Shown piece by piece: positions 1 through 64,000 of a DNA stretch of 64,000 nucleotides. The notes beneath the pieces were generated by a model that searched no databases, was not told the DNA's origin, and worked only from the letters and a program-made list of their open reading frames with translations. Numbering within the stretch: the stretch's first letter is position 1; the number at the start of each line of letters is the position of its first letter. The position numbers and the translations under genes were made by a program. Location of the stretch: assembly GCF_003555545.1 (NCBI RefSeq), contig NZ_CP032157.1:2050546-2114545 (forward strand), in the 5' to 3' direction. The DNA comes from Paraflavitalea soli (GTDB taxonomy: Bacteria > Bacteroidota > Bacteroidia > Chitinophagales > Chitinophagaceae).

Positions 1-2
1 GC

Positions 3-1004
3 AATGTAGACCTGGTGACGAACGCGATGGCACGCGAAGTATTGACCGATCGCGAAGGAAAAGCCACCGGCGTTTCTTATGTGAACAAAGATGACCTGAA
101 TGAATACCAGGTGAATGGCCGTGTAGTGATACTGGCAGCCAGCGCCTGTGAAAGTGCCCGCTTATTGTTGAACTCAAAATCTGCCCGTCATCCTAATGGT
201 CTGGCCAATTCGAGTGATGTGGTTGGTAAATATTTACACGACTCTACCGGCACCGCCATGGGTGGTGTATTGCCCCAGCTCTTCGGCCGCAAGCGGTACA
301 ACGAAGATGGTGTAGGTGGCATGCACGTTTATTCTCCGTGGTGGGGTGATAACAAGAAACTGGATTTCCCCCGCGGTTATCATATTGAATATTGGGGTGG
401 TATGGGACAGCCGGCCTATGGTGTTGGCTGGGGTACCGAAGGCATGAATGGTAAGTTTGCTGTGAACGGCCAAAAGAAGGAAGCCGGCGGTTACGGTAAA
501 TCACTGAAAGAAGATATCCGCTTCTTCTATGGCGCCAGCGTAGGCATGGCTGGTCGTGGCGAGGCCCTTTCCCTGGCAAGCAACTATTGCGCTATCGATC
601 CCAATGTAGTGGACAAATACGGCATACCTGTACTGAAGTTCAATGTAAAGTGGTCAGAACATGAGATCAAACAGGTGAAGCATATGAAAGAAACCTTCCG
701 GGAGATCATGCACAATATGGGCGCTGTGATCACCTGGGGAGATGATGGTACGGCAGCCAACAATTATGGCATCGATACACCCGGTAAGATCATCCATGAA
801 GCAGGCACTGTACGTATGGGCAATGATGCCAAACATGCAGCCCTCAACAAATGGAGCCAGGCACACGATTGTAAGAACCTGTTCTGTGTAGATGGTGGTC
901 AGTTTGTATCACAGGCCGATAAGAATATCACCTGGACCATCCTCGCCCTCTCTATGAGAGCCAGCGAATACATCATTGATGAAATGAAAAAGCAGAACAT
1001 TTAA
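3..1004 (+). CDS. GMC-family oxidoreductase, C-terminal part (5' end outside window)
   Basis: The reading frame is open from base 3, so the gene begins before the window and the GTG at 15 is not a credible start. The visible 330 or so residues hold the substrate-binding and C-terminal regions of a GMC (glucose-methanol-choline) flavoprotein. The hallmark HEAGTVRMG lies near visible residue 260, followed by CVDGGQF and the closing NITWTILALSMRASEYI helix that contacts the flavin. The N-terminal FAD-binding GxGxxG part is not visible. Bacteroidota versions oxidise sugars or polyols in the periplasm together with a subunit-3-like partner, which is exactly the next gene, 60 bp downstream. Substrate cannot be deduced. 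Confidence 0.9.
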   Translation, partial: NVDLVTNAMAREVLTDREGKATGVSYVNKDDLNEYQVNGRVVILAASACESARLLLNSKSARHPNGLANSSDVVGKYLHDSTGTAMGGVLPQLFGRKRYNEDGVGGMHVYSPWWGDNKKLDFPRGYHIEYWGGMGQPAYGVGWGTEGMNGKFAVNGQKKEAGGYGKSLKEDIRFFYGASVGMAGRGEALSLASNYCAIDPNVVDKYGIPVLKFNVKWSEHEIKQVKHMKETFREIMHNMGAVITWGDDGTAANNYGIDTPGKIIHEAGTVRMGNDAKHAALNKWSQAHDCKNLFCVDGGQFVSQADKNITWTILALSMRASEYIIDEMKKQNI

Positions 1005-1064
1005 TACAGCACACAGTAATTAGATTACAGAATCAAGCATTCAGAATCCATTATATAGAAAATT

Positions 1065-1748
1065 ATGGACAGAAGAAAATCCCTCAAAGCATTAGCATTA
1101 GGAACGCTTTCCGCCGGTGTACTGCTGGAAGCCTGTAATGATGGTGATGCAGATAAAAAAGCAGCGGAAGACAAAGCCAGGGCAGGTGCCGCTCCTGCTT
1201 CCACCATCGACCGGATGAAGGAAGAAGAAGCGCACTATAAAGCCGTAACTGCCGAAACCTTCTTTACGCCACAGGAAATGGCTACCATTACCATCCTGGG
1301 CGATATCATTATTCCCAAAGATGAAGTAAGCGGCAGCGCCTCCGAAGCCAAAGTGCCGGAGTTCATTGAATTTATTGTAAAAGACATGCCTGAGCACCAG
1401 ATACCCATGCGGGGTGGCCTGCGCTGGCTCGATATGCAATGCCTGAAGCGCTATGAAAAAGCGTTTAAGGATTGCGATCAGAAACAGCAAATGGAAATCG
1501 TAGATGAAATAGCCTGGCCTGCCAAAGCCAAACCGGAAATGGCGCAGGGCGTAGCTTTCTTCAACCTTATCCGCAACCTTACAGCCACAGGCTTCTATAC
1601 TTCTGAGATGGGAGTAAAAGACATCGGCTATGCAGGTAACAAGCCCAATAAATGGAATGGTGTACCGGATGATGTATTGAAGCAATACAACCTGGCTTAT
1701 ACTGAAAAGGAATTAAAGGAGTGTGTGAGCTACGATAACAAAGCGTAG
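1065..1748 (+). CDS. Gluconate 2-dehydrogenase subunit 3 family protein
   Basis: A 227-residue exported protein of the gluconate 2-dehydrogenase subunit 3 family, the small partner of GMC dehydrogenases. The N-terminus carries a twin arginine (R3-R4, DRRKSLKAL) before a hydrophobic stretch ending in the lipobox-like LLEAC (C24), so Tat export followed by lipidation is plausible. The body contains the family-typical region FFTPQEMATITILGDIIIP followed by a conserved helical part with GLRWLD. It lies 60 bp after the GMC oxidoreductase and is followed directly by a strong terminator, so the two form the end of one operon. Family assignment is firm; the physiological substrate is unknown. Confidence 0.85.
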   Translation: MDRRKSLKALALGTLSAGVLLEACNDGDADKKAAEDKARAGAAPASTIDRMKEEEAHYKAVTAETFFTPQEMATITILGDIIIPKDEVSGSASEAKVPEFIEFIVKDMPEHQIPMRGGLRWLDMQCLKRYEKAFKDCDQKQQMEIVDEIAWPAKAKPEMAQGVAFFNLIRNLTATGFYTSEMGVKDIGYAGNKPNKWNGVPDDVLKQYNLAYTEKELKECVSYDNKA

Positions 1749-1773
1749 GCAGCTTCTTTAACAAAATTATAAT

Positions 1774-1817
1774 AGATCCCGGCAAGCTGATTTGTTCAGT
1801 TGCCGGGATCTTTATTT
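1774..1817 (+). terminator. Intrinsic terminator of the GMC operon
   Basis: Perfect 12-bp arms at 1774-1785 and 1800-1811 (AGATCCCGGCAA and its complement). CTGA/TCAG inside the loop can extend the stem. A T-rich tract follows (1811-1817). It lies 26 bp after the stop codon. Confidence 0.9.
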
Positions 1818-1893
1818 GTGATCATACTACATGATTCTTCTTATGCGTATGTTAATAATCTTCACTTCTTTTTACAAAATAAGAGCCAGGTCG

Positions 1894-1901
1894 TACATTT
1901 G
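1894..1901 (+). promoter_or_regulatory. Bacteroidota -7 promoter element
   Basis: TACATTTG matches the TAnnTTTG consensus exactly. A TTTA at 1871-1874 lies 19 nt upstream as a weak -33 element. Transcription would start near 1908, about 20 nt before the ATG at 1928. Confidence 0.5.
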
Positions 1902-1927
1902 CAGCACCGATTTTATAGGTCTTGATC

Positions 1928-2269
1928 ATGAAGCGTAGTTGGACAAAATATATCATTGGCTATTTTTTTATCATTGCCTTTCTTTTCAATGGTATTGTGC
2001 CGGAAGTAATGATCCTGTCGGGTCAGCTAAGCCATAAACTGGTGAATGAAACACTGGCAGAACAGGAAGATGTGAATTCGGAAAGAAACACAGAAGAAAC
2101 AAAAGCAGAGCAGCGAACCGAATACCTGCCTACCGCCCATACGTCTTATTATATACATCCAACCCCAAGCTTTTTTATTTCCGATAAGGTTATTCCCAGC
2201 GATATAGCATTTATATCAACAGTGGTGATCCCGGTTCCCACTCCCCCGCCCGATGTAACTATTGTTTAA
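1928..2269 (+). CDS. Small membrane-anchored protein of unknown function
   Basis: A 113-residue protein not recognised from any family. I prefer the ATG at 1928 over the TTG two codons upstream. One hydrophobic segment near residues 8-30 (YIIGYFFIIAFLFNGIV) follows a basic MKRSWTK start, so it is a signal anchor or signal peptide. An acidic, charged region comes next (about 40-65, rich in E, K, R and T), and the protein ends in a proline-rich tail (VPTPPP). A good -7 element precedes it and it stands alone, with the next gene 90 bp away. The function is unknown and no catalytic motif is visible. Confidence 0.6.
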   Translation: MKRSWTKYIIGYFFIIAFLFNGIVPEVMILSGQLSHKLVNETLAEQEDVNSERNTEETKAEQRTEYLPTAHTSYYIHPTPSFFISDKVIPSDIAFISTVVIPVPTPPPDVTIV

Positions 2270-2358
2270 TCTGTTTCCGAAAGAGTCATTAGTAACCCAT
2301 CGCTTGCCGGTAATATTTGCATTACCGCAGGACCATCTTTTTATCAAAAAATAAACTT

Positions 2359-2808
2359 ATGCGTTATAGAACTCAATATATCATAAAATCATTATTTTTC
2401 TCTTTCCTGTTGTTATCAGCTTCCGTAGTAATCGGCCAGGAAAGCAGTGACGGTGTAGTACAGAAGAAAGTGGCGGCCATTGAGCATCCGGTGCAAAGCC
2501 TGGTGCAATTGGAACCGGGTGTTTTTGAATATGATCGGCAGCAATCGAAACAATTAAAGCTACCCCAGGGAAAACATTATGGCTTCACAATAGCCGAGAT
2601 CGAGGCCGTTTTCCCGGCATTGATAAAACAAACCACCCGCACTTATATGTTTGGCAAGAACACATACCGTACTGCTACGATCAAAACGGTGGATATGGAG
2701 AGTCTCATCCCGGTATTGGTGGCTTCTGTAAAGCAGCAACAGCAGGAAATTGAGCAATTGAAAAAGGAACTGCAGGACTTGAAAAAGCCAGTAGCCCTTT
2801 CGAAATAG
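2359..2808 (+). CDS. Exported protein with a short endosialidase-chaperone (S74)-like tail
   Basis: About 149 residues when started at the ATG at 2359; the frame is open further upstream, but the signal peptide fits this start (IIKSLFFSFLLLSASVVIG, then QE). The second half resembles the intramolecular-chaperone (peptidase S74) module found at the ends of tail-fibre-like Bacteroidota surface proteins: HYGFTIAEIEAVFPALI, then a TVDMESLIPVLV segment, then a coiled coil (QQQQEIEQLKKELQDLKK) near residues 122-145. The usual long repeat-bearing fibre is missing, so this is either a stand-alone mini-protein or a decayed remnant. A small hairpin (2308-2327, CGGTAAT arms) lies in its leader. A terminator follows 4 nt after the stop. 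Confidence 0.6.
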   Translation: MRYRTQYIIKSLFFSFLLLSASVVIGQESSDGVVQKKVAAIEHPVQSLVQLEPGVFEYDRQQSKQLKLPQGKHYGFTIAEIEAVFPALIKQTTRTYMFGKNTYRTATIKTVDMESLIPVLVASVKQQQQEIEQLKKELQDLKKPVALSK

Positions 2809-2812
2809 TGTG

Positions 2813-2852
2813 GCAGACGGTTGGCGACCCGTTAAAACAGGTCTGCTTTTTT
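2813..2852 (+). terminator. Intrinsic terminator
   Basis: GCAGAC at 2813-2818 pairs with GTCTGC at 2841-2846, with a second small stem (ACGG/CCGT) inside, followed by six T (2847-2852). Confidence 0.75.
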
Positions 2853-2956
2853 ACGAGTCCCCCTTGTATTGCTGCATCAATACCTGGGGGCTCGTTGTTT
2901 TTAACCCCATCACACTCAACCACTTATTTAAAGCGGCCCATATGGCCGATTCCACC

Positions 2957-2964
2957 TATCTTTG
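2957..2964 (+). promoter_or_regulatory. -7 promoter element of ychF
   Basis: TATCTTTG matches TAnnTTTG exactly and lies 22 nt before the ychF start codon. No clear -33 TTTG is seen at the usual spacing. Confidence 0.5.
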
Positions 2965-2985
2965 CGCGCTGAAAATTAAAAATAT

Positions 2986-4083
2986 ATGGCTTTACAAGCA
3001 GGTATCGTAGGACTGCCGAATGTAGGAAAATCGACCTTGTTCAATGCGGTGAGCAATAGTGCCAAGGCACAGGCCAGCAATTACCGTTTTTGTACCATCG
3101 AACCCAATGTGGGCCTGGTGGATGTACCGGATGCCCGCCTCAATAAGCTGGCCGAACTGGTAATTCCCAACCGCATCGTGCCTACCCAGATAGAGATCGT
3201 AGACATTGCCGGCCTGGTACGTGGCGCCAGCAAAGGTGAAGGCCTGGGCAACCAGTTCCTGGGCAATATCCGCGAGGTGGATGCCATCATCCATGTGATC
3301 CGGTGTTTCGAAGATGACAATGTATTGCGTGATGAAGGCGCCATCAATCCCATTAGCGATAAAGAGATCATTGATACTGAATTGCAGTTGAAGGACCTGG
3401 ACAGTGTAGAGCGTAAAATAGGCCGTGTAGAAAAAGCAGCCCGTACGGACCCCAAGATGAAGGCTGAACTGGATGTGCTGGTACAGTGTAAAAACCACCT
3501 GCAGCAAGGTAAAAGCATCCGCTCCCTCGACCTTTCCAAAGAAGAAAAGACGGCCATTGCCGATATGTTCCTGCTCACAGAAAAGCCTGTTCTGTACGTT
3601 GCCAACGTAGACGAGCCTTCTATGCATACAGGCAATAAGTATTCTGAGGCGCTTGCAAAAGCAGCCAAAGAAGAAGGCGCACAGATCATTATTATGAACA
3701 ATAATATTGAAGCACAGATCGCCGAAATGGAAGATCCGGCAGACCGCGCCCTGTTCATGGAAGAATACAAGATGACCGAGCCGGCCTTGAACCGCCTCAT
3801 CACCAGCGCTTATAAACTGCTCAACCTCTATACCTATTTCACCGCCGGTGTACAGGAAGTACGTGCCTGGACCATCCATGAAGGCTGGAAAGCGCCACAA
3901 GCTGCCGGTGTGATCCATACAGACTTCGAAAAAGGATTCATCAAGGCCGAAGTGATCGCTTACAATGACTTCGTTCAATATGGTTCCGAAGCTGCAGCCC
4001 GTGAAGTAGGTAAGCTGCGCATTGAAGGAAAGGAATATGTAGTGAAGGATGGCGACATCATGCACTTCAGGTTCAACGTGTAA
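2986..4083 (+). CDS. ychF: Redox-regulated ATPase YchF (Obg-related P-loop protein)
   Basis: A full-length 365-residue YchF/OLA1 protein of the Obg-related TRAFAC class, cytoplasmic and ribosome-associated. The P-loop GLPNVGKST is at residues 8-16 and the switch region DIAGLVRGASKGEGLGNQFL at about 72-91. The G4 motif is NVDE rather than NKxD, the known change that gives the family ATP rather than GTP preference. The C-terminal TGS-like domain is present (about 280-362, ending with the family-typical DGDIMHFRFNV). The ATG at 2986 gives the canonical start MALQAGIVGLPNVGKST. It is monocistronic with its own promoter. Confidence 0.97.
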   Translation: MALQAGIVGLPNVGKSTLFNAVSNSAKAQASNYRFCTIEPNVGLVDVPDARLNKLAELVIPNRIVPTQIEIVDIAGLVRGASKGEGLGNQFLGNIREVDAIIHVIRCFEDDNVLRDEGAINPISDKEIIDTELQLKDLDSVERKIGRVEKAARTDPKMKAELDVLVQCKNHLQQGKSIRSLDLSKEEKTAIADMFLLTEKPVLYVANVDEPSMHTGNKYSEALAKAAKEEGAQIIIMNNNIEAQIAEMEDPADRALFMEEYKMTEPALNRLITSAYKLLNLYTYFTAGVQEVRAWTIHEGWKAPQAAGVIHTDFEKGFIKAEVIAYNDFVQYGSEAAAREVGKLRIEGKEYVVKDGDIMHFRFNV

Positions 4084-4136
4084 ACCACGATTTGTAGGAT
4101 CTGACGGATTAAGCAGATCCTATTGCAATATATTAT

Positions 4137-4179
4137 AAGGGGTTTAGCTAAGCTGTTTCGCAGTAAGGCTAAACCCCTT
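4137..4179. terminator. Hairpin with GGGTTTAGC stem, probable terminator of ychF
   Basis: Perfect 12-bp arms, AAGGGGTTTAGC at 4137-4148 and its complement at 4168-4179, with a 19-nt loop. Only a short T stretch follows. A closely related hairpin lies at 22166-22205, so this may be a repeated element acting as a terminator. Confidence 0.6.
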
Positions 4180-4252
4180 GGTTTTGCAGCCAGGTGTATA
4201 TATGATTAAATGTCAATTAAACATCCATTAACTGCAAAATCGTTTTTTTCCT

Positions 4253-4260
4253 TATCTTGA
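4253..4260 (+). promoter_or_regulatory. Possible -7 element just before the ECF sigma gene
   Basis: TATCTTGA is a weak match to TAnnTTTG placed 4 nt before the GTG start. The transcript would be nearly leaderless. Similar placement occurs before several other genes in this window. Confidence 0.3.
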
Positions 4261-4264
4261 GGCC

Positions 4265-4885
4265 GTGGCATACGCTCCGAGAACGGCTCTGTACAGTACC
4301 TATACCGACGAACAATTGGTAGGCTTGTTGCGTGATAATGATGAGGAAGCTTTTGCAGAGATCTTTCATCGTTATTGGGACAAGCTCCTGGCCATTGGCT
4401 TCAACCATGCCCGCAATAAGGAAGTGGCAGAAGAGATTGTCCAGGATGTACTGCTCAGTTTATGGAACCGCCGGCACTCCATGGAAATAGACCGGCCAGC
4501 TGCTTTTCTTGCCACCGCTGTGAAGTTTGCCGTCTTTAAGACCCTCGCCCGGGAAAACAGGCGCCGTGACCTGTTGCAGGAGCACACCGTTGATACAGGC
4601 AACAGCGCCGGCTCCTTTGATGAAGGAGTGATAGAAGCTAAATTCCTCAAAGAATACCTCAACGAACTGGTGGCAGGCCTCCCCGAGCAATGCCGGCTGG
4701 TATTTGTATACAGCCGCGACCACCAGTTATCGACTAAAGAGATTGCAGCAACCCTCCAGCTTTCGCCCAAAACAGTTGAGTCCCATCTCACTAAAGCACT
4801 CAAAACTCTTCGCTTCCTGCTGGGCAATCACCGCTTTTTTAGTGTCATAGCCACCTTTATTCATCTTTTGTTAAAAAAAACTTAA
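4265..4885 (+). CDS. ECF-type RNA polymerase sigma factor (SusC/FecR-associated)
   Basis: A 206-residue ECF sigma-70 factor. The sigma-2 region spans about residues 25-95 (DEEAFAEIFHRYWDKLL, then VAEEIVQDVLLSLWNRR). The sigma-4 helix-turn-helix is at about 135-185 (LPEQCRLVFVYSRDHQLSTKEIAATLQLSPKTV in parts). The protein ends in a hydrophobic tail (FFSVIATFIHLLL) common in Bacteroidota sigma factors next to FecR genes. The GTG at 4265 is the only credible start. It precedes fecR, susC and susD, so by analogy with FecI/FecR it is held by the FecR protein and released when the SusC receptor binds its ligand. Confidence 0.93.
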   Translation: MAYAPRTALYSTYTDEQLVGLLRDNDEEAFAEIFHRYWDKLLAIGFNHARNKEVAEEIVQDVLLSLWNRRHSMEIDRPAAFLATAVKFAVFKTLARENRRRDLLQEHTVDTGNSAGSFDEGVIEAKFLKEYLNELVAGLPEQCRLVFVYSRDHQLSTKEIAATLQLSPKTVESHLTKALKTLRFLLGNHRFFSVIATFIHLLLKKT

Positions 4886-4962
4886 CATCCACTCAGGGTA
4901 CTTCCCTGTTCATGGGTACAGTATTGTAAGGCCGCTGCCGAAGGCCACGCCAATACTAACAC

Positions 4963-6174
4963 ATGACACAGGAGCAACTTCAAATACTGCTGGAAAAATA
5001 CCTGAACAATACTGCCTCGGCCGAAGAGGAACAGGAATTAACTGATTGGTACCACGCTGCCAACATGCAGGAAGTACACTGGCCTGTGGACAATGAAGAA
5101 GCAGTGGAAACGCTCAGGAACCGGATGCTGCATCAATTGAAAGAGGCTATCCATCCTGCAGCCCCTGCCAAAGAGCTCCCCCTATACCGCAATATCCGCT
5201 GGCAGGTAGCGGCCGCCATCCTCCTCTTGCTGGGCGTTGGCACCTGGCTTTGGCTTGATAGACCAGCCACTCCTCCTACTGCAACGACCATTACCAGTAA
5301 CAAGAATACCGCCCCCGTTCTTCCTGGTGGTAATAAAGCCACTTTAACGCTTGCTGATGGCAGTATCATCGAACTCGATACAGCCGGCAACAAAACCCTG
5401 GCCCAACAGGGAAATACCCGGATCATCAAACTCAACAATGGCCAGCTGGCTTATCATGACGCATCGCAACAGGATGCGAACGCTCCTGTTCTATACAATA
5501 CTATCCGCACACCCAATGGAGGCCAATACGAGATCATCCTGCCCGACGGAAGTCATGCATGGTTGAATGCAGCATCTATCCTGCGCTTCCCTACAGTATT
5601 CACGGGAACTGAGCGTAAAGTTCAACTCTCCGGTGAGGCCTATTTTGAAGTGGCTAAAAACGCGCACCTGCCATTCAGGGTATATACCACTGATGTGCAA
5701 CTGCATGAGCGAGGCATTGTGGAAGTATTGGGTACCCACTTCAATGTGAATGCGTATAGCGATGAACCTTCCGTGAAAACTACCCTGCTCGAAGGAAAAG
5801 TAAAGGTATCGGTCTCCTCACCCGGAGACACCCTTCACCTTATAAAACCGGTAACACTCGCGCCGGGCATGCAATCCTCTTTTCCCAATGATCCGGCACG
5901 CCTGTCTGCCATCCAGCTAAGGGAGGTTGACACGGATGAGGTGATTGCCTGGAAGAATGGCCTTTTCAACTTCAACAAGGCCGATATTCAAACGGTGATG
6001 CGCCAGCTGGCCCGTTGGTACGATGTGGAAGTGTTTTACGAAGGACCGGTTTCCAAAGAAAAGTTTGAAGGAGAAATACCGAAAAATGCTACGCTCAACG
6101 AAGTGTTCAAGATACTGGAACTAAGTGCTGTTCATTTTAAGGTCGAAGGCCATAAGGTCACTGTGATGCCTTGA
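4963..6174 (+). CDS. FecR-family anti-sigma factor / signal transducer
   Basis: A 403-residue inner-membrane regulator. The cytoplasmic N-terminal part (1-78) would bind the sigma factor. One transmembrane helix lies at about 80-98 (WQVAAAILLLLGVGTWLWL). The periplasmic FecR domain follows at about 180-285 (RTPNGGQYEIILPDGSHAWL, GEAYFEVAKN, VLGTHFNV), and the C-terminal DUF4974-like domain at about 330-400 (GLFNFNKADIQTVMRQLARWYDV). This is the standard Bacteroidota architecture. The gene starts 77 bp after its cognate ECF sigma gene and 185 bp before susC. It probably receives the receptor signal through the STN domain of the SusC protein and controls the sigma factor. Confidence 0.95.
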   Translation: MTQEQLQILLEKYLNNTASAEEEQELTDWYHAANMQEVHWPVDNEEAVETLRNRMLHQLKEAIHPAAPAKELPLYRNIRWQVAAAILLLLGVGTWLWLDRPATPPTATTITSNKNTAPVLPGGNKATLTLADGSIIELDTAGNKTLAQQGNTRIIKLNNGQLAYHDASQQDANAPVLYNTIRTPNGGQYEIILPDGSHAWLNAASILRFPTVFTGTERKVQLSGEAYFEVAKNAHLPFRVYTTDVQLHERGIVEVLGTHFNVNAYSDEPSVKTTLLEGKVKVSVSSPGDTLHLIKPVTLAPGMQSSFPNDPARLSAIQLREVDTDEVIAWKNGLFNFNKADIQTVMRQLARWYDVEVFYEGPVSKEKFEGEIPKNATLNEVFKILELSAVHFKVEGHKVTVMP

Positions 6175-6267
6175 TCACCCTCATCCTAACCGCTATCCTG
6201 CATGAAAGCTCATCATCGATGCAATTGCCGTACTGACCGTTCGGTACAAAAGGTTTATCTATGAAAA

Positions 6268-6293
6268 GCCGCCAACGCGCTAACGTTGACGGC
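6268..6293 (+). other. Hairpin between fecR and susC
   Basis: GCCG-C-CAACG (6268-6277) pairs with CGTTG-A-CGGC (6284-6293), giving 9 pairs, one mismatch and a 6-nt loop. There is no T tract, so it is not a standard terminator. It could affect processing or relative expression of fecR and susC. Confidence 0.4.
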
Positions 6294-6359
6294 AGGGATG
6301 GGTAAAACCAGTTCGCAGACTAATGGAACCCTTATTGTTTAACCCAATTGACTAAAAGT

Positions 6360-9300
6360 ATGATTTTTATCATTCTTTGCAAAGCCGCATTCCTGAGGCG
6401 GCTGGCAAAGCCCAAAACCTTTCTGGTTATGAGATTGACAGCTATGCTGCTATTGGTTGGCTGTTTGCAGGTTTGCGCTACCGGAATTGCTCAAAAAGTG
6501 AGTATCTCCCGCGAAAACGTATCGCTGAAGAAAGTCTTTACCGATATCAAAAGGCAAACAGGCTACCTGTTCTTTTACAATGCCCGCCTCCTCGAAAATG
6601 CAGAGCCGGTAAGTATTTCAGTAAAAGATACAGAGATGAAAGAAGTGCTGGACAAGTGTTTCAGCAACCAGCCCTTTACCTATAAGATCGTCAACAGAAC
6701 GATCGTGGTGAGCGCCCGGCCCGTAGCAATACCGATCGAAGCAGCCATCACCGATACCATCCCAGGGGAAATTACAGTTACCGGTATCATCGTGGATGAT
6801 AGTACTTCCAGGCCCATCGAGGGCGCCAGTGTGGTTATCCGGGGTACTAATTCCGGTATCGCTTCCAATAACAAAGGCGCCTTCACGATCAATGGTAAAA
6901 AGGGCACTTCCTATACCATCAGTTTTGTAGGTTATGAACCACAGACCTTTTCCATCAGGAATGCCAATGCAGTACAGGTAAGGTTAAAGCAAGGAACTGC
7001 CAAAGACCCACTGGCCAATGTGGTAGTAACCGGTTACCAGCTGATCAATAAAGAGAGTTTTACCGGCAATGCCGTCGTTATATCCGGTGAAGAACTAAGA
7101 AAGGTAAACCCGGTGAATGTATTGCAGAGTATCCAGGCTTTTGATCCTTCTTTCCGTATCGCAGAGAATAACCTGGCTGGTTCCAATCCCAACCGCTTAC
7201 CCAATATCAACCTGCGGGGCAGCACCGCTTTACCTACCGGTACCGGCGATATCCTCAGTCGCGCCAACCTGCAAAGCAATTTGAACCTGCCTACTTTCAT
7301 ACTGGATGGATATGAAGTGTCGCTTGAGAAAGTATATGACCTCGACAACTCCCGCATTCAAAGCATTACCCTGCTCAAAGACGCAGCTGCCACAGCAGTC
7401 TATGGCTCCCGGGCAGCCAACGGGGTCGTCGTGATCACGACCAAACAACCGAAAGCAGGTAAACTGCAGGTCTATTACAATGGTGATTATACCGTCAATG
7501 CCCCGGACCTTACAGATTATCGCTTGCTGAATGCCGGAGAGAAACTGGAATACGAGCGGCTGGCTGGTCTGTATAATTCAGTAGGCAGCCGCAGCACCGA
7601 TATGCAGGAAGCCCTTTATTACCAAAAGAAGAAAAACGTAATTGGCGGCGTCAATACTTACTGGCTGTCACAGCCCCTGCGTATATCGCTCGCACAGAAG
7701 CATTCTATTTATCTCGAAGGTGGTGGCAATGGCATTCGCTATGGATTGGACATGCGCTATCAGGCGCAGCCCGGCGTTATGAAAGGTTCAACCCGCGATC
7801 GTTACAGCATTGGGGTCGACCTGGCTTATAACCCCACTACCAGGTTCATCTTCAAGAATACACTGTCCGTTACACAAATGAATGCCACCGAATCGCCCTG
7901 GGGCAATTTCGGAGACTATGTGCGCATGAATCCCTATTACCCCAAGACCGATTCATTGGGTAATATCCTGCAATCAGTAGACAGCTGGCTCATCGACACC
8001 CATCGCTCCGGTACAGACCAGTATGTAACCAATGTAGTGCTCAACCCGATGTACAACAGCACCCTGCATTCCTTTAATAAGAATAAGTATCTTGAGATCA
8101 TCGACGCATTTTCCGGTGAGTGGACCATCGTGGATGGATTACGTCTGCGTGGATTGATCAGCTTAACCAAACGCAAATACGACTATGATGCGTTCACCTC
8201 ACCCGGGGCCAACTACTATTACTTCACCTCGCCCGATAAATTGAATGAGCGTGGCAGCTACAGTTATTCAGCCCAGGATGAAACGGCTGTAGACGGCAAC
8301 ATCAACCTCGCTTATAACAAGCAGGTAGGTGATCATTTTTTCAATGCCACCCTGGGCGCCAATATCAGGACCTTTTCCCAAAGCGTCACTTCGTTTACCG
8401 CCATCGGTTTTCCCAACGACCGTTTTACCAATGTAGGTTTTGCATTGGGATATGCTGAGGGCGCCTCTCCTGGCGGCTATTCATCCAAAGAACGCTTGCT
8501 GGGGTCCTTCATCAGCGGCAACTATTCTTATAAGAATAAGTACCTGCTGGATGCAACCTTACGCACCGATGGCTCTTCAAAATTCGGTACCGATAACAAA
8601 ATAGCCACCTTCTGGTCCCTGGGTATTGGCTGGAACGTGCATAAGGAAGCCAATTTCAAAAGCAATACCATCAGTTTATTGAAACTGCGGGCCAGCACAG
8701 GCATTACCGGCGCGGTAAACTTTGCTCCAAACCTGGCAAAAACAACTTTCAGTTATTACTCCGATTGGTATTCGACCGGCATTGGCGCCATCGTTTCGAG
8801 TTATGGCAACAATGGGCTGAAATGGCAGCAAACCCGGAATATAGATGCCGGTATCGATCTCGGCCTGTTCAAAGACCGGATCATGATCTCGCCTCGCTAT
8901 TACCAGAAACTCACCACCGACCTGCTCTCCGATATTACCCTCGCCCCTTCTACCGGCTTTGGCTTTTATAAGGATAACCTGGGAGATATGCTCAACGAGG
9001 GCTTTGAGCTCAATTTGAAAGCAACCGTGCTGAAAACAAAGGACTGGTTCATCAACCTGAGCCTCAATATGGCGCGCAATACCAATAAGATCGTACGCAT
9101 TTCCAATGCCTTGAAGGCTTACAACGATAAGGTAGATGAGGCGCAAGCAAACAATTATCCCTCTACTCCACTCGTCCGTTACCAGGAAGGGCAATCGCTC
9201 AATACCATCTATGCCGTTCGTTCCCTGGGCATCGATCCCGAAAATGGGCGCGAGCTGTTCCTGAAGAAAGACGGCACCTATACTTACGACTGGGATGTAA

Positions 9301-9779
9301 AAGACATCGTGGCAGTGGCCGATAATACCCCCACCGCAGATGGTTTCTTTGGTACTTCGATCGCCTGGAAAAGCTTCCTGGTGCAGGTGCAGTTCTATAC
9401 CAAATTTGGCGGCATGGAATACAACCAGACCCTCGTTGACCGGGTAGAGAATGCCGATCCGCGGTATAATGTAGACAGGCGTGTATTGGAAGAAAGATGG
9501 AAAAAACCCGGTGATATGGCCAAATACAAGAATATCGCAAGCATCGGCACCACACAGGTGTCTGACCGCTTTGTCCAGCGCGACAATGTATTGGAATTGA
9601 ATTCCATCTATCTCTCGTACGACTTCAATAAGTCTTTCTGTAAGCGGCTCGCCATGCGCAACCTGCGCGCTTCTTTCACGATGAATGATGTATACAGGTG
9701 GTCGTCCATGGAAGTAGAAAGAGGTTTGGAGTATCCGTTCTCCCGCGCGTTTACATTCTCTATTCAAACAAGTTTCTAA
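6360..9779 (+). CDS. SusC/RagA-family TonB-linked outer-membrane receptor with STN domain
   Basis: About 1139 residues from the ATG at 6360 (TTG at 6348 and ATG at 6429 are alternatives). After a signal sequence ending near ATGIAQK comes a secretin/TonB short N-terminal (STN) domain, roughly residues 45-115. It is followed by a carboxypeptidase-regulatory-like domain (about 140-215), the plug with VVVTGY and VYGSRAANGVVVITTK, and a long 22-strand-type beta-barrel ending in a C-terminal phenylalanine. The STN domain is the element that signals to FecR, and the matching sigma/FecR pair lies immediately upstream. With SusD it forms a lid-and-barrel importer in the outer membrane energised by TonB-ExbBD. 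Substrate is not evident. Confidence 0.95.
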   Translation: MIFIILCKAAFLRRLAKPKTFLVMRLTAMLLLVGCLQVCATGIAQKVSISRENVSLKKVFTDIKRQTGYLFFYNARLLENAEPVSISVKDTEMKEVLDKCFSNQPFTYKIVNRTIVVSARPVAIPIEAAITDTIPGEITVTGIIVDDSTSRPIEGASVVIRGTNSGIASNNKGAFTINGKKGTSYTISFVGYEPQTFSIRNANAVQVRLKQGTAKDPLANVVVTGYQLINKESFTGNAVVISGEELRKVNPVNVLQSIQAFDPSFRIAENNLAGSNPNRLPNINLRGSTALPTGTGDILSRANLQSNLNLPTFILDGYEVSLEKVYDLDNSRIQSITLLKDAAATAVYGSRAANGVVVITTKQPKAGKLQVYYNGDYTVNAPDLTDYRLLNAGEKLEYERLAGLYNSVGSRSTDMQEALYYQKKKNVIGGVNTYWLSQPLRISLAQKHSIYLEGGGNGIRYGLDMRYQAQPGVMKGSTRDRYSIGVDLAYNPTTRFIFKNTLSVTQMNATESPWGNFGDYVRMNPYYPKTDSLGNILQSVDSWLIDTHRSGTDQYVTNVVLNPMYNSTLHSFNKNKYLEIIDAFSGEWTIVDGLRLRGLISLTKRKYDYDAFTSPGANYYYFTSPDKLNERGSYSYSAQDETAVDGNINLAYNKQVGDHFFNATLGANIRTFSQSVTSFTAIGFPNDRFTNVGFALGYAEGASPGGYSSKERLLGSFISGNYSYKNKYLLDATLRTDGSSKFGTDNKIATFWSLGIGWNVHKEANFKSNTISLLKLRASTGITGAVNFAPNLAKTTFSYYSDWYSTGIGAIVSSYGNNGLKWQQTRNIDAGIDLGLFKDRIMISPRYYQKLTTDLLSDITLAPSTGFGFYKDNLGDMLNEGFELNLKATVLKTKDWFINLSLNMARNTNKIVRISNALKAYNDKVDEAQANNYPSTPLVRYQEGQSLNTIYAVRSLGIDPENGRELFLKKDGTYTYDWDVKDIVAVADNTPTADGFFGTSIAWKSFLVQVQFYTKFGGMEYNQTLVDRVENADPRYNVDRRVLEERWKKPGDMAKYKNIASIGTTQVSDRFVQRDNVLELNSIYLSYDFNKSFCKRLAMRNLRASFTMNDVYRWSSMEVERGLEYPFSRAFTFSIQTSF

Positions 9780-9789
9780 AAACTACGGT

Positions 9790-11253
9790 ATGAAAAAATA
9801 TTATATCATCATAGTGACCGCCGTCTTGTTGTCTTCCTGCAACAAATGGCTCGATGTAAAACCCGAAGCAGAGATCACCAAAGAGGAATTGTTCAAGACC
9901 GAATCAGGCTTCATAGAAGCGCTCAATGGCATTTATACTTCTTGTGCCATCGATGAACTATACGGCGTGGAGCTTTCTGCCGGTTTACCCGAAGTGTTGG
10001 CCCAGAACTATCATTTTGAGGCCAACGACAAGGATGGTTATAAACAAACCTCGCTCTACAACTACACGGATCCCCGTTTTATCGACCGCAAGGATAAAGT
10101 ATGGCGCAGGATGTACAATGCCATTGCCAACTGCAACCTGATCCTGGAAAATATGGCCAAGTCTACGGTGCCCATGACACAGGTCAACAAGCAATTGATC
10201 AAAGGAGAGGCGCTTGCATTGCGGGCCTACCTCCATTTCGATCTGCTGCGCCTTTTTGGTCCATCATTCGTATCGGCGCCTGCAGGCAAAGGTATTCCCT
10301 ATGTAGTGACGTTTTCGAATAAGGCAACTCCCAGGTCGACCGTTACAGAAGCACTCAATAAAATGGTGGCCGATCTTACCGAAGCCAAAGGGTTGCTCAA
10401 GACAGTAGATCCCATCCTTACTGCCGGCTATAAAGTGGGTTATCCCGGTGATACCACTTCGAAAGAGCTTTCCGCTCCGATCCTTTTCCAGCAGAACAGG
10501 CGTCACCGGTTGAACTACTACGCCGTATGCGGTGAACTGGCAAGGATTTATCTGTACCTCGATAAAAAGCAGGATGCCCTGGCCAATGCACTGGAAGTGA
10601 TCAATGCACAAAAGTTTCCCTGGACCAAAGAGGAGGATTTTATTCAAGCCGATGTGACACTAAAAGACCGGATCATGTATCCTGAACTTGTTTTTTGCTG
10701 GTACGATGACTGGTACAAGACTATCTATGCCAGCAGGTTTGAAGCAGGTATAGCCGGTGCGTATATCAAAGGAGATGCAGGTGATAAACTGTATGAAAAA
10801 GGCGGCATCGGTGGTGAGGACCGCCGGTTCAAACAATGGTTCCTCCTGGTCACCGACAATTCCATGGTGCGTTATGAATTACAGAAGTACAAGCGCGATA
10901 AGGATACCAACAAACATCCTTTCGTACACCCTGCCATCAGGCTTACTGAACTATACTATATCGCAGCAGAAGCGATCTGGGATACCGATCCTGCCAAAGC
11001 ACTGGAATACCTAAATACCGTGCGAACTAAGAGAGGCATCATTTCCGATGTGAATACGGCTTCCAGGACAGTATTCATCGATGAGCTGGTGAAGGAAGTA
11101 CGGAAAGAAACTTATGGAGAAGGACAGCTCTTCTACCTGTACAAACGCCTCAACAGGGGCATCCTGCAGGAAACAGGGGCTGTGACCAATCCGTCGGACA
11201 AGGTCTTCGTGCTGCCCATGCCGAATGATGAATTAGAATACGGTCAACGCTAA
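9790..11253 (+). CDS. SusD/RagB-family nutrient-binding outer-membrane lipoprotein
   Basis: A 487-residue lipoprotein with lipobox LLSSC (C17) followed by NKWLDVKPE, the usual SusD start. The helical TPR-like core contains the typical segments GEALALRAYLHFDLLRLFG (about residues 138-156) and LTELYYIAAEA near 385. The family closes with a region ending in LPMPNDELEYG. It lies 10 bp downstream of susC, so the two are co-translated partners: SusD forms the surface lid that delivers ligand to the SusC barrel. Confidence 0.95.
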   Translation: MKKYYIIIVTAVLLSSCNKWLDVKPEAEITKEELFKTESGFIEALNGIYTSCAIDELYGVELSAGLPEVLAQNYHFEANDKDGYKQTSLYNYTDPRFIDRKDKVWRRMYNAIANCNLILENMAKSTVPMTQVNKQLIKGEALALRAYLHFDLLRLFGPSFVSAPAGKGIPYVVTFSNKATPRSTVTEALNKMVADLTEAKGLLKTVDPILTAGYKVGYPGDTTSKELSAPILFQQNRRHRLNYYAVCGELARIYLYLDKKQDALANALEVINAQKFPWTKEEDFIQADVTLKDRIMYPELVFCWYDDWYKTIYASRFEAGIAGAYIKGDAGDKLYEKGGIGGEDRRFKQWFLLVTDNSMVRYELQKYKRDKDTNKHPFVHPAIRLTELYYIAAEAIWDTDPAKALEYLNTVRTKRGIISDVNTASRTVFIDELVKEVRKETYGEGQLFYLYKRLNRGILQETGAVTNPSDKVFVLPMPNDELEYGQR

Positions 11254-11264
11254 AACACTGCAAC

Positions 11265-12065
11265 ATGAAACAAGTCATTATCATTACCCTATCCATACTG
11301 ATGGGTGTTGCCTGCAAAAAAACACCCGACATCCTGTACCGGGCTCCCCTGCAAAATGTGTATTTCGATCTCAATGCCACCGATAGCACGGTGTATACTT
11401 TTGCCTACGAGCCCGACCTTCCCCGCGATACCGTTTACCTGCCGGTTCGCCTGTCTGGCTTGCGTGCCGACAGCCTCCGCCAGTTTGGCATTACAGTAGT
11501 AGACAGCAATACAACCGCCAAAGCCGGCCTTCATTACGAACCATTCAAAGCATGGTATACCTTGAAAGCTGATACTGGTATCTTCTTATTGCCCGTAATT
11601 TTATTCAACACCGATCCTGCCCTGCAAACCAAAGCGGTGGTGCTCAACCTTCAACTGAAACCGGGCTCAGGACTCGATACCAATGTCAATAAACTGATCA
11701 GGACCAAAGTGGTACTCAGTAATAAACTGGAGCAGCCCAAATGGTGGACCACCTGGCCGCTCGGCGCCTATTCGCAAACCAAACACCAGCTGTTTATGAT
11801 CGCTACCGGGGTTATTTCGATGACCACCGAGGGAATGGATGCGCCGCGTAACTTATACCTCGTGGGCAGGTTGAATGTAATGGTGGCCGACCCTTTTGCC
11901 TGGGTCAATAACAATCCCGACAAAGGATATGTACTTACACAGCGTACCGATGGCAACTATGATTTTTATGCCATCACCAACCCGGCCAAGACCACCCTCG
12001 TGCGCAAGAATACTTCAACCGGAAGATTCTATTTCGTAGATGAAAACGGGCTGGACATCAACTAA
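11265..12065 (+). CDS. DUF4843 domain lipoprotein of the SusCD locus
   Basis: A 266-residue lipoprotein (lipobox around C17, GVACKK) with the Calx-beta-like DUF4843 fold. Family-typical features are the early DSTVYTFAY region, then LPVRLSGLRAD and the GLHYEPF segment. It lies 11 bp after susD. In many Bacteroidota such proteins sit between SusD and a PKD-like lipoprotein, and are thought to be surface accessory binding proteins, though a direct role is not established. The C-terminal part (WWTTWPLGAYSQTKHQLF) is the other conserved portion. Confidence 0.8.
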   Translation: MKQVIIITLSILMGVACKKTPDILYRAPLQNVYFDLNATDSTVYTFAYEPDLPRDTVYLPVRLSGLRADSLRQFGITVVDSNTTAKAGLHYEPFKAWYTLKADTGIFLLPVILFNTDPALQTKAVVLNLQLKPGSGLDTNVNKLIRTKVVLSNKLEQPKWWTTWPLGAYSQTKHQLFMIATGVISMTTEGMDAPRNLYLVGRLNVMVADPFAWVNNNPDKGYVLTQRTDGNYDFYAITNPAKTTLVRKNTSTGRFYFVDENGLDIN

Positions 12066-12090
12066 TACCACAACTCCCCAAAATATTTCC

Positions 12091-13512
12091 ATGCGTAATC
12101 GAATCATCATCATAGCAACAGTCCTGGTTGTAATAGCAACAGGCTGTTACAAAGACAAGGGCAACTATGATTACAATGCGCCCGAAGAGCCGATCATTAC
12201 CAACCTCGACACAGTATATTCTGTATTTGTCGGCGACAGCCTTATCATTAAGCCTGCTGTAGCCTATACAAACCCTGCGATGCTGCGGTTCGACTGGAAG
12301 ATCGCCATCCCCGAATTGTTGTCCGACCTCTCCTTCAAAGGACCTGAGGTCCGTACAGTATACGGCCTGGGGGCCAACCGTTATCAGGCCCGGCTCACCA
12401 TTACCGACAGCAGCAATGGGATGAAATACTTTTACAAATTTGTTGTCAGTGGAAAGACCGCCTTTTCCCAGGGCACCGCGGTACTGAGTGTTGACAACGG
12501 CGAAACAAAGTTGTCATTCATCAAGCCCGACGGCACTGTACAGCCTAATATCTATGAAGCGGCCAACCTGGGCGCCAGGCTGGGCGGCAAACCCAAACAA
12601 TTGATCGGCCTGCGCCATGCGTCCATACAACCCTTTCACACCACCAGCTATTGGGTCATAACGGATGAAGGCGATAAAGGCGTACAGATCAATTCCAACA
12701 CGATGAAGAAGATCAAGACACTGGCAGGAAACTTCTTCACGCCTCTGGCCACTATTACGCCCGGATCTTTCATAGGCACGCAACAGGAATCCATGAACGG
12801 GGTGATCAATGGTAAGCTGTATGTAGGAACCACCCAAACCTGGAACCTGAATCCCTTATACGGCATGTATGGATTGCCTGCTGAGGGCGATTACAACCTG
12901 TTTGACCAGGCGGCATTCAATTCCGTGATGCCTTATTTCCTGGGCTACGACAAAGTGAAGAAGCAGGTAGTAGCTTTTACCAACTTTGGTTCTCCCGCCT
13001 ATATCGGCACGGGATATACAGCGGTAGGCGACACCTTCGACCTGCGAAAAGTGGGGCTGGACCTGCTCTACTTTGTACAGGTGAATGATGGCAACTGTTT
13101 TGCGCTGGGCAAAGATGCAAATGGCAATTTGAAGGAGATCAAATTTGGCGCAGCATTCATGGGTTTCATACAACTAAGGGCTGAATACATCCGTAATTTT
13201 TCGCAGCCTGCTCTGATCACTCCTACTACCAAATGGGCCTGGTCACCGTCAGAGATCTTCTATTTCACCTCCGGCGACAAAGTCTATCGGTACAATCCCA
13301 CCAATGAAGATATCCGTCCGCTCACCACTGACTTTGGCGGCAAAGCCGTAACGATGATCAAACTGATCGATGGCGGCAATACCATGCTGGCAGGTACCGA
13401 AGGTACCTTGTACCATCTCGATGTGAGCACCGGCAAGTTTGGCGATGTCATCAAAAAGCAGGTGGGCATTCCGGGGCAAACCATCGATGCAGTGATCCGT
13501 AACGATCAATAA
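12091..13512 (+). CDS. PKD-like family lipoprotein
   Basis: About 473 residues from the ATG at 12091. The frame is open further upstream, but that would overlap the previous gene and bury the lipobox. The signal peptide ends at TGC (C19), followed by YKDKGNYDYN, the usual start of this Bacteroidota family of PKD-like lipoproteins. An immunoglobulin-like region (about 35-130) is followed by what looks like a beta-propeller-like C-terminal half (repeated segments such as KLYVGTTQTW and TMLAGTEGTLYHLDVSTGKFG). It is probably a surface-exposed accessory binding protein co-expressed with SusCD, DUF4843 and TlpA. Precise ligand unknown. Confidence 0.75.
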   Translation: MRNRIIIIATVLVVIATGCYKDKGNYDYNAPEEPIITNLDTVYSVFVGDSLIIKPAVAYTNPAMLRFDWKIAIPELLSDLSFKGPEVRTVYGLGANRYQARLTITDSSNGMKYFYKFVVSGKTAFSQGTAVLSVDNGETKLSFIKPDGTVQPNIYEAANLGARLGGKPKQLIGLRHASIQPFHTTSYWVITDEGDKGVQINSNTMKKIKTLAGNFFTPLATITPGSFIGTQQESMNGVINGKLYVGTTQTWNLNPLYGMYGLPAEGDYNLFDQAAFNSVMPYFLGYDKVKKQVVAFTNFGSPAYIGTGYTAVGDTFDLRKVGLDLLYFVQVNDGNCFALGKDANGNLKEIKFGAAFMGFIQLRAEYIRNFSQPALITPTTKWAWSPSEIFYFTSGDKVYRYNPTNEDIRPLTTDFGGKAVTMIKLIDGGNTMLAGTEGTLYHLDVSTGKFGDVIKKQVGIPGQTIDAVIRNDQ

Positions 13513-13541
13513 TATTCAATTACATCAATCAATTCATAGCA

Positions 13542-14645
13542 ATGACAACAAAAAAGAAGCCTGTACTCGCCCTGCTCTTAGCTGCGGCCGTGGGTGCATT
13601 GAGCTGGCAAAAAGCCGCTACACCAGATGGTTTTACCCTTACCGGCAATGTGCCGGATTTCAAAGACAGTATCGTATTCCTGACTTATGGCACATTCGAC
13701 AACACCAAAATTGACAGTGCAATAGTCAGCAATGGCAAGTTTGCCTTTAAAGGTGAAGTTGCCGAACCATTGCAGGGCATGCTGTTTTCGCGTAATTACC
13801 GCCTTCGTCTCGATCTGTTCGTAGATAAGGGCAATGTAACCGTGGATGGCCCGATAGAGGACATGAAAGTAACGGGCTCACCTGTCGTGAATGAGTATGA
13901 GGTATTCAACCGGGCGATCATGGCCAACCGTAAATGGGTGAACAAGATCTATACGGAAGCGTATGAGGCCAAACAGGCAGGAGATACTACCCGGGCAAAA
14001 GGCCTGGAAGCCGATGGCAGCAAGTGGTACGCGTATGAGTATGAGATCCGTAAAAACTACATTAAGCAACATCCTGCCAGTCCGATCAGCGTGCGTGAAC
14101 TGCTTATGTATGTCAACAACAAAACACTGGCCGAATGCACTCCTATGTACACTGCACTGGATTCAACAGTAATGGCATCAGCCCAGGGTCTGGAATTGAC
14201 AAAGCGGATGCAATTGCTCAATAAGATCACCACGGGCAAACCCGCATTGGCATTTGCCCAGGCAAATGTGGAAGGAAAGACCATCACGCTAAAGTCCTAC
14301 AAAGGCAAATATGTGTTGCTGGAATTCTGGGCTTCCTGGTGCGGTCCCTGCCGGGCAGAAAACCCCAACCTGCGTAAGCAAGTGGAGTTATTTGGTTCGA
14401 AGGGATTCAATGTACTTGGCGTATCCCTTGATAAGACCAAAGCACCCTGGGTACAAGCCATCGAAAAAGATGGACTTACCTGGCCGCAGGTGTCGGATCT
14501 GAAAGGATGGAACAATGAGATCGCCTTATTGTATGGAGTAAAGGCCGTACCGGCCAATTTCCTGATCGATCCCACAGGTACGATAATCGCCCAGGATCTG
14601 CGCGGTGAAGCCCTCAATCAGAAGCTAAAAGAGATTTTTAAATAG
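13542..14645 (+). CDS. TlpA-like thiol-disulfide oxidoreductase with DUF4369 N-terminus
   Basis: A 367-residue exported thioredoxin-fold protein. The N-terminal signal is followed by a DUF4369-type beta domain (about 30-120, FTLTGNVPDFKDSIVFLTYG in part), a helical linker, and a C-terminal TlpA/AhpC-TSA domain (about 235-365). The redox motif is WASWCGPC, and the cis-proline loop is within VKAVPANFLIDP. It is the last gene of the SusCD locus, before a strong terminator. Its presence suggests the imported substrate or the locus proteins need thiol or disulfide handling in the periplasm, which is an inference. Confidence 0.9.
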   Translation: MTTKKKPVLALLLAAAVGALSWQKAATPDGFTLTGNVPDFKDSIVFLTYGTFDNTKIDSAIVSNGKFAFKGEVAEPLQGMLFSRNYRLRLDLFVDKGNVTVDGPIEDMKVTGSPVVNEYEVFNRAIMANRKWVNKIYTEAYEAKQAGDTTRAKGLEADGSKWYAYEYEIRKNYIKQHPASPISVRELLMYVNNKTLAECTPMYTALDSTVMASAQGLELTKRMQLLNKITTGKPALAFAQANVEGKTITLKSYKGKYVLLEFWASWCGPCRAENPNLRKQVELFGSKGFNVLGVSLDKTKAPWVQAIEKDGLTWPQVSDLKGWNNEIALLYGVKAVPANFLIDPTGTIIAQDLRGEALNQKLKEIFK

Positions 14646-14666
14646 CGTTTTCCCGCTTACCCGTTC

Positions 14667-14703
14667 AGGCCCGCCAACGCAAATGCTGAGGCGGGCCTTT
14701 TTT
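14667..14703 (+). terminator. Intrinsic terminator of the SusCD locus
   Basis: AGGCCCGCC at 14667-14675 pairs with its complement at 14690-14698, with a 14-nt loop and six T (14698-14703). It lies 22 bp after the TlpA stop codon. Confidence 0.92.
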
Positions 14704-14820
14704 ATTATACTTCTGCTTCCCGCTGAATCCTCTTGTATTTCATTAAATTGTTTGAGAATTTCCCTTCCCTTTGTAAGAATCTCTTCTTTTGATGGTACTA
14801 ATGGATAAACCATACCTGCA

Positions 14821-15330
14821 GTGACAGAAAAGGAACAATTGGCAATACTGGAAACCTGGCTGGGTTCATACAAGGGTATTCTATTTAAAGTAGTACATGC
14901 TTATACAGGTAATCATATGGACAAGGATGACTTGTTCCAGGAGATCATCATACAGGTATGGCGCTCCATTCCGGTTTTCCGCGAGGAATGTTCCGTGACC
15001 ACCTGGCTGTATCGTATCGCACTCAATACCGCAATTAAATGGTCCGCCCGGTCGCGAAAACATGTCCCCTCAGAAACCCTGGAGCGGGTGGAGCACCTTA
15101 TACAGGAAAATAAATGCGCGGCGGATGAGCGGTTGGAATGGCTGTACCGGGCCATCCATCAACTGGATGAAATTGATCGCTCGCTTACCTTATTATTATT
15201 AGAAGGCTTCAGCTATAAAGAGATGGCTGTCATACTGGGTATTACAGAATCAAATGTTGGCGTTAAGATCAACCGCATTAAAAAACAACTGATCGCTCAA
15301 TCAAAAAATAAGTACAGCCATGGAATTTGA
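14821..15330 (+). CDS. Second ECF-type RNA polymerase sigma factor
   Basis: A 169-residue ECF sigma factor starting with GTG at 14821. Sigma-2 is at about residues 12-80 (DKDDLFQEIIIQVWRSIPVF, then CSVTTWLYRIALNTAIKW) and sigma-4 at about 110-160 (IDRSLTLLLLEGFSYKEMAVILGI, then NVGVKINRIKKQL). It belongs to a different subgroup from the FecR-linked sigma factor: it lacks the hydrophobic tail and is followed by a membrane protein, with which it overlaps by 11 nt. That coupling suggests the membrane protein controls its activity. It is distinct from the SusCD locus, being separated by a terminator. Confidence 0.9.
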   Translation: MTEKEQLAILETWLGSYKGILFKVVHAYTGNHMDKDDLFQEIIIQVWRSIPVFREECSVTTWLYRIALNTAIKWSARSRKHVPSETLERVEHLIQENKCAADERLEWLYRAIHQLDEIDRSLTLLLLEGFSYKEMAVILGITESNVGVKINRIKKQLIAQSKNKYSHGI

Positions 15331-15889
15331 TGAATTACAAAAGATCTGGGACACACAAAACCAGCAGTCCCTTTATGTGATCAACGAGCAGGCTTTGCAC
15401 CACCGCATTCAGGCCAAAATGAGGCAGGGTTATCATATTACCAATATTAGTGAATGGCTCACCATCATGGTGAACCTGGGCGCAGGAAGTCTCATACTGA
15501 TTCTCTTTGGGATCAAAAACAGCGGGAATATCTCTATGTACCTGCTGGCTGCCTGGATGTTGGCTACAGCCTTGTTTGCCATGATGAACCGTATCCGCAG
15601 AATAAAGGGCAACCGCCGCTTCGACCGGTCACTGCAAGGTGATCTTCAATATGCTATTTCCCTGACTACTTACCAGGTGCATCTTTCTCAAATCTTGCGT
15701 TGGAACGTATTGCCTGTAGGTGTCTTAACCATCCTGGGCCTTTGGGAAAGCGGCAAACCCTGGTGGATTGCCGGATGTGTATTGCTCTTTTTTGCCCTGA
15801 CCTGGTATGCTTCCCGGTGGGAACATTCTTTCTACCGCAACAGGAAGCACTCGCTGGAAACATTACAAAGTAAACTGAGCGCTAACTAA
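15320..15889 (+). CDS. Membrane protein coupled to the ECF sigma factor (candidate anti-sigma factor)
   Basis: A 189-residue protein whose ATG lies inside the end of the sigma gene (11-nt overlap), so translation is coupled. A cytoplasmic N-terminus of about 45 residues (MEFDELQKIWDTQNQQSLYV) precedes two hydrophobic pairs, about 48-68, 72-92, 130-148 and 152-170, making four probable transmembrane helices. There is no zinc-binding anti-sigma motif (HxxxCxxC). The position after an ECF sigma gene and the soluble N-terminus fit an anti-sigma factor, but sequence alone does not prove this. The product is not from a family I can name. Confidence 0.7.
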   Translation: MEFDELQKIWDTQNQQSLYVINEQALHHRIQAKMRQGYHITNISEWLTIMVNLGAGSLILILFGIKNSGNISMYLLAAWMLATALFAMMNRIRRIKGNRRFDRSLQGDLQYAISLTTYQVHLSQILRWNVLPVGVLTILGLWESGKPWWIAGCVLLFFALTWYASRWEHSFYRNRKHSLETLQSKLSAN

Positions 15890-15992
15890 ACTCATTCAAC
15901 TTCATACGCATACTATGATATGCCGGAAATTGTGCAGATACAACTAATTACCTCTTGACACCTGCTACATCTGCAACCAGGAAGAATGAAAT

Positions 15993-16018
15993 AAAAAAGG
16001 GCAGTGTTGAAACTGCCC
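15993..16018 (-). terminator. Intrinsic terminator of the RRM protein gene
   Basis: Read on the minus strand, GGGCAGT (16018-16012) pairs with ACTGCCC (16005-15999) across a 6-nt loop, followed by six T (15998-15993). It lies 43 bp after the stop codon. Confidence 0.9.
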
Positions 16019-16061
16019 TCTATCCGGGGGTTAACCCTGAAAACGATATTATAAGCTATTA

Positions 16062-16367
16062 TTAATACCTGTTTTTGTTGTAGCTACCACCATTGTTGTA
16101 GTTACCGCCGCGGGAAGAACGGTCTTCCTTTGGTTTTGCTTCCATTACCTTAATAGTACGGCCTTCTACGGTAGCGCCATCCAATTCCTGGATCGCCTTT
16201 TTAGAAGCTGCATCATCAGACATTTCAACAAATCCAAAACCACGTGAGTTTCCGGATTCCCTGTCATTGATAATTTTTGCAGAGGTTACTTCTCCATAAG
16301 GAGCAAAAAATTCCCTTAAGTCTTCATCTTGTACGTTGAAGCTTAAATTTGACACATAAATGTTCAT
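16062..16367 (-). CDS. RRM-type RNA-binding protein
   Basis: A 101-residue protein with a single RNA recognition motif: RNP2 is IYVSNL at residues 3-8, RNP1 is RGFGFVEM at about 42-49. A flexible glycine/asparagine/arginine-rich tail follows (SRGGNYNNGGSYNKNRY). This architecture is typical of small bacterial cold-inducible or stress-linked RNA chaperones in Bacteroidota and cyanobacteria. The 5' leader is about 105 nt if the promoter at 16481-16514 is right, which would leave room for post-transcriptional, for example temperature-linked, control. Transcribed alone between its own promoter and terminator. Confidence 0.95.
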   Translation of the reverse strand: MNIYVSNLSFNVQDEDLREFFAPYGEVTSAKIINDRESGNSRGFGFVEMSDDAASKKAIQELDGATVEGRTIKVMEAKPKEDRSSRGGNYNNGGSYNKNRY

Positions 16368-16480
16368 GCTTAATAAATAATAAGTAAATAATGTGAGAAA
16401 GCAAGAGTAAGAGACTAATTAAGGTGCAGATTGCTGAGCAGGATAATTAACGATTACTGAGGCAAGACTCGATTACCCTA

Positions 16481-16514
16481 CAAATGTAGGGGTTATTTTG
16501 TTACCGAAAGCAAA
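16481..16514 (-). promoter_or_regulatory. Promoter of the RRM protein gene
   Basis: On the minus strand, TTTG (16514-16511), a 22-nt spacer and TACATTTG (16488-16481) match the Bacteroidota promoter consensus. The -7 element lies inside a short hairpin (CCCTAC/GTAGGG, 16476-16491). Confidence 0.6.
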
Positions 16515-16600
16515 AATTTTCATTAAAGCATTGGTTTATTGAATTGATCCCTTTACTGGTACCAATATCCTATCTCCCGAACTTGCGAAAATGATGGTAT

Positions 16601-17440
16601 TTACCTGCTTGCTCGTTTCCTTTGACTCTCTTTCGTTTTATAAAAAACAAGGATCCCAGCTATGGCCAATAACATGACCAACACAAAAGCCAGCATTCCG
16701 ACATTTTGTACCCGGGTTTCGTAGCCTTTCTCTATTATCGCCTCCCATATCCCAGGTTCGCCTTTAAAACCCATTGACCACTGACCGAAGTTCCAGGCGC
16801 TGTGCAATCCCAGTGGTAATGCCAACCCTCTTGTTCTCAATGCAGCCAGGCCAAATAAAACACCCCCCATTCCAATGCCTACTATAGCCATCTCCCATGT
16901 CATTCCCGCCACTACATGCTCAAGAATAAAGATGATCGTTATAATAGTTAATGCTATACCTGCTTTCAAAACATAACTGAGGCTTCTTAAAGCATAAGAA
17001 CGAAACACCAATTCTTCCCTGGCGGCCACTAAAAAAAACAAGAGCAATGACGAAAATATTTTCCCAGTTGTAATAGTAGTAATAAAGATTAATTGAGAAT
17101 GACCAAAGCCTAGTACGATCATTGCCTGGGTAATGGCCATTGCCAGTCCAATTAAATAGCCCGTGAAAAAACGTGAGGCGCTTTTTCTTCCGGGAATGAG
17201 CCCCACATCATTCAGACTTAGTTTTTCCCAACGTACAAATAGTAAGATCAATAAGAAAGTTAATAGAGTGGCCAGGAACATGGTTATATGATCCGCTATT
17301 CTGCCCGAAAGGCTTTTGGTGAGGCCTGAAATAGCAGCAAATATTACAATGCAGCCAATATAAAAGCATAACACGCGCCCCAACGTATAATACCATTTCA
17401 GACTTATCTCTTGCACTTTGTTTCTCATACCTGATCTCAT
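16601..17440 (-). CDS. CPBP-family intramembrane metalloprotease
   Basis: A 279-residue polytopic membrane protein with about eight hydrophobic helices and the three CPBP (Abi/CAAX protease) signatures: EELVFR (EExxxR), the ILEH segment, and HSAWN (HxxxN). The family cleaves or modifies membrane-bound substrates, and members act in prenyl-protein processing, bacteriocin self-immunity or signalling. The ATG at 17440 forms an ATGA overlap with the stop codon of a short SGNH-hydrolase-like fragment upstream, so its translation is probably coupled to that remnant. The extreme C-terminus is basic (KESQRKRASR). Confidence 0.85.
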   Translation of the reverse strand: MRSGMRNKVQEISLKWYYTLGRVLCFYIGCIVIFAAISGLTKSLSGRIADHITMFLATLLTFLLILLFVRWEKLSLNDVGLIPGRKSASRFFTGYLIGLAMAITQAMIVLGFGHSQLIFITTITTGKIFSSLLLFFLVAAREELVFRSYALRSLSYVLKAGIALTIITIIFILEHVVAGMTWEMAIVGIGMGGVLFGLAALRTRGLALPLGLHSAWNFGQWSMGFKGEPGIWEAIIEKGYETRVQNVGMLAFVLVMLLAIAGILVFYKTKESQRKRASR

Positions 17441-17607
17441 AAAATTTTCTTAATCGCCTTGGCCCAATACGTCCCCAATACCTCAGCGCCCCCTCCTCCC
17501 TGAGTGATACTATCGCCAATAAATACAATGGCCACCTTGCGGGGAGGTTTTGCAAAGGCAAAAAGGATGATCACTAAGGTTGCGATGACAAGCTTCTTTG
17601 TGCGCAT
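17437..17607 (-). pseudogene. N-terminal remnant of an SGNH/GDSL hydrolase
   Basis: A 56-codon reading frame: a signal peptide (MRTKKLVIATLVIILFAFA), then KVAIVFIGDSITQGGGG, which is block I of SGNH/GDSL hydrolases with the nucleophile serine in GDS. The frame stops at TGA 26 residues after GDS. Blocks III and V (Gly/Asn and the Asp-x-x-His pair) are absent, so it cannot be a working esterase by itself. The stop overlaps the ATG of the CPBP protease as ATGA. It is either a truncated gene kept as a leader for the protease or a small exported peptide derived from a hydrolase. Confidence 0.7.
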
Positions 17608-17615
17608 ATGGTACC

Positions 17616-17623
17616 TAAAAATA
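17616..17623 (-). promoter_or_regulatory. Possible -7 element for the SGNH remnant / CPBP operon
   Basis: On the minus strand TATTTTTA (7 of 8 to TAnnTTTG) lies 8 nt before the ATG at 17607. Confidence 0.3.
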
Positions 17624-17715
17624 GCCCTTAATTCTTCAACTCCAGGCCAATGCAGCCATATTTCAGAACCTGGGCTTGAACAGCCTGCTGCATTTAGATG
17701 TAAATTGCAGTCATC

Positions 17716-18180
17716 ATGGAATCAACCTTTAGCATTTCGCTCATCTGTATGGCCCCCAACCGCCCTCCGCTCTCCCATAAAGTGACCGATTACCTGGTGC
17801 AATTCATCCGGGAGGAGATATTGGTGCCCAGACAGATCATACTGACAGATGAATGGAACATAGAACTGGCCATGATGTTTATGCCTCAAAATGAGTTCGG
17901 TCCGCATAAAGTAGACGTGTATGAACCCGATATCTATGATGATGTGAAGGTGAAGACCTATCCCATTGCCATACCACTGGCAACCATTCAGGCATCGGAG
18001 GAGCCCTACCTCAAGACGATCGAATTGATGTATGAAGGACTCTTCCTGTACTTTACAGCCTTTCATAAAAGCATACACGCACACTTTATGCAAGACCTCT
18101 GGGAAAAAATAAATTTCGACTATTTGCTTTCCTTACCCTATCCCGCCGATATCACTGAGCAGCAATACATAGGCGATTAA
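17716..18180 (+). CDS. Conserved-looking hypothetical protein, cytoplasmic
   Basis: A 154-residue soluble protein without signal peptide or transmembrane segment, not recognised. It is acidic to neutral with a mixed alpha/beta look: SISLICMAPNRPPLSH, a region rich in aromatic and acidic residues (KVDVYEPDIYDDVKVKTYPI), then a long amphipathic helix near LKTIELMYEGLFLYF. Size and composition resemble small immunity or accessory proteins, but no polymorphic-toxin gene is adjacent, so that remains only a thought. It runs toward the first copy of the structured repeat at 18194. Confidence 0.6.
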   Translation: MESTFSISLICMAPNRPPLSHKVTDYLVQFIREEILVPRQIILTDEWNIELAMMFMPQNEFGPHKVDVYEPDIYDDVKVKTYPIAIPLATIQASEEPYLKTIELMYEGLFLYFTAFHKSIHAHFMQDLWEKINFDYLLSLPYPADITEQQYIGD

Positions 18181-18193
18181 GCGCAGCAGCCAT

Positions 18194-18273
18194 CCGTGGA
18201 ACAAGTTGGAAGAAAAACAAAGAAAACTTCCCTGTTCCACGGGGAACCACAATATGGGGTTAAGTTTCACGTT
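18194..18273 (+). repeat. Structured direct repeat, copy 1
   Basis: An 80-bp element. CCGTGGAAC (18194-18202) pairs perfectly with GTTCCACGG (18234-18242) around an A-rich loop that holds a second stem (GGAAG/CTTCC, 18208-18231). A conserved tail follows: positions 18233-18254 are identical to 19956-19977 and TAAGTTTCACGTT (18261-18273) recurs at 19984-19996. It lies 38 bp before the next gene. Confidence 0.8.
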
Positions 18274-18310
18274 ACGAACTCAAATTAACTAACCCCTCAA
18301 TCCCCAACCT

Positions 18311-19897
18311 TTGATACCAAGTTCAGTTTGCAATCCGGCACCGCTGTGCCCCGCTTCCTCTATTAGAAAGATCATCTGTGCGCTGTTTTTTATGTTGATC
18401 ATCCTCTTGCCAGGCACTCACACCTATGCGCAGGTCTTTAAAACATCAGTCTCTGAAACCTTTAAATCACCAGGCCCGGCTGCTTACCGCAAAATAGGCA
18501 GCGACTTCCTTTCCCTGGAGCGGGACAATGGCAAAGCCCTGTTTGGCTATACTTTCAAGTTGCACAAGGTAAAGTTTGGTCTCACCCTGCGCAGGTACGA
18601 CAGCGCCATGAACCTGATCAAAGAGCAACCCTTGCTGGGCGGTGAAAAGAAATCAGGCCCCTTCCCTCCCTACCTGGGCTCTTTCAATGGTAAATTATAC
18701 ATCCTTTACTTCCTGTATGAAAAAGAAGAGGAAGATGTGAAACTGATCATGGCTGATGTCGATCCAATTACCCTGACTATGACAGGCGAAAAAGAATTAC
18801 TGACCATGGATCAGAAGAATACCGGCCTGATTAAAACATGGGAAGCCTATACCAATTTGAACATACAGATCGCAGGCGCTCCCGACAACTCCCGGTTACT
18901 ACTCTGGTGGGCATCTGAACTCAATAACCAGTTTTCTTACTGCATCCTGGATCGCAACCTGACGCTTGTCAGTAAAAAATACGAGACCGTTAAGGAGGCC
19001 ACTGAACTATACAAGTTTTCCGGTTGCCTGGACAACGAGGGGCACGTGTATATAAGTTACCGGTTTAGCAAAGCAGAGGGCGAATGGAAGAACAAAGTAG
19101 CCATCTATGACAACGATAAGAAAGTAAAGGAACATGAAATTAAGACGCAGGTTGGTTCGCTGTTTCAGATCCAGCTGGTGGCTTCGAGAAAAGATAAGCT
19201 GGTGCATATTGCTGGCACCTATAGTGAAAAGCCCTCGAAACTGAACGGCATCTTTCACCAAACCATCAATACTTCCGATAAGTCCCTTAATCCGGCTGCC
19301 TCCATCCCCTTCCCTGCTTCATTGGTTGAACAGTTTGATAAAGACAGCTGGGGTAGTACTAAAGAGAAAAACTACGGCATTGATCCACTCACCTTCAATA
19401 GCTATGCCTTGGAAGATGGCCGCCTTGCCATGGTCGGAGAATTCAGAAAAACCACCCGTACTGAAAGAGCGCAATACGATGCTTCAGGAAGCCTGCTGTA
19501 TGCACTTGTTGATGGCAAAACCGCAATAACCGGTTCTGTTCCCAAATACCGGGTAAGCGCCGGCAGCACCATTGGCGATTCTTACGCAGCTTTTCCTTAC
19601 AAAAACACCCTCCTGGTTTTCTACAATGATAATGAACCCAACCTTGCCCGCGATATTACCAAGCCACCCGTGCCCTTCAGTGAATATAAAAGATCTGTGC
19701 TGGCCGTGGCCTTTATGAACGGAGATGGTGTCATTAAGCGGCAAGGTATCTTAGACCTTACCAAAGAGGGATTTCTGGCCATTGGAGAAAGCGTTCAACC
19801 ACTTGCCTGGAATAAGTTAATGGTACCCATCTACAAGATCAAGGGATTGGGCGGTGTGGGTAATGATAGAAAATGGAGTACAGTCAATATTGAATAG
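18311..19897 (+). CDS. Exported protein of unknown function
   Basis: A 528-residue protein, probably starting with the TTG at 18311, because this gives a full signal peptide (RKIICALFFMLIILLPGTHTYAQ); an ATG at 18392 would cut into it. After cleavage, at about residue 41, the protein is beta-rich with repeated short strands and conserved-looking segments (FNGKLYILYFLYEKEEED, NSRLLLWWASE, GHVYISYRFSKAEGEW), which suggests a propeller-like or all-beta periplasmic or surface fold. I do not recognise the family. The gene is flanked on both sides by copies of the same 80-bp structured repeat, which makes it look like a defined insertable or duplicated unit. Confidence 0.75.
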   Translation: MIPSSVCNPAPLCPASSIRKIICALFFMLIILLPGTHTYAQVFKTSVSETFKSPGPAAYRKIGSDFLSLERDNGKALFGYTFKLHKVKFGLTLRRYDSAMNLIKEQPLLGGEKKSGPFPPYLGSFNGKLYILYFLYEKEEEDVKLIMADVDPITLTMTGEKELLTMDQKNTGLIKTWEAYTNLNIQIAGAPDNSRLLLWWASELNNQFSYCILDRNLTLVSKKYETVKEATELYKFSGCLDNEGHVYISYRFSKAEGEWKNKVAIYDNDKKVKEHEIKTQVGSLFQIQLVASRKDKLVHIAGTYSEKPSKLNGIFHQTINTSDKSLNPAASIPFPASLVEQFDKDSWGSTKEKNYGIDPLTFNSYALEDGRLAMVGEFRKTTRTERAQYDASGSLLYALVDGKTAITGSVPKYRVSAGSTIGDSYAAFPYKNTLLVFYNDNEPNLARDITKPPVPFSEYKRSVLAVAFMNGDGVIKRQGILDLTKEGFLAIGESVQPLAWNKLMVPIYKIKGLGGVGNDRKWSTVNIE

Positions 19898-19918
19898 AGG
19901 GAAGATACTAACGGAGCC

Positions 19919-19996
19919 CCGTGGAATACTTGTGAAAAAACAAACAAAAATGCAGTGTTCCACGGGGAACCACAATACAGTTCTAAGTTTCACGTT
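19919..19996 (+). repeat. Structured direct repeat, copy 2
   Basis: A 78-bp copy of the element at 18194-18273. The outer stem is kept (CCGTGGAAT at 19919-19927 against GTTCCACGG at 19957-19965; the one change from copy 1 still allows a G-U pair), the loop is again A-rich but diverged, and the tail sequence is nearly identical. It lies 21 bp after the upstream gene. Confidence 0.8.
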
Positions 19997-20109
19997 GTGC
20001 ATCATTTTTGACATTGGTCAAATTTGTCTGAATTTCTGATGCCTTCAAACAATAAATGGAATGATTGGCCGTTGGAACTTACAATCTACTTGATTAGCAC
20101 TTATCCTAC

Positions 20110-21576
20110 CTACAACATGGGCGCTACCAGTCTGGCCGTTTTTTCAGCTATTTCAAAATACCAGGGACGTGCATCCCAGGCAATGGGATCGATCTTTTCC
20201 GCGCCTTTCAGGTCTTCATAAAAGACACTGCGCAGTTCAGTAGCCACCGCTTCATCGTACACAATAGCATTCACTTCAAAGTTGAGGTCAAAACTGCGGT
20301 AGTCCATATTGGCCGTTCCAACAATAGCCACTTTACTGTCGGTCACAACCGTCTTGGCATGTACAAATCCTTTTTGGTATTGGTATATTTCTACGCCGGC
20401 CTTCAACAACTCTCCATAATATGACCGTGCAGCCGTATTGACAAATACAGAATCAGACACACCGGGCACCAGCAGTTTTACTTTCAATCCACTCAGCGCA
20501 GATACGATCAATGCTTCCAGGATGCTTTCACCAGGTATAAAATAAGGGGTGGTGATCAGTATTTCTTCTTGCGCCAGGAAGATAGCCTGCAGCAAGGAAA
20601 ACAAAATGGTAGGCCTGTCTGAGTCGGGACCACTGGCCGCCATTTGGACCAGCTTGTTGCCTTTGGGCGCCATGATATGGACCTTGGGAAAGAAGAGGTG
20701 ATCGGGCTCCAAGTGCTCATTGGCACAAAAGTTCCAGTCCGCCAGGAACAGGTATTGCAGGTAATGTACACCCGGGCCGTCAATACGCAGGTGCGTATCG
20801 CGCCAGAAGAGTTTGTTGGGATCGCCGGCGTCGTTTGTATTATTGATGTACCGGTTGCTGACGTTGATGCCGCCTACAAAGCCTGTTTCCCCATCCACTA
20901 CAATGATCTTGCGGTGATTGCGGTAGTTGAGGCGGTTGGCCAGCGCAATGAAAATGATCTTGTGAAAAGGAAATACTTTCACACCACCTGCTCTGAGCCG
21001 GCGCACCATTTTCTTACGGATGGAACGGCTGCCAAAATCATCATAAATAAAGCGCACCTCCACTCCTTCCCTGGCTTTCCGGATCAGGATCTGTTCGATC
21101 GCCTGACCTATCTCATCATCTTCATAGATGTAATATTCAATGTGAATATGGTGTTTAGCCTGTTCCAGCGCTTTCAATACTTCGGGAAACTTTTGCTCTC
21201 CGTTTACCAGCACCTTTACGGCATTGTTGGCCGTGAGGGGACTCATATTGTCTTTCAGCAGCAGGCGGGCCAGTTCACGATTATCGGCAATAGCCGGGTT
21301 CTTTTTTTCCAGGTTGTGCATGGAGTACTGAAAGATCTCCTGGTATACTTGCTGTTCCAGGTTATTGTCCCGGATCAGTTTCTTATTGTAGATCTTTCTT
21401 TTCCGGTAGTTGATGCCAAAGGAAAAGTAGATGAAGATACCGGCGATAGGAAGAAAAATAACCAGCAGCATGTAGGCTACTGTTTTGGTAGTGCTGCGCG
21501 TATCATAGATAATGCGCAGGCAAACGAGTACCACTACAATGACATATACAATTTCGTAAGCGAGTAACCAGTTCAT
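20110..21576 (-). CDS. cls: Cardiolipin synthase (phospholipase D family)
   Basis: A 488-residue inner-membrane enzyme that joins phosphatidyl groups to make cardiolipin. Two N-terminal transmembrane helices (about 3-25 and 34-54) are followed by two phospholipase D domains, each with an HKD motif: HRKIIVVDGETGFVGGINV near residue 220 and HAKTVVTDSKVAIVGTANMD near 400. Length and arrangement match bacterial ClsA-type enzymes. It is convergent with the unknown exported gene and apparently monocistronic. Confidence 0.96.
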   Translation of the reverse strand: MNWLLAYEIVYVIVVVLVCLRIIYDTRSTTKTVAYMLLVIFLPIAGIFIYFSFGINYRKRKIYNKKLIRDNNLEQQVYQEIFQYSMHNLEKKNPAIADNRELARLLLKDNMSPLTANNAVKVLVNGEQKFPEVLKALEQAKHHIHIEYYIYEDDEIGQAIEQILIRKAREGVEVRFIYDDFGSRSIRKKMVRRLRAGGVKVFPFHKIIFIALANRLNYRNHRKIIVVDGETGFVGGINVSNRYINNTNDAGDPNKLFWRDTHLRIDGPGVHYLQYLFLADWNFCANEHLEPDHLFFPKVHIMAPKGNKLVQMAASGPDSDRPTILFSLLQAIFLAQEEILITTPYFIPGESILEALIVSALSGLKVKLLVPGVSDSVFVNTAARSYYGELLKAGVEIYQYQKGFVHAKTVVTDSKVAIVGTANMDYRSFDLNFEVNAIVYDEAVATELRSVFYEDLKGAEKIDPIAWDARPWYFEIAEKTARLVAPML

Positions 21577-21701
21577 GTAAGAAACACCGGTAAAGTTGGG
21601 TGAATGATTAATTGGCGCCTCTAAGGTAGAGGAAATTTGCTGGTCGCAATTACCCCCCTAATTTGCCTTATCATCCCCCCGTCAGTGACAGATCAAGTTT
21701 T

Positions 21702-21709
21702 TAGCTTTG
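21702..21709 (+). promoter_or_regulatory. -7 promoter element of the DoxX gene
   Basis: TAGCTTTG matches TAnnTTTG, 19 nt before the ATG at 21729. No convincing -33 element is seen. Confidence 0.45.
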
Positions 21710-21728
21710 TTCTATCAAAATAACAGTC

Positions 21729-22151
21729 ATGAAAAAAACAAACATTCTCTTCTGGATCTTTACAGGTCTTTTTGCAGCCTTTATGGCTTCCGGTGCTATT
21801 TTCGATATCATCAGTCACCCCATGGCAGTGCAGGGCATGCATACCGAGTTGGGATACCCGCTTTATTTTATCCCCTTTATTGGCGTGGCTAAATTCCTTG
21901 GAGCTGTTGTCATTCTGCTGCCCGGGTTTCACCGCATCAAAGAGTGGGCATACGCGGGCTTTGCCTATGACCTCATTGGCGCCACCTACTCTATTTTAGC
22001 TATAGGAAAGCCTGACTGGGTAGGCATGTTAATACCCCTGGCCTTATTGGCAGTTGCCTATATCTATTATAACAAAAGGAAGAAATTACAGGCACAGGCC
22101 AAAGTAGCCCCACGCGCTGAAGGCACCTTGGTGACGAGCGCCATGGCGTAA
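21729..22151 (+). CDS. DoxX-like family membrane protein
   Basis: A 140-residue protein with four predicted transmembrane helices (about 6-28, 46-68, 75-93 and 98-116). It carries the DoxX-like signatures GYPLYFIPFIGVAKFLGAVVIL and EWAYAGFAYDLIGA. Such proteins are small four-helix membrane proteins of mostly unknown function, some linked to quinone-dependent oxidation. Basic and small residues make up the C-terminal tail. It is monocistronic, with its own -7 element and two hairpins downstream. Confidence 0.85.
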   Translation: MKKTNILFWIFTGLFAAFMASGAIFDIISHPMAVQGMHTELGYPLYFIPFIGVAKFLGAVVILLPGFHRIKEWAYAGFAYDLIGATYSILAIGKPDWVGMLIPLALLAVAYIYYNKRKKLQAQAKVAPRAEGTLVTSAMA

Positions 22152-22165
22152 TCAATAATATCTCA

Positions 22166-22205
22166 AATGGGTTTAGCCTGGTGAAGCATGCGGGCTAAAC
22201 CCATT
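22166..22205. repeat. Hairpin with GGGTTTAGC stem, second copy
   Basis: AATGGGTTTAGC at 22166-22177 pairs perfectly with its complement at 22194-22205. The stem shares the GGGTTTAGC core with the hairpin at 4137-4179 and sits in the same place, just behind a gene. Confidence 0.65.
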
Positions 22206-22277
22206 ATCATTCAAAAACAGGTCAGAATATCTGTTTACTAAACAAGGGTATTTATATCCCAGAGGCAGTATTAATAG

Positions 22278-22305
22278 AAAATGCCCGCTCTATCGCGGGC
22301 ATTTT
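22278..22305. terminator. Bidirectional intrinsic terminator
   Basis: AAAATGCCCGC at 22278-22288 pairs with its complement at 22295-22305 across a 6-nt loop. It has an A tract on one side and T on the other, between the convergent DoxX and TonB-receptor genes. Confidence 0.9.
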
Positions 22306-22358
22306 AGCCGAAAGTCTAGCAAAAAATATCTTGGTTATCTTATTTCATATATCATGAC

Positions 22359-25319
22359 CTAGAATACATTGTAAGCAAAGGATACATAGTATATCCCGCC
22401 CACATAAGGATTGCCCAGGGCACTGTAATAGTATTTATTCAGCAGGTTGGAAGCACCCAGCTTAACAATACTGCGGATCTTCTGGAGCTTATAGCTGATC
22501 TGTCCATCCAGCGAACCGAATGAAGGAATCCTGCCTGCAGCAAAAGTACCTTCCCAATCTACATCATCCTGCCAGCGGTACACAAAGTTGAAACCCCAGG
22601 GCCCCTTGTCGATACCATCATTACCTACACCTACGTTAAACCGCACTTTGGGGGTATTGAAGAAGGTAACAAGACCTGCAGGTACATCACGCAGCTGATC
22701 GCCCGATACATTGGCCCGGAAACTATAACCACCACGCGCCTGGTATTCTGCTCCTATTCCCCATCCGATGGCTTTTACATTGTTATCAGAGTTCTCAGGA
22801 TAAGAATAGTTTTCAGTGGTCAGCGGATTGGCAACATTGGTTACAGGAGGAAAGGACGCCCTGCCTACTGCCCTACGACCAATGAAATTCTTGTACTCGC
22901 AATAATACACATAAGCATCCACCAGCAATCTTTTGGTGGGTAATCCACGGTAACCAAATTCATAGGAGTTGGCCGTTTCGGGCTTCAACTCTTTAAAGGG
23001 GGCTATTTGCAGTAATCCCGGGTTGGGTGTACCAGCTGCAACCGATTGACGGAAAGCGCCAATGCTTTCAGCCGTATATACGGGGTTGGTATCAAAGTGG
23101 TAATAAGTTTGAAAGGAGGGCAAGCCACCAATCAATTTAGCACCGGGCGTATTCAGGTTGATGTACTGGTCCTGCGTTGTGGGAAAGCGGTAAGCAGTCT
23201 GGAAAGAGAGACGCAGGTTGTTGTCTTTGGCTACGCTCACCAACGCGGTAACACGGGGGGTAAAGCGGCCGGTAAAATTCTCGTTCTTATCATAGCGGCC
23301 CGAAGCGGTCAGCTTCAGTACATCGTTGAACAATCGTTTCTGCAACTGGATATAGCCGCCATATTCAGTAATATCGATCGGACCGGAGGTATCTGCAAAA
23401 ATGGTCCCTTGGGAATTGAGGTGGTAAACACGGTAGTTGGCACCTACCATCACTTCCACCACTTTTACATAATCGCTCAGGTTCAATTGACCTTCTACAT
23501 GGTAAAGGGCCGATTTATCAGCAAATTTGGCTCCCCCAACAGAGGAGGTTTTATCGTTGATATTAGTGTTGATCGCTCTGGTGAGGGCATTGTCAAAGGC
23601 GGTGGTACCTGGCAATAACCTGCCAGTCTCAGCAGCACCTCTTGCGGCGCCATGGGCCTGCGCATCGGGGAAAGCCGGCAAAAAGGTGCCTGGGGTGGCG
23701 CCAGGTATGATACCTAGCCTGGCAGCTCCGTAAGTACCGGTATATTGCTGGAACCAGGTGCCATTGGGTTTCCATAAATTATTGACTGCAAAGGCTGCGG
23801 TAGTAGCCGTATAGGAATCCCCGGAATTTTCCTGGGTAGTATAGGCCCTTACAAACCAGTTCTTGCCCTTCACCTCGGCTGAATATTGGCCCAGTTTAAA
23901 GTTTTTGAGGGAATAGCGGTCGGCCCCGGTATATACGGTAGTACCCGTACCCCAATAGGCCAACAGGGAAGCCTCAATATTGTTGGAGATCTTGTAATAC
24001 AGACCGGCATTGAGTTTCACGCTATAAGCATCATAATCTACCAGGTCCTGTTCCGCATAGCCGGTACGGCTTACCAGTTGCGCCCCGAAGGTATTCTTAT
24101 AGGCATTGGTAGGCACTGGGCTGGAAGGGATCAGCAATGGCAGAGCAGAAGCATAGGGGGCCAATGCGGGATTGGAACCAAAAGCGATTGCAATCTGCTG
24201 GGGTGTAAAATTTGCTGCAATCATACCGTCAAGGGCCGTCAATATAGCGCCACCGCCGCCGGCTGCTATCTGCCCCCGGGCTACCTGTGCCAGGCTGTTC
24301 ATGCTCACGCTGGCCTCATCGCCATATACATTAATACCGTCATAATTATTATCTGATTGGCGGGTGCCGTCTTTTACTGAGCTTAGTACGTTGTTGCGGG
24401 CCAGGTTGCGGGTGTCATTAGCCTGCCAGTCCTGGGCCGATACAAACTGGCCGCCGATCTTAAAGGCCAGCTTTTCGCTGATCTTTTTGCCCCAGCGGAA
24501 AGACCAGTCATAATAAGGAGCGGTAGGCCGCTGGTGGCTATTGACATGGTTGATCCCTTGTTTAATCTGGAAACTGAGGCCCTGGTACTTAAAAGGATTC
24601 TTACTCGTCATGAGTAAAGTGCCCGTCATACCGCCCGATCCATACAGGGCGGAAGAAGCGCCTTGCAGTAATTCGATGTTATCGATATCCAGTTCGGTAG
24701 GCCCTGTAATAATACCTACAGAAAAGTTGAGGGCAGGCGCCTGGTTGTCCATTCCATCCACCAGCTGGTTGAAGCGAAGGTTACCACTGCCATTAAAGCC
24801 CCGTGTACTGAGGGTATTAAAAGTAATACTGGATGTGGTCATATCCACGCCTTTGAAATTGGCCATTCCCTGGTAAAAACTGGGAGCAGCAGAAGAGCGC
24901 ACATTCGCAGCACTCATACGTTCGATGGAGACAGGCGATTCAAGGATTCTTTCCGCCACGCGGCTGGCTGAAACGACCACTTCAAGACCGAGCACGGAAG
25001 TAGGTACAAAACTTACTTCCACCACATCAGAAGCATTCGATACGTTTACTTCCTGTGATTCATATCCGATAGAACTAAACACCAGGGTTAAGGGTGGACG
25101 TTGACTGGTAATGAGTCTGAAATTTCCACGTTCGTCTGAAAATGTTCCGGTTGAAGAACCTTTTACAGTGACGGAAACGGCCGGTACAACATCCTTGTTG
25201 GTACTGTTGCGGATATTTCCGGTTATCGTGTAGGTTTGTAGTTGGGCATGGGTATTGGCAGCAAAAAACAATAAGAGCATGTTCAGGAAAGCCGCCAGAA
25301 AACGGTAGCTTCTTCTCAT
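22359..25319 (-). CDS. TonB-dependent outer-membrane receptor
   Basis: A 986-residue receptor. The signal peptide (FLAAFLNMLLLFFAANTHAQ) is followed by a carboxypeptidase-regulatory-like domain (about 30-110), then the plug (VVVSASRVAERILESPVSIE, GVDMTTSSITFNTLSTRGFN, SSALYGSGGMTGTLLMTSKNP in parts) and a barrel ending in aromatic VSFAYNVF. Unlike the other two receptors here it is not of the SusC length or type and has no SusD partner, so it is more like classic siderophore, metal or cofactor receptors. No riboswitch or Fur-like site was identified in the 147-bp upstream gap. Confidence 0.92.
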   Translation of the reverse strand: MRRSYRFLAAFLNMLLLFFAANTHAQLQTYTITGNIRNSTNKDVVPAVSVTVKGSSTGTFSDERGNFRLITSQRPPLTLVFSSIGYESQEVNVSNASDVVEVSFVPTSVLGLEVVVSASRVAERILESPVSIERMSAANVRSSAAPSFYQGMANFKGVDMTTSSITFNTLSTRGFNGSGNLRFNQLVDGMDNQAPALNFSVGIITGPTELDIDNIELLQGASSALYGSGGMTGTLLMTSKNPFKYQGLSFQIKQGINHVNSHQRPTAPYYDWSFRWGKKISEKLAFKIGGQFVSAQDWQANDTRNLARNNVLSSVKDGTRQSDNNYDGINVYGDEASVSMNSLAQVARGQIAAGGGGAILTALDGMIAANFTPQQIAIAFGSNPALAPYASALPLLIPSSPVPTNAYKNTFGAQLVSRTGYAEQDLVDYDAYSVKLNAGLYYKISNNIEASLLAYWGTGTTVYTGADRYSLKNFKLGQYSAEVKGKNWFVRAYTTQENSGDSYTATTAAFAVNNLWKPNGTWFQQYTGTYGAARLGIIPGATPGTFLPAFPDAQAHGAARGAAETGRLLPGTTAFDNALTRAINTNINDKTSSVGGAKFADKSALYHVEGQLNLSDYVKVVEVMVGANYRVYHLNSQGTIFADTSGPIDITEYGGYIQLQKRLFNDVLKLTASGRYDKNENFTGRFTPRVTALVSVAKDNNLRLSFQTAYRFPTTQDQYINLNTPGAKLIGGLPSFQTYYHFDTNPVYTAESIGAFRQSVAAGTPNPGLLQIAPFKELKPETANSYEFGYRGLPTKRLLVDAYVYYCEYKNFIGRRAVGRASFPPVTNVANPLTTENYSYPENSDNNVKAIGWGIGAEYQARGGYSFRANVSGDQLRDVPAGLVTFFNTPKVRFNVGVGNDGIDKGPWGFNFVYRWQDDVDWEGTFAAGRIPSFGSLDGQISYKLQKIRSIVKLGASNLLNKYYYSALGNPYVGGIYYVSFAYNVF

Positions 25320-25430
25320 GATGGCAGTTTTTGTTTATGTATTATACTAATCTACGTATTGTAATCATTAAGTTAAAATTTAATTTTTAAACAAATACGT
25401 CCTGATTGTGCATATCTCAGCCATTCTTTT

Positions 25431-25462
25431 TTTCCACCATTTGACCGCCTGCTCTATATTCG
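25431..25462 (+). promoter_or_regulatory. Promoter of purC, near-leaderless
   Basis: TTTC (25431-25434), a 20-nt spacer, then TATATTCG (25455-25462, 7 of 8 to TAnnTTTG). Only 4 nt separate this box from the ATG. Confidence 0.45.
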
Positions 25463-25466
25463 CGCC

Positions 25467-26393
25467 ATGAATGCCTATCAATTCCCCGGACAGACCAAAT
25501 TCTACAAGGGTAAGGTGCGTGATGTGTACACTATTCAGGACGAATGGCTGGTCATGATCGCCTCCAACCGCATATCTGCATTTGATGTAATATTACCCCG
25601 ACCCATACCCTATAAAGGACAGGTTTTAAATCAAATCGCTGCTTACATGCTGGAAGCGACACGCGATATTTGTCCTAATTGGTTACTGGACGTGCCGGCT
25701 CCCAACGTATCGATCGGTCAGAAATGTGAGCCTTTTAAGATAGAAATGGTGGTACGGGGTAACCTTACCGGTCATGCCTGGCGCACCTATGCCAGTGGGA
25801 AAAGAACACTTTGCGGTGTCATATTACCGGAAGGCATGCGCGAAAATGACTATTTCCCCACCCCCATCATCACCCCTTCTACCAAAGCAGAGGCCGGCCA
25901 TGATGAGGATATTTCCAAAGAAGAGATCATTGCACAGGGACTGGCCACGGAAGCTGACTGGAAAATACTGGAACATTATACCCTGGCTTTATTTGCCCGT
26001 GGTAAAGAGATTGCCGCCAAACAAGGACTGATCCTGGTAGATACCAAATATGAATTTGGCAAGATCAAGGATGCCATATACCTGATGGATGAGATCCATA
26101 CACCTGACTCTTCCCGCTATTTCTATGCAGACGGATTCGAAGAGCGGCAGGCCAAAGGTGAAAGGCAGCTCCAGCTGAGTAAAGAATTTGTACGGGAATG
26201 GCTGATCGCTAATAATTTCATGGGCAAGGAAGGCCAAACTGTTCCCCACATGACTGATGAATGGATCGATACCATCAGCCGCCGCTATATACAGCTGTAT
26301 GAAAAAGTGATCGGGAAACAGTTTGTACCGGAAGCGTTGAGCGAACAAGAGATCAACGACAGGATCCTGAAGGCATTGGAAAAACTGAAATAG
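25467..26393 (+). CDS. purC: Phosphoribosylaminoimidazole-succinocarboxamide synthase
   Basis: A 308-residue SAICAR synthetase that joins aspartate to CAIR using ATP in purine biosynthesis. The start [21 protein letters not shown] has the glycine-rich nucleotide-binding KGKVRD. Next come SNRISAFD (about residues 33-40), the conserved [17 protein letters not shown], and DTKYEFG with [11 protein letters not shown] near 190-215, the two family signature regions. It is of the longer form (about 300 residues), as usual in Bacteroidota, and monocistronic. The start is fixed by the near-leaderless promoter and the canonical N-terminus. Confidence 0.97.
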
Positions 26394-26488
26394 GAAAGAG
26401 GCAAAAGCCAGTCTGGCAGGACCTGGGTAAACCGGCAACCACCCTGGAACAATACGCCCCCAGGGCTGTGAAAAGCCTTTATATCGAC

Positions 26489-27859
26489 CTACTCCACTGC
26501 CGCTAACAGGTTTGCCAAATTCATATAGAACGGCCTCACATTGTAAGGGATCATGCCCATACCGATGATGGCAAAGTGATCATAGCCATTGTATACCCCA
26601 ATATGATTCCACACACCTTTTTCCAAAGCATCGGGCGCATAGGGTTTGATGATGCTGGTATTGGGTCCGCTCATACCATATACATTCGCGGCGCCATCAT
26701 TGGCCCACCATTTTTCATCGATCACTACTTTGCCCGGTGTGTTCTGTGTATAATTACCCAGTCCCATAATGATGGGCACCGGAAATGCCACCGGTATCAA
26801 AGCCGGGAAGGTGGTGAGACGGGGATATTCCCAACCGGTGAGCAATCCTTTAGTCGTATTTTTCGTGGTCACGGAGAAGTAATACACGTTCTTTGAATCA
26901 GGTTCTGCCTGGTTCCAGTCGCGGGCCGCTTCAGGCGTCACATCATGCCCCGAATAATCGTCGGTAGTCCAGATCCTGCTATTGCCTACCCGGGCGGCAT
27001 AGGCCGCAAAACTTTCACCCGGCTCTCTTTCCAGGTCCCACTGCTCCAGGTCGAAATCATACAAGGCATCCGCTTCCAGGCTGGCGCCTGCCAGGCCTGC
27101 CGCAGCGATCACCAGCCCTTTTACAAACGGTGCATAGTCGGGCAATAATTTGTACGTAAGCGTAGCGCCATTGTGCGGCGTACTGATGGTGGTAACGGAT
27201 TTCACCCAACCTGTTTTACCGCCACTAAACAGCTCCGCATGGGCAGGGTCCTGCAGCTCGGTCTTATCGCCCTGCTCTAAAAGGGTCAGTAACTTCCTGA
27301 CTGTGATGCCTCCCATACTGTGGCCCAGCAGGTGTACCGGGTGATTGGCATCCCACTCAGGGTACACACCGGGATAGTATCGGCTTTTGGTTTGGTGGTG
27401 GCCATACTGGGTACTGTGGAATTTGCCATAGTCCACATAGCCGCCTTTGATATAATAGTAGAGGTCTACCGCCCGGTCGAAATTACTGCTGAAAGGTCCT
27501 ACAGAAGTGGCATAGGCTGGATAGCCGTTGTTGGTCAGGTAAAGGGGGATATTGTCTACCCCACCCCAGTAGTTAAAGCTGCCGAATTCACCGGGACCAA
27601 AACCTCCCAGGCCATGCACCATGATGATGGGGATATGTGTAGCCACTACACCAGACTGGGTATTCAGTTGTACCTGACTGCTTCCTGCAGGAAGTGGAAT
27701 GGCCCGGCCAAGGGGAGTGATGGGCTCTTCCTGCACGGCTTCCCGGCCATTGGCAGGAGCATTGTTGCCCGCTGCTTCATCATGTGCAACCTTCTTACAG
27801 GAATGGAGTAAAAGCAATAGTAACAGGCACGAGGCCGTCGTTGTAAAGAACTTTTTCAT
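26489..27859 (-). CDS. Secreted lipase resembling family I.5 (zinc-containing) lipases
   Basis: A 456-residue lipoprotein (lipobox LLLHSC, C21). The catalytic region follows the family I.5 pattern known from Geobacillus and Staphylococcus: PIIMVHGLGGFGPGEFGSFNYWGG (oxyanion region, residues 77-100 in part), NFDRA with D128, HSTQYGHH with H148 and H154/155 as likely zinc ligands, GHSMGG with nucleophile S181, and TTISTPHNGATL. Later come the Asp-bearing WANDGAANVYGMSGP and the His-bearing YNGYDHFAIIGM. All members of the triad and most zinc ligands appear present. It is probably anchored on the outer membrane, acting on lipid esters. Convergent with purC. Confidence 0.85.
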   Translation of the reverse strand: MKKFFTTTASCLLLLLLLHSCKKVAHDEAAGNNAPANGREAVQEEPITPLGRAIPLPAGSSQVQLNTQSGVVATHIPIIMVHGLGGFGPGEFGSFNYWGGVDNIPLYLTNNGYPAYATSVGPFSSNFDRAVDLYYYIKGGYVDYGKFHSTQYGHHQTKSRYYPGVYPEWDANHPVHLLGHSMGGITVRKLLTLLEQGDKTELQDPAHAELFSGGKTGWVKSVTTISTPHNGATLTYKLLPDYAPFVKGLVIAAAGLAGASLEADALYDFDLEQWDLEREPGESFAAYAARVGNSRIWTTDDYSGHDVTPEAARDWNQAEPDSKNVYYFSVTTKNTTKGLLTGWEYPRLTTFPALIPVAFPVPIIMGLGNYTQNTPGKVVIDEKWWANDGAANVYGMSGPNTSIIKPYAPDALEKGVWNHIGVYNGYDHFAIIGMGMIPYNVRPFYMNLANLLAAVE

Positions 27860-27932
27860 ATACAGAAATGGATTTATTTACCTGAGTGAGGCGGGTAGGA
27901 TGCATAAAGTACGTGCAACTGCCCGGTCTGGA

Positions 27933-27964
27933 TTTCCGTGGCATGATTATATCATGTAATTTAC
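27933..27964 (+). promoter_or_regulatory. Promoter of the lactonase gene, near-leaderless
   Basis: TTTC (27933-27936), a 20-nt spacer and TAATTTAC (27957-27964), then only 4 nt to the ATG. Confidence 0.4.
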
Positions 27965-27968
27965 GGGC

Positions 27969-29084
27969 ATGAAAAGGATGCTCGTCAATTTGCTGTTTAT
28001 GACATTGCCAGTACTTGCTATCAGCCAGGATTTTTACCTGCTTGTGGGGACTTATACCTCCGGCACCAGCGAAGGCATTTATGTGTACAAATTCAACAGC
28101 GCCACCGGCGAAGGCAGTTTTGTGAGTAAGGTAGCCGCCAGCAACCCCAGCTTCCTGGCTGTATCTAAAAATAAAAAATATGTCTACTCGGTGTATGAAG
28201 ACGGAGATGACAAAGGCAGTGTAGCAGCTTTTTCCTTTGATAAGAAAAACGGGACCTTACAATTCCTCAATAAACAATCCAGTGGCGGCGATCACCCCTG
28301 CTATGTGGCGATTGATGAATCAGGCAAATGGGTGGCAGTAGCCAATTACAGCGGAGGAAGTTTCTCCCTGCTGCCGGTAAGCCCCGATGGTTTCCTGCGG
28401 GCTGCGGAAAGAACGATCAATCACAGCGGCAGTGGTCCAGACAAGCAACGGCAAGCCGCCCCACACGTGCATTCCACCGTTTTTGATCCCCACGATAAAT
28501 ACCTGCTGGTACAGGACCTGGGCATTGATAAGATCATGGTGTATGCTTTTGATAATAAAACAGGGGAACTGAAAGCAGCCAAAATACCCTCCAACTCTAC
28601 CGTTCCGGGATCGGGCCCCCGTCATATCGATTTCTCTCCCAACGGGAACTATGTTTACCTGATGGAAGAGATGAGCGGAAATGTGACGGCCTATGCCTAC
28701 AACAAAGGCAAACTGCAATTCATAGAAACCGTATCAGCTATCAAAGAAGGCTATAAAGGCCCCATCGGCAGTGCAGATATCCATGTATCGCCCGATGGTA
28801 AATTCCTCTATGCTTCCAACCGCGGCGAATCGAATGATATTGCCATTTTTGCCATCGATAAATCAACCGGCAAACTCACCCTGAAAGGTCATCAGTCTGT
28901 ATTGGGCAAGGGTCCACGCAACTTCAGCATCGACCCTACCGGCAACTTCCTGCTGTCGGCCAACCAAACCAGCAATGATATTGTGATCTTCAAAAGGGAT
29001 AAAGAAACAGGACTGCTCACCGCCACCGGCAAAAAGCTGGAGTTGGATAAGCCTGTTTGTTTGAAGTGGATACCTGTGAAGTAA
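27969..29084 (+). CDS. Lactonase-family seven-bladed beta-propeller protein (exported)
   Basis: A 371-residue member of the lactonase family (6-phosphogluconolactonase of the YbhE type). A signal peptide (MLVNLLFMTLPVLAISQ) is followed by repeated propeller blades. Family marks are LLVGTYTSGTSEGIYVYKF, SSGGDHPCYVAID, VHSTVFDPHDKYLLVQDLGID, GSGPRHIDFSPNGNYVYLMEE and ADIHVSPDGKFLYASNRGESNDIAIF. The E. coli enzyme is cytoplasmic; the export signal here suggests a periplasmic sugar lactonase role instead, possibly with the sugar dehydrogenases of this organism. That is inference from family and localisation. Confidence 0.9.
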   Translation: MKRMLVNLLFMTLPVLAISQDFYLLVGTYTSGTSEGIYVYKFNSATGEGSFVSKVAASNPSFLAVSKNKKYVYSVYEDGDDKGSVAAFSFDKKNGTLQFLNKQSSGGDHPCYVAIDESGKWVAVANYSGGSFSLLPVSPDGFLRAAERTINHSGSGPDKQRQAAPHVHSTVFDPHDKYLLVQDLGIDKIMVYAFDNKTGELKAAKIPSNSTVPGSGPRHIDFSPNGNYVYLMEEMSGNVTAYAYNKGKLQFIETVSAIKEGYKGPIGSADIHVSPDGKFLYASNRGESNDIAIFAIDKSTGKLTLKGHQSVLGKGPRNFSIDPTGNFLLSANQTSNDIVIFKRDKETGLLTATGKKLELDKPVCLKWIPVK

Positions 29085-29118
29085 AAGGATCTTATTTGGC
29101 AAAACAAGAACCCGTTTG

Positions 29119-29417
29119 TTAATATTTCAGGGGACGTTGACTGGTATGCCTGATACGTGCTATAATAATTTCTTTTTCTTTTACTAGGTAGCTAATACGG
29201 AAACGATGTAGTTCAAATGCCCTGAAATTCTTGTTATTCTTTACTTTGTATTTATCAGGAGGATGAATTTCGGGAGCTGTGGGAAGTGCTTTTATTTTCT
29301 GAAGTAATTCCTTTTTACCTTGTCGGCATTCTGAGGGGAATCTTTTCGTATATGGCTGATAGCATTAGCCAGGTACTCAATGGCTTGTTTGTCCCAGCTA
29401 ATTTTTCGTTTCAACAT
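29119..29417 (-). pseudogene. RelE/ParE-type toxin, frameshifted
   Basis: Reading from ATG at 29417, the frame begins MLKRKISWDKQAIEYLANAI and continues as a RelE/ParE toxin until the five-A run at 29312-29316, after which it hits a stop. Shifting by -1 at that run restores a typical end: ALPTAPEIHPPDKYKVK, then FRAFELHRFRISYLV, IIIARIRHTSQRPLKY and TAA at 29119. One extra base would give a complete 99-residue toxin. Its ATG overlaps the antitoxin stop (TAATG), the normal coupling of type II modules. Either the toxin was inactivated by a single-base loss, or the site is a sequencing error or a translational slip. Confidence 0.8.
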
Positions 29418-29647
29418 TACCATCCTTTTGACATCTTATCAACTTCCTCCTGCGAGTAAAACTCACCTGCTTCTACCCTTGCAATTGCTTCATCTATTTC
29501 CTTATTGTATTGCTCAATATTGGTGCCTGCAACTTTCTTTTCTCTTCCCTTTAAGAAGGTCTTAAGCATTTGCAATACTGACTTTTTTTCAGCATCGTCC
29601 AATTGTATTATATATTTATACAGTTCTTGCTCCAGGGTATTTGCCAT
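29417..29647 (-). CDS. Antitoxin of a type II RelE/ParE-like module
   Basis: A 76-residue protein, helical and charged (KYIIQLDDAEKKSVLQMLKTFL), ending in the acidic EEVDKMSKGW, a common close for antitoxins that fold over RelE/ParE toxins. No clear N-terminal DNA-binding domain is visible, so how it represses its promoter is uncertain. The stop TAA overlaps the toxin ATG by one base. Its function is inferred mainly from the toxin-like frame beside it. Confidence 0.75.
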   Translation of the reverse strand: MANTLEQELYKYIIQLDDAEKKSVLQMLKTFLKGREKKVAGTNIEQYNKEIDEAIARVEAGEFYSQEEVDKMSKGW

Positions 29648-29749
29648 ATAAGCTATTTTTACAAATTTACCTTTTTTATAGGGTTATCCAAACCAAGAAT
29701 TTGCACAGCTTCGTGGCTGATAATCAAGATAGTATTTAGTAAAAAGGGG

Positions 29750-30790
29750 TCAATCCCCGTGTTTCAATTTAGGTCTCAATCTCGCTCTCGACTTATTGAA
29801 GACATTGCTGCCTTTATCGACGCCTTTGCGTAATTCCTTTTGTTCTTCCTCGGGCAGGTGAATAAAATCCTGGCAGCCTTTGCTGCAGCAGCCTTCGTAT
29901 TGCTGGGCGCAGGCCTCACACTGGATAAAGAGCAGGTGACAGCCTTCATTGGCGCAATTGGTATGGTTATCGGCCGGCTTACCACACTGGTGGCATTTGG
30001 CGATCACATCTTCTGTGATGCGCTCCCCCAGCCTGTCGTCGAATACAAAGTTCTTCCCGATAAACTTACTGTCCATGCCCTGGTCTTTCACCTGACGGGC
30101 ATAGTTGATGATGCCCCCTTCGAGGTGAAATACATTTTTGAAGCCATTGTGCAGCATATACGCGCTGGCTTTTTCACAACGGATACCGCCAGTGCAATAC
30201 ATGATGATGTTCTTATCCTGGTGATCTTTCAGCATATCTACCGCCATGGGCAATTGTTCGCGGAAAGTATCGCTGGGCACTTCAATGGCTTTCACAAAAT
30301 GGCCCACTTCGTATTCATAGTGGTTGCGCATGTCTACCACAATGGTATCGGGATCATTGAGCAGCTCATTCATCTGCGCGGCATTTACGTACTTGCCTTT
30401 ATTACTCATATCAAAAGCGGGATCCGTAATGCCATCCGCCACGATCTTGTCACGCACCTTGATCTTGAGCACCCAGAATGATTTGCCATCATCATCTACG
30501 GCAATATTCAGCCGCAGTCCGTTCAGCGCAGGAATGGTATACAGGTATTGCTGCAGGGCTTCGTAATGACTTTGTGGTACGCTGATCTGCGCATTGATGC
30601 CTTCATGGGCTACATAAATGCGGCCAAAGACCTTCAATACCTGTAGGGCCTGGTACAGCTCATCACGAAAGGCCTGGGGGTCAGGAATGGGGAAATATTG
30701 GTAAAAGGAAATGGTGGTCCGGGTTTCGGTTTCCTGGTATAGACGTTCCTTCAACTCCTTCTGGGAGACTCTGTTGTGTAAAATAGCCAT
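29750..30790 (-). CDS. trhO: Rhodanese-like tRNA uridine(34) hydroxylase TrhO
   Basis: A 346-residue YceA/TrhO protein, which hydroxylates U34 of tRNAs in an oxygen-dependent reaction (5-hydroxyuridine, precursor of cmo5U/mo5U). An N-terminal acylphosphatase-like domain (about 20-110, [19 protein letters not shown]) precedes the rhodanese domain (about 140-235) with the active-site loop [13 protein letters not shown] cysteine-rich tail follows (CHQCGKP, CANEGC, CEAC, CCSKGC), which may bind a metal. The tail is basic at the end. An inverted repeat (AAAATTTTG at 30795-30803 with its near-complement ending at 30831) lies just upstream and could regulate it. Confidence 0.93.
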
Positions 30791-31226
30791 GGGTAAAATT
30801 TTGTGACCGTATGCCTGACAGTCAAAATTTTGAAACGCCGCAAAGATAAGTTATTTCCCCTTATTTTTAAGGTCCAAACCTACCTGTTGCATGCGAATTA
30901 CCTGTAAGACCGCATAGCATTTTACACATTGATAAGGGTATCTTCTCTATTTTCTCATGACCGGTCTTTCCTTTGCCGGTATGATGAGCCCCTGGTGGAT
31001 GTAGGGGTAGGTACAAAAAAAAAGAGGGCCCGGATAAAGATCCAGCCCCGTTTTCAAAATCCAATATCCTATGAAAAACCGAAGTAGGTAATTCAAGCGC
31101 CGTGCCAGCTTATTTTAAACGGGAATGGCATGCCAGCCTGCCAAAACGCTCCCAGCATGGGAAAGTTTTTCTTATTTCGGGAATATCTTAGCCGTATAAG
31201 TTAAATGCTAACCGCTCGCAGCTGGT
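30791..31226. other. Intergenic region of 436 bp
   Basis: Apart from the inverted repeat next to trhO (30795-30831) and the terminator at 31015-31049, I see no gene, tRNA-like cloverleaf or riboswitch pattern here. A mini-frame at 31071 (ATG, 6 codons, stop) is too short to support. Confidence 0.6.
31015..31049 (-). terminator. Probable intrinsic terminator of the DUF5686 gene
   Basis: On the minus strand GGGC-T-GGAT (31048-31040) pairs with ATCC-GG-GCCC (31035-31026) across a 4-nt loop, with a small internal bulge, followed by nine T interrupted by C (31025-31015). It lies about 180 nt after the stop codon. Confidence 0.6.
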
Positions 31227-33767
31227 TTACTGCGGCAACTGGATGGCCCCACCCAGCAATCCTCCCAGCCCGATACGCAGCCCTACCTGCCCTTTCTGAC
31301 CATTGAGGTACGAGGCTACTACATCCACCCGCAGCAGCTTAAAGATGTTCTCTATACCGCCAAATACTTCTACGTAATTGTTGTCCTTGTTCACATAGAA
31401 GGCATTGCCGCCCCCTACCAGGTGCCAGTTGAGCTTTTTGAACAGGGGTATCTTATTCGTCAGGAACCCGTTGAAATGATGCTCCAGGTGCCCCACCGCA
31501 TAAAATGATTCAGTGGTACTGTTGGCGTAATAAGGCGCCAGCTGGAAACTATTGAGGTACCTGCTGGCAAAGATCAGCTGGTTGCCATTAAAGTGCTGGT
31601 AATCCTGTATGGGCACTTTGCTGTCGTTGATGAAGCCACCAATACTGAACCGGTATTTCATCTCTCCACGCAGCTTAAAGTTCATATTGTCCCAAATAGA
31701 GAATGTCCATTTGTCAAAATCCACATCACTGCCCAGTACCTTATCGATACCCTTTTTATAGGACACGGCAAACGTGGGGTATTTGGAGCCGATGGCCACT
31801 TTGTTATTGGGGTATTGGATATACCGCTGTCCGGGCTGAAACTGTGCCGATATGCTTGCTATGAGCGCCTGGTGCTGTATGAACTGCGCCGGTATCTTTT
31901 CATAGGGATAGTTGGGGGTAAACACCTTGTCCTTATCCTTGAAAATGGAAAAATCGGTGGTATTGTCGATAGGTATCCGGTCTTCATACAGTACATCGGC
32001 TGTAATACGCAGGTCATTGTCGAAGCGCTTGTTCCAGGAGATCCGGCCAAAGTAGTTCTCATAGATCTTCATGTAATTGCGCCGGTCAAACAGGGTATAG
32101 ACACTGTTCATCAATGGCGTGATCGGGTTGTCCTGGTTGAATTGGCTCACCCTTTTACCACCTGCCAGTCCCCATACCGTGCGACTGGTGGTACCGCCGT
32201 CCTGGTCCCAGGTAAATTCCCGTTTCCACCATTGCAGACTGGCCCAGGCGTTAAAATGCTGGTTGCTGAAGCCATAGCGTACATGAGGCGTAAAGCTCAC
32301 CTGTTGTTTTATTTTCGGAAAGGAACGCTGTATGGTGGCTTCAGCATTCAACACCAACCCTTCCACGGTATTGTAGGATACCTGTTGCAACAGGGGTTTC
32401 CAGGTAAACCACACCGGGCTTTTGGGATTATAATTATAGCGTGTAAAACCACCGTACAATACTTTCATCACGGTGATCTTGCCCTGCTTTTTACGCATGG
32501 AATCCGTATAAGCCTTGGTCCATACAGAATCACGCCGGTAATGCATCATGCTGTCCTTGATCTTATAATCCTTTACTTCTTCCAGCTCCAGCGGCACGGG
32601 GCGGATGGAATCCCAATAGGCTTTTGATTTCTTATTGACGGCGGTATCGTATTTGATCACCACATTGTTGAAATACCTTTTATTGAAACTGGGCGCCACT
32701 TCATATTTGTTGTACACATTCAGGAAGTTACCCACCGCATCAATACCCAGTATATTGAAGGTAAAATATACCACCTGGTCCTTGGTTTGCCATACATCTT
32801 TTGAAATAGGCAGGTGGATCTGTTTGATGCGCATGGTATCCAGTATTTCCAGCTGCGATTTTTTGGTCAGCGTCAGTTCCAGGCTATGTATGCGCCAGTC
32901 GCCTTCGGTAATATTGATGGTGCCGTTGAATAAGGGCTCATAATTGCGGCGGGCTATTACCTGTATCTGGTTGATCTCTTTCCCGTCTTCCCAGAAAGAT
33001 CCCAGGTATTTATAGGCATAATAGTTCAGCGCCGCATCGGCGATGGGCGATATGAATCCCCGGGGATTGAGCTGTGCCGTAAATACATTGACATTATTAT
33101 TGTAGAAATTAATGAAAGTGGGAAAGTTAAAGCCATAACCGCCTGAGCCGCTTTCACGGCCCGACAGTACTTCCAGCTTTATTTTACCCGGCTTTTTAAA
33201 GGCGATCTTCGTAAGTGATTCCGACAGGTGAATGATCCCTTTTCCAACGGAATCAACCCCCATCTCTTTCCGGTCTTCCTCTTCTATCTTTTGGCCAAAT
33301 ACCTTTTTGGGCAGTTTACGGGTCTTGACAAGGGTTTTGATATAAGCTTCGCAGGTAAAGGAATCCAGCGGCGCTACATAGTCTTTTTTCTTGCGAATGG
33401 CATTGCGGATGATCTCATAGGCAGGATCTTCTGCATTGGCCCTTACCACCACTTCTTTCATCGTAGTTTGCTGGATCGACAGTTCAAAGTTGAGGGTCAC
33501 GCTGCCGCTGGCGGGCACGGTAACCGTTTTTTCTACCTTGGTGTAGCCGATGTATTGGCAAGTAATAGTGTAGGTACCGGGAATTAGATCGAGAAAGTAA
33601 CTGCCCTGACTGCTGGTGGTGGTACCGATGGTGGTACCCTTTACAAAGACGGAAGCGTAGGGAAGCATCTCGCCTTTTTGGTTTTTTACAGTTCCGGTTA
33701 CCCGGCCAGCCTGCGCACAAATAAAAGATAATAGGAATGAGGTTAAATAGAGTAACGTTTTCTTCAT
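31227..33767 (-). CDS. DUF5686 outer-membrane protein with carboxypeptidase-regulatory-like domain
   Basis: An 846-residue protein with a signal peptide (LLYLTSFLLSFICAQA). A CarboxypepD_reg-like beta-sandwich (about 20-110, GTVKNQKGEMLPYASVFVKG) precedes the DUF5686 region, the conserved core of which includes AYEIIRNAIRKKKDY and SFTCEAYIKT. The C-terminal half looks like an outer-membrane beta-barrel, with alternating aromatic strands and a closing GLRIGLGGLLGGAIQL. In Bacteroidota this family is widespread; the function is not established. It is not a TonB plug protein, since there is no plug domain. A -7-like TATTTTCG lies on the minus strand at 33791-33784. Confidence 0.9.
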   Translation of the reverse strand: MKKTLLYLTSFLLSFICAQAGRVTGTVKNQKGEMLPYASVFVKGTTIGTTTSSQGSYFLDLIPGTYTITCQYIGYTKVEKTVTVPASGSVTLNFELSIQQTTMKEVVVRANAEDPAYEIIRNAIRKKKDYVAPLDSFTCEAYIKTLVKTRKLPKKVFGQKIEEEDRKEMGVDSVGKGIIHLSESLTKIAFKKPGKIKLEVLSGRESGSGGYGFNFPTFINFYNNNVNVFTAQLNPRGFISPIADAALNYYAYKYLGSFWEDGKEINQIQVIARRNYEPLFNGTINITEGDWRIHSLELTLTKKSQLEILDTMRIKQIHLPISKDVWQTKDQVVYFTFNILGIDAVGNFLNVYNKYEVAPSFNKRYFNNVVIKYDTAVNKKSKAYWDSIRPVPLELEEVKDYKIKDSMMHYRRDSVWTKAYTDSMRKKQGKITVMKVLYGGFTRYNYNPKSPVWFTWKPLLQQVSYNTVEGLVLNAEATIQRSFPKIKQQVSFTPHVRYGFSNQHFNAWASLQWWKREFTWDQDGGTTSRTVWGLAGGKRVSQFNQDNPITPLMNSVYTLFDRRNYMKIYENYFGRISWNKRFDNDLRITADVLYEDRIPIDNTTDFSIFKDKDKVFTPNYPYEKIPAQFIQHQALIASISAQFQPGQRYIQYPNNKVAIGSKYPTFAVSYKKGIDKVLGSDVDFDKWTFSIWDNMNFKLRGEMKYRFSIGGFINDSKVPIQDYQHFNGNQLIFASRYLNSFQLAPYYANSTTESFYAVGHLEHHFNGFLTNKIPLFKKLNWHLVGGGNAFYVNKDNNYVEVFGGIENIFKLLRVDVVASYLNGQKGQVGLRIGLGGLLGGAIQLPQ

Positions 33768-33873
33768 AGCAGATCTTATGCAGCGAAAATAATGGCTTTC
33801 ACCTCAGCATGCGCAAGAACCTTGACCGCTTATCTAAGTTTTAACAAAATAAATATACAGGCTTCGGTCCTTG

Positions 33874-34581
33874 CTACTTGTAGTTGGCGATATTAATGAG
33901 GGCTACCACGTTCTGTACAATGATCTTTCTGCCTTTTGTTTCCAGGATACCGGCTTCTTTGAATTCGCTCAATATCCGCACAATGTTTTCCCTGGTAGTG
34001 CCTACCAGGTTGGCCAGGTCTTCCCTGGACAGGTTGATCTCAACAGGCATGCCGGGCTGCGTATCTACCTTGTATTTCTCCCGCAGCACCACCAATTGAA
34101 GAGCCAGCCTTTCCTTTACAGAACGTTGGGTAAATAAAGTGATACTGTTGACCATCACAGCAAATTCATGACTGAGCGTCTTTAACAGGCGTCTGCTTAA
34201 CAGAGGGGAACGATGTAATGCTTCCAGAAAATCTTCCTTGGGTATAAATACAATGCTGCTTTCTTCCAGTGAGGCAGCCGAATCGGGGTACCGGTCCCCT
34301 TCCAATATGGCATGATAACCCAATAGTTCGCCTGTATTGGCTACATAGATGATCTGCTCGCCGCCTTCTTTGGCCACTTTGTATTTTTTGGCCTTTCCTT
34401 TTTTGATGTAAAAAATGCCAGATGGATAGGCCCCTTCCCGGAAGATCACTTCTCCTTTGCTGTATACCTGCTCACTTTGGTGGGCTGTGAGCAAAGCAAG
34501 GTCCTCTTCCGGCAGGTCGGCAAGGACCGATTGACTTTTGAAATCCCATTTGTCTATAGGAAAAAGACCACTGATACTCAT
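33874..34581 (-). CDS. Crp/Fnr-family transcriptional regulator
   Basis: A 235-residue regulator when started at the ATG at 34581 (a TTG 12 codons earlier lies inside the palindrome and is less likely). The cyclic-nucleotide-binding-like beta-roll occupies about 25-140 (GEVIFREGAYPSGIFYIKKGKAKKY, GELLGYHAIL). The winged helix at about 160-232 has REDLANLVGTTRENIVRIL as recognition region. No cysteine is present anywhere, so it cannot hold an FNR-type iron-sulfur cluster. It is divergent from the methyltransferase operon, with a perfect palindrome between them, and probably controls that operon and itself. Confidence 0.9.
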   Translation of the reverse strand: MSISGLFPIDKWDFKSQSVLADLPEEDLALLTAHQSEQVYSKGEVIFREGAYPSGIFYIKKGKAKKYKVAKEGGEQIIYVANTGELLGYHAILEGDRYPDSAASLEESSIVFIPKEDFLEALHRSPLLSRRLLKTLSHEFAVMVNSITLFTQRSVKERLALQLVVLREKYKVDTQPGMPVEINLSREDLANLVGTTRENIVRILSEFKEAGILETKGRKIIVQNVVALINIANYK

Positions 34582-34611
34582 AGTAGACCACAAAGGTACC
34601 GTATTAAAAAT

Positions 34612-34623
34612 TGACAATTGTCA
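34612..34623. promoter_or_regulatory. Palindromic operator candidate for the Crp/Fnr regulator
   Basis: TGACAATTGTCA is a perfect 12-bp palindrome. With the preceding T it reads TTGAC-AATT-GTCAC, very near the TTGAC-N4-GTCAA variant of the FNR box (TTGAT-N4-ATCAA). It is 31 nt from the regulator start and 60 nt from the methyltransferase start. Confidence 0.55.
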
Positions 34624-34683
34624 CTTTTTGAATTGATAAAGGAGTGTAGCATCCCATGGCGCATACCGGTAGCTTTGCGGAAT

Positions 34684-35292
34684 ATGTCACCAGCCACCAA
34701 TTCTTTACTTCGTATGTCTGCCTGGTTTAAGTCAGATGAGCAATTCCATCACCTGTATCCCCTGTCCATGCAGCAGCTGGCAAAAAGACACTGGACCTCA
34801 TTGGTAGTAGCAGAAATGGTCGTGGAATTTCTTACCCCCTCCAAAGGCACCCGGGTGCTGGACATCGGCAGCGGGGTGGGCAAATTCTGTCTCACGGGCG
34901 CCTACCACAAACCTTCTTCCCATTTCTATGGTATTGAGCAACGCAAAGACCTGGTGGCCCATGCCGATACTGCCAGGCAAATAGTAGGATTGGACAATGC
35001 GCATTTTCTCCATGGCAATTTCACACAGCTCGACTTCAGCCAATACGACCATTTCTATTTTTACAATTCCTTTTATGAACACCTGGTAGACACGGATAAA
35101 ATAGATGAGAACATCACTTTTTCTGAGTCATTGTACAATTATTACACCCGGAGTCTCTACAAAAAGCTGGAACAGCTGCCTGCGGGTACCCGGCTGGCCA
35201 CTTTTCATACCCTGGAAGACCGGGTGCCACCTGGATACTACCTGGTAGAGACCCATATTGGCACTTTATTAAAGTACTGGATCAAAACCTGA
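34684..35292 (+). CDS. Class I SAM-dependent methyltransferase (first of two paralogues)
   Basis: A 202-residue Rossmann methyltransferase starting at ATG 34684 (ATG 34714 also possible). Motif I is VLDIGSGVGKFCLTGA near residue 55, with the acidic ribose ligand in FYGIEQRKDL. Motif IV is YDHFYFYNSFYEHL near 120. The protein is similar over its whole length to the product of 36142-36747. The N-terminus (DEQFHHLYPLSMQQLAKRHWTS) is shared too, suggesting substrate recognition by that segment. The substrate is unknown; there is no NPPY motif of N6-adenine enzymes. First gene of the operon controlled by the divergent Crp/Fnr regulator. Confidence 0.85.
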   Translation: MSPATNSLLRMSAWFKSDEQFHHLYPLSMQQLAKRHWTSLVVAEMVVEFLTPSKGTRVLDIGSGVGKFCLTGAYHKPSSHFYGIEQRKDLVAHADTARQIVGLDNAHFLHGNFTQLDFSQYDHFYFYNSFYEHLVDTDKIDENITFSESLYNYYTRSLYKKLEQLPAGTRLATFHTLEDRVPPGYYLVETHIGTLLKYWIKT

Positions 35293-35335
35293 ATGCCCGC
35301 ACGATACCCTATTGATAACCCTATAAAATAATAAG

Positions 35336-35638
35336 ATGGCAGCCGATATGGACATGGATCATGAAATAAGTACGGTTACAGAATCTTTGCGCTATGTGAG
35401 CGGTTACCTGGACTGTGAAAAGATAATTATTCGTAATATCCGCAAGCACCTGGAAAATGGAATAGATGAATCAAATATTGAAAACTACCTCAAGGCTCTG
35501 ATCGGCTACCTGGAGCGTTCTACCGAAACAGGCGAAGATGCCAATAAGCAAATGAACCACCGGTTTGTTATTGGTTTTATCTATACCCTGTTGAGAACTT
35601 CTTCCTGGAGAAGCTGGGTACAATCGATACAGATCTAA
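35336..35638 (+). CDS. Small helical protein following methyltransferase 1
   Basis: A 100-residue soluble protein without signal or transmembrane segment, not recognised. It looks all-helical (RYVSGYLDCEKIIIRNIRKHL, then YLKALIGYLERSTE). Its last 40 residues (LKALIGYLERS...DANKQMNHRFVIGFIYTLLRT, gapped) resemble those of the 95-residue protein at 36751-37038, which follows the second methyltransferase. So methyltransferase plus small protein may have been duplicated as a pair, and the small protein may be a partner or substrate-presenting subunit. It lies 43 bp downstream of the first methyltransferase. Confidence 0.7.
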   Translation: MAADMDMDHEISTVTESLRYVSGYLDCEKIIIRNIRKHLENGIDESNIENYLKALIGYLERSTETGEDANKQMNHRFVIGFIYTLLRTSSWRSWVQSIQI

Positions 35639-35651
35639 ACTATAATCTTTC

Positions 35652-36113
35652 ATGGCAACACCTGAAAAAAAAGTTCCCCCATCACCTGAAGCGGACCGCA
35701 AACCGGGCTACCTATGGAGCCTCATGCATCAAAAATGCGCCCGGTGCAGGCAGGGCAATATGTTCCAGCATAGTAACGCATATAACCTGAAGCAGTTCAT
35801 GAAAATGAACGACAACTGCCCGGCCTGTGACCAACGAATGGAGATAGAAGTTGGCTTTTACTATGGTACCAGCTATGTGAGTTATGCACTCACCGTGGCC
35901 TTGTCAGTCTCCACCTTTGTAGCCTGGTGGGTATTGATCGGGTTTTCAGTGCACGACAACCGCTTTTTCTGGTGGCTGGGCATCAATATCGCGGCGCTAC
36001 TCCTGCTTCAGCCCTACCTGATGCGGCTGTCGAGAGCTATCTGGCTGTCATTTTTTGTCCGTTATGATCCGGCCTGGAGAACGGAAAAGCCAGATCATAC
36101 GCCACGGGGTTAA
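35652..36113 (+). CDS. DUF983 membrane protein with zinc-ribbon-like CxxC motifs
   Basis: A 153-residue DUF983 protein. The cytoplasmic N-terminal part carries two CxxC pairs (KCARCRQGNMF at about 30-40 and NCPACDQ at about 57-63), typical of a small zinc ribbon. Two or three transmembrane helices follow (about 75-100 and 105-130). DUF983 proteins are common in Bacteroidota and alphaproteobacteria with no settled role. It lies 13 bp after the first small protein and 28 bp before the second methyltransferase, inside the Crp/Fnr-linked operon. Confidence 0.88.
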   Translation: MATPEKKVPPSPEADRKPGYLWSLMHQKCARCRQGNMFQHSNAYNLKQFMKMNDNCPACDQRMEIEVGFYYGTSYVSYALTVALSVSTFVAWWVLIGFSVHDNRFFWWLGINIAALLLLQPYLMRLSRAIWLSFFVRYDPAWRTEKPDHTPRG

Positions 36114-36141
36114 CAGCCTTCCTCACCCTAAATCTAATTGT

Positions 36142-36747
36142 ATGTCTACCGTTCCTGACAGTATTTTATTGGGCAAATATTTTACCGACGAGGCCGGCTT
36201 CCGTAACCTTTTTCCCCTCCCTATACAAAAACTGGACGCTTTGCATTGGTCGCCAATCACGGTGGCCGGCAAAGCTGTTCAGTTCCTGGCGCAGCATGAG
36301 GTGGTAAACATCCTTGACATCGGCAGCGGCATAGGCAAGTTTTGCCTCACAGGGGGTTCCATTCAACCAGCAGCTCATTTTTATGGTGTAGAGCAACGGG
36401 AAGACCTGGTAAAACAGGCAATCATTGTAGCACACAGGCTCGGTTTAAACAACGTGCATTTTATGCATAGCAACTTTACCCAGCTGGACCTGAAAGAGTA
36501 TGACCACTTCTATTTCTATAACTCCTTTTTTGAGAACCTGCCCGGAACAGATAAGATAGATGATAGTATTGCTTATTCGAGAGAGCTGTATAACTACTAT
36601 AGCCATTATCTCTACAAGCAACTGGAAGAAATGCCAGCCGGCACGCGCATCGTTACCTATTGCAGCTGGGGAGATGAGATACCTGACACTTATTCGCTGG
36701 TGGAAACCCATTTTGACAGTTTATTAAGATGCTGGATAAAAAGATAG
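36142..36747 (+). CDS. Class I SAM-dependent methyltransferase (second paralogue)
   Basis: A 201-residue enzyme starting at ATG 36142 (the frame runs back into the DUF983 gene, but that stretch is not conserved). It is clearly paralogous to the product of 34684-35292: motif I ILDIGSGIGKFCLTGG, then FYGVEQREDL, FTQLDLKEYDHFYFYNSFFENL, the PAGTR segment, and the same C-terminal end (LRCWIK against LKYWIK). Both keep the SAM-binding residues, so neither is a decayed copy. Divergence is high enough for the two to have different substrates. Confidence 0.85.
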   Translation: MSTVPDSILLGKYFTDEAGFRNLFPLPIQKLDALHWSPITVAGKAVQFLAQHEVVNILDIGSGIGKFCLTGGSIQPAAHFYGVEQREDLVKQAIIVAHRLGLNNVHFMHSNFTQLDLKEYDHFYFYNSFFENLPGTDKIDDSIAYSRELYNYYSHYLYKQLEEMPAGTRIVTYCSWGDEIPDTYSLVETHFDSLLRCWIKR

Positions 36748-36750
36748 ATC

Positions 36751-37038
36751 ATGAACACTACAATGGAAGATTATTGTCATAAGCTGGTCAACAAGATCCT
36801 GTTTGCGGCTTCCCAGGAGGAAGTGAAAAGGTATATTGATACAGCGATGAAAAGTATGGTAACCCATAAGGTTAACGGGCATATCATTGCCAGGTTTGCA
36901 GACAAGGCACTTCTTCATTTAAAGGAGTTTAGCCCTATGGACCAGGATGCGCAACAATGGACCAATATAAAAATGGCCATTTTGCTGTTTAACCAGCTGA
37001 AACGCACACTAAATAGTGGAGCTATCCCTATAAGTTAA
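36751..37038 (+). CDS. Small helical protein following methyltransferase 2
   Basis: A 95-residue soluble, probably all-helical protein that begins 3 nt after the methyltransferase stop, so translation is coupled. Not recognised. It is weakly similar to the 100-residue protein at 35336-35638 in length, position and C-terminal pattern (hydrophobic helix, then DAQQWTNIKMAILLFNQLKRT). Start codon ATG at 36751 is unambiguous. It ends 5 nt before the SulP gene. Confidence 0.7.
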   Translation: MNTTMEDYCHKLVNKILFAASQEEVKRYIDTAMKSMVTHKVNGHIIARFADKALLHLKEFSPMDQDAQQWTNIKMAILLFNQLKRTLNSGAIPIS

Positions 37039-37043
37039 GTATC

Positions 37044-38690
37044 ATGTTCAGGCCCAAACTGTTTGATACCCTCAAAAATTACAGTACTGCAGCGTTCGGC
37101 AAGGACCTGATGGCTGGCATTATTGTAGGTATTGTTGCCCTGCCGCTGGCCATTGCTTTTGCCATCGCCTCCGGGGTTTCGCCGGAGAAAGGGTTGTATA
37201 CGGCTGTCATTGCCGGCTTTATCATTTCGGCATTAGGCGGCAGCCGGGTACAGATCGGTGGTCCTACAGGCGCTTTTATTGTGATTGTGTACGGTATCGT
37301 ACAGCAATACGGAGAAAACGGATTGATCATTGCCACCTTTATGGCAGGTATTATGCTGCTGATGATGGGGTTTGCCCGTTTGGGTACCGTGATCCAATAC
37401 ATTCCCTACCCGTTGATCGTGGGATTTACCAGCGGCATTGCCGTATTGATCTTTTCTTCCCAGGTAAAGGATTTCCTGGGACTCCGGATGGGGGCAGTAC
37501 CGGCAGACTTTATCGACAAGTGGAAAAGTTTTGGGCTCCACCTGTACTCCGCCAACTGGTATGCTTTCCTCGTGGCCAGCGCCACCGTTATGATCATTAT
37601 ATTATGGCCGCGGATCACCCGCAAAGTACCGGGTTCGCTGATAGCCATCCTCCTTACTACCGCTGCTGCATCGGTATTGAACCTGCCCGTGGAAACCATT
37701 GGCAGTCGCTTTGGCCGTATCCCGTCCTCACTGCCCGCACCTGCTATACCCGCACTTGATCTTGCCACGATCAAAAACATGGTACAACCGGCTTTTACGA
37801 TCGCCCTGCTGGGAGGTATTGAATCGCTTTTATCGGCTGTAGTGGCCGATGGCATGATGGGTGGCAGGCACCGGTCCAACATGGAACTGGTGGCGCAGGG
37901 AGCGGCCAACATAGGATCTTCTGTGTTTGGAGGTATACCAGCCACAGGTGCCATTGCGCGTACAGCCACCAATATTAAAAATGGCGGGCGCACACCTGTT
38001 GCAGGTATTGTACATGCCATTACCCTGTTGTTGATCATGTTGCTGGTGGGCAAATGGGCCGCATTGATCCCCATGCCCACCCTGGCAGGTATATTGGTGG
38101 TGGTGGCTTATAACATGAGCGAGTGGCATAACTTCAAGTCCGTGTTGAAGGGAGCACGCAATGATGTAGCGGTGCTGCTGATCGTTTTTTTGCTTACGGT
38201 CCTGGTTGATCTTACCGTAGCCATTGAGATCGGAATCGTGCTGGCAGCTTTTCTGTTTATGCGGCAGATGATACAAACTACCGGTGTAAATGCCCTGTCC
38301 GGTAAAGAAGAAGCCGGTGATGAAAAATTCGGCAGCAGCTCCATCATCCCGGGTGTTGAGGTATTTGAGATCACTGGTCCGCTGTTCTTTGGCGCTGCCT
38401 GGAAATTCAAAGATGCCATGCGGCTTATTGAAAAGCCACCCAAAGTATTGATCATCCGTATGGGCCAGGTGCCTGTCATTGATGCTACCGGCATTAAAGT
38501 GATTGGGGAAGTGTACAGGGAATCAAAGCTTCGCCATACTAAGCTCATCTTGTCGGAAGTACATAGTAGCCACGTAATGGAGGCGCTGAAAGATGCCCGC
38601 CTGCTGTTTGCCATAGGGAAGGCCAATGTGACCGCCACCTTTGAGAAAGCCCTGGAGAGAAGCCACACCATAATAGCATCTGCGCTATGA
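37044..38690 (+). CDS. SulP/SLC26-family inorganic anion transporter with STAS domain
   Basis: A 548-residue inner-membrane transporter for sulfate, bicarbonate or related anions. The membrane domain (about 1-410) has the family segments DLMAGIIVGIVALPLAIAFA at 20-39 and GIPATGAIARTATNIKNGGRTP near 300. The cytoplasmic STAS domain (about 430-545) holds VIDATGIKVIGEVYRESK. It begins 5 nt after the second small protein gene and is the last gene of the operon. Which anion is moved cannot be told from sequence; neighbours give no sulfur-assimilation or carbonic anhydrase context. Confidence 0.94.
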   Translation: MFRPKLFDTLKNYSTAAFGKDLMAGIIVGIVALPLAIAFAIASGVSPEKGLYTAVIAGFIISALGGSRVQIGGPTGAFIVIVYGIVQQYGENGLIIATFMAGIMLLMMGFARLGTVIQYIPYPLIVGFTSGIAVLIFSSQVKDFLGLRMGAVPADFIDKWKSFGLHLYSANWYAFLVASATVMIIILWPRITRKVPGSLIAILLTTAAASVLNLPVETIGSRFGRIPSSLPAPAIPALDLATIKNMVQPAFTIALLGGIESLLSAVVADGMMGGRHRSNMELVAQGAANIGSSVFGGIPATGAIARTATNIKNGGRTPVAGIVHAITLLLIMLLVGKWAALIPMPTLAGILVVVAYNMSEWHNFKSVLKGARNDVAVLLIVFLLTVLVDLTVAIEIGIVLAAFLFMRQMIQTTGVNALSGKEEAGDEKFGSSSIIPGVEVFEITGPLFFGAAWKFKDAMRLIEKPPKVLIIRMGQVPVIDATGIKVIGEVYRESKLRHTKLILSEVHSSHVMEALKDARLLFAIGKANVTATFEKALERSHTIIASAL

Positions 38691-38737
38691 AATCGACTGT
38701 ATCCAGCAAGTGACGAGTGATCGCTTGAGAAGACCAC

Positions 38738-39079
38738 TTATTTCTTGCGCACATAACTGCCGGTCAATGCCGCAAAGCCGGCCACGATAGCGGCTACCAG
38801 GGCCGTAATGAGTATCAGTAAAAAGTAAGAGCCGCCCAGGGGTAATACCTGCGCCATCTTCTGCGACAGGATATGCTGGTTCCTGACATCGATCCAGGTG
38901 GCCAGTACACCCCAAAGCAGCAGCAATCCCAGGAAACCGGAGAGATAAGCTTTCCATGGCTTCTGTGGAATGAGGGCTGCTACGATAAAAGCAGCCTGGG
39001 CCAGGCTCCACCAGCCCAGGTAAAGCCCTGCAGCAAAACTTAACAACGCGATCAACAATATGGAAACTATGAATTTCAT
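38738..39079 (-). CDS. Small membrane protein of unknown function
   Basis: A 113-residue protein from the ATG at 39079 (MKFIVSILLIALLSFAAG); the longer open frame upstream crosses an intergenic repeat. Four hydrophobic segments (about 3-22, 25-40, 47-64 and 85-107) make an almost entirely membrane-embedded protein ending in SYVRKK. Not recognised. It reads in the same direction as the penicillin acylase gene 104 bp upstream and might be co-transcribed. Confidence 0.65.
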   Translation of the reverse strand: MKFIVSILLIALLSFAAGLYLGWWSLAQAAFIVAALIPQKPWKAYLSGFLGLLLLWGVLATWIDVRNQHILSQKMAQVLPLGGSYFLLILITALVAAIVAGFAALTGSYVRKK

Positions 39080-39110
39080 CTGTTCAATTTGAGAATTTGA
39101 AAATTTGAGG

Positions 39111-39167
39111 ATTTGAAAATGAAACAGCCCGGGATTAATCCGATAACACATTACCACATTTTCAAAT
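39111..39167. repeat. Intergenic inverted repeat with TTTGAAAAT arms
   Basis: ATTTGAAAATG (39111-39121) pairs perfectly with CATTTTCAAAT (39157-39167). Further short AATTTGA/ATTTGA units precede it from 39087, and GGATTAATCC (39132-39141) is a palindrome in the loop. The pattern suggests a dispersed intergenic repeat. Confidence 0.5.
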
Positions 39168-39182
39168 TACCACATGATCACA

Positions 39183-41636
39183 TTAGTTATTAAAGTTCAT
39201 CGTGTATTTCACACCAGGCCCCTTGCCTTCACTTTCCGACATCACCCATAGCAAATTGTATTCACCGGCAACCCACTTGTTGACAAAACTGTCGTAATAC
39301 TTACTGCCGGGATTGCCTTGCTGGCCGCCGGGAAAAATACCCCAGGCCTCCGTTTTATCGGTCAGGTGTACGATCATCCGCCAGCTGGGACCATGGAACT
39401 GCTTGGTGGCATTGATCACATGTTCACCGCCACCGGTATTGAGGTGCAGCCTGCCCAGTGGCGCTATCTGGCGCAACAGGTGGCGAATGCCGGTATCTTT
39501 GAATTTACCCCAGGCGAGCCTGCCTTCTGCAGCAGCCCTCTTGAGCACAGGGATGGCTTTCTTAAAGGCAGTGGTCACCACATCGCCTGCAGTTTCTTTG
39601 TTGGGCGTATGAATATTGTCAACGGGTGCAAAAGCTGAATCCCGCAACAAACCTTCTACCAGTGTATAGGCTTCCGGAATTTGAATGGGCTTAGGTGCTG
39701 CTTCCAGCTCATCACTCCACACCTCCGCTTCCAGGCCCCTGAACCAGGTATCGAATATCGCTGCCCCCTTTTCATCGGGATCATTACGCAGGTTCCAGTT
39801 GCGCAGTATCTCCAGGTAACTCTTCTCTTCATTGGTGAGCATGTGCTCCTTAATATTCTTCAGCAATACAGGCCGCGCAGTCTCCGCAAATACATTGTAG
39901 TTATCTGTTTGCAACTGCTTCATATCATCGATCGTAATGCTGTTCATAGCACGCAGCCGGCGGTTGATGATAAAGCTGCGGTACAGATCATAAGAGCCCC
40001 CCTGGTAATAAGGATAGGCAGTATCGGCCGCCATCTGGTTGGCGCTGCTTACAAAGTCCAGGCGGCGCTCGGGTTCCACATGGGGATTTTCTTCCTGTGG
40101 TATATTGGCCTGCCAGCGGTAGCTGCTATCCGTACCGGGCATGATAAAGTCGCCCTGTCTTTTCCATTTGGCCGGAAATTCGCCTTGCTGCCAGATGGCT
40201 ATATCATTGTCCTTACTGGCAAATACAAAATTCTGCCCGGGACAGGTAAAGTCTTTGATAGCTGCCAGGTAATCAGTATAACCTGTGGCCCTGTTGAGCA
40301 GGTAAAAGGTCTTGAACTCGTTGGAGCCCTCATGCGCTTTCCATTGCACAGCCAGGTTGGTCACCTGCGTGGCGCGGCCAAAACCATTAAAGGAAGCATC
40401 GTACTGTACAGGGCCCCAAAGAGTATAGGCTACCGTATCATATAAAGTAGCGCCGCCTTTCACTTTAAACGCTTCCACTTTTAACTGGGCGGGTTTCCAC
40501 GCACTGTCAAACCAGTATTCCTGTTTGGAGTCATCCTTAAAGCGGATGGCATAATAGTCTTTTACATCGCGGTGGGAATTGGTAACACCCCAGGCCACCT
40601 GATCGGTAAACCCTATAATGATGGCGGGCGATCCGGGGAAGCTGGCGCCATAAGCATTGCTTTGCGGTGTGTGCAGCTGCATTTCAAACCAGAGGGAAGG
40701 TAATGACAGGCCCAGATGCGGATCACTGCACAAAATAGGTCTTCCGCTTTGTGTTTTTTGTCCGCTCACCGCCCAGTTATTACTGCCATTGTCTTTATCG
40801 GGTTTGTTGATGGCAGCCAGCGTAGCACTGTCTTTCCACTGGAAGTACAGCGAATCAGCTGATGCCGGTGCTACCGGGTGAATGGTTGCTGGTGCAAATA
40901 CCGATCCCCTGGGTACAATAGGACTTAAGGAATCCTGGGTAGTGGGATAAAACTTTTCGAAAAGCTCGTGGCTCAATACCGCTTTGGCATTGGTGTATTC
41001 AATATCATTTTCCGAGCCGGAGAGGTCATAGCTCATGTATTTCAGGAAAAGCGCTGTCTTCAGGTTCGTCCAATGCTCGGGATGATAATTGAGCAGGCGG
41101 TATTCCAGGGGAAGCGTGCTGCTGGTGAGTTGATCAATGTAAGCATTGGCCCCGGCCGTATAGGCATCCAACACCTTTTTGGTGGTGGTGTCATTTTCCA
41201 TTACCTGCAAAGAATTGTTGGCGGCATACACCATACCCAGGCGACGCATATTGCGGTCGAAGTTCAGGATCGTGCTATCGGCCCCGGTGCCTACGATCTC
41301 CGTTAACCTGCCCGCTGCTGCATGCGTTTGGAATTCCATTTGCCACAAACGGAACCTGGCATGCAGGTATCCCTGTACGAAATACAGGTCTTCATCATTC
41401 TGGGCAAATACGTGGGGCACCATCCGGTCGTCGAAGTATACAGCTACTTTGTCTTTCAGTTGCGGAAGCTGCAATGTCATATTGTAATCCTGGTCTGCAG
41501 GCTCAGCATTTTGCCAGAAGCCCTCTTGCGGACTCAGGAAGCTGCCCAGTGGAGGAGTACTCCCAATGGGAATGCTCAGTGCTATGACCAATCCTGTAGT
41601 CACAGCAGCGGAAATTAAAAAGGGAACAAGTCTCAT
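39183..41636 (-). CDS. Penicillin acylase family protein (Ntn hydrolase)
   Basis: An 817-residue precursor of an N-terminal nucleophile hydrolase. The N-terminal hydrophobic segment (FLISAAVTTGLVIALSIPIG) is a signal peptide or anchor. The alpha-chain part (about 60-230) is followed by a linker and the autocleavage site G284/S285 in DNGSNNWAVSG, where S285 becomes the new N-terminal nucleophile of the beta chain. Beta-chain landmarks include SDPHLGLSLPSLWFEM and the PGSPAIIIGFTDQVAWGVTNS region. Such enzymes cleave amide bonds of penicillins, acyl-homoserine lactones or other N-acyl compounds; the substrate here is not known. Quorum quenching is a possible role only. Confidence 0.92.
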   Translation of the reverse strand: MRLVPFLISAAVTTGLVIALSIPIGSTPPLGSFLSPQEGFWQNAEPADQDYNMTLQLPQLKDKVAVYFDDRMVPHVFAQNDEDLYFVQGYLHARFRLWQMEFQTHAAAGRLTEIVGTGADSTILNFDRNMRRLGMVYAANNSLQVMENDTTTKKVLDAYTAGANAYIDQLTSSTLPLEYRLLNYHPEHWTNLKTALFLKYMSYDLSGSENDIEYTNAKAVLSHELFEKFYPTTQDSLSPIVPRGSVFAPATIHPVAPASADSLYFQWKDSATLAAINKPDKDNGSNNWAVSGQKTQSGRPILCSDPHLGLSLPSLWFEMQLHTPQSNAYGASFPGSPAIIIGFTDQVAWGVTNSHRDVKDYYAIRFKDDSKQEYWFDSAWKPAQLKVEAFKVKGGATLYDTVAYTLWGPVQYDASFNGFGRATQVTNLAVQWKAHEGSNEFKTFYLLNRATGYTDYLAAIKDFTCPGQNFVFASKDNDIAIWQQGEFPAKWKRQGDFIMPGTDSSYRWQANIPQEENPHVEPERRLDFVSSANQMAADTAYPYYQGGSYDLYRSFIINRRLRAMNSITIDDMKQLQTDNYNVFAETARPVLLKNIKEHMLTNEEKSYLEILRNWNLRNDPDEKGAAIFDTWFRGLEAEVWSDELEAAPKPIQIPEAYTLVEGLLRDSAFAPVDNIHTPNKETAGDVVTTAFKKAIPVLKRAAAEGRLAWGKFKDTGIRHLLRQIAPLGRLHLNTGGGEHVINATKQFHGPSWRMIVHLTDKTEAWGIFPGGQQGNPGSKYYDSFVNKWVAGEYNLLWVMSESEGKGPGVKYTMNFNN

Positions 41637-41815
41637 ACTACCGGAAGGGTTTAAAGAAATCGTTTAAAAGTAACACGAACTGGTAATACCACAAAATTGT
41701 ATTGTGCGGCAAGCATTTAGGGTGCAATTTTACAGCAGAGTTTGAGGGAACATTTAAACAGTCGTCGTTTTAATCAAATGCCTTTATGAAACCGGGTGGC
41801 TTAACCCGTCATCAG

Positions 41816-41841
41816 AAAACCGGCCCTTCCGGGCCGGTTTT
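41816..41841. terminator. Orphan bidirectional terminator
   Basis: AAAACCGGCCC at 41816-41826 pairs perfectly with its complement at 41831-41841 (TTCC tetraloop), with A and T tracts on the two sides. No annotated gene ends nearby on the + strand, and the gene on the left is transcribed away from it. Confidence 0.85.
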
Positions 41842-41985
41842 TATAAAGCTTTCGGGGACGTTCTTACGCCTGATTGGTTGTCACGGGTTTGCCATACTTC
41901 CCGGGACAGGGTAAGCGCATACAAGATAAAAATTTTTACTTTTTACTCATATAGGTCATAGGTTGCTAAATCCGTCGTTAAATGG

Positions 41986-42016
41986 ACCGGTTCCCCAGGG
42001 AGCCGGTTCTTTTTTT
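41986..42016 (+). terminator. Orphan intrinsic terminator
   Basis: ACCGGTTCC (41986-41994) pairs with GGAGCCGGT (41999-42007) with one G-U pair and a 4-nt loop, followed by TTCTTTTTTT. A possible -7 box TACTTTTT lies at 41937-41944, so an RNA of about 60-70 nt might end here. Confidence 0.85.
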
Positions 42017-42030
42017 GTGTACAGGTGTTT

Positions 42031-42087
42031 GTCAGGCTGAGTTTATCGAAGCCGCCTTCGACAGCCCTTCGATAAGCTCAGGGTGAC
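42031..42087. repeat. REP-like inverted repeat (CTTCGATAAGCTCAGGGTGAC type)
   Basis: Two 21-nt arms, 42031-42051 and 42067-42087, are inverted copies with three mismatches, separated by 15 nt that contain another CTTCGA. This sequence type recurs in intergenic DNA of many bacteria, from my general knowledge. Confidence 0.75.
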
Positions 42088-42182
42088 AACCACCAATCCA
42101 GGTCATCAATACCCAGACCAATCCCCTCATGGTGAGGGACATAGTTCAGCACACTTGCCATTATAATTTATACGGGCTACTG

Positions 42183-42214
42183 CTTGCAATATTAATTGTC
42201 CTGTATTACCTTGC
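42183..42214 (+). promoter_or_regulatory. Promoter candidate for the small peptide gene
   Basis: CTTG (42183-42186), a 20-nt spacer and TACCTTGC (42207-42214). Transcription would start near 42221, about 33 nt before the ATG. Confidence 0.4.
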
Positions 42215-42253
42215 ACCTGTATCCAATATTACCTAATCTCCAAATCTTCGTTT

Positions 42254-42355
42254 ATGAAAAGGTCTACTAAACCCTCCATCAACACGTTCCGCCTGAAACA
42301 ATTAGCTGGTATTACACTTGTCTGCTGCATGTTTGTAGTAGGTCTCGTTGTTTAA
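42254..42355 (+). CDS. Candidate 33-residue single-pass membrane peptide
   Basis: ATG at 42254 opens 33 codons: a basic N-terminus (MKRSTKPSINTFRLKQ) followed by a hydrophobic segment (LAGITLVCCMFVVGLVV) and TAA. This is the plan of small membrane peptides, including type I toxins and regulatory peptides. It lies between a promoter-like pair and the terminator at 42492-42537, and there is no longer gene in this transcription unit. Existence as a protein is not proven. Confidence 0.4.
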   Translation: MKRSTKPSINTFRLKQLAGITLVCCMFVVGLVV

Positions 42356-42491
42356 TTGACCAGGGATTCCCAACAAACATTTACTTCCCATTGATGATGC
42401 CTGGCGCTTAAACCCGCCGGGGAGCTATTTGTTTTGCCCGCCCGCATCCCAGGGCCCATTAAAAGCGCCGTTTTCAACACCATGAACACCC

Positions 42492-42537
42492 GCAAAGCCT
42501 GCCTCATGAGAGGTAGCTACCGCAGGCTTTGCTTTTT
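42492..42537 (+). terminator. Intrinsic terminator behind the candidate peptide gene
   Basis: GCAAAGCCTGC (42492-42502) pairs perfectly with its complement (42522-42532), with GGTAGCTACC as a palindrome in the loop and five T following. Confidence 0.88.
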
Positions 42538-42678
42538 GTTCCCCCCTTGGCCATCTCCTGGCCAGGTACAGAATTCCTTTCCTGTCACCCCCGACATCTT
42601 CCTCCATCCTGGTTCAGACTTTTTTTCGTACCTTTTAGGGTAGTTCTTTTCATATTCCTCACCTCAAAATGTTTTGCT

Positions 42679-43161
42679 ATGAAACAATCAGCTTGTCATG
42701 CCATGGCATTGTTGCTGGTACCATGGCTGGCCTGTAATGACCAGGCCGCACACGAAAATGCAAAACTACCCGCCTCCCCCACTCCCGAAGCCGCTATGAT
42801 CCTGCCCGCTGTACCAGACACTACCCTGCCCAGCGGACGCCGGAATATCTACCTCGCCGGACTTCGAAATAAACCTGGCTTTTTTGTTGAACGAAGTGTT
42901 TTCCCCGCCGGCTACAAAGGCTTGCCCCATATCCACAATGGCGACATTTATGTAACGATCATTAAAGGTTCGGTCTATATAGCACTGGGCAACCGGTTCG
43001 ACACCACCGCCCGGGTGCCCGTATATGGTCCGGGCAGCTTTATTGTTATCAAAGCCGACCAACCGCATTATGAATGGTTCACAGAGCCCTGCACCATGCA
43101 GATCGAAGGCATCGGGCCCAATGAGACCTTTTATGTAAATGAGCCGGGGAGTAAGAAGTGA
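42679..43161 (+). CDS. Cupin-domain lipoprotein
   Basis: A 160-residue lipoprotein started at the ATG at 42679; the lipobox is at LVPWLAC near residue 19. A single cupin barrel (about 60-150) shows PHIHNGDIYVTIIKGSVYIALG (motif 1 with HxH and a later E position replaced by D or V) and PGSFIVIKADQPHYEWF (motif 2, with histidine). The two histidines plus the motif 2 histidine may bind a metal. The family includes small anti-sigma (ChrR-like), oxidase and binding proteins. An enzymatic role cannot be decided. Weak -7 element TACCTTTT at 42629-42636. Confidence 0.82.
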   Translation: MKQSACHAMALLLVPWLACNDQAAHENAKLPASPTPEAAMILPAVPDTTLPSGRRNIYLAGLRNKPGFFVERSVFPAGYKGLPHIHNGDIYVTIIKGSVYIALGNRFDTTARVPVYGPGSFIVIKADQPHYEWFTEPCTMQIEGIGPNETFYVNEPGSKK

Positions 43162-43242
43162 AGGCAGGAATATAGCATACAGCATTCAGCATACAGAAGC
43201 TTTTGCATGGCCAGGAAGGGATCAGCAACCTTAGTGCGGTAT

Positions 43243-44346
43243 TCAAGGGCTGGTTAACAATTGTACCAGCTTTTGTACTTCCTCCATCGTATTGAATGCA
43301 TGCAATACGATCCTTAACCTTTCACTTCCCCTGGGCACCGTAGGATACAGGATGGGCCGTACATCCAACCTGGCCGACTGCAGCCGGCTGGCCACTGCTT
43401 TTACCTGGTCATTACCGGGAACGATGACTACCTGTATGGGAGTGGCCGACACCAGCTTTGGATAAGCGAGGGAAGCTTGCTGAAAGTATTGTACCAATTG
43501 GCGCAGGTGCGCCCGCTCGGTCTGCATACCAGGGAAAAGGCGGTAAGCCGCTTGTATAGCTGCTACACTGCTTTCGGGCAAGGCCGTGGTATAGATAAAT
43601 GCCCGGGAGAAATTGATGAGGTAGTCACGCAATAGCGCGCTGCCCAATACCACCGCACCATGACAGCCTACCGCTTTGCCAAAGGTATGAATGCGGGCAA
43701 AGCAGGATGGCTGCAGGCCCAACTGCTGTACCAACCCTTCTCCCTGCTCTCCTATTACACCGGTGGCATGTGCCTCATCGACAATGAGGTGGGTCTGGTA
43801 TTGCTGGCAAAGACGCACCATTTTCTCCAGTGGCGCCTCATCCCCATCCATCGAGAACACAGATTCCGTTACCACAAACACAGTCCCCGTGGCCGTTTGC
43901 AGTCTTTTCTCCAGGGCTTCCAGGTCATTGTGTGGGAAAGGAAAGGATTGGGCAAAGCTCAGCCGAATGCCATCACGCAGGGAAGCATGGCTGAGTGAAT
44001 CGTATATAATAGTATCTCCCCGCTGAGGTACACAACTCAGCAATCCGAGATTAGCATCATACCCCGAATTGAACAGCAAGGCCGCAGGCGCTCCATGAAA
44101 AATGGCCAGTTGCTTTTCCGCCTGTTCTACCCGTTCATAATTGCCGGCCAGTAAACGGGAACCACCCGATCCGTGGTGGCGTGACGAGGCATCATGTACC
44201 AGCTGCTTTTCAATAAGGCCATGGTGTATGATACCCAGGTAATCGTTGGAGCAGAGATCAGTCTTGCCATCGGGCAGGCGCAGTGTACGGAAAGCCTGTG
44301 CCGCCTTTCGTTCATCGAGCTTTTTATGGAGGAAGTCGTCGTTCAT
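43243..44346 (-). CDS. bioF: 8-amino-7-oxononanoate synthase-like PLP enzyme
   Basis: A 367-residue alpha-oxoamine synthase started at ATG 44346 (the open frame continues upstream only through repeat-like DNA). Landmarks are LCSNDYLGI, the GSGGSRLLAGNY loop, DEAHATGVIGEQGEG with D190 and H193, and the PLP lysine K224 in TFGKAVGCHGAV. This is the pattern of BioF, which makes the biotin precursor from pimeloyl thioester and L-alanine. Related enzymes (glycine C-acetyltransferase, serine palmitoyltransferase) share most of these motifs, and no other biotin gene is seen nearby, so the exact substrate stays somewhat open. It is convergent with the cupin gene and divergent from miaE. Confidence 0.75.
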   Translation of the reverse strand: MNDDFLHKKLDERKAAQAFRTLRLPDGKTDLCSNDYLGIIHHGLIEKQLVHDASSRHHGSGGSRLLAGNYERVEQAEKQLAIFHGAPAALLFNSGYDANLGLLSCVPQRGDTIIYDSLSHASLRDGIRLSFAQSFPFPHNDLEALEKRLQTATGTVFVVTESVFSMDGDEAPLEKMVRLCQQYQTHLIVDEAHATGVIGEQGEGLVQQLGLQPSCFARIHTFGKAVGCHGAVVLGSALLRDYLINFSRAFIYTTALPESSVAAIQAAYRLFPGMQTERAHLRQLVQYFQQASLAYPKLVSATPIQVVIVPGNDQVKAVASRLQSARLDVRPILYPTVPRGSERLRIVLHAFNTMEEVQKLVQLLTSP

Positions 44347-44469
44347 AAAATAGTTTCGGGTTCCGTGTTTTGAGTTTTGTGCTGCCCCGCAATTCGATTT
44401 CCGGCGTAAAGGTAACGGCTTCCAGGGTATTCGCTCGCAGCCCGAAGCTCGTGGCTCGTAGCTTTTCTC

Positions 44470-44477
44470 TACCTTGC
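44470..44477 (+). promoter_or_regulatory. Possible -7 element of miaE
   Basis: TACCTTGC ends 5 nt before the ATG at 44483, the same near-leaderless placement as before purC, the lactonase gene and the DUF721 gene. Confidence 0.35.
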
Positions 44478-44482
44478 AGCCC

Positions 44483-45088
44483 ATGGAGACCACCGACGTA
44501 AAGAATATCCTTGGCTTGCAGTTGCCTACCGATCCCCGCTGGGTGAACCTGGCCGGGATCTCGCTGGAAGAGATACTGACCGATCATGCGTATTGTGAGC
44601 AGAAAGCCGCCACCAGTTGTATTTCCCTGATCCAACGCTACAGTGATAAAGACAAGCTGGTGCGTGAACTATCACCCATCGTAACAGAAGAATGGGGGCA
44701 TTTCAGGCTGGTATTGGCCGAACTGGATAAGCGCAAGCTGAAACTGGGTAAGCAGCGCAAGGATGATTATGTGAACGAACTGATGAAATTTCAACAAAAA
44801 GGCGGTTCCCAGGAAGATCATTTCCTGGACAAGCTACTCATATTCGCCCTCATAGAAGCCCGCAGCTGTGAGCGTTTTAAACGGCTCAGTGAAGGGCTGG
44901 AAGACCCTTACCTGCGCAATTTCTACCGCCGCTTTATGGAAAGCGAGGCAGGGCATTATCACCTCTTTATTGAACTGGCCGAAACCTATGTCGACAAAAC
45001 CAAGGTACGTCAACGCTGGCAGGAATGGCTGAACTACGAAGCAGGCATTATCCAAACACTGGAAGTACGGGGAGATCGGATGCATTAG
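44483..45088 (+). CDS. miaE: tRNA-(ms2io6A37) hydroxylase MiaE
   Basis: A 201-residue diiron monooxygenase that hydroxylates the isopentenyl side chain of ms2i6A at position 37 of tRNAs. The ferritin-like four-helix ligands are visible: E in AYCEQKAA, ExxH in TEEWGHF, E in LIEARSCERF and ExxH in SEAGHYHLF. Start ATG 44483, three codons after a TTG, agrees with the preceding -7 box. Enzymes of this type need oxygen, which fits an aerobic soil or rhizosphere bacterium. It is followed after 117 bp by recF. Confidence 0.93.
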   Translation: METTDVKNILGLQLPTDPRWVNLAGISLEEILTDHAYCEQKAATSCISLIQRYSDKDKLVRELSPIVTEEWGHFRLVLAELDKRKLKLGKQRKDDYVNELMKFQQKGGSQEDHFLDKLLIFALIEARSCERFKRLSEGLEDPYLRNFYRRFMESEAGHYHLFIELAETYVDKTKVRQRWQEWLNYEAGIIQTLEVRGDRMH

Positions 45089-45205
45089 ATGTAGGATGCA
45101 GGATTTGGAATGTAGAATTGCTCCCGCTCTTTGTAATTTATACCTGTTAATTACTGCGTACGCTTCTGCACAAAAGAATCCTACATCCTAAATTCGGGAT
45201 CCGGA

Positions 45206-46303
45206 ATGTATCTTGCACCCTTGTTAAAACTGGACTCCATATCACTGGTTCAATTCAAGAACTATCAGCAGACCGCCTTTACCTTCGACAACCGTATCGT
45301 GGGTATTGCCGGGAAAAACGGGGTTGGGAAAACCAACCTGCTCGATGCTATTTATTATTGCTGTTTCACCAAAAGTTATTTTGCCCGCTCAGATGGCCAG
45401 AATGTATGGCGGGGCGCCGGCGGTTTCCGGATAGAAGCCCATTTTACATTGGCCGGTGAGCCCATGAAAGTGGTATGCATCCTGCGGGAGAACGGTAAGA
45501 AAGAATTCCTGCTCAATGATGAACCTTATGAAAAGTTTGCCCACCATATTGGCCGTTTTCCCTGTGTGATCATTGCGCCGGATGATATACAGATCATTAC
45601 CGGCGGCAGTGAAGAACGGCGGCGTTTCCTGGACGCCCTCCTCTCCCAACTGGACGCTACTTACCTGCAGCACCTCATCGATTACAACAAAGTATTACAG
45701 CAGCGCAATAGTTTCCTGAAATCACTGGCCGAAAAAAGACAGGCCGATATGGGCTTACTGGATGTATATGATGAGCAATTGGTACACTATGGAAATTATG
45801 TACACGGGAAAAGAAAAAGTTTTCTCCAGGAATTTATTCCGGCTGTGCAAAAATTTTACCAGCAAATAGCCGGTGTGGAAGAGCCCTTGCATATTACGTA
45901 CGAGAGTCAGCTACTGCAATATAGTTTCCCTGATCTTTTTTTCCGGTTTCGGGAAAAAGATATGCTGTTGCAAAGAACTACAGGAGGTATCCACAAGGAC
46001 GACCTGGATATCCGGTTACAACAACAATCCTTCAAACTGATCGCTTCGCAGGGACAACGGAAAAGCCTCTTATTTGCACTCAAACTAGCTGAGTTCGAAG
46101 CATTAAAGAATGCAAAAGGCTTCGCTCCCCTCCTGCTGCTGGATGATGTATTTGAAAAGCTGGATGAGCACCGCATGCACAATCTCCTGAGCCAGGTATG
46201 CCTGGAAAACGAAGGGCAACTATTTATTACCGACACGCATGAAGACCGCATCCGCAAACATTTTGGACAGCTCGTCGGTTCTTACCAGGTTATTTGTCTT
46301 TAA
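45206..46303 (+). CDS. recF: DNA replication and repair protein RecF
   Basis: A 365-residue SMC-like ATPase that loads RecA at gaps. The Walker A motif is GKNGVGKTN near residue 37. The family helix-turn PCVIIAPDDIQIITGGSEERRRFLD is at about 113-140 in part. The signature and Walker B lie in LLLDDVFEKLDEHR near 318. Length agrees with RecF. In Bacteroidota recF is commonly followed by a DUF721 gene, as here (46800), with one small unknown gene between. Confidence 0.96.
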   Translation: MYLAPLLKLDSISLVQFKNYQQTAFTFDNRIVGIAGKNGVGKTNLLDAIYYCCFTKSYFARSDGQNVWRGAGGFRIEAHFTLAGEPMKVVCILRENGKKEFLLNDEPYEKFAHHIGRFPCVIIAPDDIQIITGGSEERRRFLDALLSQLDATYLQHLIDYNKVLQQRNSFLKSLAEKRQADMGLLDVYDEQLVHYGNYVHGKRKSFLQEFIPAVQKFYQQIAGVEEPLHITYESQLLQYSFPDLFFRFREKDMLLQRTTGGIHKDDLDIRLQQQSFKLIASQGQRKSLLFALKLAEFEALKNAKGFAPLLLLDDVFEKLDEHRMHNLLSQVCLENEGQLFITDTHEDRIRKHFGQLVGSYQVICL

Positions 46304-46395
46304 TCAATTGTATTATCCGCAAGGAAAAAGTAGTTTTACCCGTCTAAGTATTGTGATAAAAATGTATATTCACAACAGGAGAAGAACGATTGCTT

Positions 46396-46740
46396 ATGAC
46401 TAATTCCCTCGAGTCCGTTATTGCTTTCCTGGAGGAAACAAATGACCCCCACGTAGCTTATTTTTCATATACCACTGATGAAGCTGGTGAAGCCGGAGCC
46501 ATTAGCGCCAACAAAGAAGGCTTGCGCCTGTATGCACTGGAGCTATTGAAAAAATCACTCGACATAGAGCAAAAACCACCTCAAAGCAGCCTCATTTTTT
46601 GTCCCCGTGAATGGATGGTCAGCGAAACCGGTTATAACCTCATCAGTTGTGTACGACCGCAGTATCATTCCCGTGAAACTATCCTGTCGGATATTGAACC
46701 CGCCCGCTATGGCGTCAATGATCCCCGTTTTAAAGTGTAG
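46396..46740 (+). CDS. Hypothetical protein between recF and DUF721
   Basis: A 114-residue soluble protein, ATG at 46396 (a TTG two codons earlier is less likely). No signal peptide or membrane helix. Visible features are an aromatic/acidic N-terminal half (DPHVAYFSYTTDEAGEAG), a helix (LRLYALELLKKSLDIE) and CPREWMVSETGYNLISCV. Not recognised. Position inside the recF-DUF721 pair hints at a DNA-related role, but it may be an unrelated insertion. Confidence 0.65.
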   Translation: MTNSLESVIAFLEETNDPHVAYFSYTTDEAGEAGAISANKEGLRLYALELLKKSLDIEQKPPQSSLIFCPREWMVSETGYNLISCVRPQYHSRETILSDIEPARYGVNDPRFKV

Positions 46741-46787
46741 ATCAACAGGTTCACCAGACTTATTATCCAAGACTTCTAATTTCTTCC

Positions 46788-46795
46788 TAACTTGC
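46788..46795 (+). promoter_or_regulatory. Possible -7 element of the DUF721 gene
   Basis: TAACTTGC ends 4 nt before the ATG at 46800. Near-leaderless placement. Confidence 0.35.
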
Positions 46796-46799
46796 ACCC

Positions 46800-47081
46800 A
46801 TGGGAGAATATTCGATGAGTGATGCACTGAAACATTTTATGCGGAATCCCCGCATCAAAGGTTCTATGCAGGCCTTACAAATTGAGGATGTTTGGGAAAA
46901 GATCATGGGCAAGACCATCGCCAAATACACCGACAAAATACAGATTTACGGCAGTACTTTATATATCACCACTACAGTAGCTCCCCTCAAACAGGAATTG
47001 CTCTACCAGAAAGAGCAGATCATCCAGCGTGTGAATGAAACCCTGGGCGATAACACGGTGAAAGAAGTAGTGATCAAATAA
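46800..47081 (+). CDS. DUF721 (DciA-like) protein
   Basis: A 93-residue DUF721 protein, with the family pattern VWEKIMGKTIAKYTDKI, a beta-rich LYITTTVAPLKQELLYQKEQII and the end NTVKEVVIK. The family includes DciA, the ancestral loader or partner of the replicative helicase DnaB, with a KH-like fold. The short Bacteroidota form lacks the disordered tail of longer DciA proteins. Nearness to recF supports a DNA replication role. ATG at 46800 is clear. Confidence 0.87.
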   Translation: MGEYSMSDALKHFMRNPRIKGSMQALQIEDVWEKIMGKTIAKYTDKIQIYGSTLYITTTVAPLKQELLYQKEQIIQRVNETLGDNTVKEVVIK

Positions 47082-47161
47082 CTTATCTTATCAGTAATAC
47101 AGTGCCCCTGATCACCACGTCTTTATGCTGGTAGCTATAACACTGCAAGCCGGAAAAACCC

Positions 47162-48211
47162 TTATTGCAGCCTTACACGGGGATCCACCACGCCATACAA
47201 TACATCGGCCAGCACATTCACCAGTATAAAGAAGAAAGAAGTAATGAGCACGGATCCCATCACCACCGGGAAGTCGAGTTTTTCGAGCGCATCTACCGTT
47301 ACCTTGCCGATGCCTTTCCAGCCAAAGATGTATTCTACAAAGAAGGCGCCGGCCAGCAGTTCGGCAAACCAGCCGGTAATGGCTGTGATCACCGGGTTGA
47401 GGGCATTGCGCAGCGCATGCTTCCAGATCACCGTCCTTTTATTCAATCCTTTGGCATAAGCTGTACGGATATAATCCTGATTGAGCACATCGAGCATCGA
47501 CCCACGGGTAAGTTGGGTGATAATAGCCAAGGGGCGAATGCCCAGGGTAAAGGCCGGCAGTATCAGGTTCTTTAATTGCAGTTCCCTGTTCCAAAGCGGA
47601 GGCGCTGTATCAAACAGCGTTCCTGTCATGTTGAGCCCCGTATAATCACTCAATACAAATCCAAAGAGGTAGGCGATAATAATACCCATGAAGAAAGAAG
47701 GCGCAGAGATACCCAATACACTGGCAAAAATAGCCGAGGTATCCATCCAGGTATCTTTTTTCACAGCTGCGATCACCCCCAGGGGAATACCAATGACAAT
47801 GGCGATGAGAATGGCGGCCAGCGCCAGCACCAGCGTGCCCGGCAAGGCTTCCATCAATACCTGCCACACATCTTTCTTGGTTTGGTATGACCGCCGCAGG
47901 TAAGGCACTTTCAATCCTACCTTGGTTTCATTACCCACAAACCATCCTTTCAATTGTTTCTTGTCTATCTCCTGTTGGGTGTGCATCGCTACGGGCGACA
48001 CATCATTGAGGTACAACGCAAACTGTTTCCAAACCGGCTGGTCCAGGTAGAGTTCTTTGCGGATATTATCGCGGGTAGCTGCATCCGCACTTTGTCCCAG
48101 CATCAGCCGCGATGGATCGCCAAAGCCCTGAAACAGGAAGAAGACCAATACCACTACCCCCAGCATAACCAGCAGGCCGTAGAACATTCGTTTGGTGAAG
48201 TACCTGATCAA
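47162..48211 (-). CDS. ABC transporter permease, DppB/OppB type
   Basis: A 349-residue inner-membrane permease of peptide/nickel-type ABC importers. I take the TTG at 48211, which gives MIRYFTKRMFYGLLVML, the canonical start of this family; the longer frame runs into an inverted repeat. Six transmembrane helices, an extended periplasmic loop after the first (about 50-110, LGQSADAATRDNIRKELYLD), and the permease EAA region (TAYAKGLNKRTVIWKHALRNA) near 255-275 are visible. Companion permease (DppC), ATPase and binding protein genes are not in the neighbourhood, which is common in Bacteroidota. Substrate unknown. Confidence 0.9.
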   Translation of the reverse strand: MIRYFTKRMFYGLLVMLGVVVLVFFLFQGFGDPSRLMLGQSADAATRDNIRKELYLDQPVWKQFALYLNDVSPVAMHTQQEIDKKQLKGWFVGNETKVGLKVPYLRRSYQTKKDVWQVLMEALPGTLVLALAAILIAIVIGIPLGVIAAVKKDTWMDTSAIFASVLGISAPSFFMGIIIAYLFGFVLSDYTGLNMTGTLFDTAPPLWNRELQLKNLILPAFTLGIRPLAIITQLTRGSMLDVLNQDYIRTAYAKGLNKRTVIWKHALRNALNPVITAITGWFAELLAGAFFVEYIFGWKGIGKVTVDALEKLDFPVVMGSVLITSFFFILVNVLADVLYGVVDPRVRLQ

Positions 48212-48266
48212 AATTGATGTATGATTTCGATGTTTACAAGAGTTGATACCAAACTGGCATGTAGCT

Positions 48267-48351
48267 GTTAGCTGTGAGGTATTAGCTGTTAGCACTTTTG
48301 TTTCGCCAACGTTGGCCGGGAATAGCTAAAAGCTAATACCTCACAGCTAAC
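48267..48351. repeat. Long inverted repeat overlapping the end of a gene
   Basis: A perfect 21-bp arm, 48267-48287, pairs with 48331-48351, and a further 6 bp (48288-48293 with 48325-48330) pair with one mismatch. The loop contains the 12-bp palindrome GCCAACGTTGGC (48305-48316). The right arm overlaps the last codons and stop of the minus-strand gene that ends at 48333. Confidence 0.85.
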
Positions 48352-49487
48352 ACCTCTTTATTAGCTTCTAAAGCCATTACTACCGGCAAGGCCTTGTCCA
48401 GGTCCGCATAACTCCATTTACGGAGAATGGTTCCCTTTTTCATCAGCACCAGCGTTGGATTGGCCCGGCCAGCCGTTTTAATGACCACCGGATCACACCG
48501 CAGTGGCAACATCATATTGAATACAGCCGGCGATTCCGTGCTATACAATGTTTCCGTAGGAATACTCGTCACCAGGAAACCCTGTATATTCTTTTGAGTA
48601 GCCGTTTGCAGGATCGTTTGCAGCACTACAGGCCAGTTGCCCTGGTTGTAATCGTTGCGCAGCAACAGGTAGAGCTGGTATTTATCTTCCTGCAGCAATG
48701 CCTGCGTGGTATCATTCTTATAGAATGTTTGCAGCGAGAAGTCCTTGATCTTAGGCTCCGCATTGCCCTTGCGCACCACCTTGTCGTACCGCTTTACAAA
48801 CTTGTACAGCGAATCATCAAAATCTTCGGGAAACTGGGCCGCCGTAAACTCGATCTCTTTTCCTGCTTTGTTGTATACAAAAGTGATCACCGTACTATCC
48901 GGGATCGCGCCGGCCGGCACTTTCATTTTCTCCGTTAAGTTATTACCCTCTTTATAAGGCAGGCAATCAACCACAGGCAGGTGCAGGAGGGTGAACCACT
49001 GGAAGGCAAAAGAAAATACAGTGGCAAAGAACAGGACGACAACACTGCCCGGCATGGGGATGGCGGGTTTGATCTTGTTGCGGTATATAAATATCACACC
49101 GATCAATACCAGCAGCAACAGGTCTTTCATAAACGACTGATCGGCCGTTAAAGGAATACAGTCACCAAAGCAGCCGCATTCGCGCACCTTACCCGAAAAC
49201 AACGCATAGCCCGTGAGGAAAGTGAAAAACACGATCAGCAGCAGGAGCAGCCAGCTAAACAGCCGCATTTGCCAGCCTACCAGGATAGCCACGCCGGCAA
49301 TGATCTCAAAAGCATTCATGGCCACAGAAAAAGCCAGTGTATAATTATCCAGGAATCCCCAGCCCCATATCTCAAAAAACTCCTGCATTTTATAGCTGAG
49401 TCCCAGCGGATCATTGGCTTTCACCAATCCGGAGAAAATAAACAGCACGCCTACAATGATCCGCGATATGGTAAGGAAATATTTCAT
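48333..49487 (-). CDS. DoxX-type membrane protein fused to a thioredoxin-like domain (BT_3928 family)
   Basis: About 384 residues from ATG 49487 (MKYFLTISRIIVGVLFIFSG). The N-terminal DoxX/MauE-like part has four to five membrane helices (about 4-24, 45-65, 70-92, 110-130 and 138-160), including SGKVRECGCFGDCIPL. A periplasmic domain of about 200 residues resembling a divergent thioredoxin fold follows. This matches the BT_3928 family of Bacteroidota. In that group it often stands near DUF1599 and folP genes, from memory; here those lie 4-5 kb away across an inserted signalling operon. The last residues (VLAVRY) and the stop codon are encoded by the arm of an inverted repeat. Confidence 0.8.
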   Translation of the reverse strand: MKYFLTISRIIVGVLFIFSGLVKANDPLGLSYKMQEFFEIWGWGFLDNYTLAFSVAMNAFEIIAGVAILVGWQMRLFSWLLLLLIVFFTFLTGYALFSGKVRECGCFGDCIPLTADQSFMKDLLLLVLIGVIFIYRNKIKPAIPMPGSVVVLFFATVFSFAFQWFTLLHLPVVDCLPYKEGNNLTEKMKVPAGAIPDSTVITFVYNKAGKEIEFTAAQFPEDFDDSLYKFVKRYDKVVRKGNAEPKIKDFSLQTFYKNDTTQALLQEDKYQLYLLLRNDYNQGNWPVVLQTILQTATQKNIQGFLVTSIPTETLYSTESPAVFNMMLPLRCDPVVIKTAGRANPTLVLMKKGTILRKWSYADLDKALPVVMALEANKEVLAVRY

Positions 49488-49642
49488 AATATAATGAGAT
49501 GCTTGATAATGTGGTGCAAGATAACAAAACCGGATTCTCAATCATCACCCTGTTATTCACAATAGCCTGAATAAACAAGGATGGAAGGGAGAGATTTGTG
49601 GTAGAATGATGACCCCATTGATCAACTAAATCAAAAATTGTT

Positions 49643-50893
49643 ATGCTACGTTACCGGAATATCATGATCAGCACCCTATTACTGCTGGGGCCTTTGCTGT
49701 CAAAAGCCCGGCAGGACAGCGCCAACAGCTTTAGCGCTTACGCCGACCAACAGGAGAAGGTTTTTGTTGCCTTATATGAAAAAAAGGATGTCACCACCTA
49801 TGAGCACCTGCTGCAAGCCTGGCAGGAACGGTACCGGCAGTTGCCCGATAAAACGCAAAAGCAATATACCCGTTACCTGGCCAATGCTTATTATAACCTG
49901 GCCTGTGTCCATGCCTTACTGGGCAATAAAAAGCCGGCGCTTGACTACCTGGGCCTATCCATCCAATCAGGCTACTCCAACTATGCGCATATGATGAAGG
50001 ATACCGACCTGGATGGCATTCGCAAAGACCCGGCATTCAGCAAAATGCTGCAGCCCTTGCGGGCTACCGGCGATTACCTGTACATCCTGCAAAGGGCCGG
50101 AACATACAATGAAAAGGACAAGCGGCCATTGCCGGCCTTTACCTACCAGCCAGCCGGCGATATCAACCTCACAGCCCTGCGCAGGGCCTTTAACCTCGAT
50201 TCTATTGCCGGCCAGGGCCATGATGTATCCAAAGTGTTGAATGTGCTGCACTGGGTGCATGAGCTAATACCGCACGATGGTAATCATGAGAACCCCGCCG
50301 CCAGAAATGCCCTGCAGCTGATTGCCGTTTGCCGGAAAGACGACAGGGGCTTAAATTGCAGGGGGCTGGCGACCGTGCTCAATGAGGCCTACCTGGCGTT
50401 GGGATTCGCTTCCCGGCTGGTCACCTGCCTGCCCAAAGACAGCCTGCGTACCGATCCCGACTGTCACGTGATCAATATGGTGTATGTACCTTCGCTTAAG
50501 AAATGGATCTGGGCCGATCCCACCAATGATGCCTATGTGATGAACGAAAAGGGGGAATTATTGGGCATCCAGGAGGTACGGGAGCGGATAATCCGCAATG
50601 AGCCGCTGATCCTGAACCCTACGGCCAACTGGAACCATCGCTCGTCTACCACCAAAGAAGATTATCTGTACCGCTATATGGCCAAGAACCTGTATATACT
50701 GCAAAGCCCGGCACACAGTACCTGGAACATGGAAGCCCCTGAGCCCGGCAAAACCATTCAGTATATCCAACTGCTGCCGCTGGACTATTTCAAGCAAGGT
50801 CCCGATAAGAAGGAAAGCACCAGCCAAAAGAGTGGCACTACGTATCAATATTACAACACTAATAATCCAGCCGCTTTCTGGCAACTACCCTGA
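49643..50893 (+). CDS. Exported transglutaminase-like protein
   Basis: A 416-residue protein with a signal peptide (MISTLLLLGPLLSKARQ). An N-terminal helical, TPR-like region (about 30-140, TRYLANAYYNLACVHALLGNK) precedes a transglutaminase-like core (about 190-330). The papain-like triad is visible: Cys in RGLNCRGLATVL, His in PDCHVINMVY and Asp in WADPTNDAY. Such bacterial proteins are proteases or cross-linking enzymes, often acting on the cell envelope. The stop codon is followed after 1 nt by the histidine kinase gene, so it belongs to the kinase/regulator operon and may be its sensed or controlled function. Confidence 0.85.
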   Translation: MLRYRNIMISTLLLLGPLLSKARQDSANSFSAYADQQEKVFVALYEKKDVTTYEHLLQAWQERYRQLPDKTQKQYTRYLANAYYNLACVHALLGNKKPALDYLGLSIQSGYSNYAHMMKDTDLDGIRKDPAFSKMLQPLRATGDYLYILQRAGTYNEKDKRPLPAFTYQPAGDINLTALRRAFNLDSIAGQGHDVSKVLNVLHWVHELIPHDGNHENPAARNALQLIAVCRKDDRGLNCRGLATVLNEAYLALGFASRLVTCLPKDSLRTDPDCHVINMVYVPSLKKWIWADPTNDAYVMNEKGELLGIQEVRERIIRNEPLILNPTANWNHRSSTTKEDYLYRYMAKNLYILQSPAHSTWNMEAPEPGKTIQYIQLLPLDYFKQGPDKKESTSQKSGTTYQYYNTNNPAAFWQLP

Positions 50894-50894
50894 T

Positions 50895-52598
50895 ATGAAA
50901 CAACTGCTCATTGTATGCATCCTGCTTTGCCTGTTATTACCAACTGTAATAGCCCAGATAAACTTTAAAGAGGCGGGTGCCGGCACACAGCATATTGCCT
51001 GGGAAAATTATTCCACCACCTACCTGGGTGAAGGGAGCGACAGTATTCCCCTGATCGTTACCGCCATTCCTTATAACGGCATCTATGAGTATGGTGATCA
51101 ATATTCCCGGAATACACCCATGGATATGTCGTTCAGTGGTTACCGGTTCCGTTCACAACTGGCCAATGGCAGGCAACAATTGTATACCTATGATTCCAGT
51201 GAAGTATACTTCCTGACACCCGGCATTTACCAGCACAATGCGGCGCAATACGAGTTCAGGGTGTTGGAAGACGACCAAAAGCTGATCAGGGACTGGGGTC
51301 CTGTCACCGCTTTTTTTGATGCGTCCTTCCAGCTCAATGTCTTTCACGTAAAATTTGGTTTCCTGGGAGGCTTTACGACCTCCTGGGGACATTTTCTGGT
51401 AGTGGAGTTACGCAAAAAAGGGGCTGCGGCTCCGTTTACCGCCTCCGTAGTGTATTGGCAGTCCACCAGGCCTGCCTTAGAGGCGGTTTTCACCACCCGC
51501 GACCTGACCACGATCATGCTCAACATTACCAATGACTACCGGCTGTCGAAAAACTTTACGCGGGAGTTATGGAAAAACTATCCGCCAGACCAACTGGATT
51601 CCGTTACGGGCCTGCCCAAACATTTGGAGGTGGCATCCGGACAAAACGGGCTCATCTTCCAGGTAGGCGCAAGGATATACAAAAAAGGAACACTTGAATA
51701 CAGGGTCATGCGCAATGGGCATGTGCATACAGACTGGACAGGCAATAAGGCCAATAACAGCTATGTATGGATCGATGATCCCGGTCCCGGCAATTATACC
51801 CTGGAGATGCGCTATCGCAAGCAGCGGCACCATGTTACCTCCTTCTCTTTCACCGTACAGCCAGCCTGGTATGAGACCTGGGCATTCCGGCTGATCACCG
51901 GTATTTTGATCATTGCTTTTATTGGTTTTGTGGTCCTGTTGTTCAAACTGCGCCGGCAACGAAAAAAAACAGCAGCTGAACAGGCTAAGAAAGAAAGATT
52001 TGAGCAGGGATTGAAATCCGTATATGCCCAGCTGAACCCTCATTTTACCTTCAATGCACTGTCTTCCATACAGGGCCTCATCAATAACAATGATATCAAA
52101 GGAGCCAATCGCTACCTGTCCGACTTTGCCAGCCTCGTACGGCACTCTCTCACCGATAGTGAGCGGGCATCTATTCCCCTGCAGCGGGAACTGCAAACGC
52201 TGGATACTTATCTTACCCTGGAAAAGATGCGGTTTAACTTTACCTACATCATTCACTGTGAGGAGGCTTTGCCGGCGGCTGAAACAGAGATACCTTCGCT
52301 GCTGCTACAACCCCTGGCCGAAAATGCGGTGAAGCATGGCGTGGCCACCTTACAGGAAAAGGGACTCATACGTGTAGAAGTACTACGGCAGCAGGATGAT
52401 ATGGTGATACGCATCAGCGATAATGGATTGGGCTTTGAACCCGGCAGGGAAACAACTGGCTATGGGTTAAAGCTCACCAAAGACAGGATACGCTTATTGA
52501 ATGAAATGGCAGAAAAAGAACAAATACAATTGAATATAACAAGTGAAGCCCAACAGGGTACTGTCGTTGAACTCTTATTTAAAAACTGGTTGGTATGA
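50895..52598 (+). CDS. LytS-type sensor histidine kinase
   Basis: About 567 residues from ATG 50895. A signal peptide (LLIVCILLCLLLPTVIAQ) is followed by a periplasmic sensor region of about 310 residues, rich in beta strands, that I cannot assign; one transmembrane helix lies at about 337-357 (LITGILIIAFIGFVVLLF). The LytS-type kinase core has the phosphoacceptor His in QLNPHFTFNALSSIQG, then an HATPase with NAVKHG and DNGLGF. It is of the minimal HPK7/LytS type. The stop overlaps the start of the LytTR gene (ATGA). Confidence 0.9.
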   Translation: MKQLLIVCILLCLLLPTVIAQINFKEAGAGTQHIAWENYSTTYLGEGSDSIPLIVTAIPYNGIYEYGDQYSRNTPMDMSFSGYRFRSQLANGRQQLYTYDSSEVYFLTPGIYQHNAAQYEFRVLEDDQKLIRDWGPVTAFFDASFQLNVFHVKFGFLGGFTTSWGHFLVVELRKKGAAAPFTASVVYWQSTRPALEAVFTTRDLTTIMLNITNDYRLSKNFTRELWKNYPPDQLDSVTGLPKHLEVASGQNGLIFQVGARIYKKGTLEYRVMRNGHVHTDWTGNKANNSYVWIDDPGPGNYTLEMRYRKQRHHVTSFSFTVQPAWYETWAFRLITGILIIAFIGFVVLLFKLRRQRKKTAAEQAKKERFEQGLKSVYAQLNPHFTFNALSSIQGLINNNDIKGANRYLSDFASLVRHSLTDSERASIPLQRELQTLDTYLTLEKMRFNFTYIIHCEEALPAAETEIPSLLLQPLAENAVKHGVATLQEKGLIRVEVLRQQDDMVIRISDNGLGFEPGRETTGYGLKLTKDRIRLLNEMAEKEQIQLNITSEAQQGTVVELLFKNWLV

Positions 52599-53335
52599 AA
52601 GCAATACTGATCGATGATGAAAAGAACAACCTGATCAACCTGGAGCAGTTGTTGAAGACGTATTGCCCCACTGTGGAGGTAATAGCTACCGCCATCAATG
52701 CCATAGAAGGTAAATCGGCTTTGCTGCAATATCACCCCGACCTTGTTTTCCTCGACATACAAATGCCGGGAAAGAACGGATTTGAACTGCTGCGTGAGCT
52801 GCCTCAATATGATTTTGAAGTGATCTTTGTGACCGCTTTCGACCAATATGCCATTCAGGCCGTACGATTTGCTGCTGTGGATTACCTGCTGAAGCCCGTG
52901 AACATCGAAGAGTTGCAGGCAGCCGTGGGCCGGGCAACCGCTAAAAGCCGGGATAAAAAGAAGAATATACAACTGGAAAACCTTATTCAATTGTTGCAGG
53001 GCAAACAGGAAGACCACCGCATTGCGCTTACTACGCTAAAAGAAACACGCTTTATCCGTACGCCGGAGATTATCCGCTGTGAATCGTCCAACAACTATAC
53101 CCTCTTCTTCCTGGCCGGCGGTGAAAAGCTCACCGCTTCCAGGCCCATCTTTGAATATGAGGAACTGCTGAAAGAATATGGTTTTATACGCTGTCATCAA
53201 TCCCACCTGGTAAACCGGAAATACGTGAAAAGCTGGGTGAAGGAAGATGGCGGTTACCTGCTGCTCGACAATGGACACCAGGTGCCTGTTTCCCGGAATA
53301 AAAAAGAAGTAGTGGCCTGGGCGCTCAAGGCCTGA
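52595..53335 (+). CDS. LytTR-family response regulator
   Basis: A 246-residue regulator overlapping the kinase stop by 4 nt (ATGA). The receiver domain (1-120) has the acidic pair D7/D8, phosphoacceptor D54 in FLDIQMPG, T in VTAFDQYA and the lysine in LLKPV. The LytTR DNA-binding domain is at about 140-245 (IIRCESSNNYTLFFLAGGEK, then FIRCHQSHLVNRKYV). It would bind direct repeats upstream of targets, possibly including the transglutaminase operon itself. It ends 7 bp before the convergent folP. Confidence 0.94.
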   Translation: MKAILIDDEKNNLINLEQLLKTYCPTVEVIATAINAIEGKSALLQYHPDLVFLDIQMPGKNGFELLRELPQYDFEVIFVTAFDQYAIQAVRFAAVDYLLKPVNIEELQAAVGRATAKSRDKKKNIQLENLIQLLQGKQEDHRIALTTLKETRFIRTPEIIRCESSNNYTLFFLAGGEKLTASRPIFEYEELLKEYGFIRCHQSHLVNRKYVKSWVKEDGGYLLLDNGHQVPVSRNKKEVVAWALKA

Positions 53336-53342
53336 GGTAACA

Positions 53343-54170
53343 TCATGCTTCCTTATACGCCTCCCACAATTTAATCGTTTCCATCGCCTCTTTTACATCA
53401 TGTACACGCAGGATATGCGCACCATTGAGCAGGCTGAGGGTATTTATGACAGTGGTGCCGTTGAGCGCTTCATCAGCGGTGATGCCCAGTGTTTTCCAAA
53501 TGGTACGTTTACGGGAGAGTCCTACCAGGATGGGAAGCCGTAGCATATGGAGAGCCGACAGGTTTTTCAGCAATGCCAGGTTGTGTTGATCGTTCTTCCC
53601 AAAGCCAAAGCCGGGATCAAGAATGATATCCTTAATGCCTGCTTTTCTACAAAGTGCTACTTGTTGAATGAAAAAATCCAGCACCTCGCGCGTTATATTA
53701 TCATAGACAGCCAGCTGGTGCAGGGTTTCGAGGGTTCCCTTCATATGCATGAGCACGTAGGGCACCTGCAAAGCGGCTACCGTTTCGATCATGGCGGCGT
53801 CGATACTTCCTGCACTCACATCGTTGACGATCGAGGCACCAGCTGCTACAGCTTCCGCTGCTACCCGCGATTGAAAAGTATCGATGGAAATAATGACCTC
53901 CGGAAACCGCTGGTGAATGGCCTGGATAGCCCCCGTGACCCGCCTCAACTCCTCTTCCACAGGCACCCTTTCACTGCGCGGGCGGGTACTTTGGCCGCCA
54001 ATATCCAGCAGGGATGCCCCATCGGCTATCATACGGTCCGCCTGCCGCACAATATCCGTTTCCTGGTACCGGCTACCGGCATAAAATGAGTCGGGAGTAG
54101 TGTTCATTATCCCCATTACCAGTGGTTTATCCACCACCAGCAGCCTGCCTTTGCAATTGAGTGTATACAT
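53343..54170 (-). CDS. folP: Dihydropteroate synthase
   Basis: A 275-residue TIM-barrel enzyme of folate synthesis that joins pABA to dihydropterin pyrophosphate. It has MGIMNTTPDSFYAGS (loop 1), GGQSTRPRSERV (loop 2), SIDTFQSRVAA, ASIVNDVS, DPGFGFGK, and SRKRTI (loop 7 of the active site). Length and motif order are standard. It is convergent with the LytTR gene and divergent from DUF1599. Confidence 0.96.
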   Translation of the reverse strand: MYTLNCKGRLLVVDKPLVMGIMNTTPDSFYAGSRYQETDIVRQADRMIADGASLLDIGGQSTRPRSERVPVEEELRRVTGAIQAIHQRFPEVIISIDTFQSRVAAEAVAAGASIVNDVSAGSIDAAMIETVAALQVPYVLMHMKGTLETLHQLAVYDNITREVLDFFIQQVALCRKAGIKDIILDPGFGFGKNDQHNLALLKNLSALHMLRLPILVGLSRKRTIWKTLGITADEALNGTTVINTLSLLNGAHILRVHDVKEAMETIKLWEAYKEA

Positions 54171-54185
54171 TTAACCTTTGTTCGT

Positions 54186-54193
54186 TATTTTTG
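54186..54193 (+). promoter_or_regulatory. -7 element of the DUF1599 gene
   Basis: TATTTTTG matches TAnnTTTG; transcription would start near 54200, leaving a leader of about 65 nt that contains slipped AATACAG repeats. Confidence 0.4.
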
Positions 54194-54267
54194 GCGGCTT
54201 AAAGGTAAAGCAAGAATACAGAATACAGGAGCCGGAATACAGAATCCTGAAGAGAGCAAGCATTATT

Positions 54268-54819
54268 ATGAGCAATACAAACCAACAATACGACGCAGCA
54301 GTTCAATCGTGCAGGGATATTTTTATCAGTAAGACCAAAGATTATGGTACCGCCTGGCGTGTATTGCGGCCCATCTCCATTGTAGACCAGATCTTCATCA
54401 AGGCCCAGCGTATCCGCACCATACAGGAAAAAGGCACCCAGCGCGTTGGTGATGATATTGCCGGTGAATTTAAAGGCATGGTCAATTATGGGGTAATCGG
54501 ACTCATACAGCTGGAACTAACGAACAGCGCCGTAGAAGACCTGCCCGTAGCAGAGGTAGAAAGACTGTATGCCGAAAAGATCGCTTTTACCAAATCGACC
54601 ATGCTCGATAAAAACCATGACTATGGCGAAGCCTGGCGCGGCATGAGCCAGGAAAGTTATGCCGACCTGATCCTGATGAAGCTCATGCGCATACGCCAGA
54701 TACTGGCCAATGAAGGAAGAACATTGATCAGCGAAGGTATTGACGCCAATTATGTAGATATTATCAATTACTCTGTGTTCGCCCTCATCATGATCGAAGA
54801 AGGCAAGCACAAAGGATAA
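54268..54819 (+). CDS. DUF1599 domain protein
   Basis: A 183-residue protein from the ATG at 54268 (the upstream part of the open frame is repeat DNA). It has two tandem copies of the DUF1599 unit: TKDYGTAWRV with DQIFIKAQRIRTIQEKG (about 20-55) and NHDYGEAWRG with LILMKLMRIRQILANEG (about 110-150). The DYGxAWR motif is the family mark. It is a small cytoplasmic all-helical protein of unknown role, usually near folate or DoxX genes in Bacteroidota, in agreement with folP next door. Confidence 0.88.
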   Translation: MSNTNQQYDAAVQSCRDIFISKTKDYGTAWRVLRPISIVDQIFIKAQRIRTIQEKGTQRVGDDIAGEFKGMVNYGVIGLIQLELTNSAVEDLPVAEVERLYAEKIAFTKSTMLDKNHDYGEAWRGMSQESYADLILMKLMRIRQILANEGRTLISEGIDANYVDIINYSVFALIMIEEGKHKG

Positions 54820-54823
54820 TATC

Positions 54824-55909
54824 CTATGCCGCCGGCACTACCGGAATAATAAAAGCCCCCCTTTCAGGCCCCGCTCCTACTACAGAAATACAGATACTGT
54901 CTCCGGGGGCCAACACACCTGCAGCCATGTCATCATCCAATAGTTTGATGGTGCTGGTGCTTACCAGGTTGCCATACTTTACCACATTGATGCCCATCTT
55001 ATCGCGGCTGATGCCATGCTCTTTGATCAGCGTATCCAGGAAAGCATTGGTGAGCGCCGGGCTGGCCTGGTGGGTATAGATCTTTTTTACTTTGTTTAAA
55101 TAGTCAGGCTGCAGGGCCAGCAATTGCCGGTGATTGAGCGTCATCCCCTTGATATAATATTCTTTGATCCGGGGCCCGGCCATTGCAAAGCAGGACAAAG
55201 CTTCACATTTTTCGGTACCCGGAGGGTCCCAGGCGCCGCTGCCATAATAATGGATCAGCGGATCATCGAATCCTGCTTCCTCGCCAAACTGCAGGGAGTC
55301 GCGGGAATAGAAAGAATAGCCAGACACTTCTTCTGTTTTCTTCAACACAACGGCCGATACGCCATCGGAAAAAAGCGCGGCCGACATCCACAAGGATTTG
55401 CCCAATGGGTGCAGTGAATTGTCTTTGTATACCGGTGTTTGTGTGTACAGGCTGCTGAGGCTATAAGAGATCAGCAGGATATTTTTGCCTTTCATTTGTG
55501 CAGCCAGCGCTACTGCACGGGCAAAACCTGCACAGCCTGCCCCAAGCAGTATTGGTACAATATTGTCATTAAGCCCTATTTCTTTGTATAAAAGAAAAGC
55601 ATCCTGATCCAGCTGTACCATGAACGGAGAACAGGTTACAATGATAGCGGCATCGACTTCACGTGCATCCAGCTTCGCTTTTCTTAAGGCTTCTTTAGTG
55701 GTATTAACCACCACCTGCGGATCTTTAAATACATCGGGCGCCCAGCTCTTGGATTTTATACCCAGTATTTTCTCTACCATTTTTCCATCTAAATATTTTC
55801 CTTCCTGCTGCCTGTCGGGCACTTTAAATTCATTGGCCCATTCATCAATACTAATCGGTTCGGCTACGAAAGAGGCAACGCCGGTAATAGCCAGCTTGAT
55901 CTGGTGCAT
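54824..55909 (-). CDS. 3-oxoacyl-ACP synthase III-like protein (stand-alone)
   Basis: A 361-residue thiolase-fold protein of the KAS III / FabH-like superfamily. The catalytic triad looks complete: C126 in LLGAGCAGFA, H280 in YTHQASPA and N314 in KYGNLVSTST. Differences from housekeeping FabH include HQAS in place of HQAN, the insertion DNSLHPLGKSLW and the longer N-terminus, so it may condense a special primer or act in a secondary pathway. It is not in a fatty-acid cluster; the neighbours are DUF1599 (convergent, 4 bp apart) and an FtsX-like permease. Substrate unknown. Confidence 0.8.
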   Translation of the reverse strand: MHQIKLAITGVASFVAEPISIDEWANEFKVPDRQQEGKYLDGKMVEKILGIKSKSWAPDVFKDPQVVVNTTKEALRKAKLDAREVDAAIIVTCSPFMVQLDQDAFLLYKEIGLNDNIVPILLGAGCAGFARAVALAAQMKGKNILLISYSLSSLYTQTPVYKDNSLHPLGKSLWMSAALFSDGVSAVVLKKTEEVSGYSFYSRDSLQFGEEAGFDDPLIHYYGSGAWDPPGTEKCEALSCFAMAGPRIKEYYIKGMTLNHRQLLALQPDYLNKVKKIYTHQASPALTNAFLDTLIKEHGISRDKMGINVVKYGNLVSTSTIKLLDDDMAAGVLAPGDSICISVVGAGPERGAFIIPVVPAA

Positions 55910-56031
55910 AAAACTTGTTTAATGAAATGAAATGCAATGAAACGACATAACGCACCTCTCTGCAATCCCCTTTTTACAGGATTTTGGCACTGCCCTTGCA
56001 GGTTCCTGCTGCTATTTTTTCCGGGTGGTAA

Positions 56032-56046
56032 CCAGCTAGTAGCTGG
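56032..56046. promoter_or_regulatory. Short palindrome upstream of the FtsX-like permease gene
   Basis: CCAGCTA-G-TAGCTGG, 7-bp arms, followed by a -7-like TAACTTTT at 56054-56061 and the ATG at 56103. Operator candidate only. Confidence 0.35.
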
Positions 56047-56102
56047 CAGCGCTGTAACTTTTTTCGGATTTCTCCGTCTTACAGATACCCAACACTACTG
56101 TC

Positions 56103-58529
56103 ATGCTTAAAAACTATATTAAAACGGCCTTCCGGAACTTCCGGAGGAACAAGTTTTATACCTCCCTCAATATTACGGGCCTTGCCATCGGTATTGCCAC
56201 CTGTATGTTGATCCTGTTGTATGTACATGATGAATTGAGTTATGACCGGTTCAATGCAAAGGCAAGCCGCATTTACCGCATCAATAATGAGATAAGGTTT
56301 GGCGGCAATTATTTTGATGTGGCCCAAACGCCTGCGCTGTTAGGAACAGAAGCTGTAAAACAGTTGCCGCAGGTAGAACAATATACCCGTCTACGGTGGC
56401 GCGCCCCCCTGTTGATCAAAAAAGGGGCCGCCAATATCCGGGAAACCCGTCTTGCGTATAGTGACTCTACCTTGTTTGAAGTATTTACCTTACCGATGAT
56501 TTCCGGCGATCCCCTCACAGCATTGAAAGAGCCCCATTCCCTCGTGATCACGGAAAGTATGGCCCGGAAATATTTCGACCATACGGATGTAGCCGGGCAA
56601 TACCTTACCATTAATGATACGGTCAGGTACAAGGTTACCGGTGTTATCAGGGACATTCCCCAAAACTCCCATTTCAATTTCGATCTCATCCTGCCTTTTG
56701 TTGAAATGAAAGAAAGCCGGAGTGATAACTGGCTGAGCCAAAATTTCAATACCTATCTCGTTCTGAAGAAAGGGACCGATGTACATAAGGTGTCCCAACA
56801 GGTAGATGCCCTGCTGCAAAGTTTTATGGAGCCTGAACTAAGGTCCGTGCTGGGCATTAGCCTGGATGAATTCAACAAACAGGGCAGCTTTGTAAAATGT
56901 ACCCTTACCCCATTAACCGATATTCACCTGCATTCCAACAGGGAAGGAGAAATGGCCCCTAACGGCGACATTCAATATGTATACATATTTTCCCTGGTCG
57001 CTTTTTTTATTCTCGCCATTGCCTGCGTCAATTTCATGAACCTTTTCACGGCACGCGCCTCCAATCGTGCCCGGGAAATTGGCGTGAGAAAAGTATTGGG
57101 TTCCTTAAGAAGCAACCTTATCCATCAGTTCCTGATAGAATCATTGCTGATCAGCTTCATTGCCTTACTGGTGGCTTTACTGATGGTATGGCCCATACTG
57201 CCATACTTTAATGAACTGGCTGGTAAGGAGATTAGTTTTTACGTACTGCTGAAACCATCCATGGCGGGTGCACTGCTGCTTTTTGCCCTGATGATCGGGC
57301 TGCTGGCAGGAACCTACCCGGCATTTCTGTTATCATCCTTTCAGCCCATAGAAGTATTGAAAGGAAAACTGGCCAAAGGGTTCAAAGGCAGCTGGCTCAG
57401 GAATGCCCTGGTGGTCTTTCAATTTGCGGTATCCATTATGCTTATTATAGGCACCATTGTTATATACGGTCAGCTCCGCTACATGCACCGTAAAGATATT
57501 GGCTTCAACAGGCAGCAGGTGCTGGTCATCCATAATACCGACGCTTTAAAAAAGGAATTGACCGCTTTCAAAAATGGATTGCAGCAATTGAGTGGGGTGG
57601 CCGGCGTAACCATGACAGGTTATTTGCCGGTAAGCGGCGACAGGAACAACAATGCCTTTTTCACTTCTCCTGCCCTTGATCCTAAAAGCGTCATTTCTAT
57701 GCAATCCTGGTACGTAGATGATCAATACATTCCTACTTTGGCAGTAAAGCTATTGGAAGGACGGAATTTTTCACCGCAATTCCCGACTGATTCTACAGGC
57801 ATCATTCTCAATGAGGCCGCTGCTGCCAGGTTCCTGGCTACCAATACCGCGCTGAATAAAAAACTGTATGTATTAGCTGATACCAAAAGCAAAGCGTTAA
57901 AAGAATACCATGTGATCGGTGTCATGAAAAACTTTCATTTTAATTCTTTACGGGAATCCATTACTCCCCTGGCCCTATTTTTAGGTAAGGACCGTACCAG
58001 TATTGCCGTACGTTTGAACGAACAGCATATTACTGCTACTATCGGAGCCATACAGCGTCAATGGCGATCCATGGCGCCCGGGCAGCCTTTTGTCCATTCC
58101 TTTATGAATGAGGAATTCGACCGGCTTTATAAAACGGATCAGCGTACAGGGAAGATCACTGTTTCCTTTGCGATACTGGCCATACTGATAGCCTGCCTGG
58201 GATTGTTTGCACTGGTAGCCTATGCAGCAGAGCAACGTATTAAAGAAATCGGGATCCGTAAAGTATTGGGTGCTTCCGTGATCAGCCTCCTGCGTTTACT
58301 CTCCTTCAACTTTTTGAAGCTGGTGGCCATAGCCGCACTGATCTCTTTCCCCGTATCCTGGTGGGCCATGAATAAATGGCTCCAGGGCTTTGCCTACCGG
58401 ATAGCTATCAGCTGGCAGGTATTTGCCATTGCCGGGGTAGCTGCCTTACTCATTGCCTTACTAACGATCAGTTTCCAGGCCATTAAAGCGGCTATCGCCA
58501 ACCCTGTGGAAAGTCTGCGTTCGGAATAA
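56103..58529 (+). CDS. ABC transporter permease, MacB/FtsX type
   Basis: An 808-residue Bacteroidota-type permease. The first helix (ITGLAIGIATCMLILLYVHDE) is followed by a periplasmic MacB core domain (about 45-270) and an FtsX domain of three helices (about 285-420, with IACVNFMNLFTARASNRAREIGVRKVLG in parts). A second periplasmic domain (about 450-660) and a second FtsX domain (about 680-800, ACLGLFALVAYAAEQRIKEIGIRKVLGAS in parts) complete the tandem fusion. Such proteins work with an ATPase encoded elsewhere to export or signal; the gene stands alone here. Confidence 0.93.
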   Translation: MLKNYIKTAFRNFRRNKFYTSLNITGLAIGIATCMLILLYVHDELSYDRFNAKASRIYRINNEIRFGGNYFDVAQTPALLGTEAVKQLPQVEQYTRLRWRAPLLIKKGAANIRETRLAYSDSTLFEVFTLPMISGDPLTALKEPHSLVITESMARKYFDHTDVAGQYLTINDTVRYKVTGVIRDIPQNSHFNFDLILPFVEMKESRSDNWLSQNFNTYLVLKKGTDVHKVSQQVDALLQSFMEPELRSVLGISLDEFNKQGSFVKCTLTPLTDIHLHSNREGEMAPNGDIQYVYIFSLVAFFILAIACVNFMNLFTARASNRAREIGVRKVLGSLRSNLIHQFLIESLLISFIALLVALLMVWPILPYFNELAGKEISFYVLLKPSMAGALLLFALMIGLLAGTYPAFLLSSFQPIEVLKGKLAKGFKGSWLRNALVVFQFAVSIMLIIGTIVIYGQLRYMHRKDIGFNRQQVLVIHNTDALKKELTAFKNGLQQLSGVAGVTMTGYLPVSGDRNNNAFFTSPALDPKSVISMQSWYVDDQYIPTLAVKLLEGRNFSPQFPTDSTGIILNEAAAARFLATNTALNKKLYVLADTKSKALKEYHVIGVMKNFHFNSLRESITPLALFLGKDRTSIAVRLNEQHITATIGAIQRQWRSMAPGQPFVHSFMNEEFDRLYKTDQRTGKITVSFAILAILIACLGLFALVAYAAEQRIKEIGIRKVLGASVISLLRLLSFNFLKLVAIAALISFPVSWWAMNKWLQGFAYRIAISWQVFAIAGVAALLIALLTISFQAIKAAIANPVESLRSE

Positions 58530-58611
58530 CTTTTGCCTTACGGATCTCATCGCATTGGCCGGGCATCTTACCCCCTGCCATGGGATCATATATTAAATAG
58601 AATAAATTCTC

Positions 58612-58619
58612 TATATTCG
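58612..58619 (+). promoter_or_regulatory. Possible -7 element of the histidine kinase gene
   Basis: TATATTCG, the same sequence as the -7 box of purC, about 120 nt before the ATG at 58739. Confidence 0.35.
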
Positions 58620-58738
58620 CATTACCTATCATATTCTGTTTACCCCTTCCTAACCTTCCCTTTTTAGTAGTACCTGATAAAAGACTGGCTCAGCTGTTTG
58701 CTAACAAAGCAAAAGATTGAAATTGAGTAATCGATTCA

Positions 58739-60103
58739 ATGATTCTATTACAACACGCAATGAAAAGGATCAAGACTTTTTGGGAGCTAATTATTTGTAC
58801 AGGTGCAAGTGGCACACTCAGGGAATCATTTACCTGCAAAGGCATCAACCGCTTGTCGGTGGCCATCATTCTCTTCAACCTGATAGCCGGCCCTTCGCTG
58901 TTTATTTTGACCGGCCTGCCTGCCACCCTTTGGGGAATCCTGGCAATAGATGCGCTCATGGGTGTCGTCATTTTGTTAAATGCCAAACGGCTGCATCAGG
59001 CAGCCGGCCTGCTGTTTTTTATCACCCTCAATATAGCCACCTTCTGTTTTGCCGCCATCTTGGGTAAGGATGCAAATGCCCAGCTTATGATTGTTTTCCT
59101 GGTAGGACTTGCCAGCATTTTGTATGATGATAAAAGATTACGTGCCATCTGTGTAGGCCTCTCTTTCCTCTGTTTCCTGGCGCTTGAATATACCTATCAG
59201 CATAACCTGTTGCCAACCTTGGCCATCAACGAGGGAGGCAGGAGCCTCATACGCTGGAGTTCTTATTTTGCGATCACCGTGCTGGTGGGCTACCTGTTCT
59301 GTATTTATTCCGATCTTACCCGGGATTTGCTGAATGAACTCGAAGCACAAAAAGAGCAGTTGGAACAGCACTTACTCAGCAAGAAACATTTTATCCGGGA
59401 AGCCGTACATGAGATCAAAAGCGGCTTCAATCCTATTGAAGGCATGGTAGCTTACCTGGCCGAATCAGACCGGCTCAAAAAAACAACGGTCACTGCCGAT
59501 CAGTTAATAGGGCATATAAAGGGAGGATGTCTTAGTTATCGCAGGCTGTTGGCCAACCTCCTGGAGTTTTCCAAGATCGAGTTTGGCAAGAAAGATGATC
59601 CCATCATGGAACCTATGGAGATAAGGTCCTTTATGCAACAGGTAGTGAATGAATTTCAATATGCAGCTTACGCAGAAAAAACGTCCATTGTACTACAGAT
59701 CGACGAGAATGTTCCTGCCATGGTTTCCTGCGATCCCATCAAGCTGCGCCAGATAGCCAACAACCTCATTCACAATGCCATCAAATTTGTACGGACCAGC
59801 TGCCATGTAGTAGTAAAAGTTGAACTGCACGGGGTGGATGCCTGGCAACTCACCGTGATCAATGATGGAGAAAGCTTCACCGAAGAACAGCTTAAGAGAA
59901 TTTTTCACCCCTACCAGCATGTGCGTACCGGGGTCAACCTGGAGGGAAATGGGTTGGGACTATTCATTACCCACAAATTGGTGGAAACACTCCAGGGAAA
60001 TATTGAAGTAGTGAGAGCGGTCAAAGACCATACCGTATTTGAGGTTACGTTCCCGCTGGAACAACGAATGGCCATTAATGCAAAAACCTCTGCCCGGGCT
60101 TAA
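58739..60103 (+). CDS. Membrane-bound sensor histidine kinase, orphan
   Basis: A 454-residue kinase. ATG at 58739 or the nearby 58760 (MKRIKTFWEL). About six transmembrane helices fill residues 37-205 without a periplasmic domain, followed by a coiled coil (LLNELEAQKEQLEQHLLSKKHF). The H box is EAVHEIKSGFNPIEGM, with the phosphoacceptor His near 227. The HATPase has N in NNLIHNAIKFV and GNGLGLFITHKL. No response regulator gene lies beside it, so it is an orphan. It is probably sensing within the membrane. Confidence 0.9.
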   Translation: MILLQHAMKRIKTFWELIICTGASGTLRESFTCKGINRLSVAIILFNLIAGPSLFILTGLPATLWGILAIDALMGVVILLNAKRLHQAAGLLFFITLNIATFCFAAILGKDANAQLMIVFLVGLASILYDDKRLRAICVGLSFLCFLALEYTYQHNLLPTLAINEGGRSLIRWSSYFAITVLVGYLFCIYSDLTRDLLNELEAQKEQLEQHLLSKKHFIREAVHEIKSGFNPIEGMVAYLAESDRLKKTTVTADQLIGHIKGGCLSYRRLLANLLEFSKIEFGKKDDPIMEPMEIRSFMQQVVNEFQYAAYAEKTSIVLQIDENVPAMVSCDPIKLRQIANNLIHNAIKFVRTSCHVVVKVELHGVDAWQLTVINDGESFTEEQLKRIFHPYQHVRTGVNLEGNGLGLFITHKLVETLQGNIEVVRAVKDHTVFEVTFPLEQRMAINAKTSARA

Positions 60104-60264
60104 CATGCCCGCTAATACCTGACAACTGCATCTATATTTCACTCAAACGCTTTACCGGGTTGGCCATGGCCGCCCCCCAGGCCTGCGAATAGTTTGTTAA
60201 ATTAGCCATTGCGCACCTCTGTTACACCCAGCCCTGCGTTAAAGCTCATTAAACCCGATCCACC

Positions 60265-60750
60265 ATGCTCCTCAACAAAAACAAGTTCTTCCTGTTGCTC
60301 TTTGTGATGGCATTTGGTCCCTTCCTGGCCTATAAGCTGGTGTGGATTGCCCGTTCGGAGAAAGTAAACGGCGTGATGGGCTTTGTGGGAAAAAGCTATA
60401 CCGGGCAATTGATCCATTACTATTCAGTGATCAGTTTCCAGGCAGGAAAAGATACCATCTGGATGAATGGCAATGACAATATCTTCTTTAAGAAAGGCGA
60501 AGCGGTGCCCATCCGGTATCAAAAGAACGATCCCCATAATGCGCGGCTCGATATATTTCCCTCCATGTGGGGCGACACCATCGTATACGGCGGCATTCCC
60601 GTAGCCATCCTCCTCCTGTTATACCTGCATCCCCATATCTTTCCACGACGTACAAAGTTCCGGCTTTCGGGTAAAAGGCCTTTTCTCCAGGTGATACCGC
60701 CACCAGATCAACTGCAGCCTGCCACCAATGTTGCAAACATGTACACTTAA
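60265..60750 (+). CDS. DUF3592-like membrane protein
   Basis: A 161-residue protein with an N-terminal helix (FFLLLFVMAFGPFLAYKLVWI) and a second near 108-125 (TIVYGGIPVAILLLLYL). Between them lies a soluble beta domain (FQAGKDTIWMNGNDNIFFKKGEAVPIRY, then QKNDPHNARLD) resembling the DUF3592 pattern (RYDPxNPxxARL). The C-terminal part is proline-rich and soluble. Function unknown. It is convergent with the 452-residue gene, 12 bp apart. Confidence 0.7.
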   Translation: MLLNKNKFFLLLFVMAFGPFLAYKLVWIARSEKVNGVMGFVGKSYTGQLIHYYSVISFQAGKDTIWMNGNDNIFFKKGEAVPIRYQKNDPHNARLDIFPSMWGDTIVYGGIPVAILLLLYLHPHIFPRRTKFRLSGKRPFLQVIPPPDQLQPATNVANMYT

Positions 60751-60762
60751 ATACCAACAGCC

Positions 60763-62121
60763 TTAGGGGGAAGAAAACCCGTCCTTCAACTCGGTACCAG
60801 TACCCAGGTCTTTGAGCAGCACCTTATTAACAGTGCCGATGCCCGCAAATGATATATTAACCCCATATAGTTTACCCAACGGTTGCTGATAGACAGTTTC
60901 GAATACCTTCTTGTTGTTGATCCACACACTTACCTGCTTATGGATGACCTGTAGTTTAATGATCCCTCCTGCCGTAAGATCGCTTCCCAGAAAAGCAAGA
61001 TCATCTTCTTCACCATTCTTGACCAATTCTGAAAACTGGAGGTTTACCCAGGAGGTGCAGCCTGGTTTAATGGTGAATAAAGTATGCCGCGCGCGTTCTC
61101 CATACACCGTAGCTTTTACCTGCGAACAGCGAACACCGGCCCGTGCAGGGGAAGTAGTAACATCAGCGGTCAATTCAAAATTATCCCCATCAATGGCAGT
61201 AGGTTGCGCATTCACAAAATCTACAAAGAATGTCTTATTGGTATCCACCCCTGCCTGGAGCAATTGCTGGGTATTGACGGTCATTTTGTTCCCTTTGAAT
61301 AAAGAACCACTGATGATCGGGTACACCCGCATGGTATCTCTTTCAACAGTAGCAGTAGCGGTCCACCCTTTGGATTGGAGGTAGATGGCTACGGTATCAA
61401 TATCTTTTCCATTGTACACAAGCCGCGCATAGTACCTGCCAGGCACTTCATAATAGTGGGTCAGCAATACCCCCGGCAATATCTTTTTAGGTCTTCTGCT
61501 ATCACCAAAATGAATGGAAAAACTGTCCCGGATACCGGCAAAGTTTTCAGCCAACACCAACTTGAATACGGCCGAATGTGGGTTCTCTCCTTCCGGATTA
61601 TTACATACAAGCCGGGCATCGCCAGGGTCAATATCAGCCACCGCTTTATTAGCCAGCCAAAGCCACCACATTAGCAAGGCAGCGAAGGCAATAAGCGCAA
61701 CAGCCAAAGGCCACCCTCTTTTTTTAGCAACCGGTTGGGGTGTTATGGATATGGTTGTTGACTGCGGTACAACTGCCAGTGCTTGTCTGGCAAGCTCCTT
61801 TTCTTCCTGTTTGGGACGTGGATGCTGCGCCAGAAAGTTTTCCCAGTCACTATAACCAGCATAAGAGGCCAGGGCATCGCGGGTGGCTTTCTGGGGATAA
61901 TAACGTTCAGGCGTTTTGAGCTTACCAAAGATCCGCTTGAGTGTATTCGGACTTATTTGAGTACCTGTAGCATGAGAAAGTATACTGCTCAGCCGGATAT
62001 AGTCGCGGTTGGTCCATTCAGCAGTAGCGGGATTGCCGTATTTCTCTCCCACATACCGGCAGCAGATCTCCAAATGGTAGAACGACTCCTTACTTTCATG
62101 TTGTCCATTTACGGCAGGCAT
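60763..62121 (-). CDS. Membrane-spanning protein with HTH-like cytoplasmic module and PKD-like outer domain
   Basis: A 452-residue protein. The N-terminal 110 residues contain a recurring Bacteroidota module (EICCRYVGEKYG, ISPNTLKRIFGKLKTPERYYPQKATRDALA in parts, YSDWENFL); ISPNTLKRIFG resembles the recognition helix of a helix-turn-helix. One transmembrane helix is at about 135-155. The outer part has a PKD-like domain (about 190-250, FSIHFGDSRRPKK, HYYEVPGRYYARLVYNGK) and a beta-sandwich C-terminus. It may be a one-component membrane sensor that acts on DNA directly. It is divergent from the SusC gene at 62266, and a -7-like TATTTTGC lies on the minus strand at 62136-62129. Confidence 0.7.
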   Translation of the reverse strand: MPAVNGQHESKESFYHLEICCRYVGEKYGNPATAEWTNRDYIRLSSILSHATGTQISPNTLKRIFGKLKTPERYYPQKATRDALASYAGYSDWENFLAQHPRPKQEEKELARQALAVVPQSTTISITPQPVAKKRGWPLAVALIAFAALLMWWLWLANKAVADIDPGDARLVCNNPEGENPHSAVFKLVLAENFAGIRDSFSIHFGDSRRPKKILPGVLLTHYYEVPGRYYARLVYNGKDIDTVAIYLQSKGWTATATVERDTMRVYPIISGSLFKGNKMTVNTQQLLQAGVDTNKTFFVDFVNAQPTAIDGDNFELTADVTTSPARAGVRCSQVKATVYGERARHTLFTIKPGCTSWVNLQFSELVKNGEEDDLAFLGSDLTAGGIIKLQVIHKQVSVWINNKKVFETVYQQPLGKLYGVNISFAGIGTVNKVLLKDLGTGTELKDGFSSP

Positions 62122-62265
62122 ACAAAATGCAAAATACTTATTTCCATCGGCTTATGTTGTCCAAAGTTTTGGTAAACCGATTGGATATACCTCGATAGGC
62201 AGAATAGTTCCGGCGCCCGGTATTTTTATGCTGCCCACCAGGGCATCAACCAAATTGATTGCTGT

Positions 62266-64000
62266 ATGAAAAAACAATTGCTGTATGTATTATCAGGATT
62301 GCTGCTGTTCTATGGCCAGGCCATGGCACAATCCAAATCAGTTACCGGCAAGGTAATGGATGTATTGAATAACCAACCACTGGCCGGTGTCAGTATCACC
62401 ATTCCCGGAACGGTCACCGGCACCACCACCGACAGTGCCGGACTATTCCAGCTGCAGGTACCGGCATCCGCCAAAGTGATCCAGGTTTCACTGATCAATT
62501 ATTTGACACAAACCATTGAGATCAATGGAGGCCCTATGTCCATATTACTTACAGCTGCTGCCAAAGGGCTCGACGAAGTGGTAGTAGTAGGATATGGCAC
62601 CCAAAAGAAGAAAGACCTTACCGGGGCCGTGTCTACCATTGGCGCAAAAGATATAGGCGGCCGGCAAACCATCCAGGTGTCGGAGGCCCTGCAGGGAAGT
62701 ATAGCGGGTGTTTCTGTAACCCGCAGCAGCGGTGCACCGGGCGCAGGCGCCAGTATACTTATCCGCGGCATTACCACACTGGGTGCCAATAATCCGCTGA
62801 TCATACTGGATGGGGTGCCCGTGAGTAATATAGACAACGTGAACCCCAATGATGTAGAGAATATTACAGTACTGAAGGATGCTGCCAGCGCCGCCATTTA
62901 TGGTTCCAGGGGCGCTGCCGGCGTGGTACTGGTTACCACCAAACGTGCCAGGAACGGGCAAAGCAGCCTCGAATACAATTATGAATACGGCGTGCAAAAA
63001 GCGACTGCCCTGCCAGAATATGCCGATGCACCTGATTACATGCGCTATTTTAATGAACAGGCCACCAATGATGGCGCTTCCACCGGTCCGTACCCTATTG
63101 CTTTTATCAACAACTTTGCCGACAGCAACCGGCTTTACCCGGATAAGTTTCCTTTTTCCAATACCAACTGGCAAAAGACGATCATGACAGAAAAGTATGC
63201 CCCACGCTACCGGCACGACCTGGTTTTTACCATGGGCACCGGCAAGATCAAGACCAAGGCCTCCCTGGGCTATTCCAGGTCCGACGCTTTTTATGATCAC
63301 TACTCCTATGAACGCTACCTGTTCCGCATCAACAATGACCTGCAGATCAACAATAAGCTCAGCGCCAACCTCGACGTAGCTTACAAACGCACCCATACAG
63401 AATCGCCCATTGGCAATCCTATTTATGAATCACGGGTAATGCCGGCAATTTATGATGACTATTATGCCAATGGCAACTATGCTTTGGCCAAGGACGGCCG
63501 CAATCCCATTGCCCAATTGAATGAAGGAGGTACCGCTAAAACTTACCTCAACCAGATCACCGGTCGCCTGGTATTCAATTTCAAACCCATCCAGGACCTT
63601 ACATTGACAGCCTTGCTCTCTCCCACTTTTGACCTGGATAAATCAAAGACCTTTTCCAAAAGGATCCCTTTCACCAATCCCGATGGTAGCCCCAGTGCCT
63701 TCAGTAACCAGGCCAGAAGTATATTGACCGAAGGCAGAACCGATAACCTGGCTATTACAGGCCAGTTGCTGGCCGATTACACGAAGGATTTTAAAGGCGG
63801 TCATAGCCTTGGCATATTGGGTGGCTATGAAGAACTGTATAATTTCAATGAATCACTGGGAGCTTCCCGCAGTGGATTTGCACTTACAGATTTTCCTTAC
63901 CTCAATGCCGGCTCACAGGAATTACGGGATAATAGCGGCAGCGCCAGCGAATCGGCACTCCGCTCTTTCTTTGGCCGGGTGAAATACGATTTCAATAGTA
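62266..64000 (+). CDS. SusC/RagA-family TonB-linked receptor, N-terminal part (runs off the window)
   Basis: The frame starts at ATG 62266 and stays open to the last base, so the gene is cut at its 3' end; 578 codons are visible. The signal peptide (MKKQLLYVLSGLLLFYGQAMAQ) is followed directly by a carboxypeptidase-regulatory-like domain (SVTGKVMDVLNNQPLAGVSI), then the plug with DEVVVVGYGTQKKKDLTGAV, SILIRGITTLG, IILDGVPV and AAIYGSRGAAGVVLVTTK. There is no STN domain, so unlike the receptor at 6360 it should not signal through a FecR protein. A SusD gene probably follows outside the window. Confidence 0.95.
   Translation, partial: MKKQLLYVLSGLLLFYGQAMAQSKSVTGKVMDVLNNQPLAGVSITIPGTVTGTTTDSAGLFQLQVPASAKVIQVSLINYLTQTIEINGGPMSILLTAAAKGLDEVVVVGYGTQKKKDLTGAVSTIGAKDIGGRQTIQVSEALQGSIAGVSVTRSSGAPGAGASILIRGITTLGANNPLIILDGVPVSNIDNVNPNDVENITVLKDAASAAIYGSRGAAGVVLVTTKRARNGQSSLEYNYEYGVQKATALPEYADAPDYMRYFNEQATNDGASTGPYPIAFINNFADSNRLYPDKFPFSNTNWQKTIMTEKYAPRYRHDLVFTMGTGKIKTKASLGYSRSDAFYDHYSYERYLFRINNDLQINNKLSANLDVAYKRTHTESPIGNPIYESRVMPAIYDDYYANGNYALAKDGRNPIAQLNEGGTAKTYLNQITGRLVFNFKPIQDLTLTALLSPTFDLDKSKTFSKRIPFTNPDGSPSAFSNQARSILTEGRTDNLAITGQLLADYTKDFKGGHSLGILGGYEELYNFNESLGASRSGFALTDFPYLNAGSQELRDNSGSASESALRSFFGRVKYDFNS

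Follow-up and report, generated by a model that had tools for sequence, protein, structure and literature searches.

An apparently undescribed, conserved operon of methyltransferases, small proteins, and a SulP transporter in soil Bacteroidota

The operon and its gene products

Six open reading frames follow one another on the forward strand in the order MT1-small1-DUF983-MT2-small2-SulP within the window, the 64,000-nucleotide stretch of Paraflavitalea soli DNA analyzed here, and each runs from an ATG to a stop codon without an internal stop in its translation (Table 1). The gaps that separate them, from MT1 to SulP, are 43, 13, 28, 3, and 5 bp, in agreement with an earlier sequence-only reading as to gene positions and close spacing. 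That reading had placed DUF983 after both methyltransferase/small-protein pairs, whereas it lies between MT1-small1 and MT2-small2. An anti-phage defense system was considered and rejected, as PADLOC matched MT1 and MT2 to no more than part of the mad2 model (about 100 of its 492 positions), and the remaining five proteins of the set had no match at E ≤ 0.001.

Table 1. Genes and promoter features of the locus, numbered from the first position of the window.
Feature	Positions	Strand	Evidence or remark
Crp/Fnr-family regulator, 235 aa, divergent, predicted operon activator	33874..34581	-	PF00027 2.1e-19; PF13545 2.1e-16
Crp-type box 1, TTGACAATTGTCAC	34611..34624	+	centre near -64.5 (family norm -63.5)
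Crp-type box 2, 22 bp from box 1	34633..34646	+	centre near -42.5 (family norm -41.5)
Bacteroidota -7 element, TAGCTTTG	34670..34677	+	sequence; spacing in relatives
MT1, class I SAM methyltransferase, 202 aa	34684..35292	+	Methyltransf_31 5.6e-10; intact SAM motif DIGSGVGKFC
small1 (family sm12), 100 aa	35336..35638	+	family of 8 members, spread over 7 loci
DUF983 membrane protein, 153 aa	35652..36113	+	PF06170 26.8 bits vs. cut-off 22.6
MT2, MT1 paralog, 201 aa	36142..36747	+	51% identity to MT1; intact SAM motif
small2 (family sm5), 95 aa, 3 bp 3' of MT2	36751..37038	+	31 of 81 loci have the family
SulP anion transporter with STAS domain, 548 aa	37044..38690	+	PF00916 1.2e-87; PF01740 2.5e-12

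Judged by their sequences, MT1 and MT2 are old tandem paralogs (103 of 201 residues identical, E 1e-79), as had been proposed, and both are class I enzymes, with the SAM motif DIGSGVGKFC or DIGSGIGKFC and a Rossmann fold in the model; Methyltransf_31 is matched by all 36 of the family members compared. The two fall in separate clades of the tree, and 11 loci hold both in tandem. The AlphaFold2 model of MT1 (pLDDT 85.5) has as its top structural neighbors TrmN (Z 16.9), Trm11 (16.8), and Trm14 (16.1). The match to the DOT1/bacterial DOT1L-like and archaeal aKMT lysine methyltransferases spans the whole domain (5fa8, Z 15.9, 147 aligned, rmsd 2.9; 9ne1, Z 15.5, 168 aligned, rmsd 3.2), while 7xct reaches Z 14.1, below TrmN and Trm11; all are class I methyltransferases, and the values for protein-lysine and tRNA enzymes are close. 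The DOT1 model PF08123 is matched at E ≤ 0.01 by 26 of the 36 family members, but membership was rejected for MT1, which scores 17.7 bits against a gathering cut-off of 23; MT2 was not listed, and a PF08123 search of the host genome gave no match at E ≤ 0.001. The modeled fold fits both tRNA and protein-lysine enzymes, but the proteins do not reach the cut-off of any specific curated family. For lipid or small-metabolite methylation, two of the activities suggested by the sequence-only reading, no evidence was found for or against.

The small proteins had been described as having similar ends, which is not evidence of relationship, since BLASTP finds no alignment between them at E ≤ 100 and only 14 columns are identical when they are forced together. 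Comparison of their family profiles (8 and 32 members) does align 84 columns (hhalign probability 93%, E 2.7e-7), so small1 and small2 are probably distant relatives; they belong to different subfamilies. The small2 model (pLDDT 91.3) has helices at residues 5-17, 22-38, 43-58, and 67-89 and is a predicted four-helix bundle; small1 is presumed helical by its relation to small2. Named families offered little: Pfam, NCBIfam, and PHROGs contain nothing that matches small1 significantly, PHROGs gives only a weak match for small2 (0.024), comparison with PDB sequences leads at best to designed helical proteins (0.0026), and the Pfam matches of 34 aligned members are scattered, with at most two members per listed family and values up to E 0.00073. 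Foldseek found no match for the small protein at E ≤ 0.001. A link to vitamin B12, prompted by the best VIA-align scores (AerR, Z 8.9; a cobalamin-binding domain, Z 8.6), was dropped because these values lie below the tool's meaningful level for helical bundles.

The transporter belongs to the SulP/SLC26 family by its Pfam scores (Sulfate_transp, 294.6 vs. 23.2 bits; STAS, 47 vs. 22.6). No substrate can be assigned from the NCBIfam models, because the protein lies just below the cut-off of the generic SulP model TIGR00815 (376.7 vs. 380.45) and below those of the equivalogs for the C4-dicarboxylate transporter DauA (508.3 vs. 614 bits) and the bicarbonate transporter BicA (253.3 vs. 880 bits). 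Residues 20-394, the membrane part, align at 2.5e-49 with 6ki1, an entry named 'low affinity sulfate transporter' that we take to be BicA. The protein therefore shares Sulfate_transp and STAS with BicA and Escherichia coli DauA and differs from them in falling under both curated cut-offs and in sitting in a methyltransferase operon. The DUF983 protein carries two CxxC motifs, one at residue 29 and one at residue 56.

The regulator and its double-box promoter

The set had been placed under one regulator, and it does lie beside a single Crp/Fnr-type gene with which it is co-conserved, although this gene is divergent and on the minus strand. The protein scores well above the Pfam thresholds for cNMP_binding (69.7 vs. 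27.5 bits) and HTH_Crp_2 (60.1 vs. 27), and its best PDB match is an FNR-type protein (8.3e-21). Its translation contains no cysteine, and so it would carry no FNR-type Fe-S cluster and is not an Fe-S FNR.

Boxes 1 and 2 upstream of MT1 form a direct repeat with 22-bp spacing; box 1 lies within a 24-nt inverted repeat (92% complementary), and box 2 keeps the left half TTGATAA, its right half being degenerate. Transcription is predicted to start 1-2 nt 5' of the MT1 ATG, giving a near-leaderless mRNA. In Flavobacterium johnsoniae, the last G of the -7 element is placed at -5 (PMC6847099). The double-box pattern, drawn to include the window's own site and covering double boxes only, is matched once in the window against 0.01 expected; the host genome gives one exact match and three that carry three mismatches (reversed control, one). 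A wider regulon in this genome was considered and rejected on that count.

Among 68 regulator-side promoter regions, 56 contain the double box within six mismatches, and in 50 the sequence TAnnTTTG ends 37 bp (44 regions) or 38 bp (6 regions) 3' of it; the box is absent from 12 regions, and 6 contain it but lack the -7 element. Shuffled regions, preserving letter composition only, almost never yield such boxes. With sites at about -41.5 and -63.5 from the predicted start and 22 bp between them, the arrangement resembles that of Crp/Fnr class II/class I activated promoters. The promoter type differs from these in its TAnnTTTG -7 element, in the leaderless or near-leaderless mRNAs predicted for half of these promoters, and in its single well-matching site in the host. 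Leaderless mRNAs are reported as a minority of 5.5% in Flavobacterium psychrophilum (PMC9723704), and 5' UTRs shorter than 10 nt as about 3.7% in Bacteroides thetaiotaomicron (PMC7366714). On this comparison of promoter regions, a double-box promoter at a fixed distance from the -7 element is new here, and the divergent Crp/Fnr-type protein is probably the activator that turns the operon on.

Conservation and partners in relatives

Co-conservation was counted over 81 loci with this methyltransferase; the underlying set of 80 loci comprises the best 80 of 317. The methyltransferase is accompanied there by the regulator in 61 loci (within six genes; a filtered count, as the sequence cluster containing it mixes in other regulators), by SulP in 39, by DUF983 and the small2 family in 31 each, and by a protein resembling the glycine cleavage H protein (H-like) in 30. 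Two or more partners occur in 59 loci, and only five protein clusters other than the methyltransferase are present in 30 or more of the 81 regions. A second set (60 regions less 11 repeats of earlier loci, with a methyltransferase called in 48 of the other 49) shows the same pattern less strongly: the regulator is found in 24 of 48 loci and not nearby in the other 24, SulP in 20, the small2 family in 12, H-like in 11, and DUF983 in just 4. The methyltransferase stands without any of these partners in L141, L142, and L144. Its family is patchy, being found in at least 75 of 294 genomes of the host's family by searches that scored a limited number of candidates per genome. Some genes were missed by the simple ORF caller used for the loci; in L026 the first methyltransferase was masked by a long antisense ORF, and that of L191 was masked in the same way beside a regulator, H-like, small2-family, and SulP gene.

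Its co-conservation in other genomes shows that the set did not come together by chance, and it is very likely a conserved regulated module. Over 94 directons, the gene immediately after the methyltransferase is of the small2 family in 22 cases and of the small1 family in 7, and both subfamilies follow one methyltransferase in L050, L068, and L075. The duplicated cassette of the sequence-only reading thus holds as a recurrent pairing but not as a simple duplication, given the separate methyltransferase clades and different small-protein subfamilies. The suggestion of an undescribed system also stands, as no description of the operon is among the top-ranked papers (1-15 per search) of literature searches, several of which targeted single components; the operon is real, conserved in soil bacteria, and apparently undescribed.

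The relatives' H-like partner matches PF01597 (4.8e-14 in L027), as does the glycine cleavage H protein, from which it differs in the replacement of the lipoyl lysine. The lipoyl column holds no lysine in 44 of 48 aligned sequences and Asp or Glu in 37; of the four lysine rows, two are true GcvH and the other two are possibly alignment shifts. The host genome has no H-like gene of this family, its best match being 25% identical. Neither this frequent partner nor the activator's promoter had been picked up by the sequence-only reading.

Carbon-related genes also occur nearby in a few relatives. Across 2.42 Mb of locus DNA, beta-carbonic anhydrase genes turn up at 6 places, where 0.85 would be expected (P 2.6e-4, a value that ignores kinship among loci that are not all phylogenetically independent); the count covers 152 loci, including the 11 repeats, with bases non-redundant, and excludes L238, chosen because a carbonic anhydrase lies near its methyltransferase. 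Three of the six, those of L046, L184, and L186, belong to the same gene run as the methyltransferase and, as judged by eye, begin like a signal peptide. In L066 and L143, genes for PEP carboxykinase (PEPCK), GcvH, and GcvT lie next to those for the H-like protein and the methyltransferase, and GcvP is there too in L066. The window's own operon contains no carbonic anhydrase, PEPCK, or glycine-cleavage gene, and three carbonic anhydrases are encoded elsewhere in the host genome. These neighbors suggest an inorganic-carbon/one-carbon role. The proposed link to anion homeostasis is compatible with SulP, and the few relatives point more narrowly to bicarbonate/CO2.

Possible functions of the module

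The reading we favor, at a probability of roughly 0.4, is an accessory Chitinophagaceae operon with its own activator, a bicarbonate-type SulP uptake system, and a partner-held methyltransferase that modifies a macromolecule. The activator would sense a signal such as low oxygen/redox or carbon supply and bind two sites (about -41.5 and -63.5), yielding a short-leader or leaderless transcript. SulP would import bicarbonate or a related anion as a supply for carboxylation and for glycine/one-carbon reactions, and certain relatives would have an exported carbonic anhydrase to help it. Bound by the small helical protein, and often by the pseudo-H-protein as well, the methyltransferase would act on a macromolecule, most likely a protein (lysine-type), possibly one of that same carbon metabolism, and MT1 and MT2 may have different substrates or different partners. 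A more specific version is decidedly doubtful: that a complex of methyltransferase, four-helix protein, and lipoyl-less H-protein, activated by Crp/Fnr via a leaderless mRNA, methylates a carboxylating or one-carbon enzyme (e.g., glycine cleavage), matching metabolism to CO2/bicarbonate or oxygen.

Adaptation to low oxygen or redox change is a tentative and rather unlikely alternative, in which the Crp/Fnr protein senses oxygen or respiratory state, DUF983, SulP, and the relatives' complex I-like complex adjust respiration, the methyltransferase fine-tunes a component of respiration or of translation, and bicarbonate is incidental. It draws on the regulator's FNR-type best match and on boxes that we take to resemble FNR/CRP sites, but the cysteine-free regulator is not an Fe-S FNR, and the carbonic anhydrase and PEPCK/Gcv links would be left unexplained. 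Complex I-like genes do lie 3' of the cassette in L029, L030, L050, and L075; a hydrogenase reading of them was rejected, the three large subunits inspected having no CxxC and thus no NiFe site. DUF983 has been drawn in cytochrome oxidase operons and given a COX4-like signature (PMC4013037).

That MT1 and MT2 are tRNA/rRNA methyltransferases, with the transporter genes co-regulated but functionally separate, we consider unlikely. Their best fold neighbors are TrmN, Trm11, and Trm14, and they have partial TrmB and RlmD model matches far under cut-off; against this, the lysine enzymes score close by, Pfam and NCBIfam matched no extra RNA-binding domain in either protein, and the family is patchy and transporter-linked, a distribution unusual for core translation enzymes. 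Detoxification or homeostasis of a small metabolite or non-carbonate anion, moved by SulP and methylated (it or a related metabolite) by the methyltransferase, comes near to what the sequence-only reading proposed but is very unlikely, for while SulP stays below the curated substrate models and MT1 weakly resembles the arsenite methyltransferase model (1.7e-5, 24.5 of 263 bits), no known metal(loid) gene family is among the identified recurrent clusters, and the H-like and four-helix partners would better fit a macromolecular target.

One regulator and one promoter architecture tie together an orphan methyltransferase family, unnamed small-protein families, and an H-protein lacking its lipoylation site. 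The fixed -41.5/-63.5 double-box promoter, with its predicted start at or near the AUG, would offer a clean natural model of activator-driven leaderless transcription in Bacteroidota. If the bicarbonate-uptake reading is true, non-autotrophic soil Bacteroidota would own a module for regulated bicarbonate supply that also has an arm for protein modification.

Composition and conservation of the operon

The operon is real, conserved and regulated, and combines known parts with unnamed protein families; no description of it was found among the papers listed in searches of an open-access library. In Paraflavitalea soli, whose genome is a single 8.44-Mb contig, it encodes two class I SAM methyltransferases (MT1 and MT2), two small proteins (small1 and small2), DUF983 and SulP, and the nearest named loci are those of Chitinophagaceae, Paraflavitalea and Niastella.

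Features of the window operon and of related loci
Locus	Feature	Coordinates	Strand	Position
Window	Crp/Fnr regulator gene	33874-34581		divergent from operon
Window	-7 element to first ATG	34670-34686
Window	MT1	34684-35292	+	first gene
Window	small1	35336-35638	+	43 bp after MT1
Window	DUF983	35652-36113	+	13 bp after small1
Window	MT2	36142-36747	+	28 bp after DUF983
Window	small2	36751-37038	+	3 bp after MT2
Window	SulP	37044-38690	+	5 bp after small2
L066	cassette with PEPCK, Gcv genes	9561-16757
L143	cassette with PEPCK, Gcv genes	6494-10626
L029	complex I-like genes	8057-15737
L030	complex I-like genes	13306-20573
L050	complex I-like genes	11273-20564
L075	complex I-like genes	11295-20583
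L032	cluster 14	4690-5016
L034	cluster 14	11759-12076
L080	cluster 14	12327-12617
L030	cluster 13	9268-9852
L040	cluster 13	9273-9860
L044	cluster 13	8849-9439
L049	cluster 13	9363-9950

At E ≤ 1e-50 the methyltransferase family turned up in 10 of 395 Bacteroidota genomes, from five families; within P. soli's own family, 75 of 294 genomes had it at E ≤ 1e-30. Among those listed, the remaining phylum matches had E ≥ 2.8e-9 and mostly covered the SAM-binding part alone. Across 81 loci (the best 80 of 317 plus the window), with partners counted up to six genes away, the methyltransferase was accompanied by the regulator in 61, SulP in 39, DUF983 and the small2 family in 31 each, a glycine-cleavage-H-like (H-like) protein in 30 and the small1 family in 7. 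At least one partner was present in 76 loci, at least two in 59 and at least three in 39. The immediate divergent partner of the regulator cluster, which is unfiltered and includes other regulators, was the methyltransferase in 35 cases, the H-like gene in 17, DUF983 in 4 and cluster 14 in 1. Co-conservation was weaker in a second, own-family set with repeats removed (48 loci with a called methyltransferase: regulator 24, SulP 20, small2 family 12, H-like 11, DUF1275 5, DUF983 4, cluster 14 4), DUF983 being markedly rarer. Gene order changes and flanking genes differ while the set persists, a pattern that favours a functional explanation over common descent alone. Two loci (L027 and L146) keep the window's order with an H-like gene in first place, and a search found no H-like gene in the window genome.

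Cluster 14, an unnamed family of about 96 residues, recurs near SulP and the methyltransferase in 8 loci, with no Pfam match in the single member scanned. Cluster 13, a PhnA/YjdM-domain zinc-ribbon protein, was present in 8 of the 81 loci and adjoins the cassette in most of them. Chitinophaga loci L056 and L064 contain two facing islands of cassette genes, each beside a regulator gene of its own; L071 and L078 do likewise, the second island lacking a methyltransferase.

A shared promoter architecture

The stretches separating the regulator from the first gene have in common two Crp-type boxes with consensus TTGATAAAnnTCAC and GTGATAAGGTTTAC, the second 22 bp after the first, followed by a TAnnTTTG (-7) element. 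Among 68 non-redundant regions, 56 had the double box (at most 6 mismatches) and 12 did not; 50 of the 56 also had the element, whose end lay 37 bp (44 regions) or 38 bp (6 regions) downstream of the pattern searched for, and the other 6 lacked it. Boxes of equal quality were nearly absent from letter-shuffled regions. According to a passage in PMC6847099, the last G of such an element lies at -5 in Flavobacterium johnsoniae, which would centre the boxes at -41.5 and -63.5 (±1), and at -42.5 and -64.5 in the window with its 38-bp spacing. The double box matched once in the window against 0.01 expected, and genome-wide once without mismatch and at three further sites with 3 mismatches, the reversed control giving 1. 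Centres of -41.5 and -63.5 are where activators of class II and class I bind.

In 25 of the 50 promoters with both motifs, and likewise in the window, the element stops 3-6 nt short of the ATG, so that the mRNA is predicted to start at the AUG or within about 2 nt of it. Leaderless mRNAs are a minority in Bacteroidota (5.5% in F. psychrophilum, PMC9723704; about 3.7% of 5' UTRs under 10 nt in B. thetaiotaomicron, PMC7366714). The MT1 start at 34684 is supported by the L027 methyltransferase, whose alignment begins at residue 2 and in which the second Met of MT1 is missing.

Methyltransferases and their protein partners

MT1 and MT2 are paralogs with 51% identity. In a tree of 113 methyltransferases whose bootstrap is not fully settled, MT1 belongs to a clade of 18 rows (support 89/95, and 95/92 for the 16 rows inside it) and MT2 to a distinct one of 14 rows (99/92). 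Both clades include Niastella and Paraflavitalea rows, and 11 loci, including the window, carry one copy from each, so the tandem pair looks older than these genera.

Methyltransf_31 was matched by 36 of 36 aligned members of the methyltransferase family (METHYLTRANSFERASE) and DOT1 by 26 of 36 (E ≤ 0.01); the top PDB profile match, to 5dnk (1e-6), a protein lysine methyltransferase, covers only the SAM-binding part. The predicted model (pLDDT 85.5; below 50 at residues 131-140) most closely resembles TrmN (Z 16.9), Trm11 (16.8) and Trm14 (16.1), then the lysine methyltransferase aKMT (15.9), a CbiT-type precorrin methyltransferase (15.7) and bacterial DOT1L (9ne1, 15.5). A macromolecular target, protein or RNA, is plausible; the target may also be a small molecule.

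Small1 and small2, once noted for similar ends, gave no pairwise alignment, but a relationship emerges between the profiles of their families (hhalign 93%, E 2.7e-7). Small2 is confidently predicted to be a four-helix bundle (pLDDT 91.3), with no clear relative in structure and sequence searches. The relatives' H-like protein has, judging by its alignment, lost the lipoyl lysine: that column (n = 48) holds D 31, E 6 and K 4 times, two of the four K rows being true GcvH. Same-strand H-like and methyltransferase neighbours overlap in 6 of 23 pairs in the first set and in 10 of 18 in a 60-region set with repeats included.

Metabolic neighbours and proposed working

A carbonic anhydrase, whose start looks signal-like on visual inspection, lies inside the cassette in L046, L184 and L186. 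The 2.42 Mb of loci hold six (also L101, L143 and L206), where 0.85 would be expected at the density seen in 18 own-family genomes, which have 37 in about 104.8 Mb (P 2.6e-4, relatedness of loci ignored). In L066 and L143 the H-like and methyltransferase genes adjoin PEPCK, GcvH and GcvT, with GcvP as well in L066, where the PEPCK gene is split across three ORFs. Because of these neighbours in a few relatives, SulP is read as a putative bicarbonate importer; its sequence scores alone are not decisive for substrate. Other additions in few loci are DUF1275, YjdM or a complex I-like membrane complex, and none of these genes, carbonic anhydrase, PEPCK or Gcv occurs in the window's own operon. The complex I-like genes, downstream of the cassette, comprise PF00361, PF00146, PF00420 and the 49-kDa and 20-kDa subunit families; in L030, L050 and L075 the large subunit lacks any CxxC, and so a NiFe site.

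What the sequences show is which genes go together, how the promoter is spaced, which folds are predicted and which motifs are kept or lost. In the probable working inferred for the operon, the activator would switch it on upon a signal, SulP would bring in an anion, most likely bicarbonate, and the methyltransferase, putatively in complex with its small partner, would modify a macromolecule. The function of the operon is directly testable.
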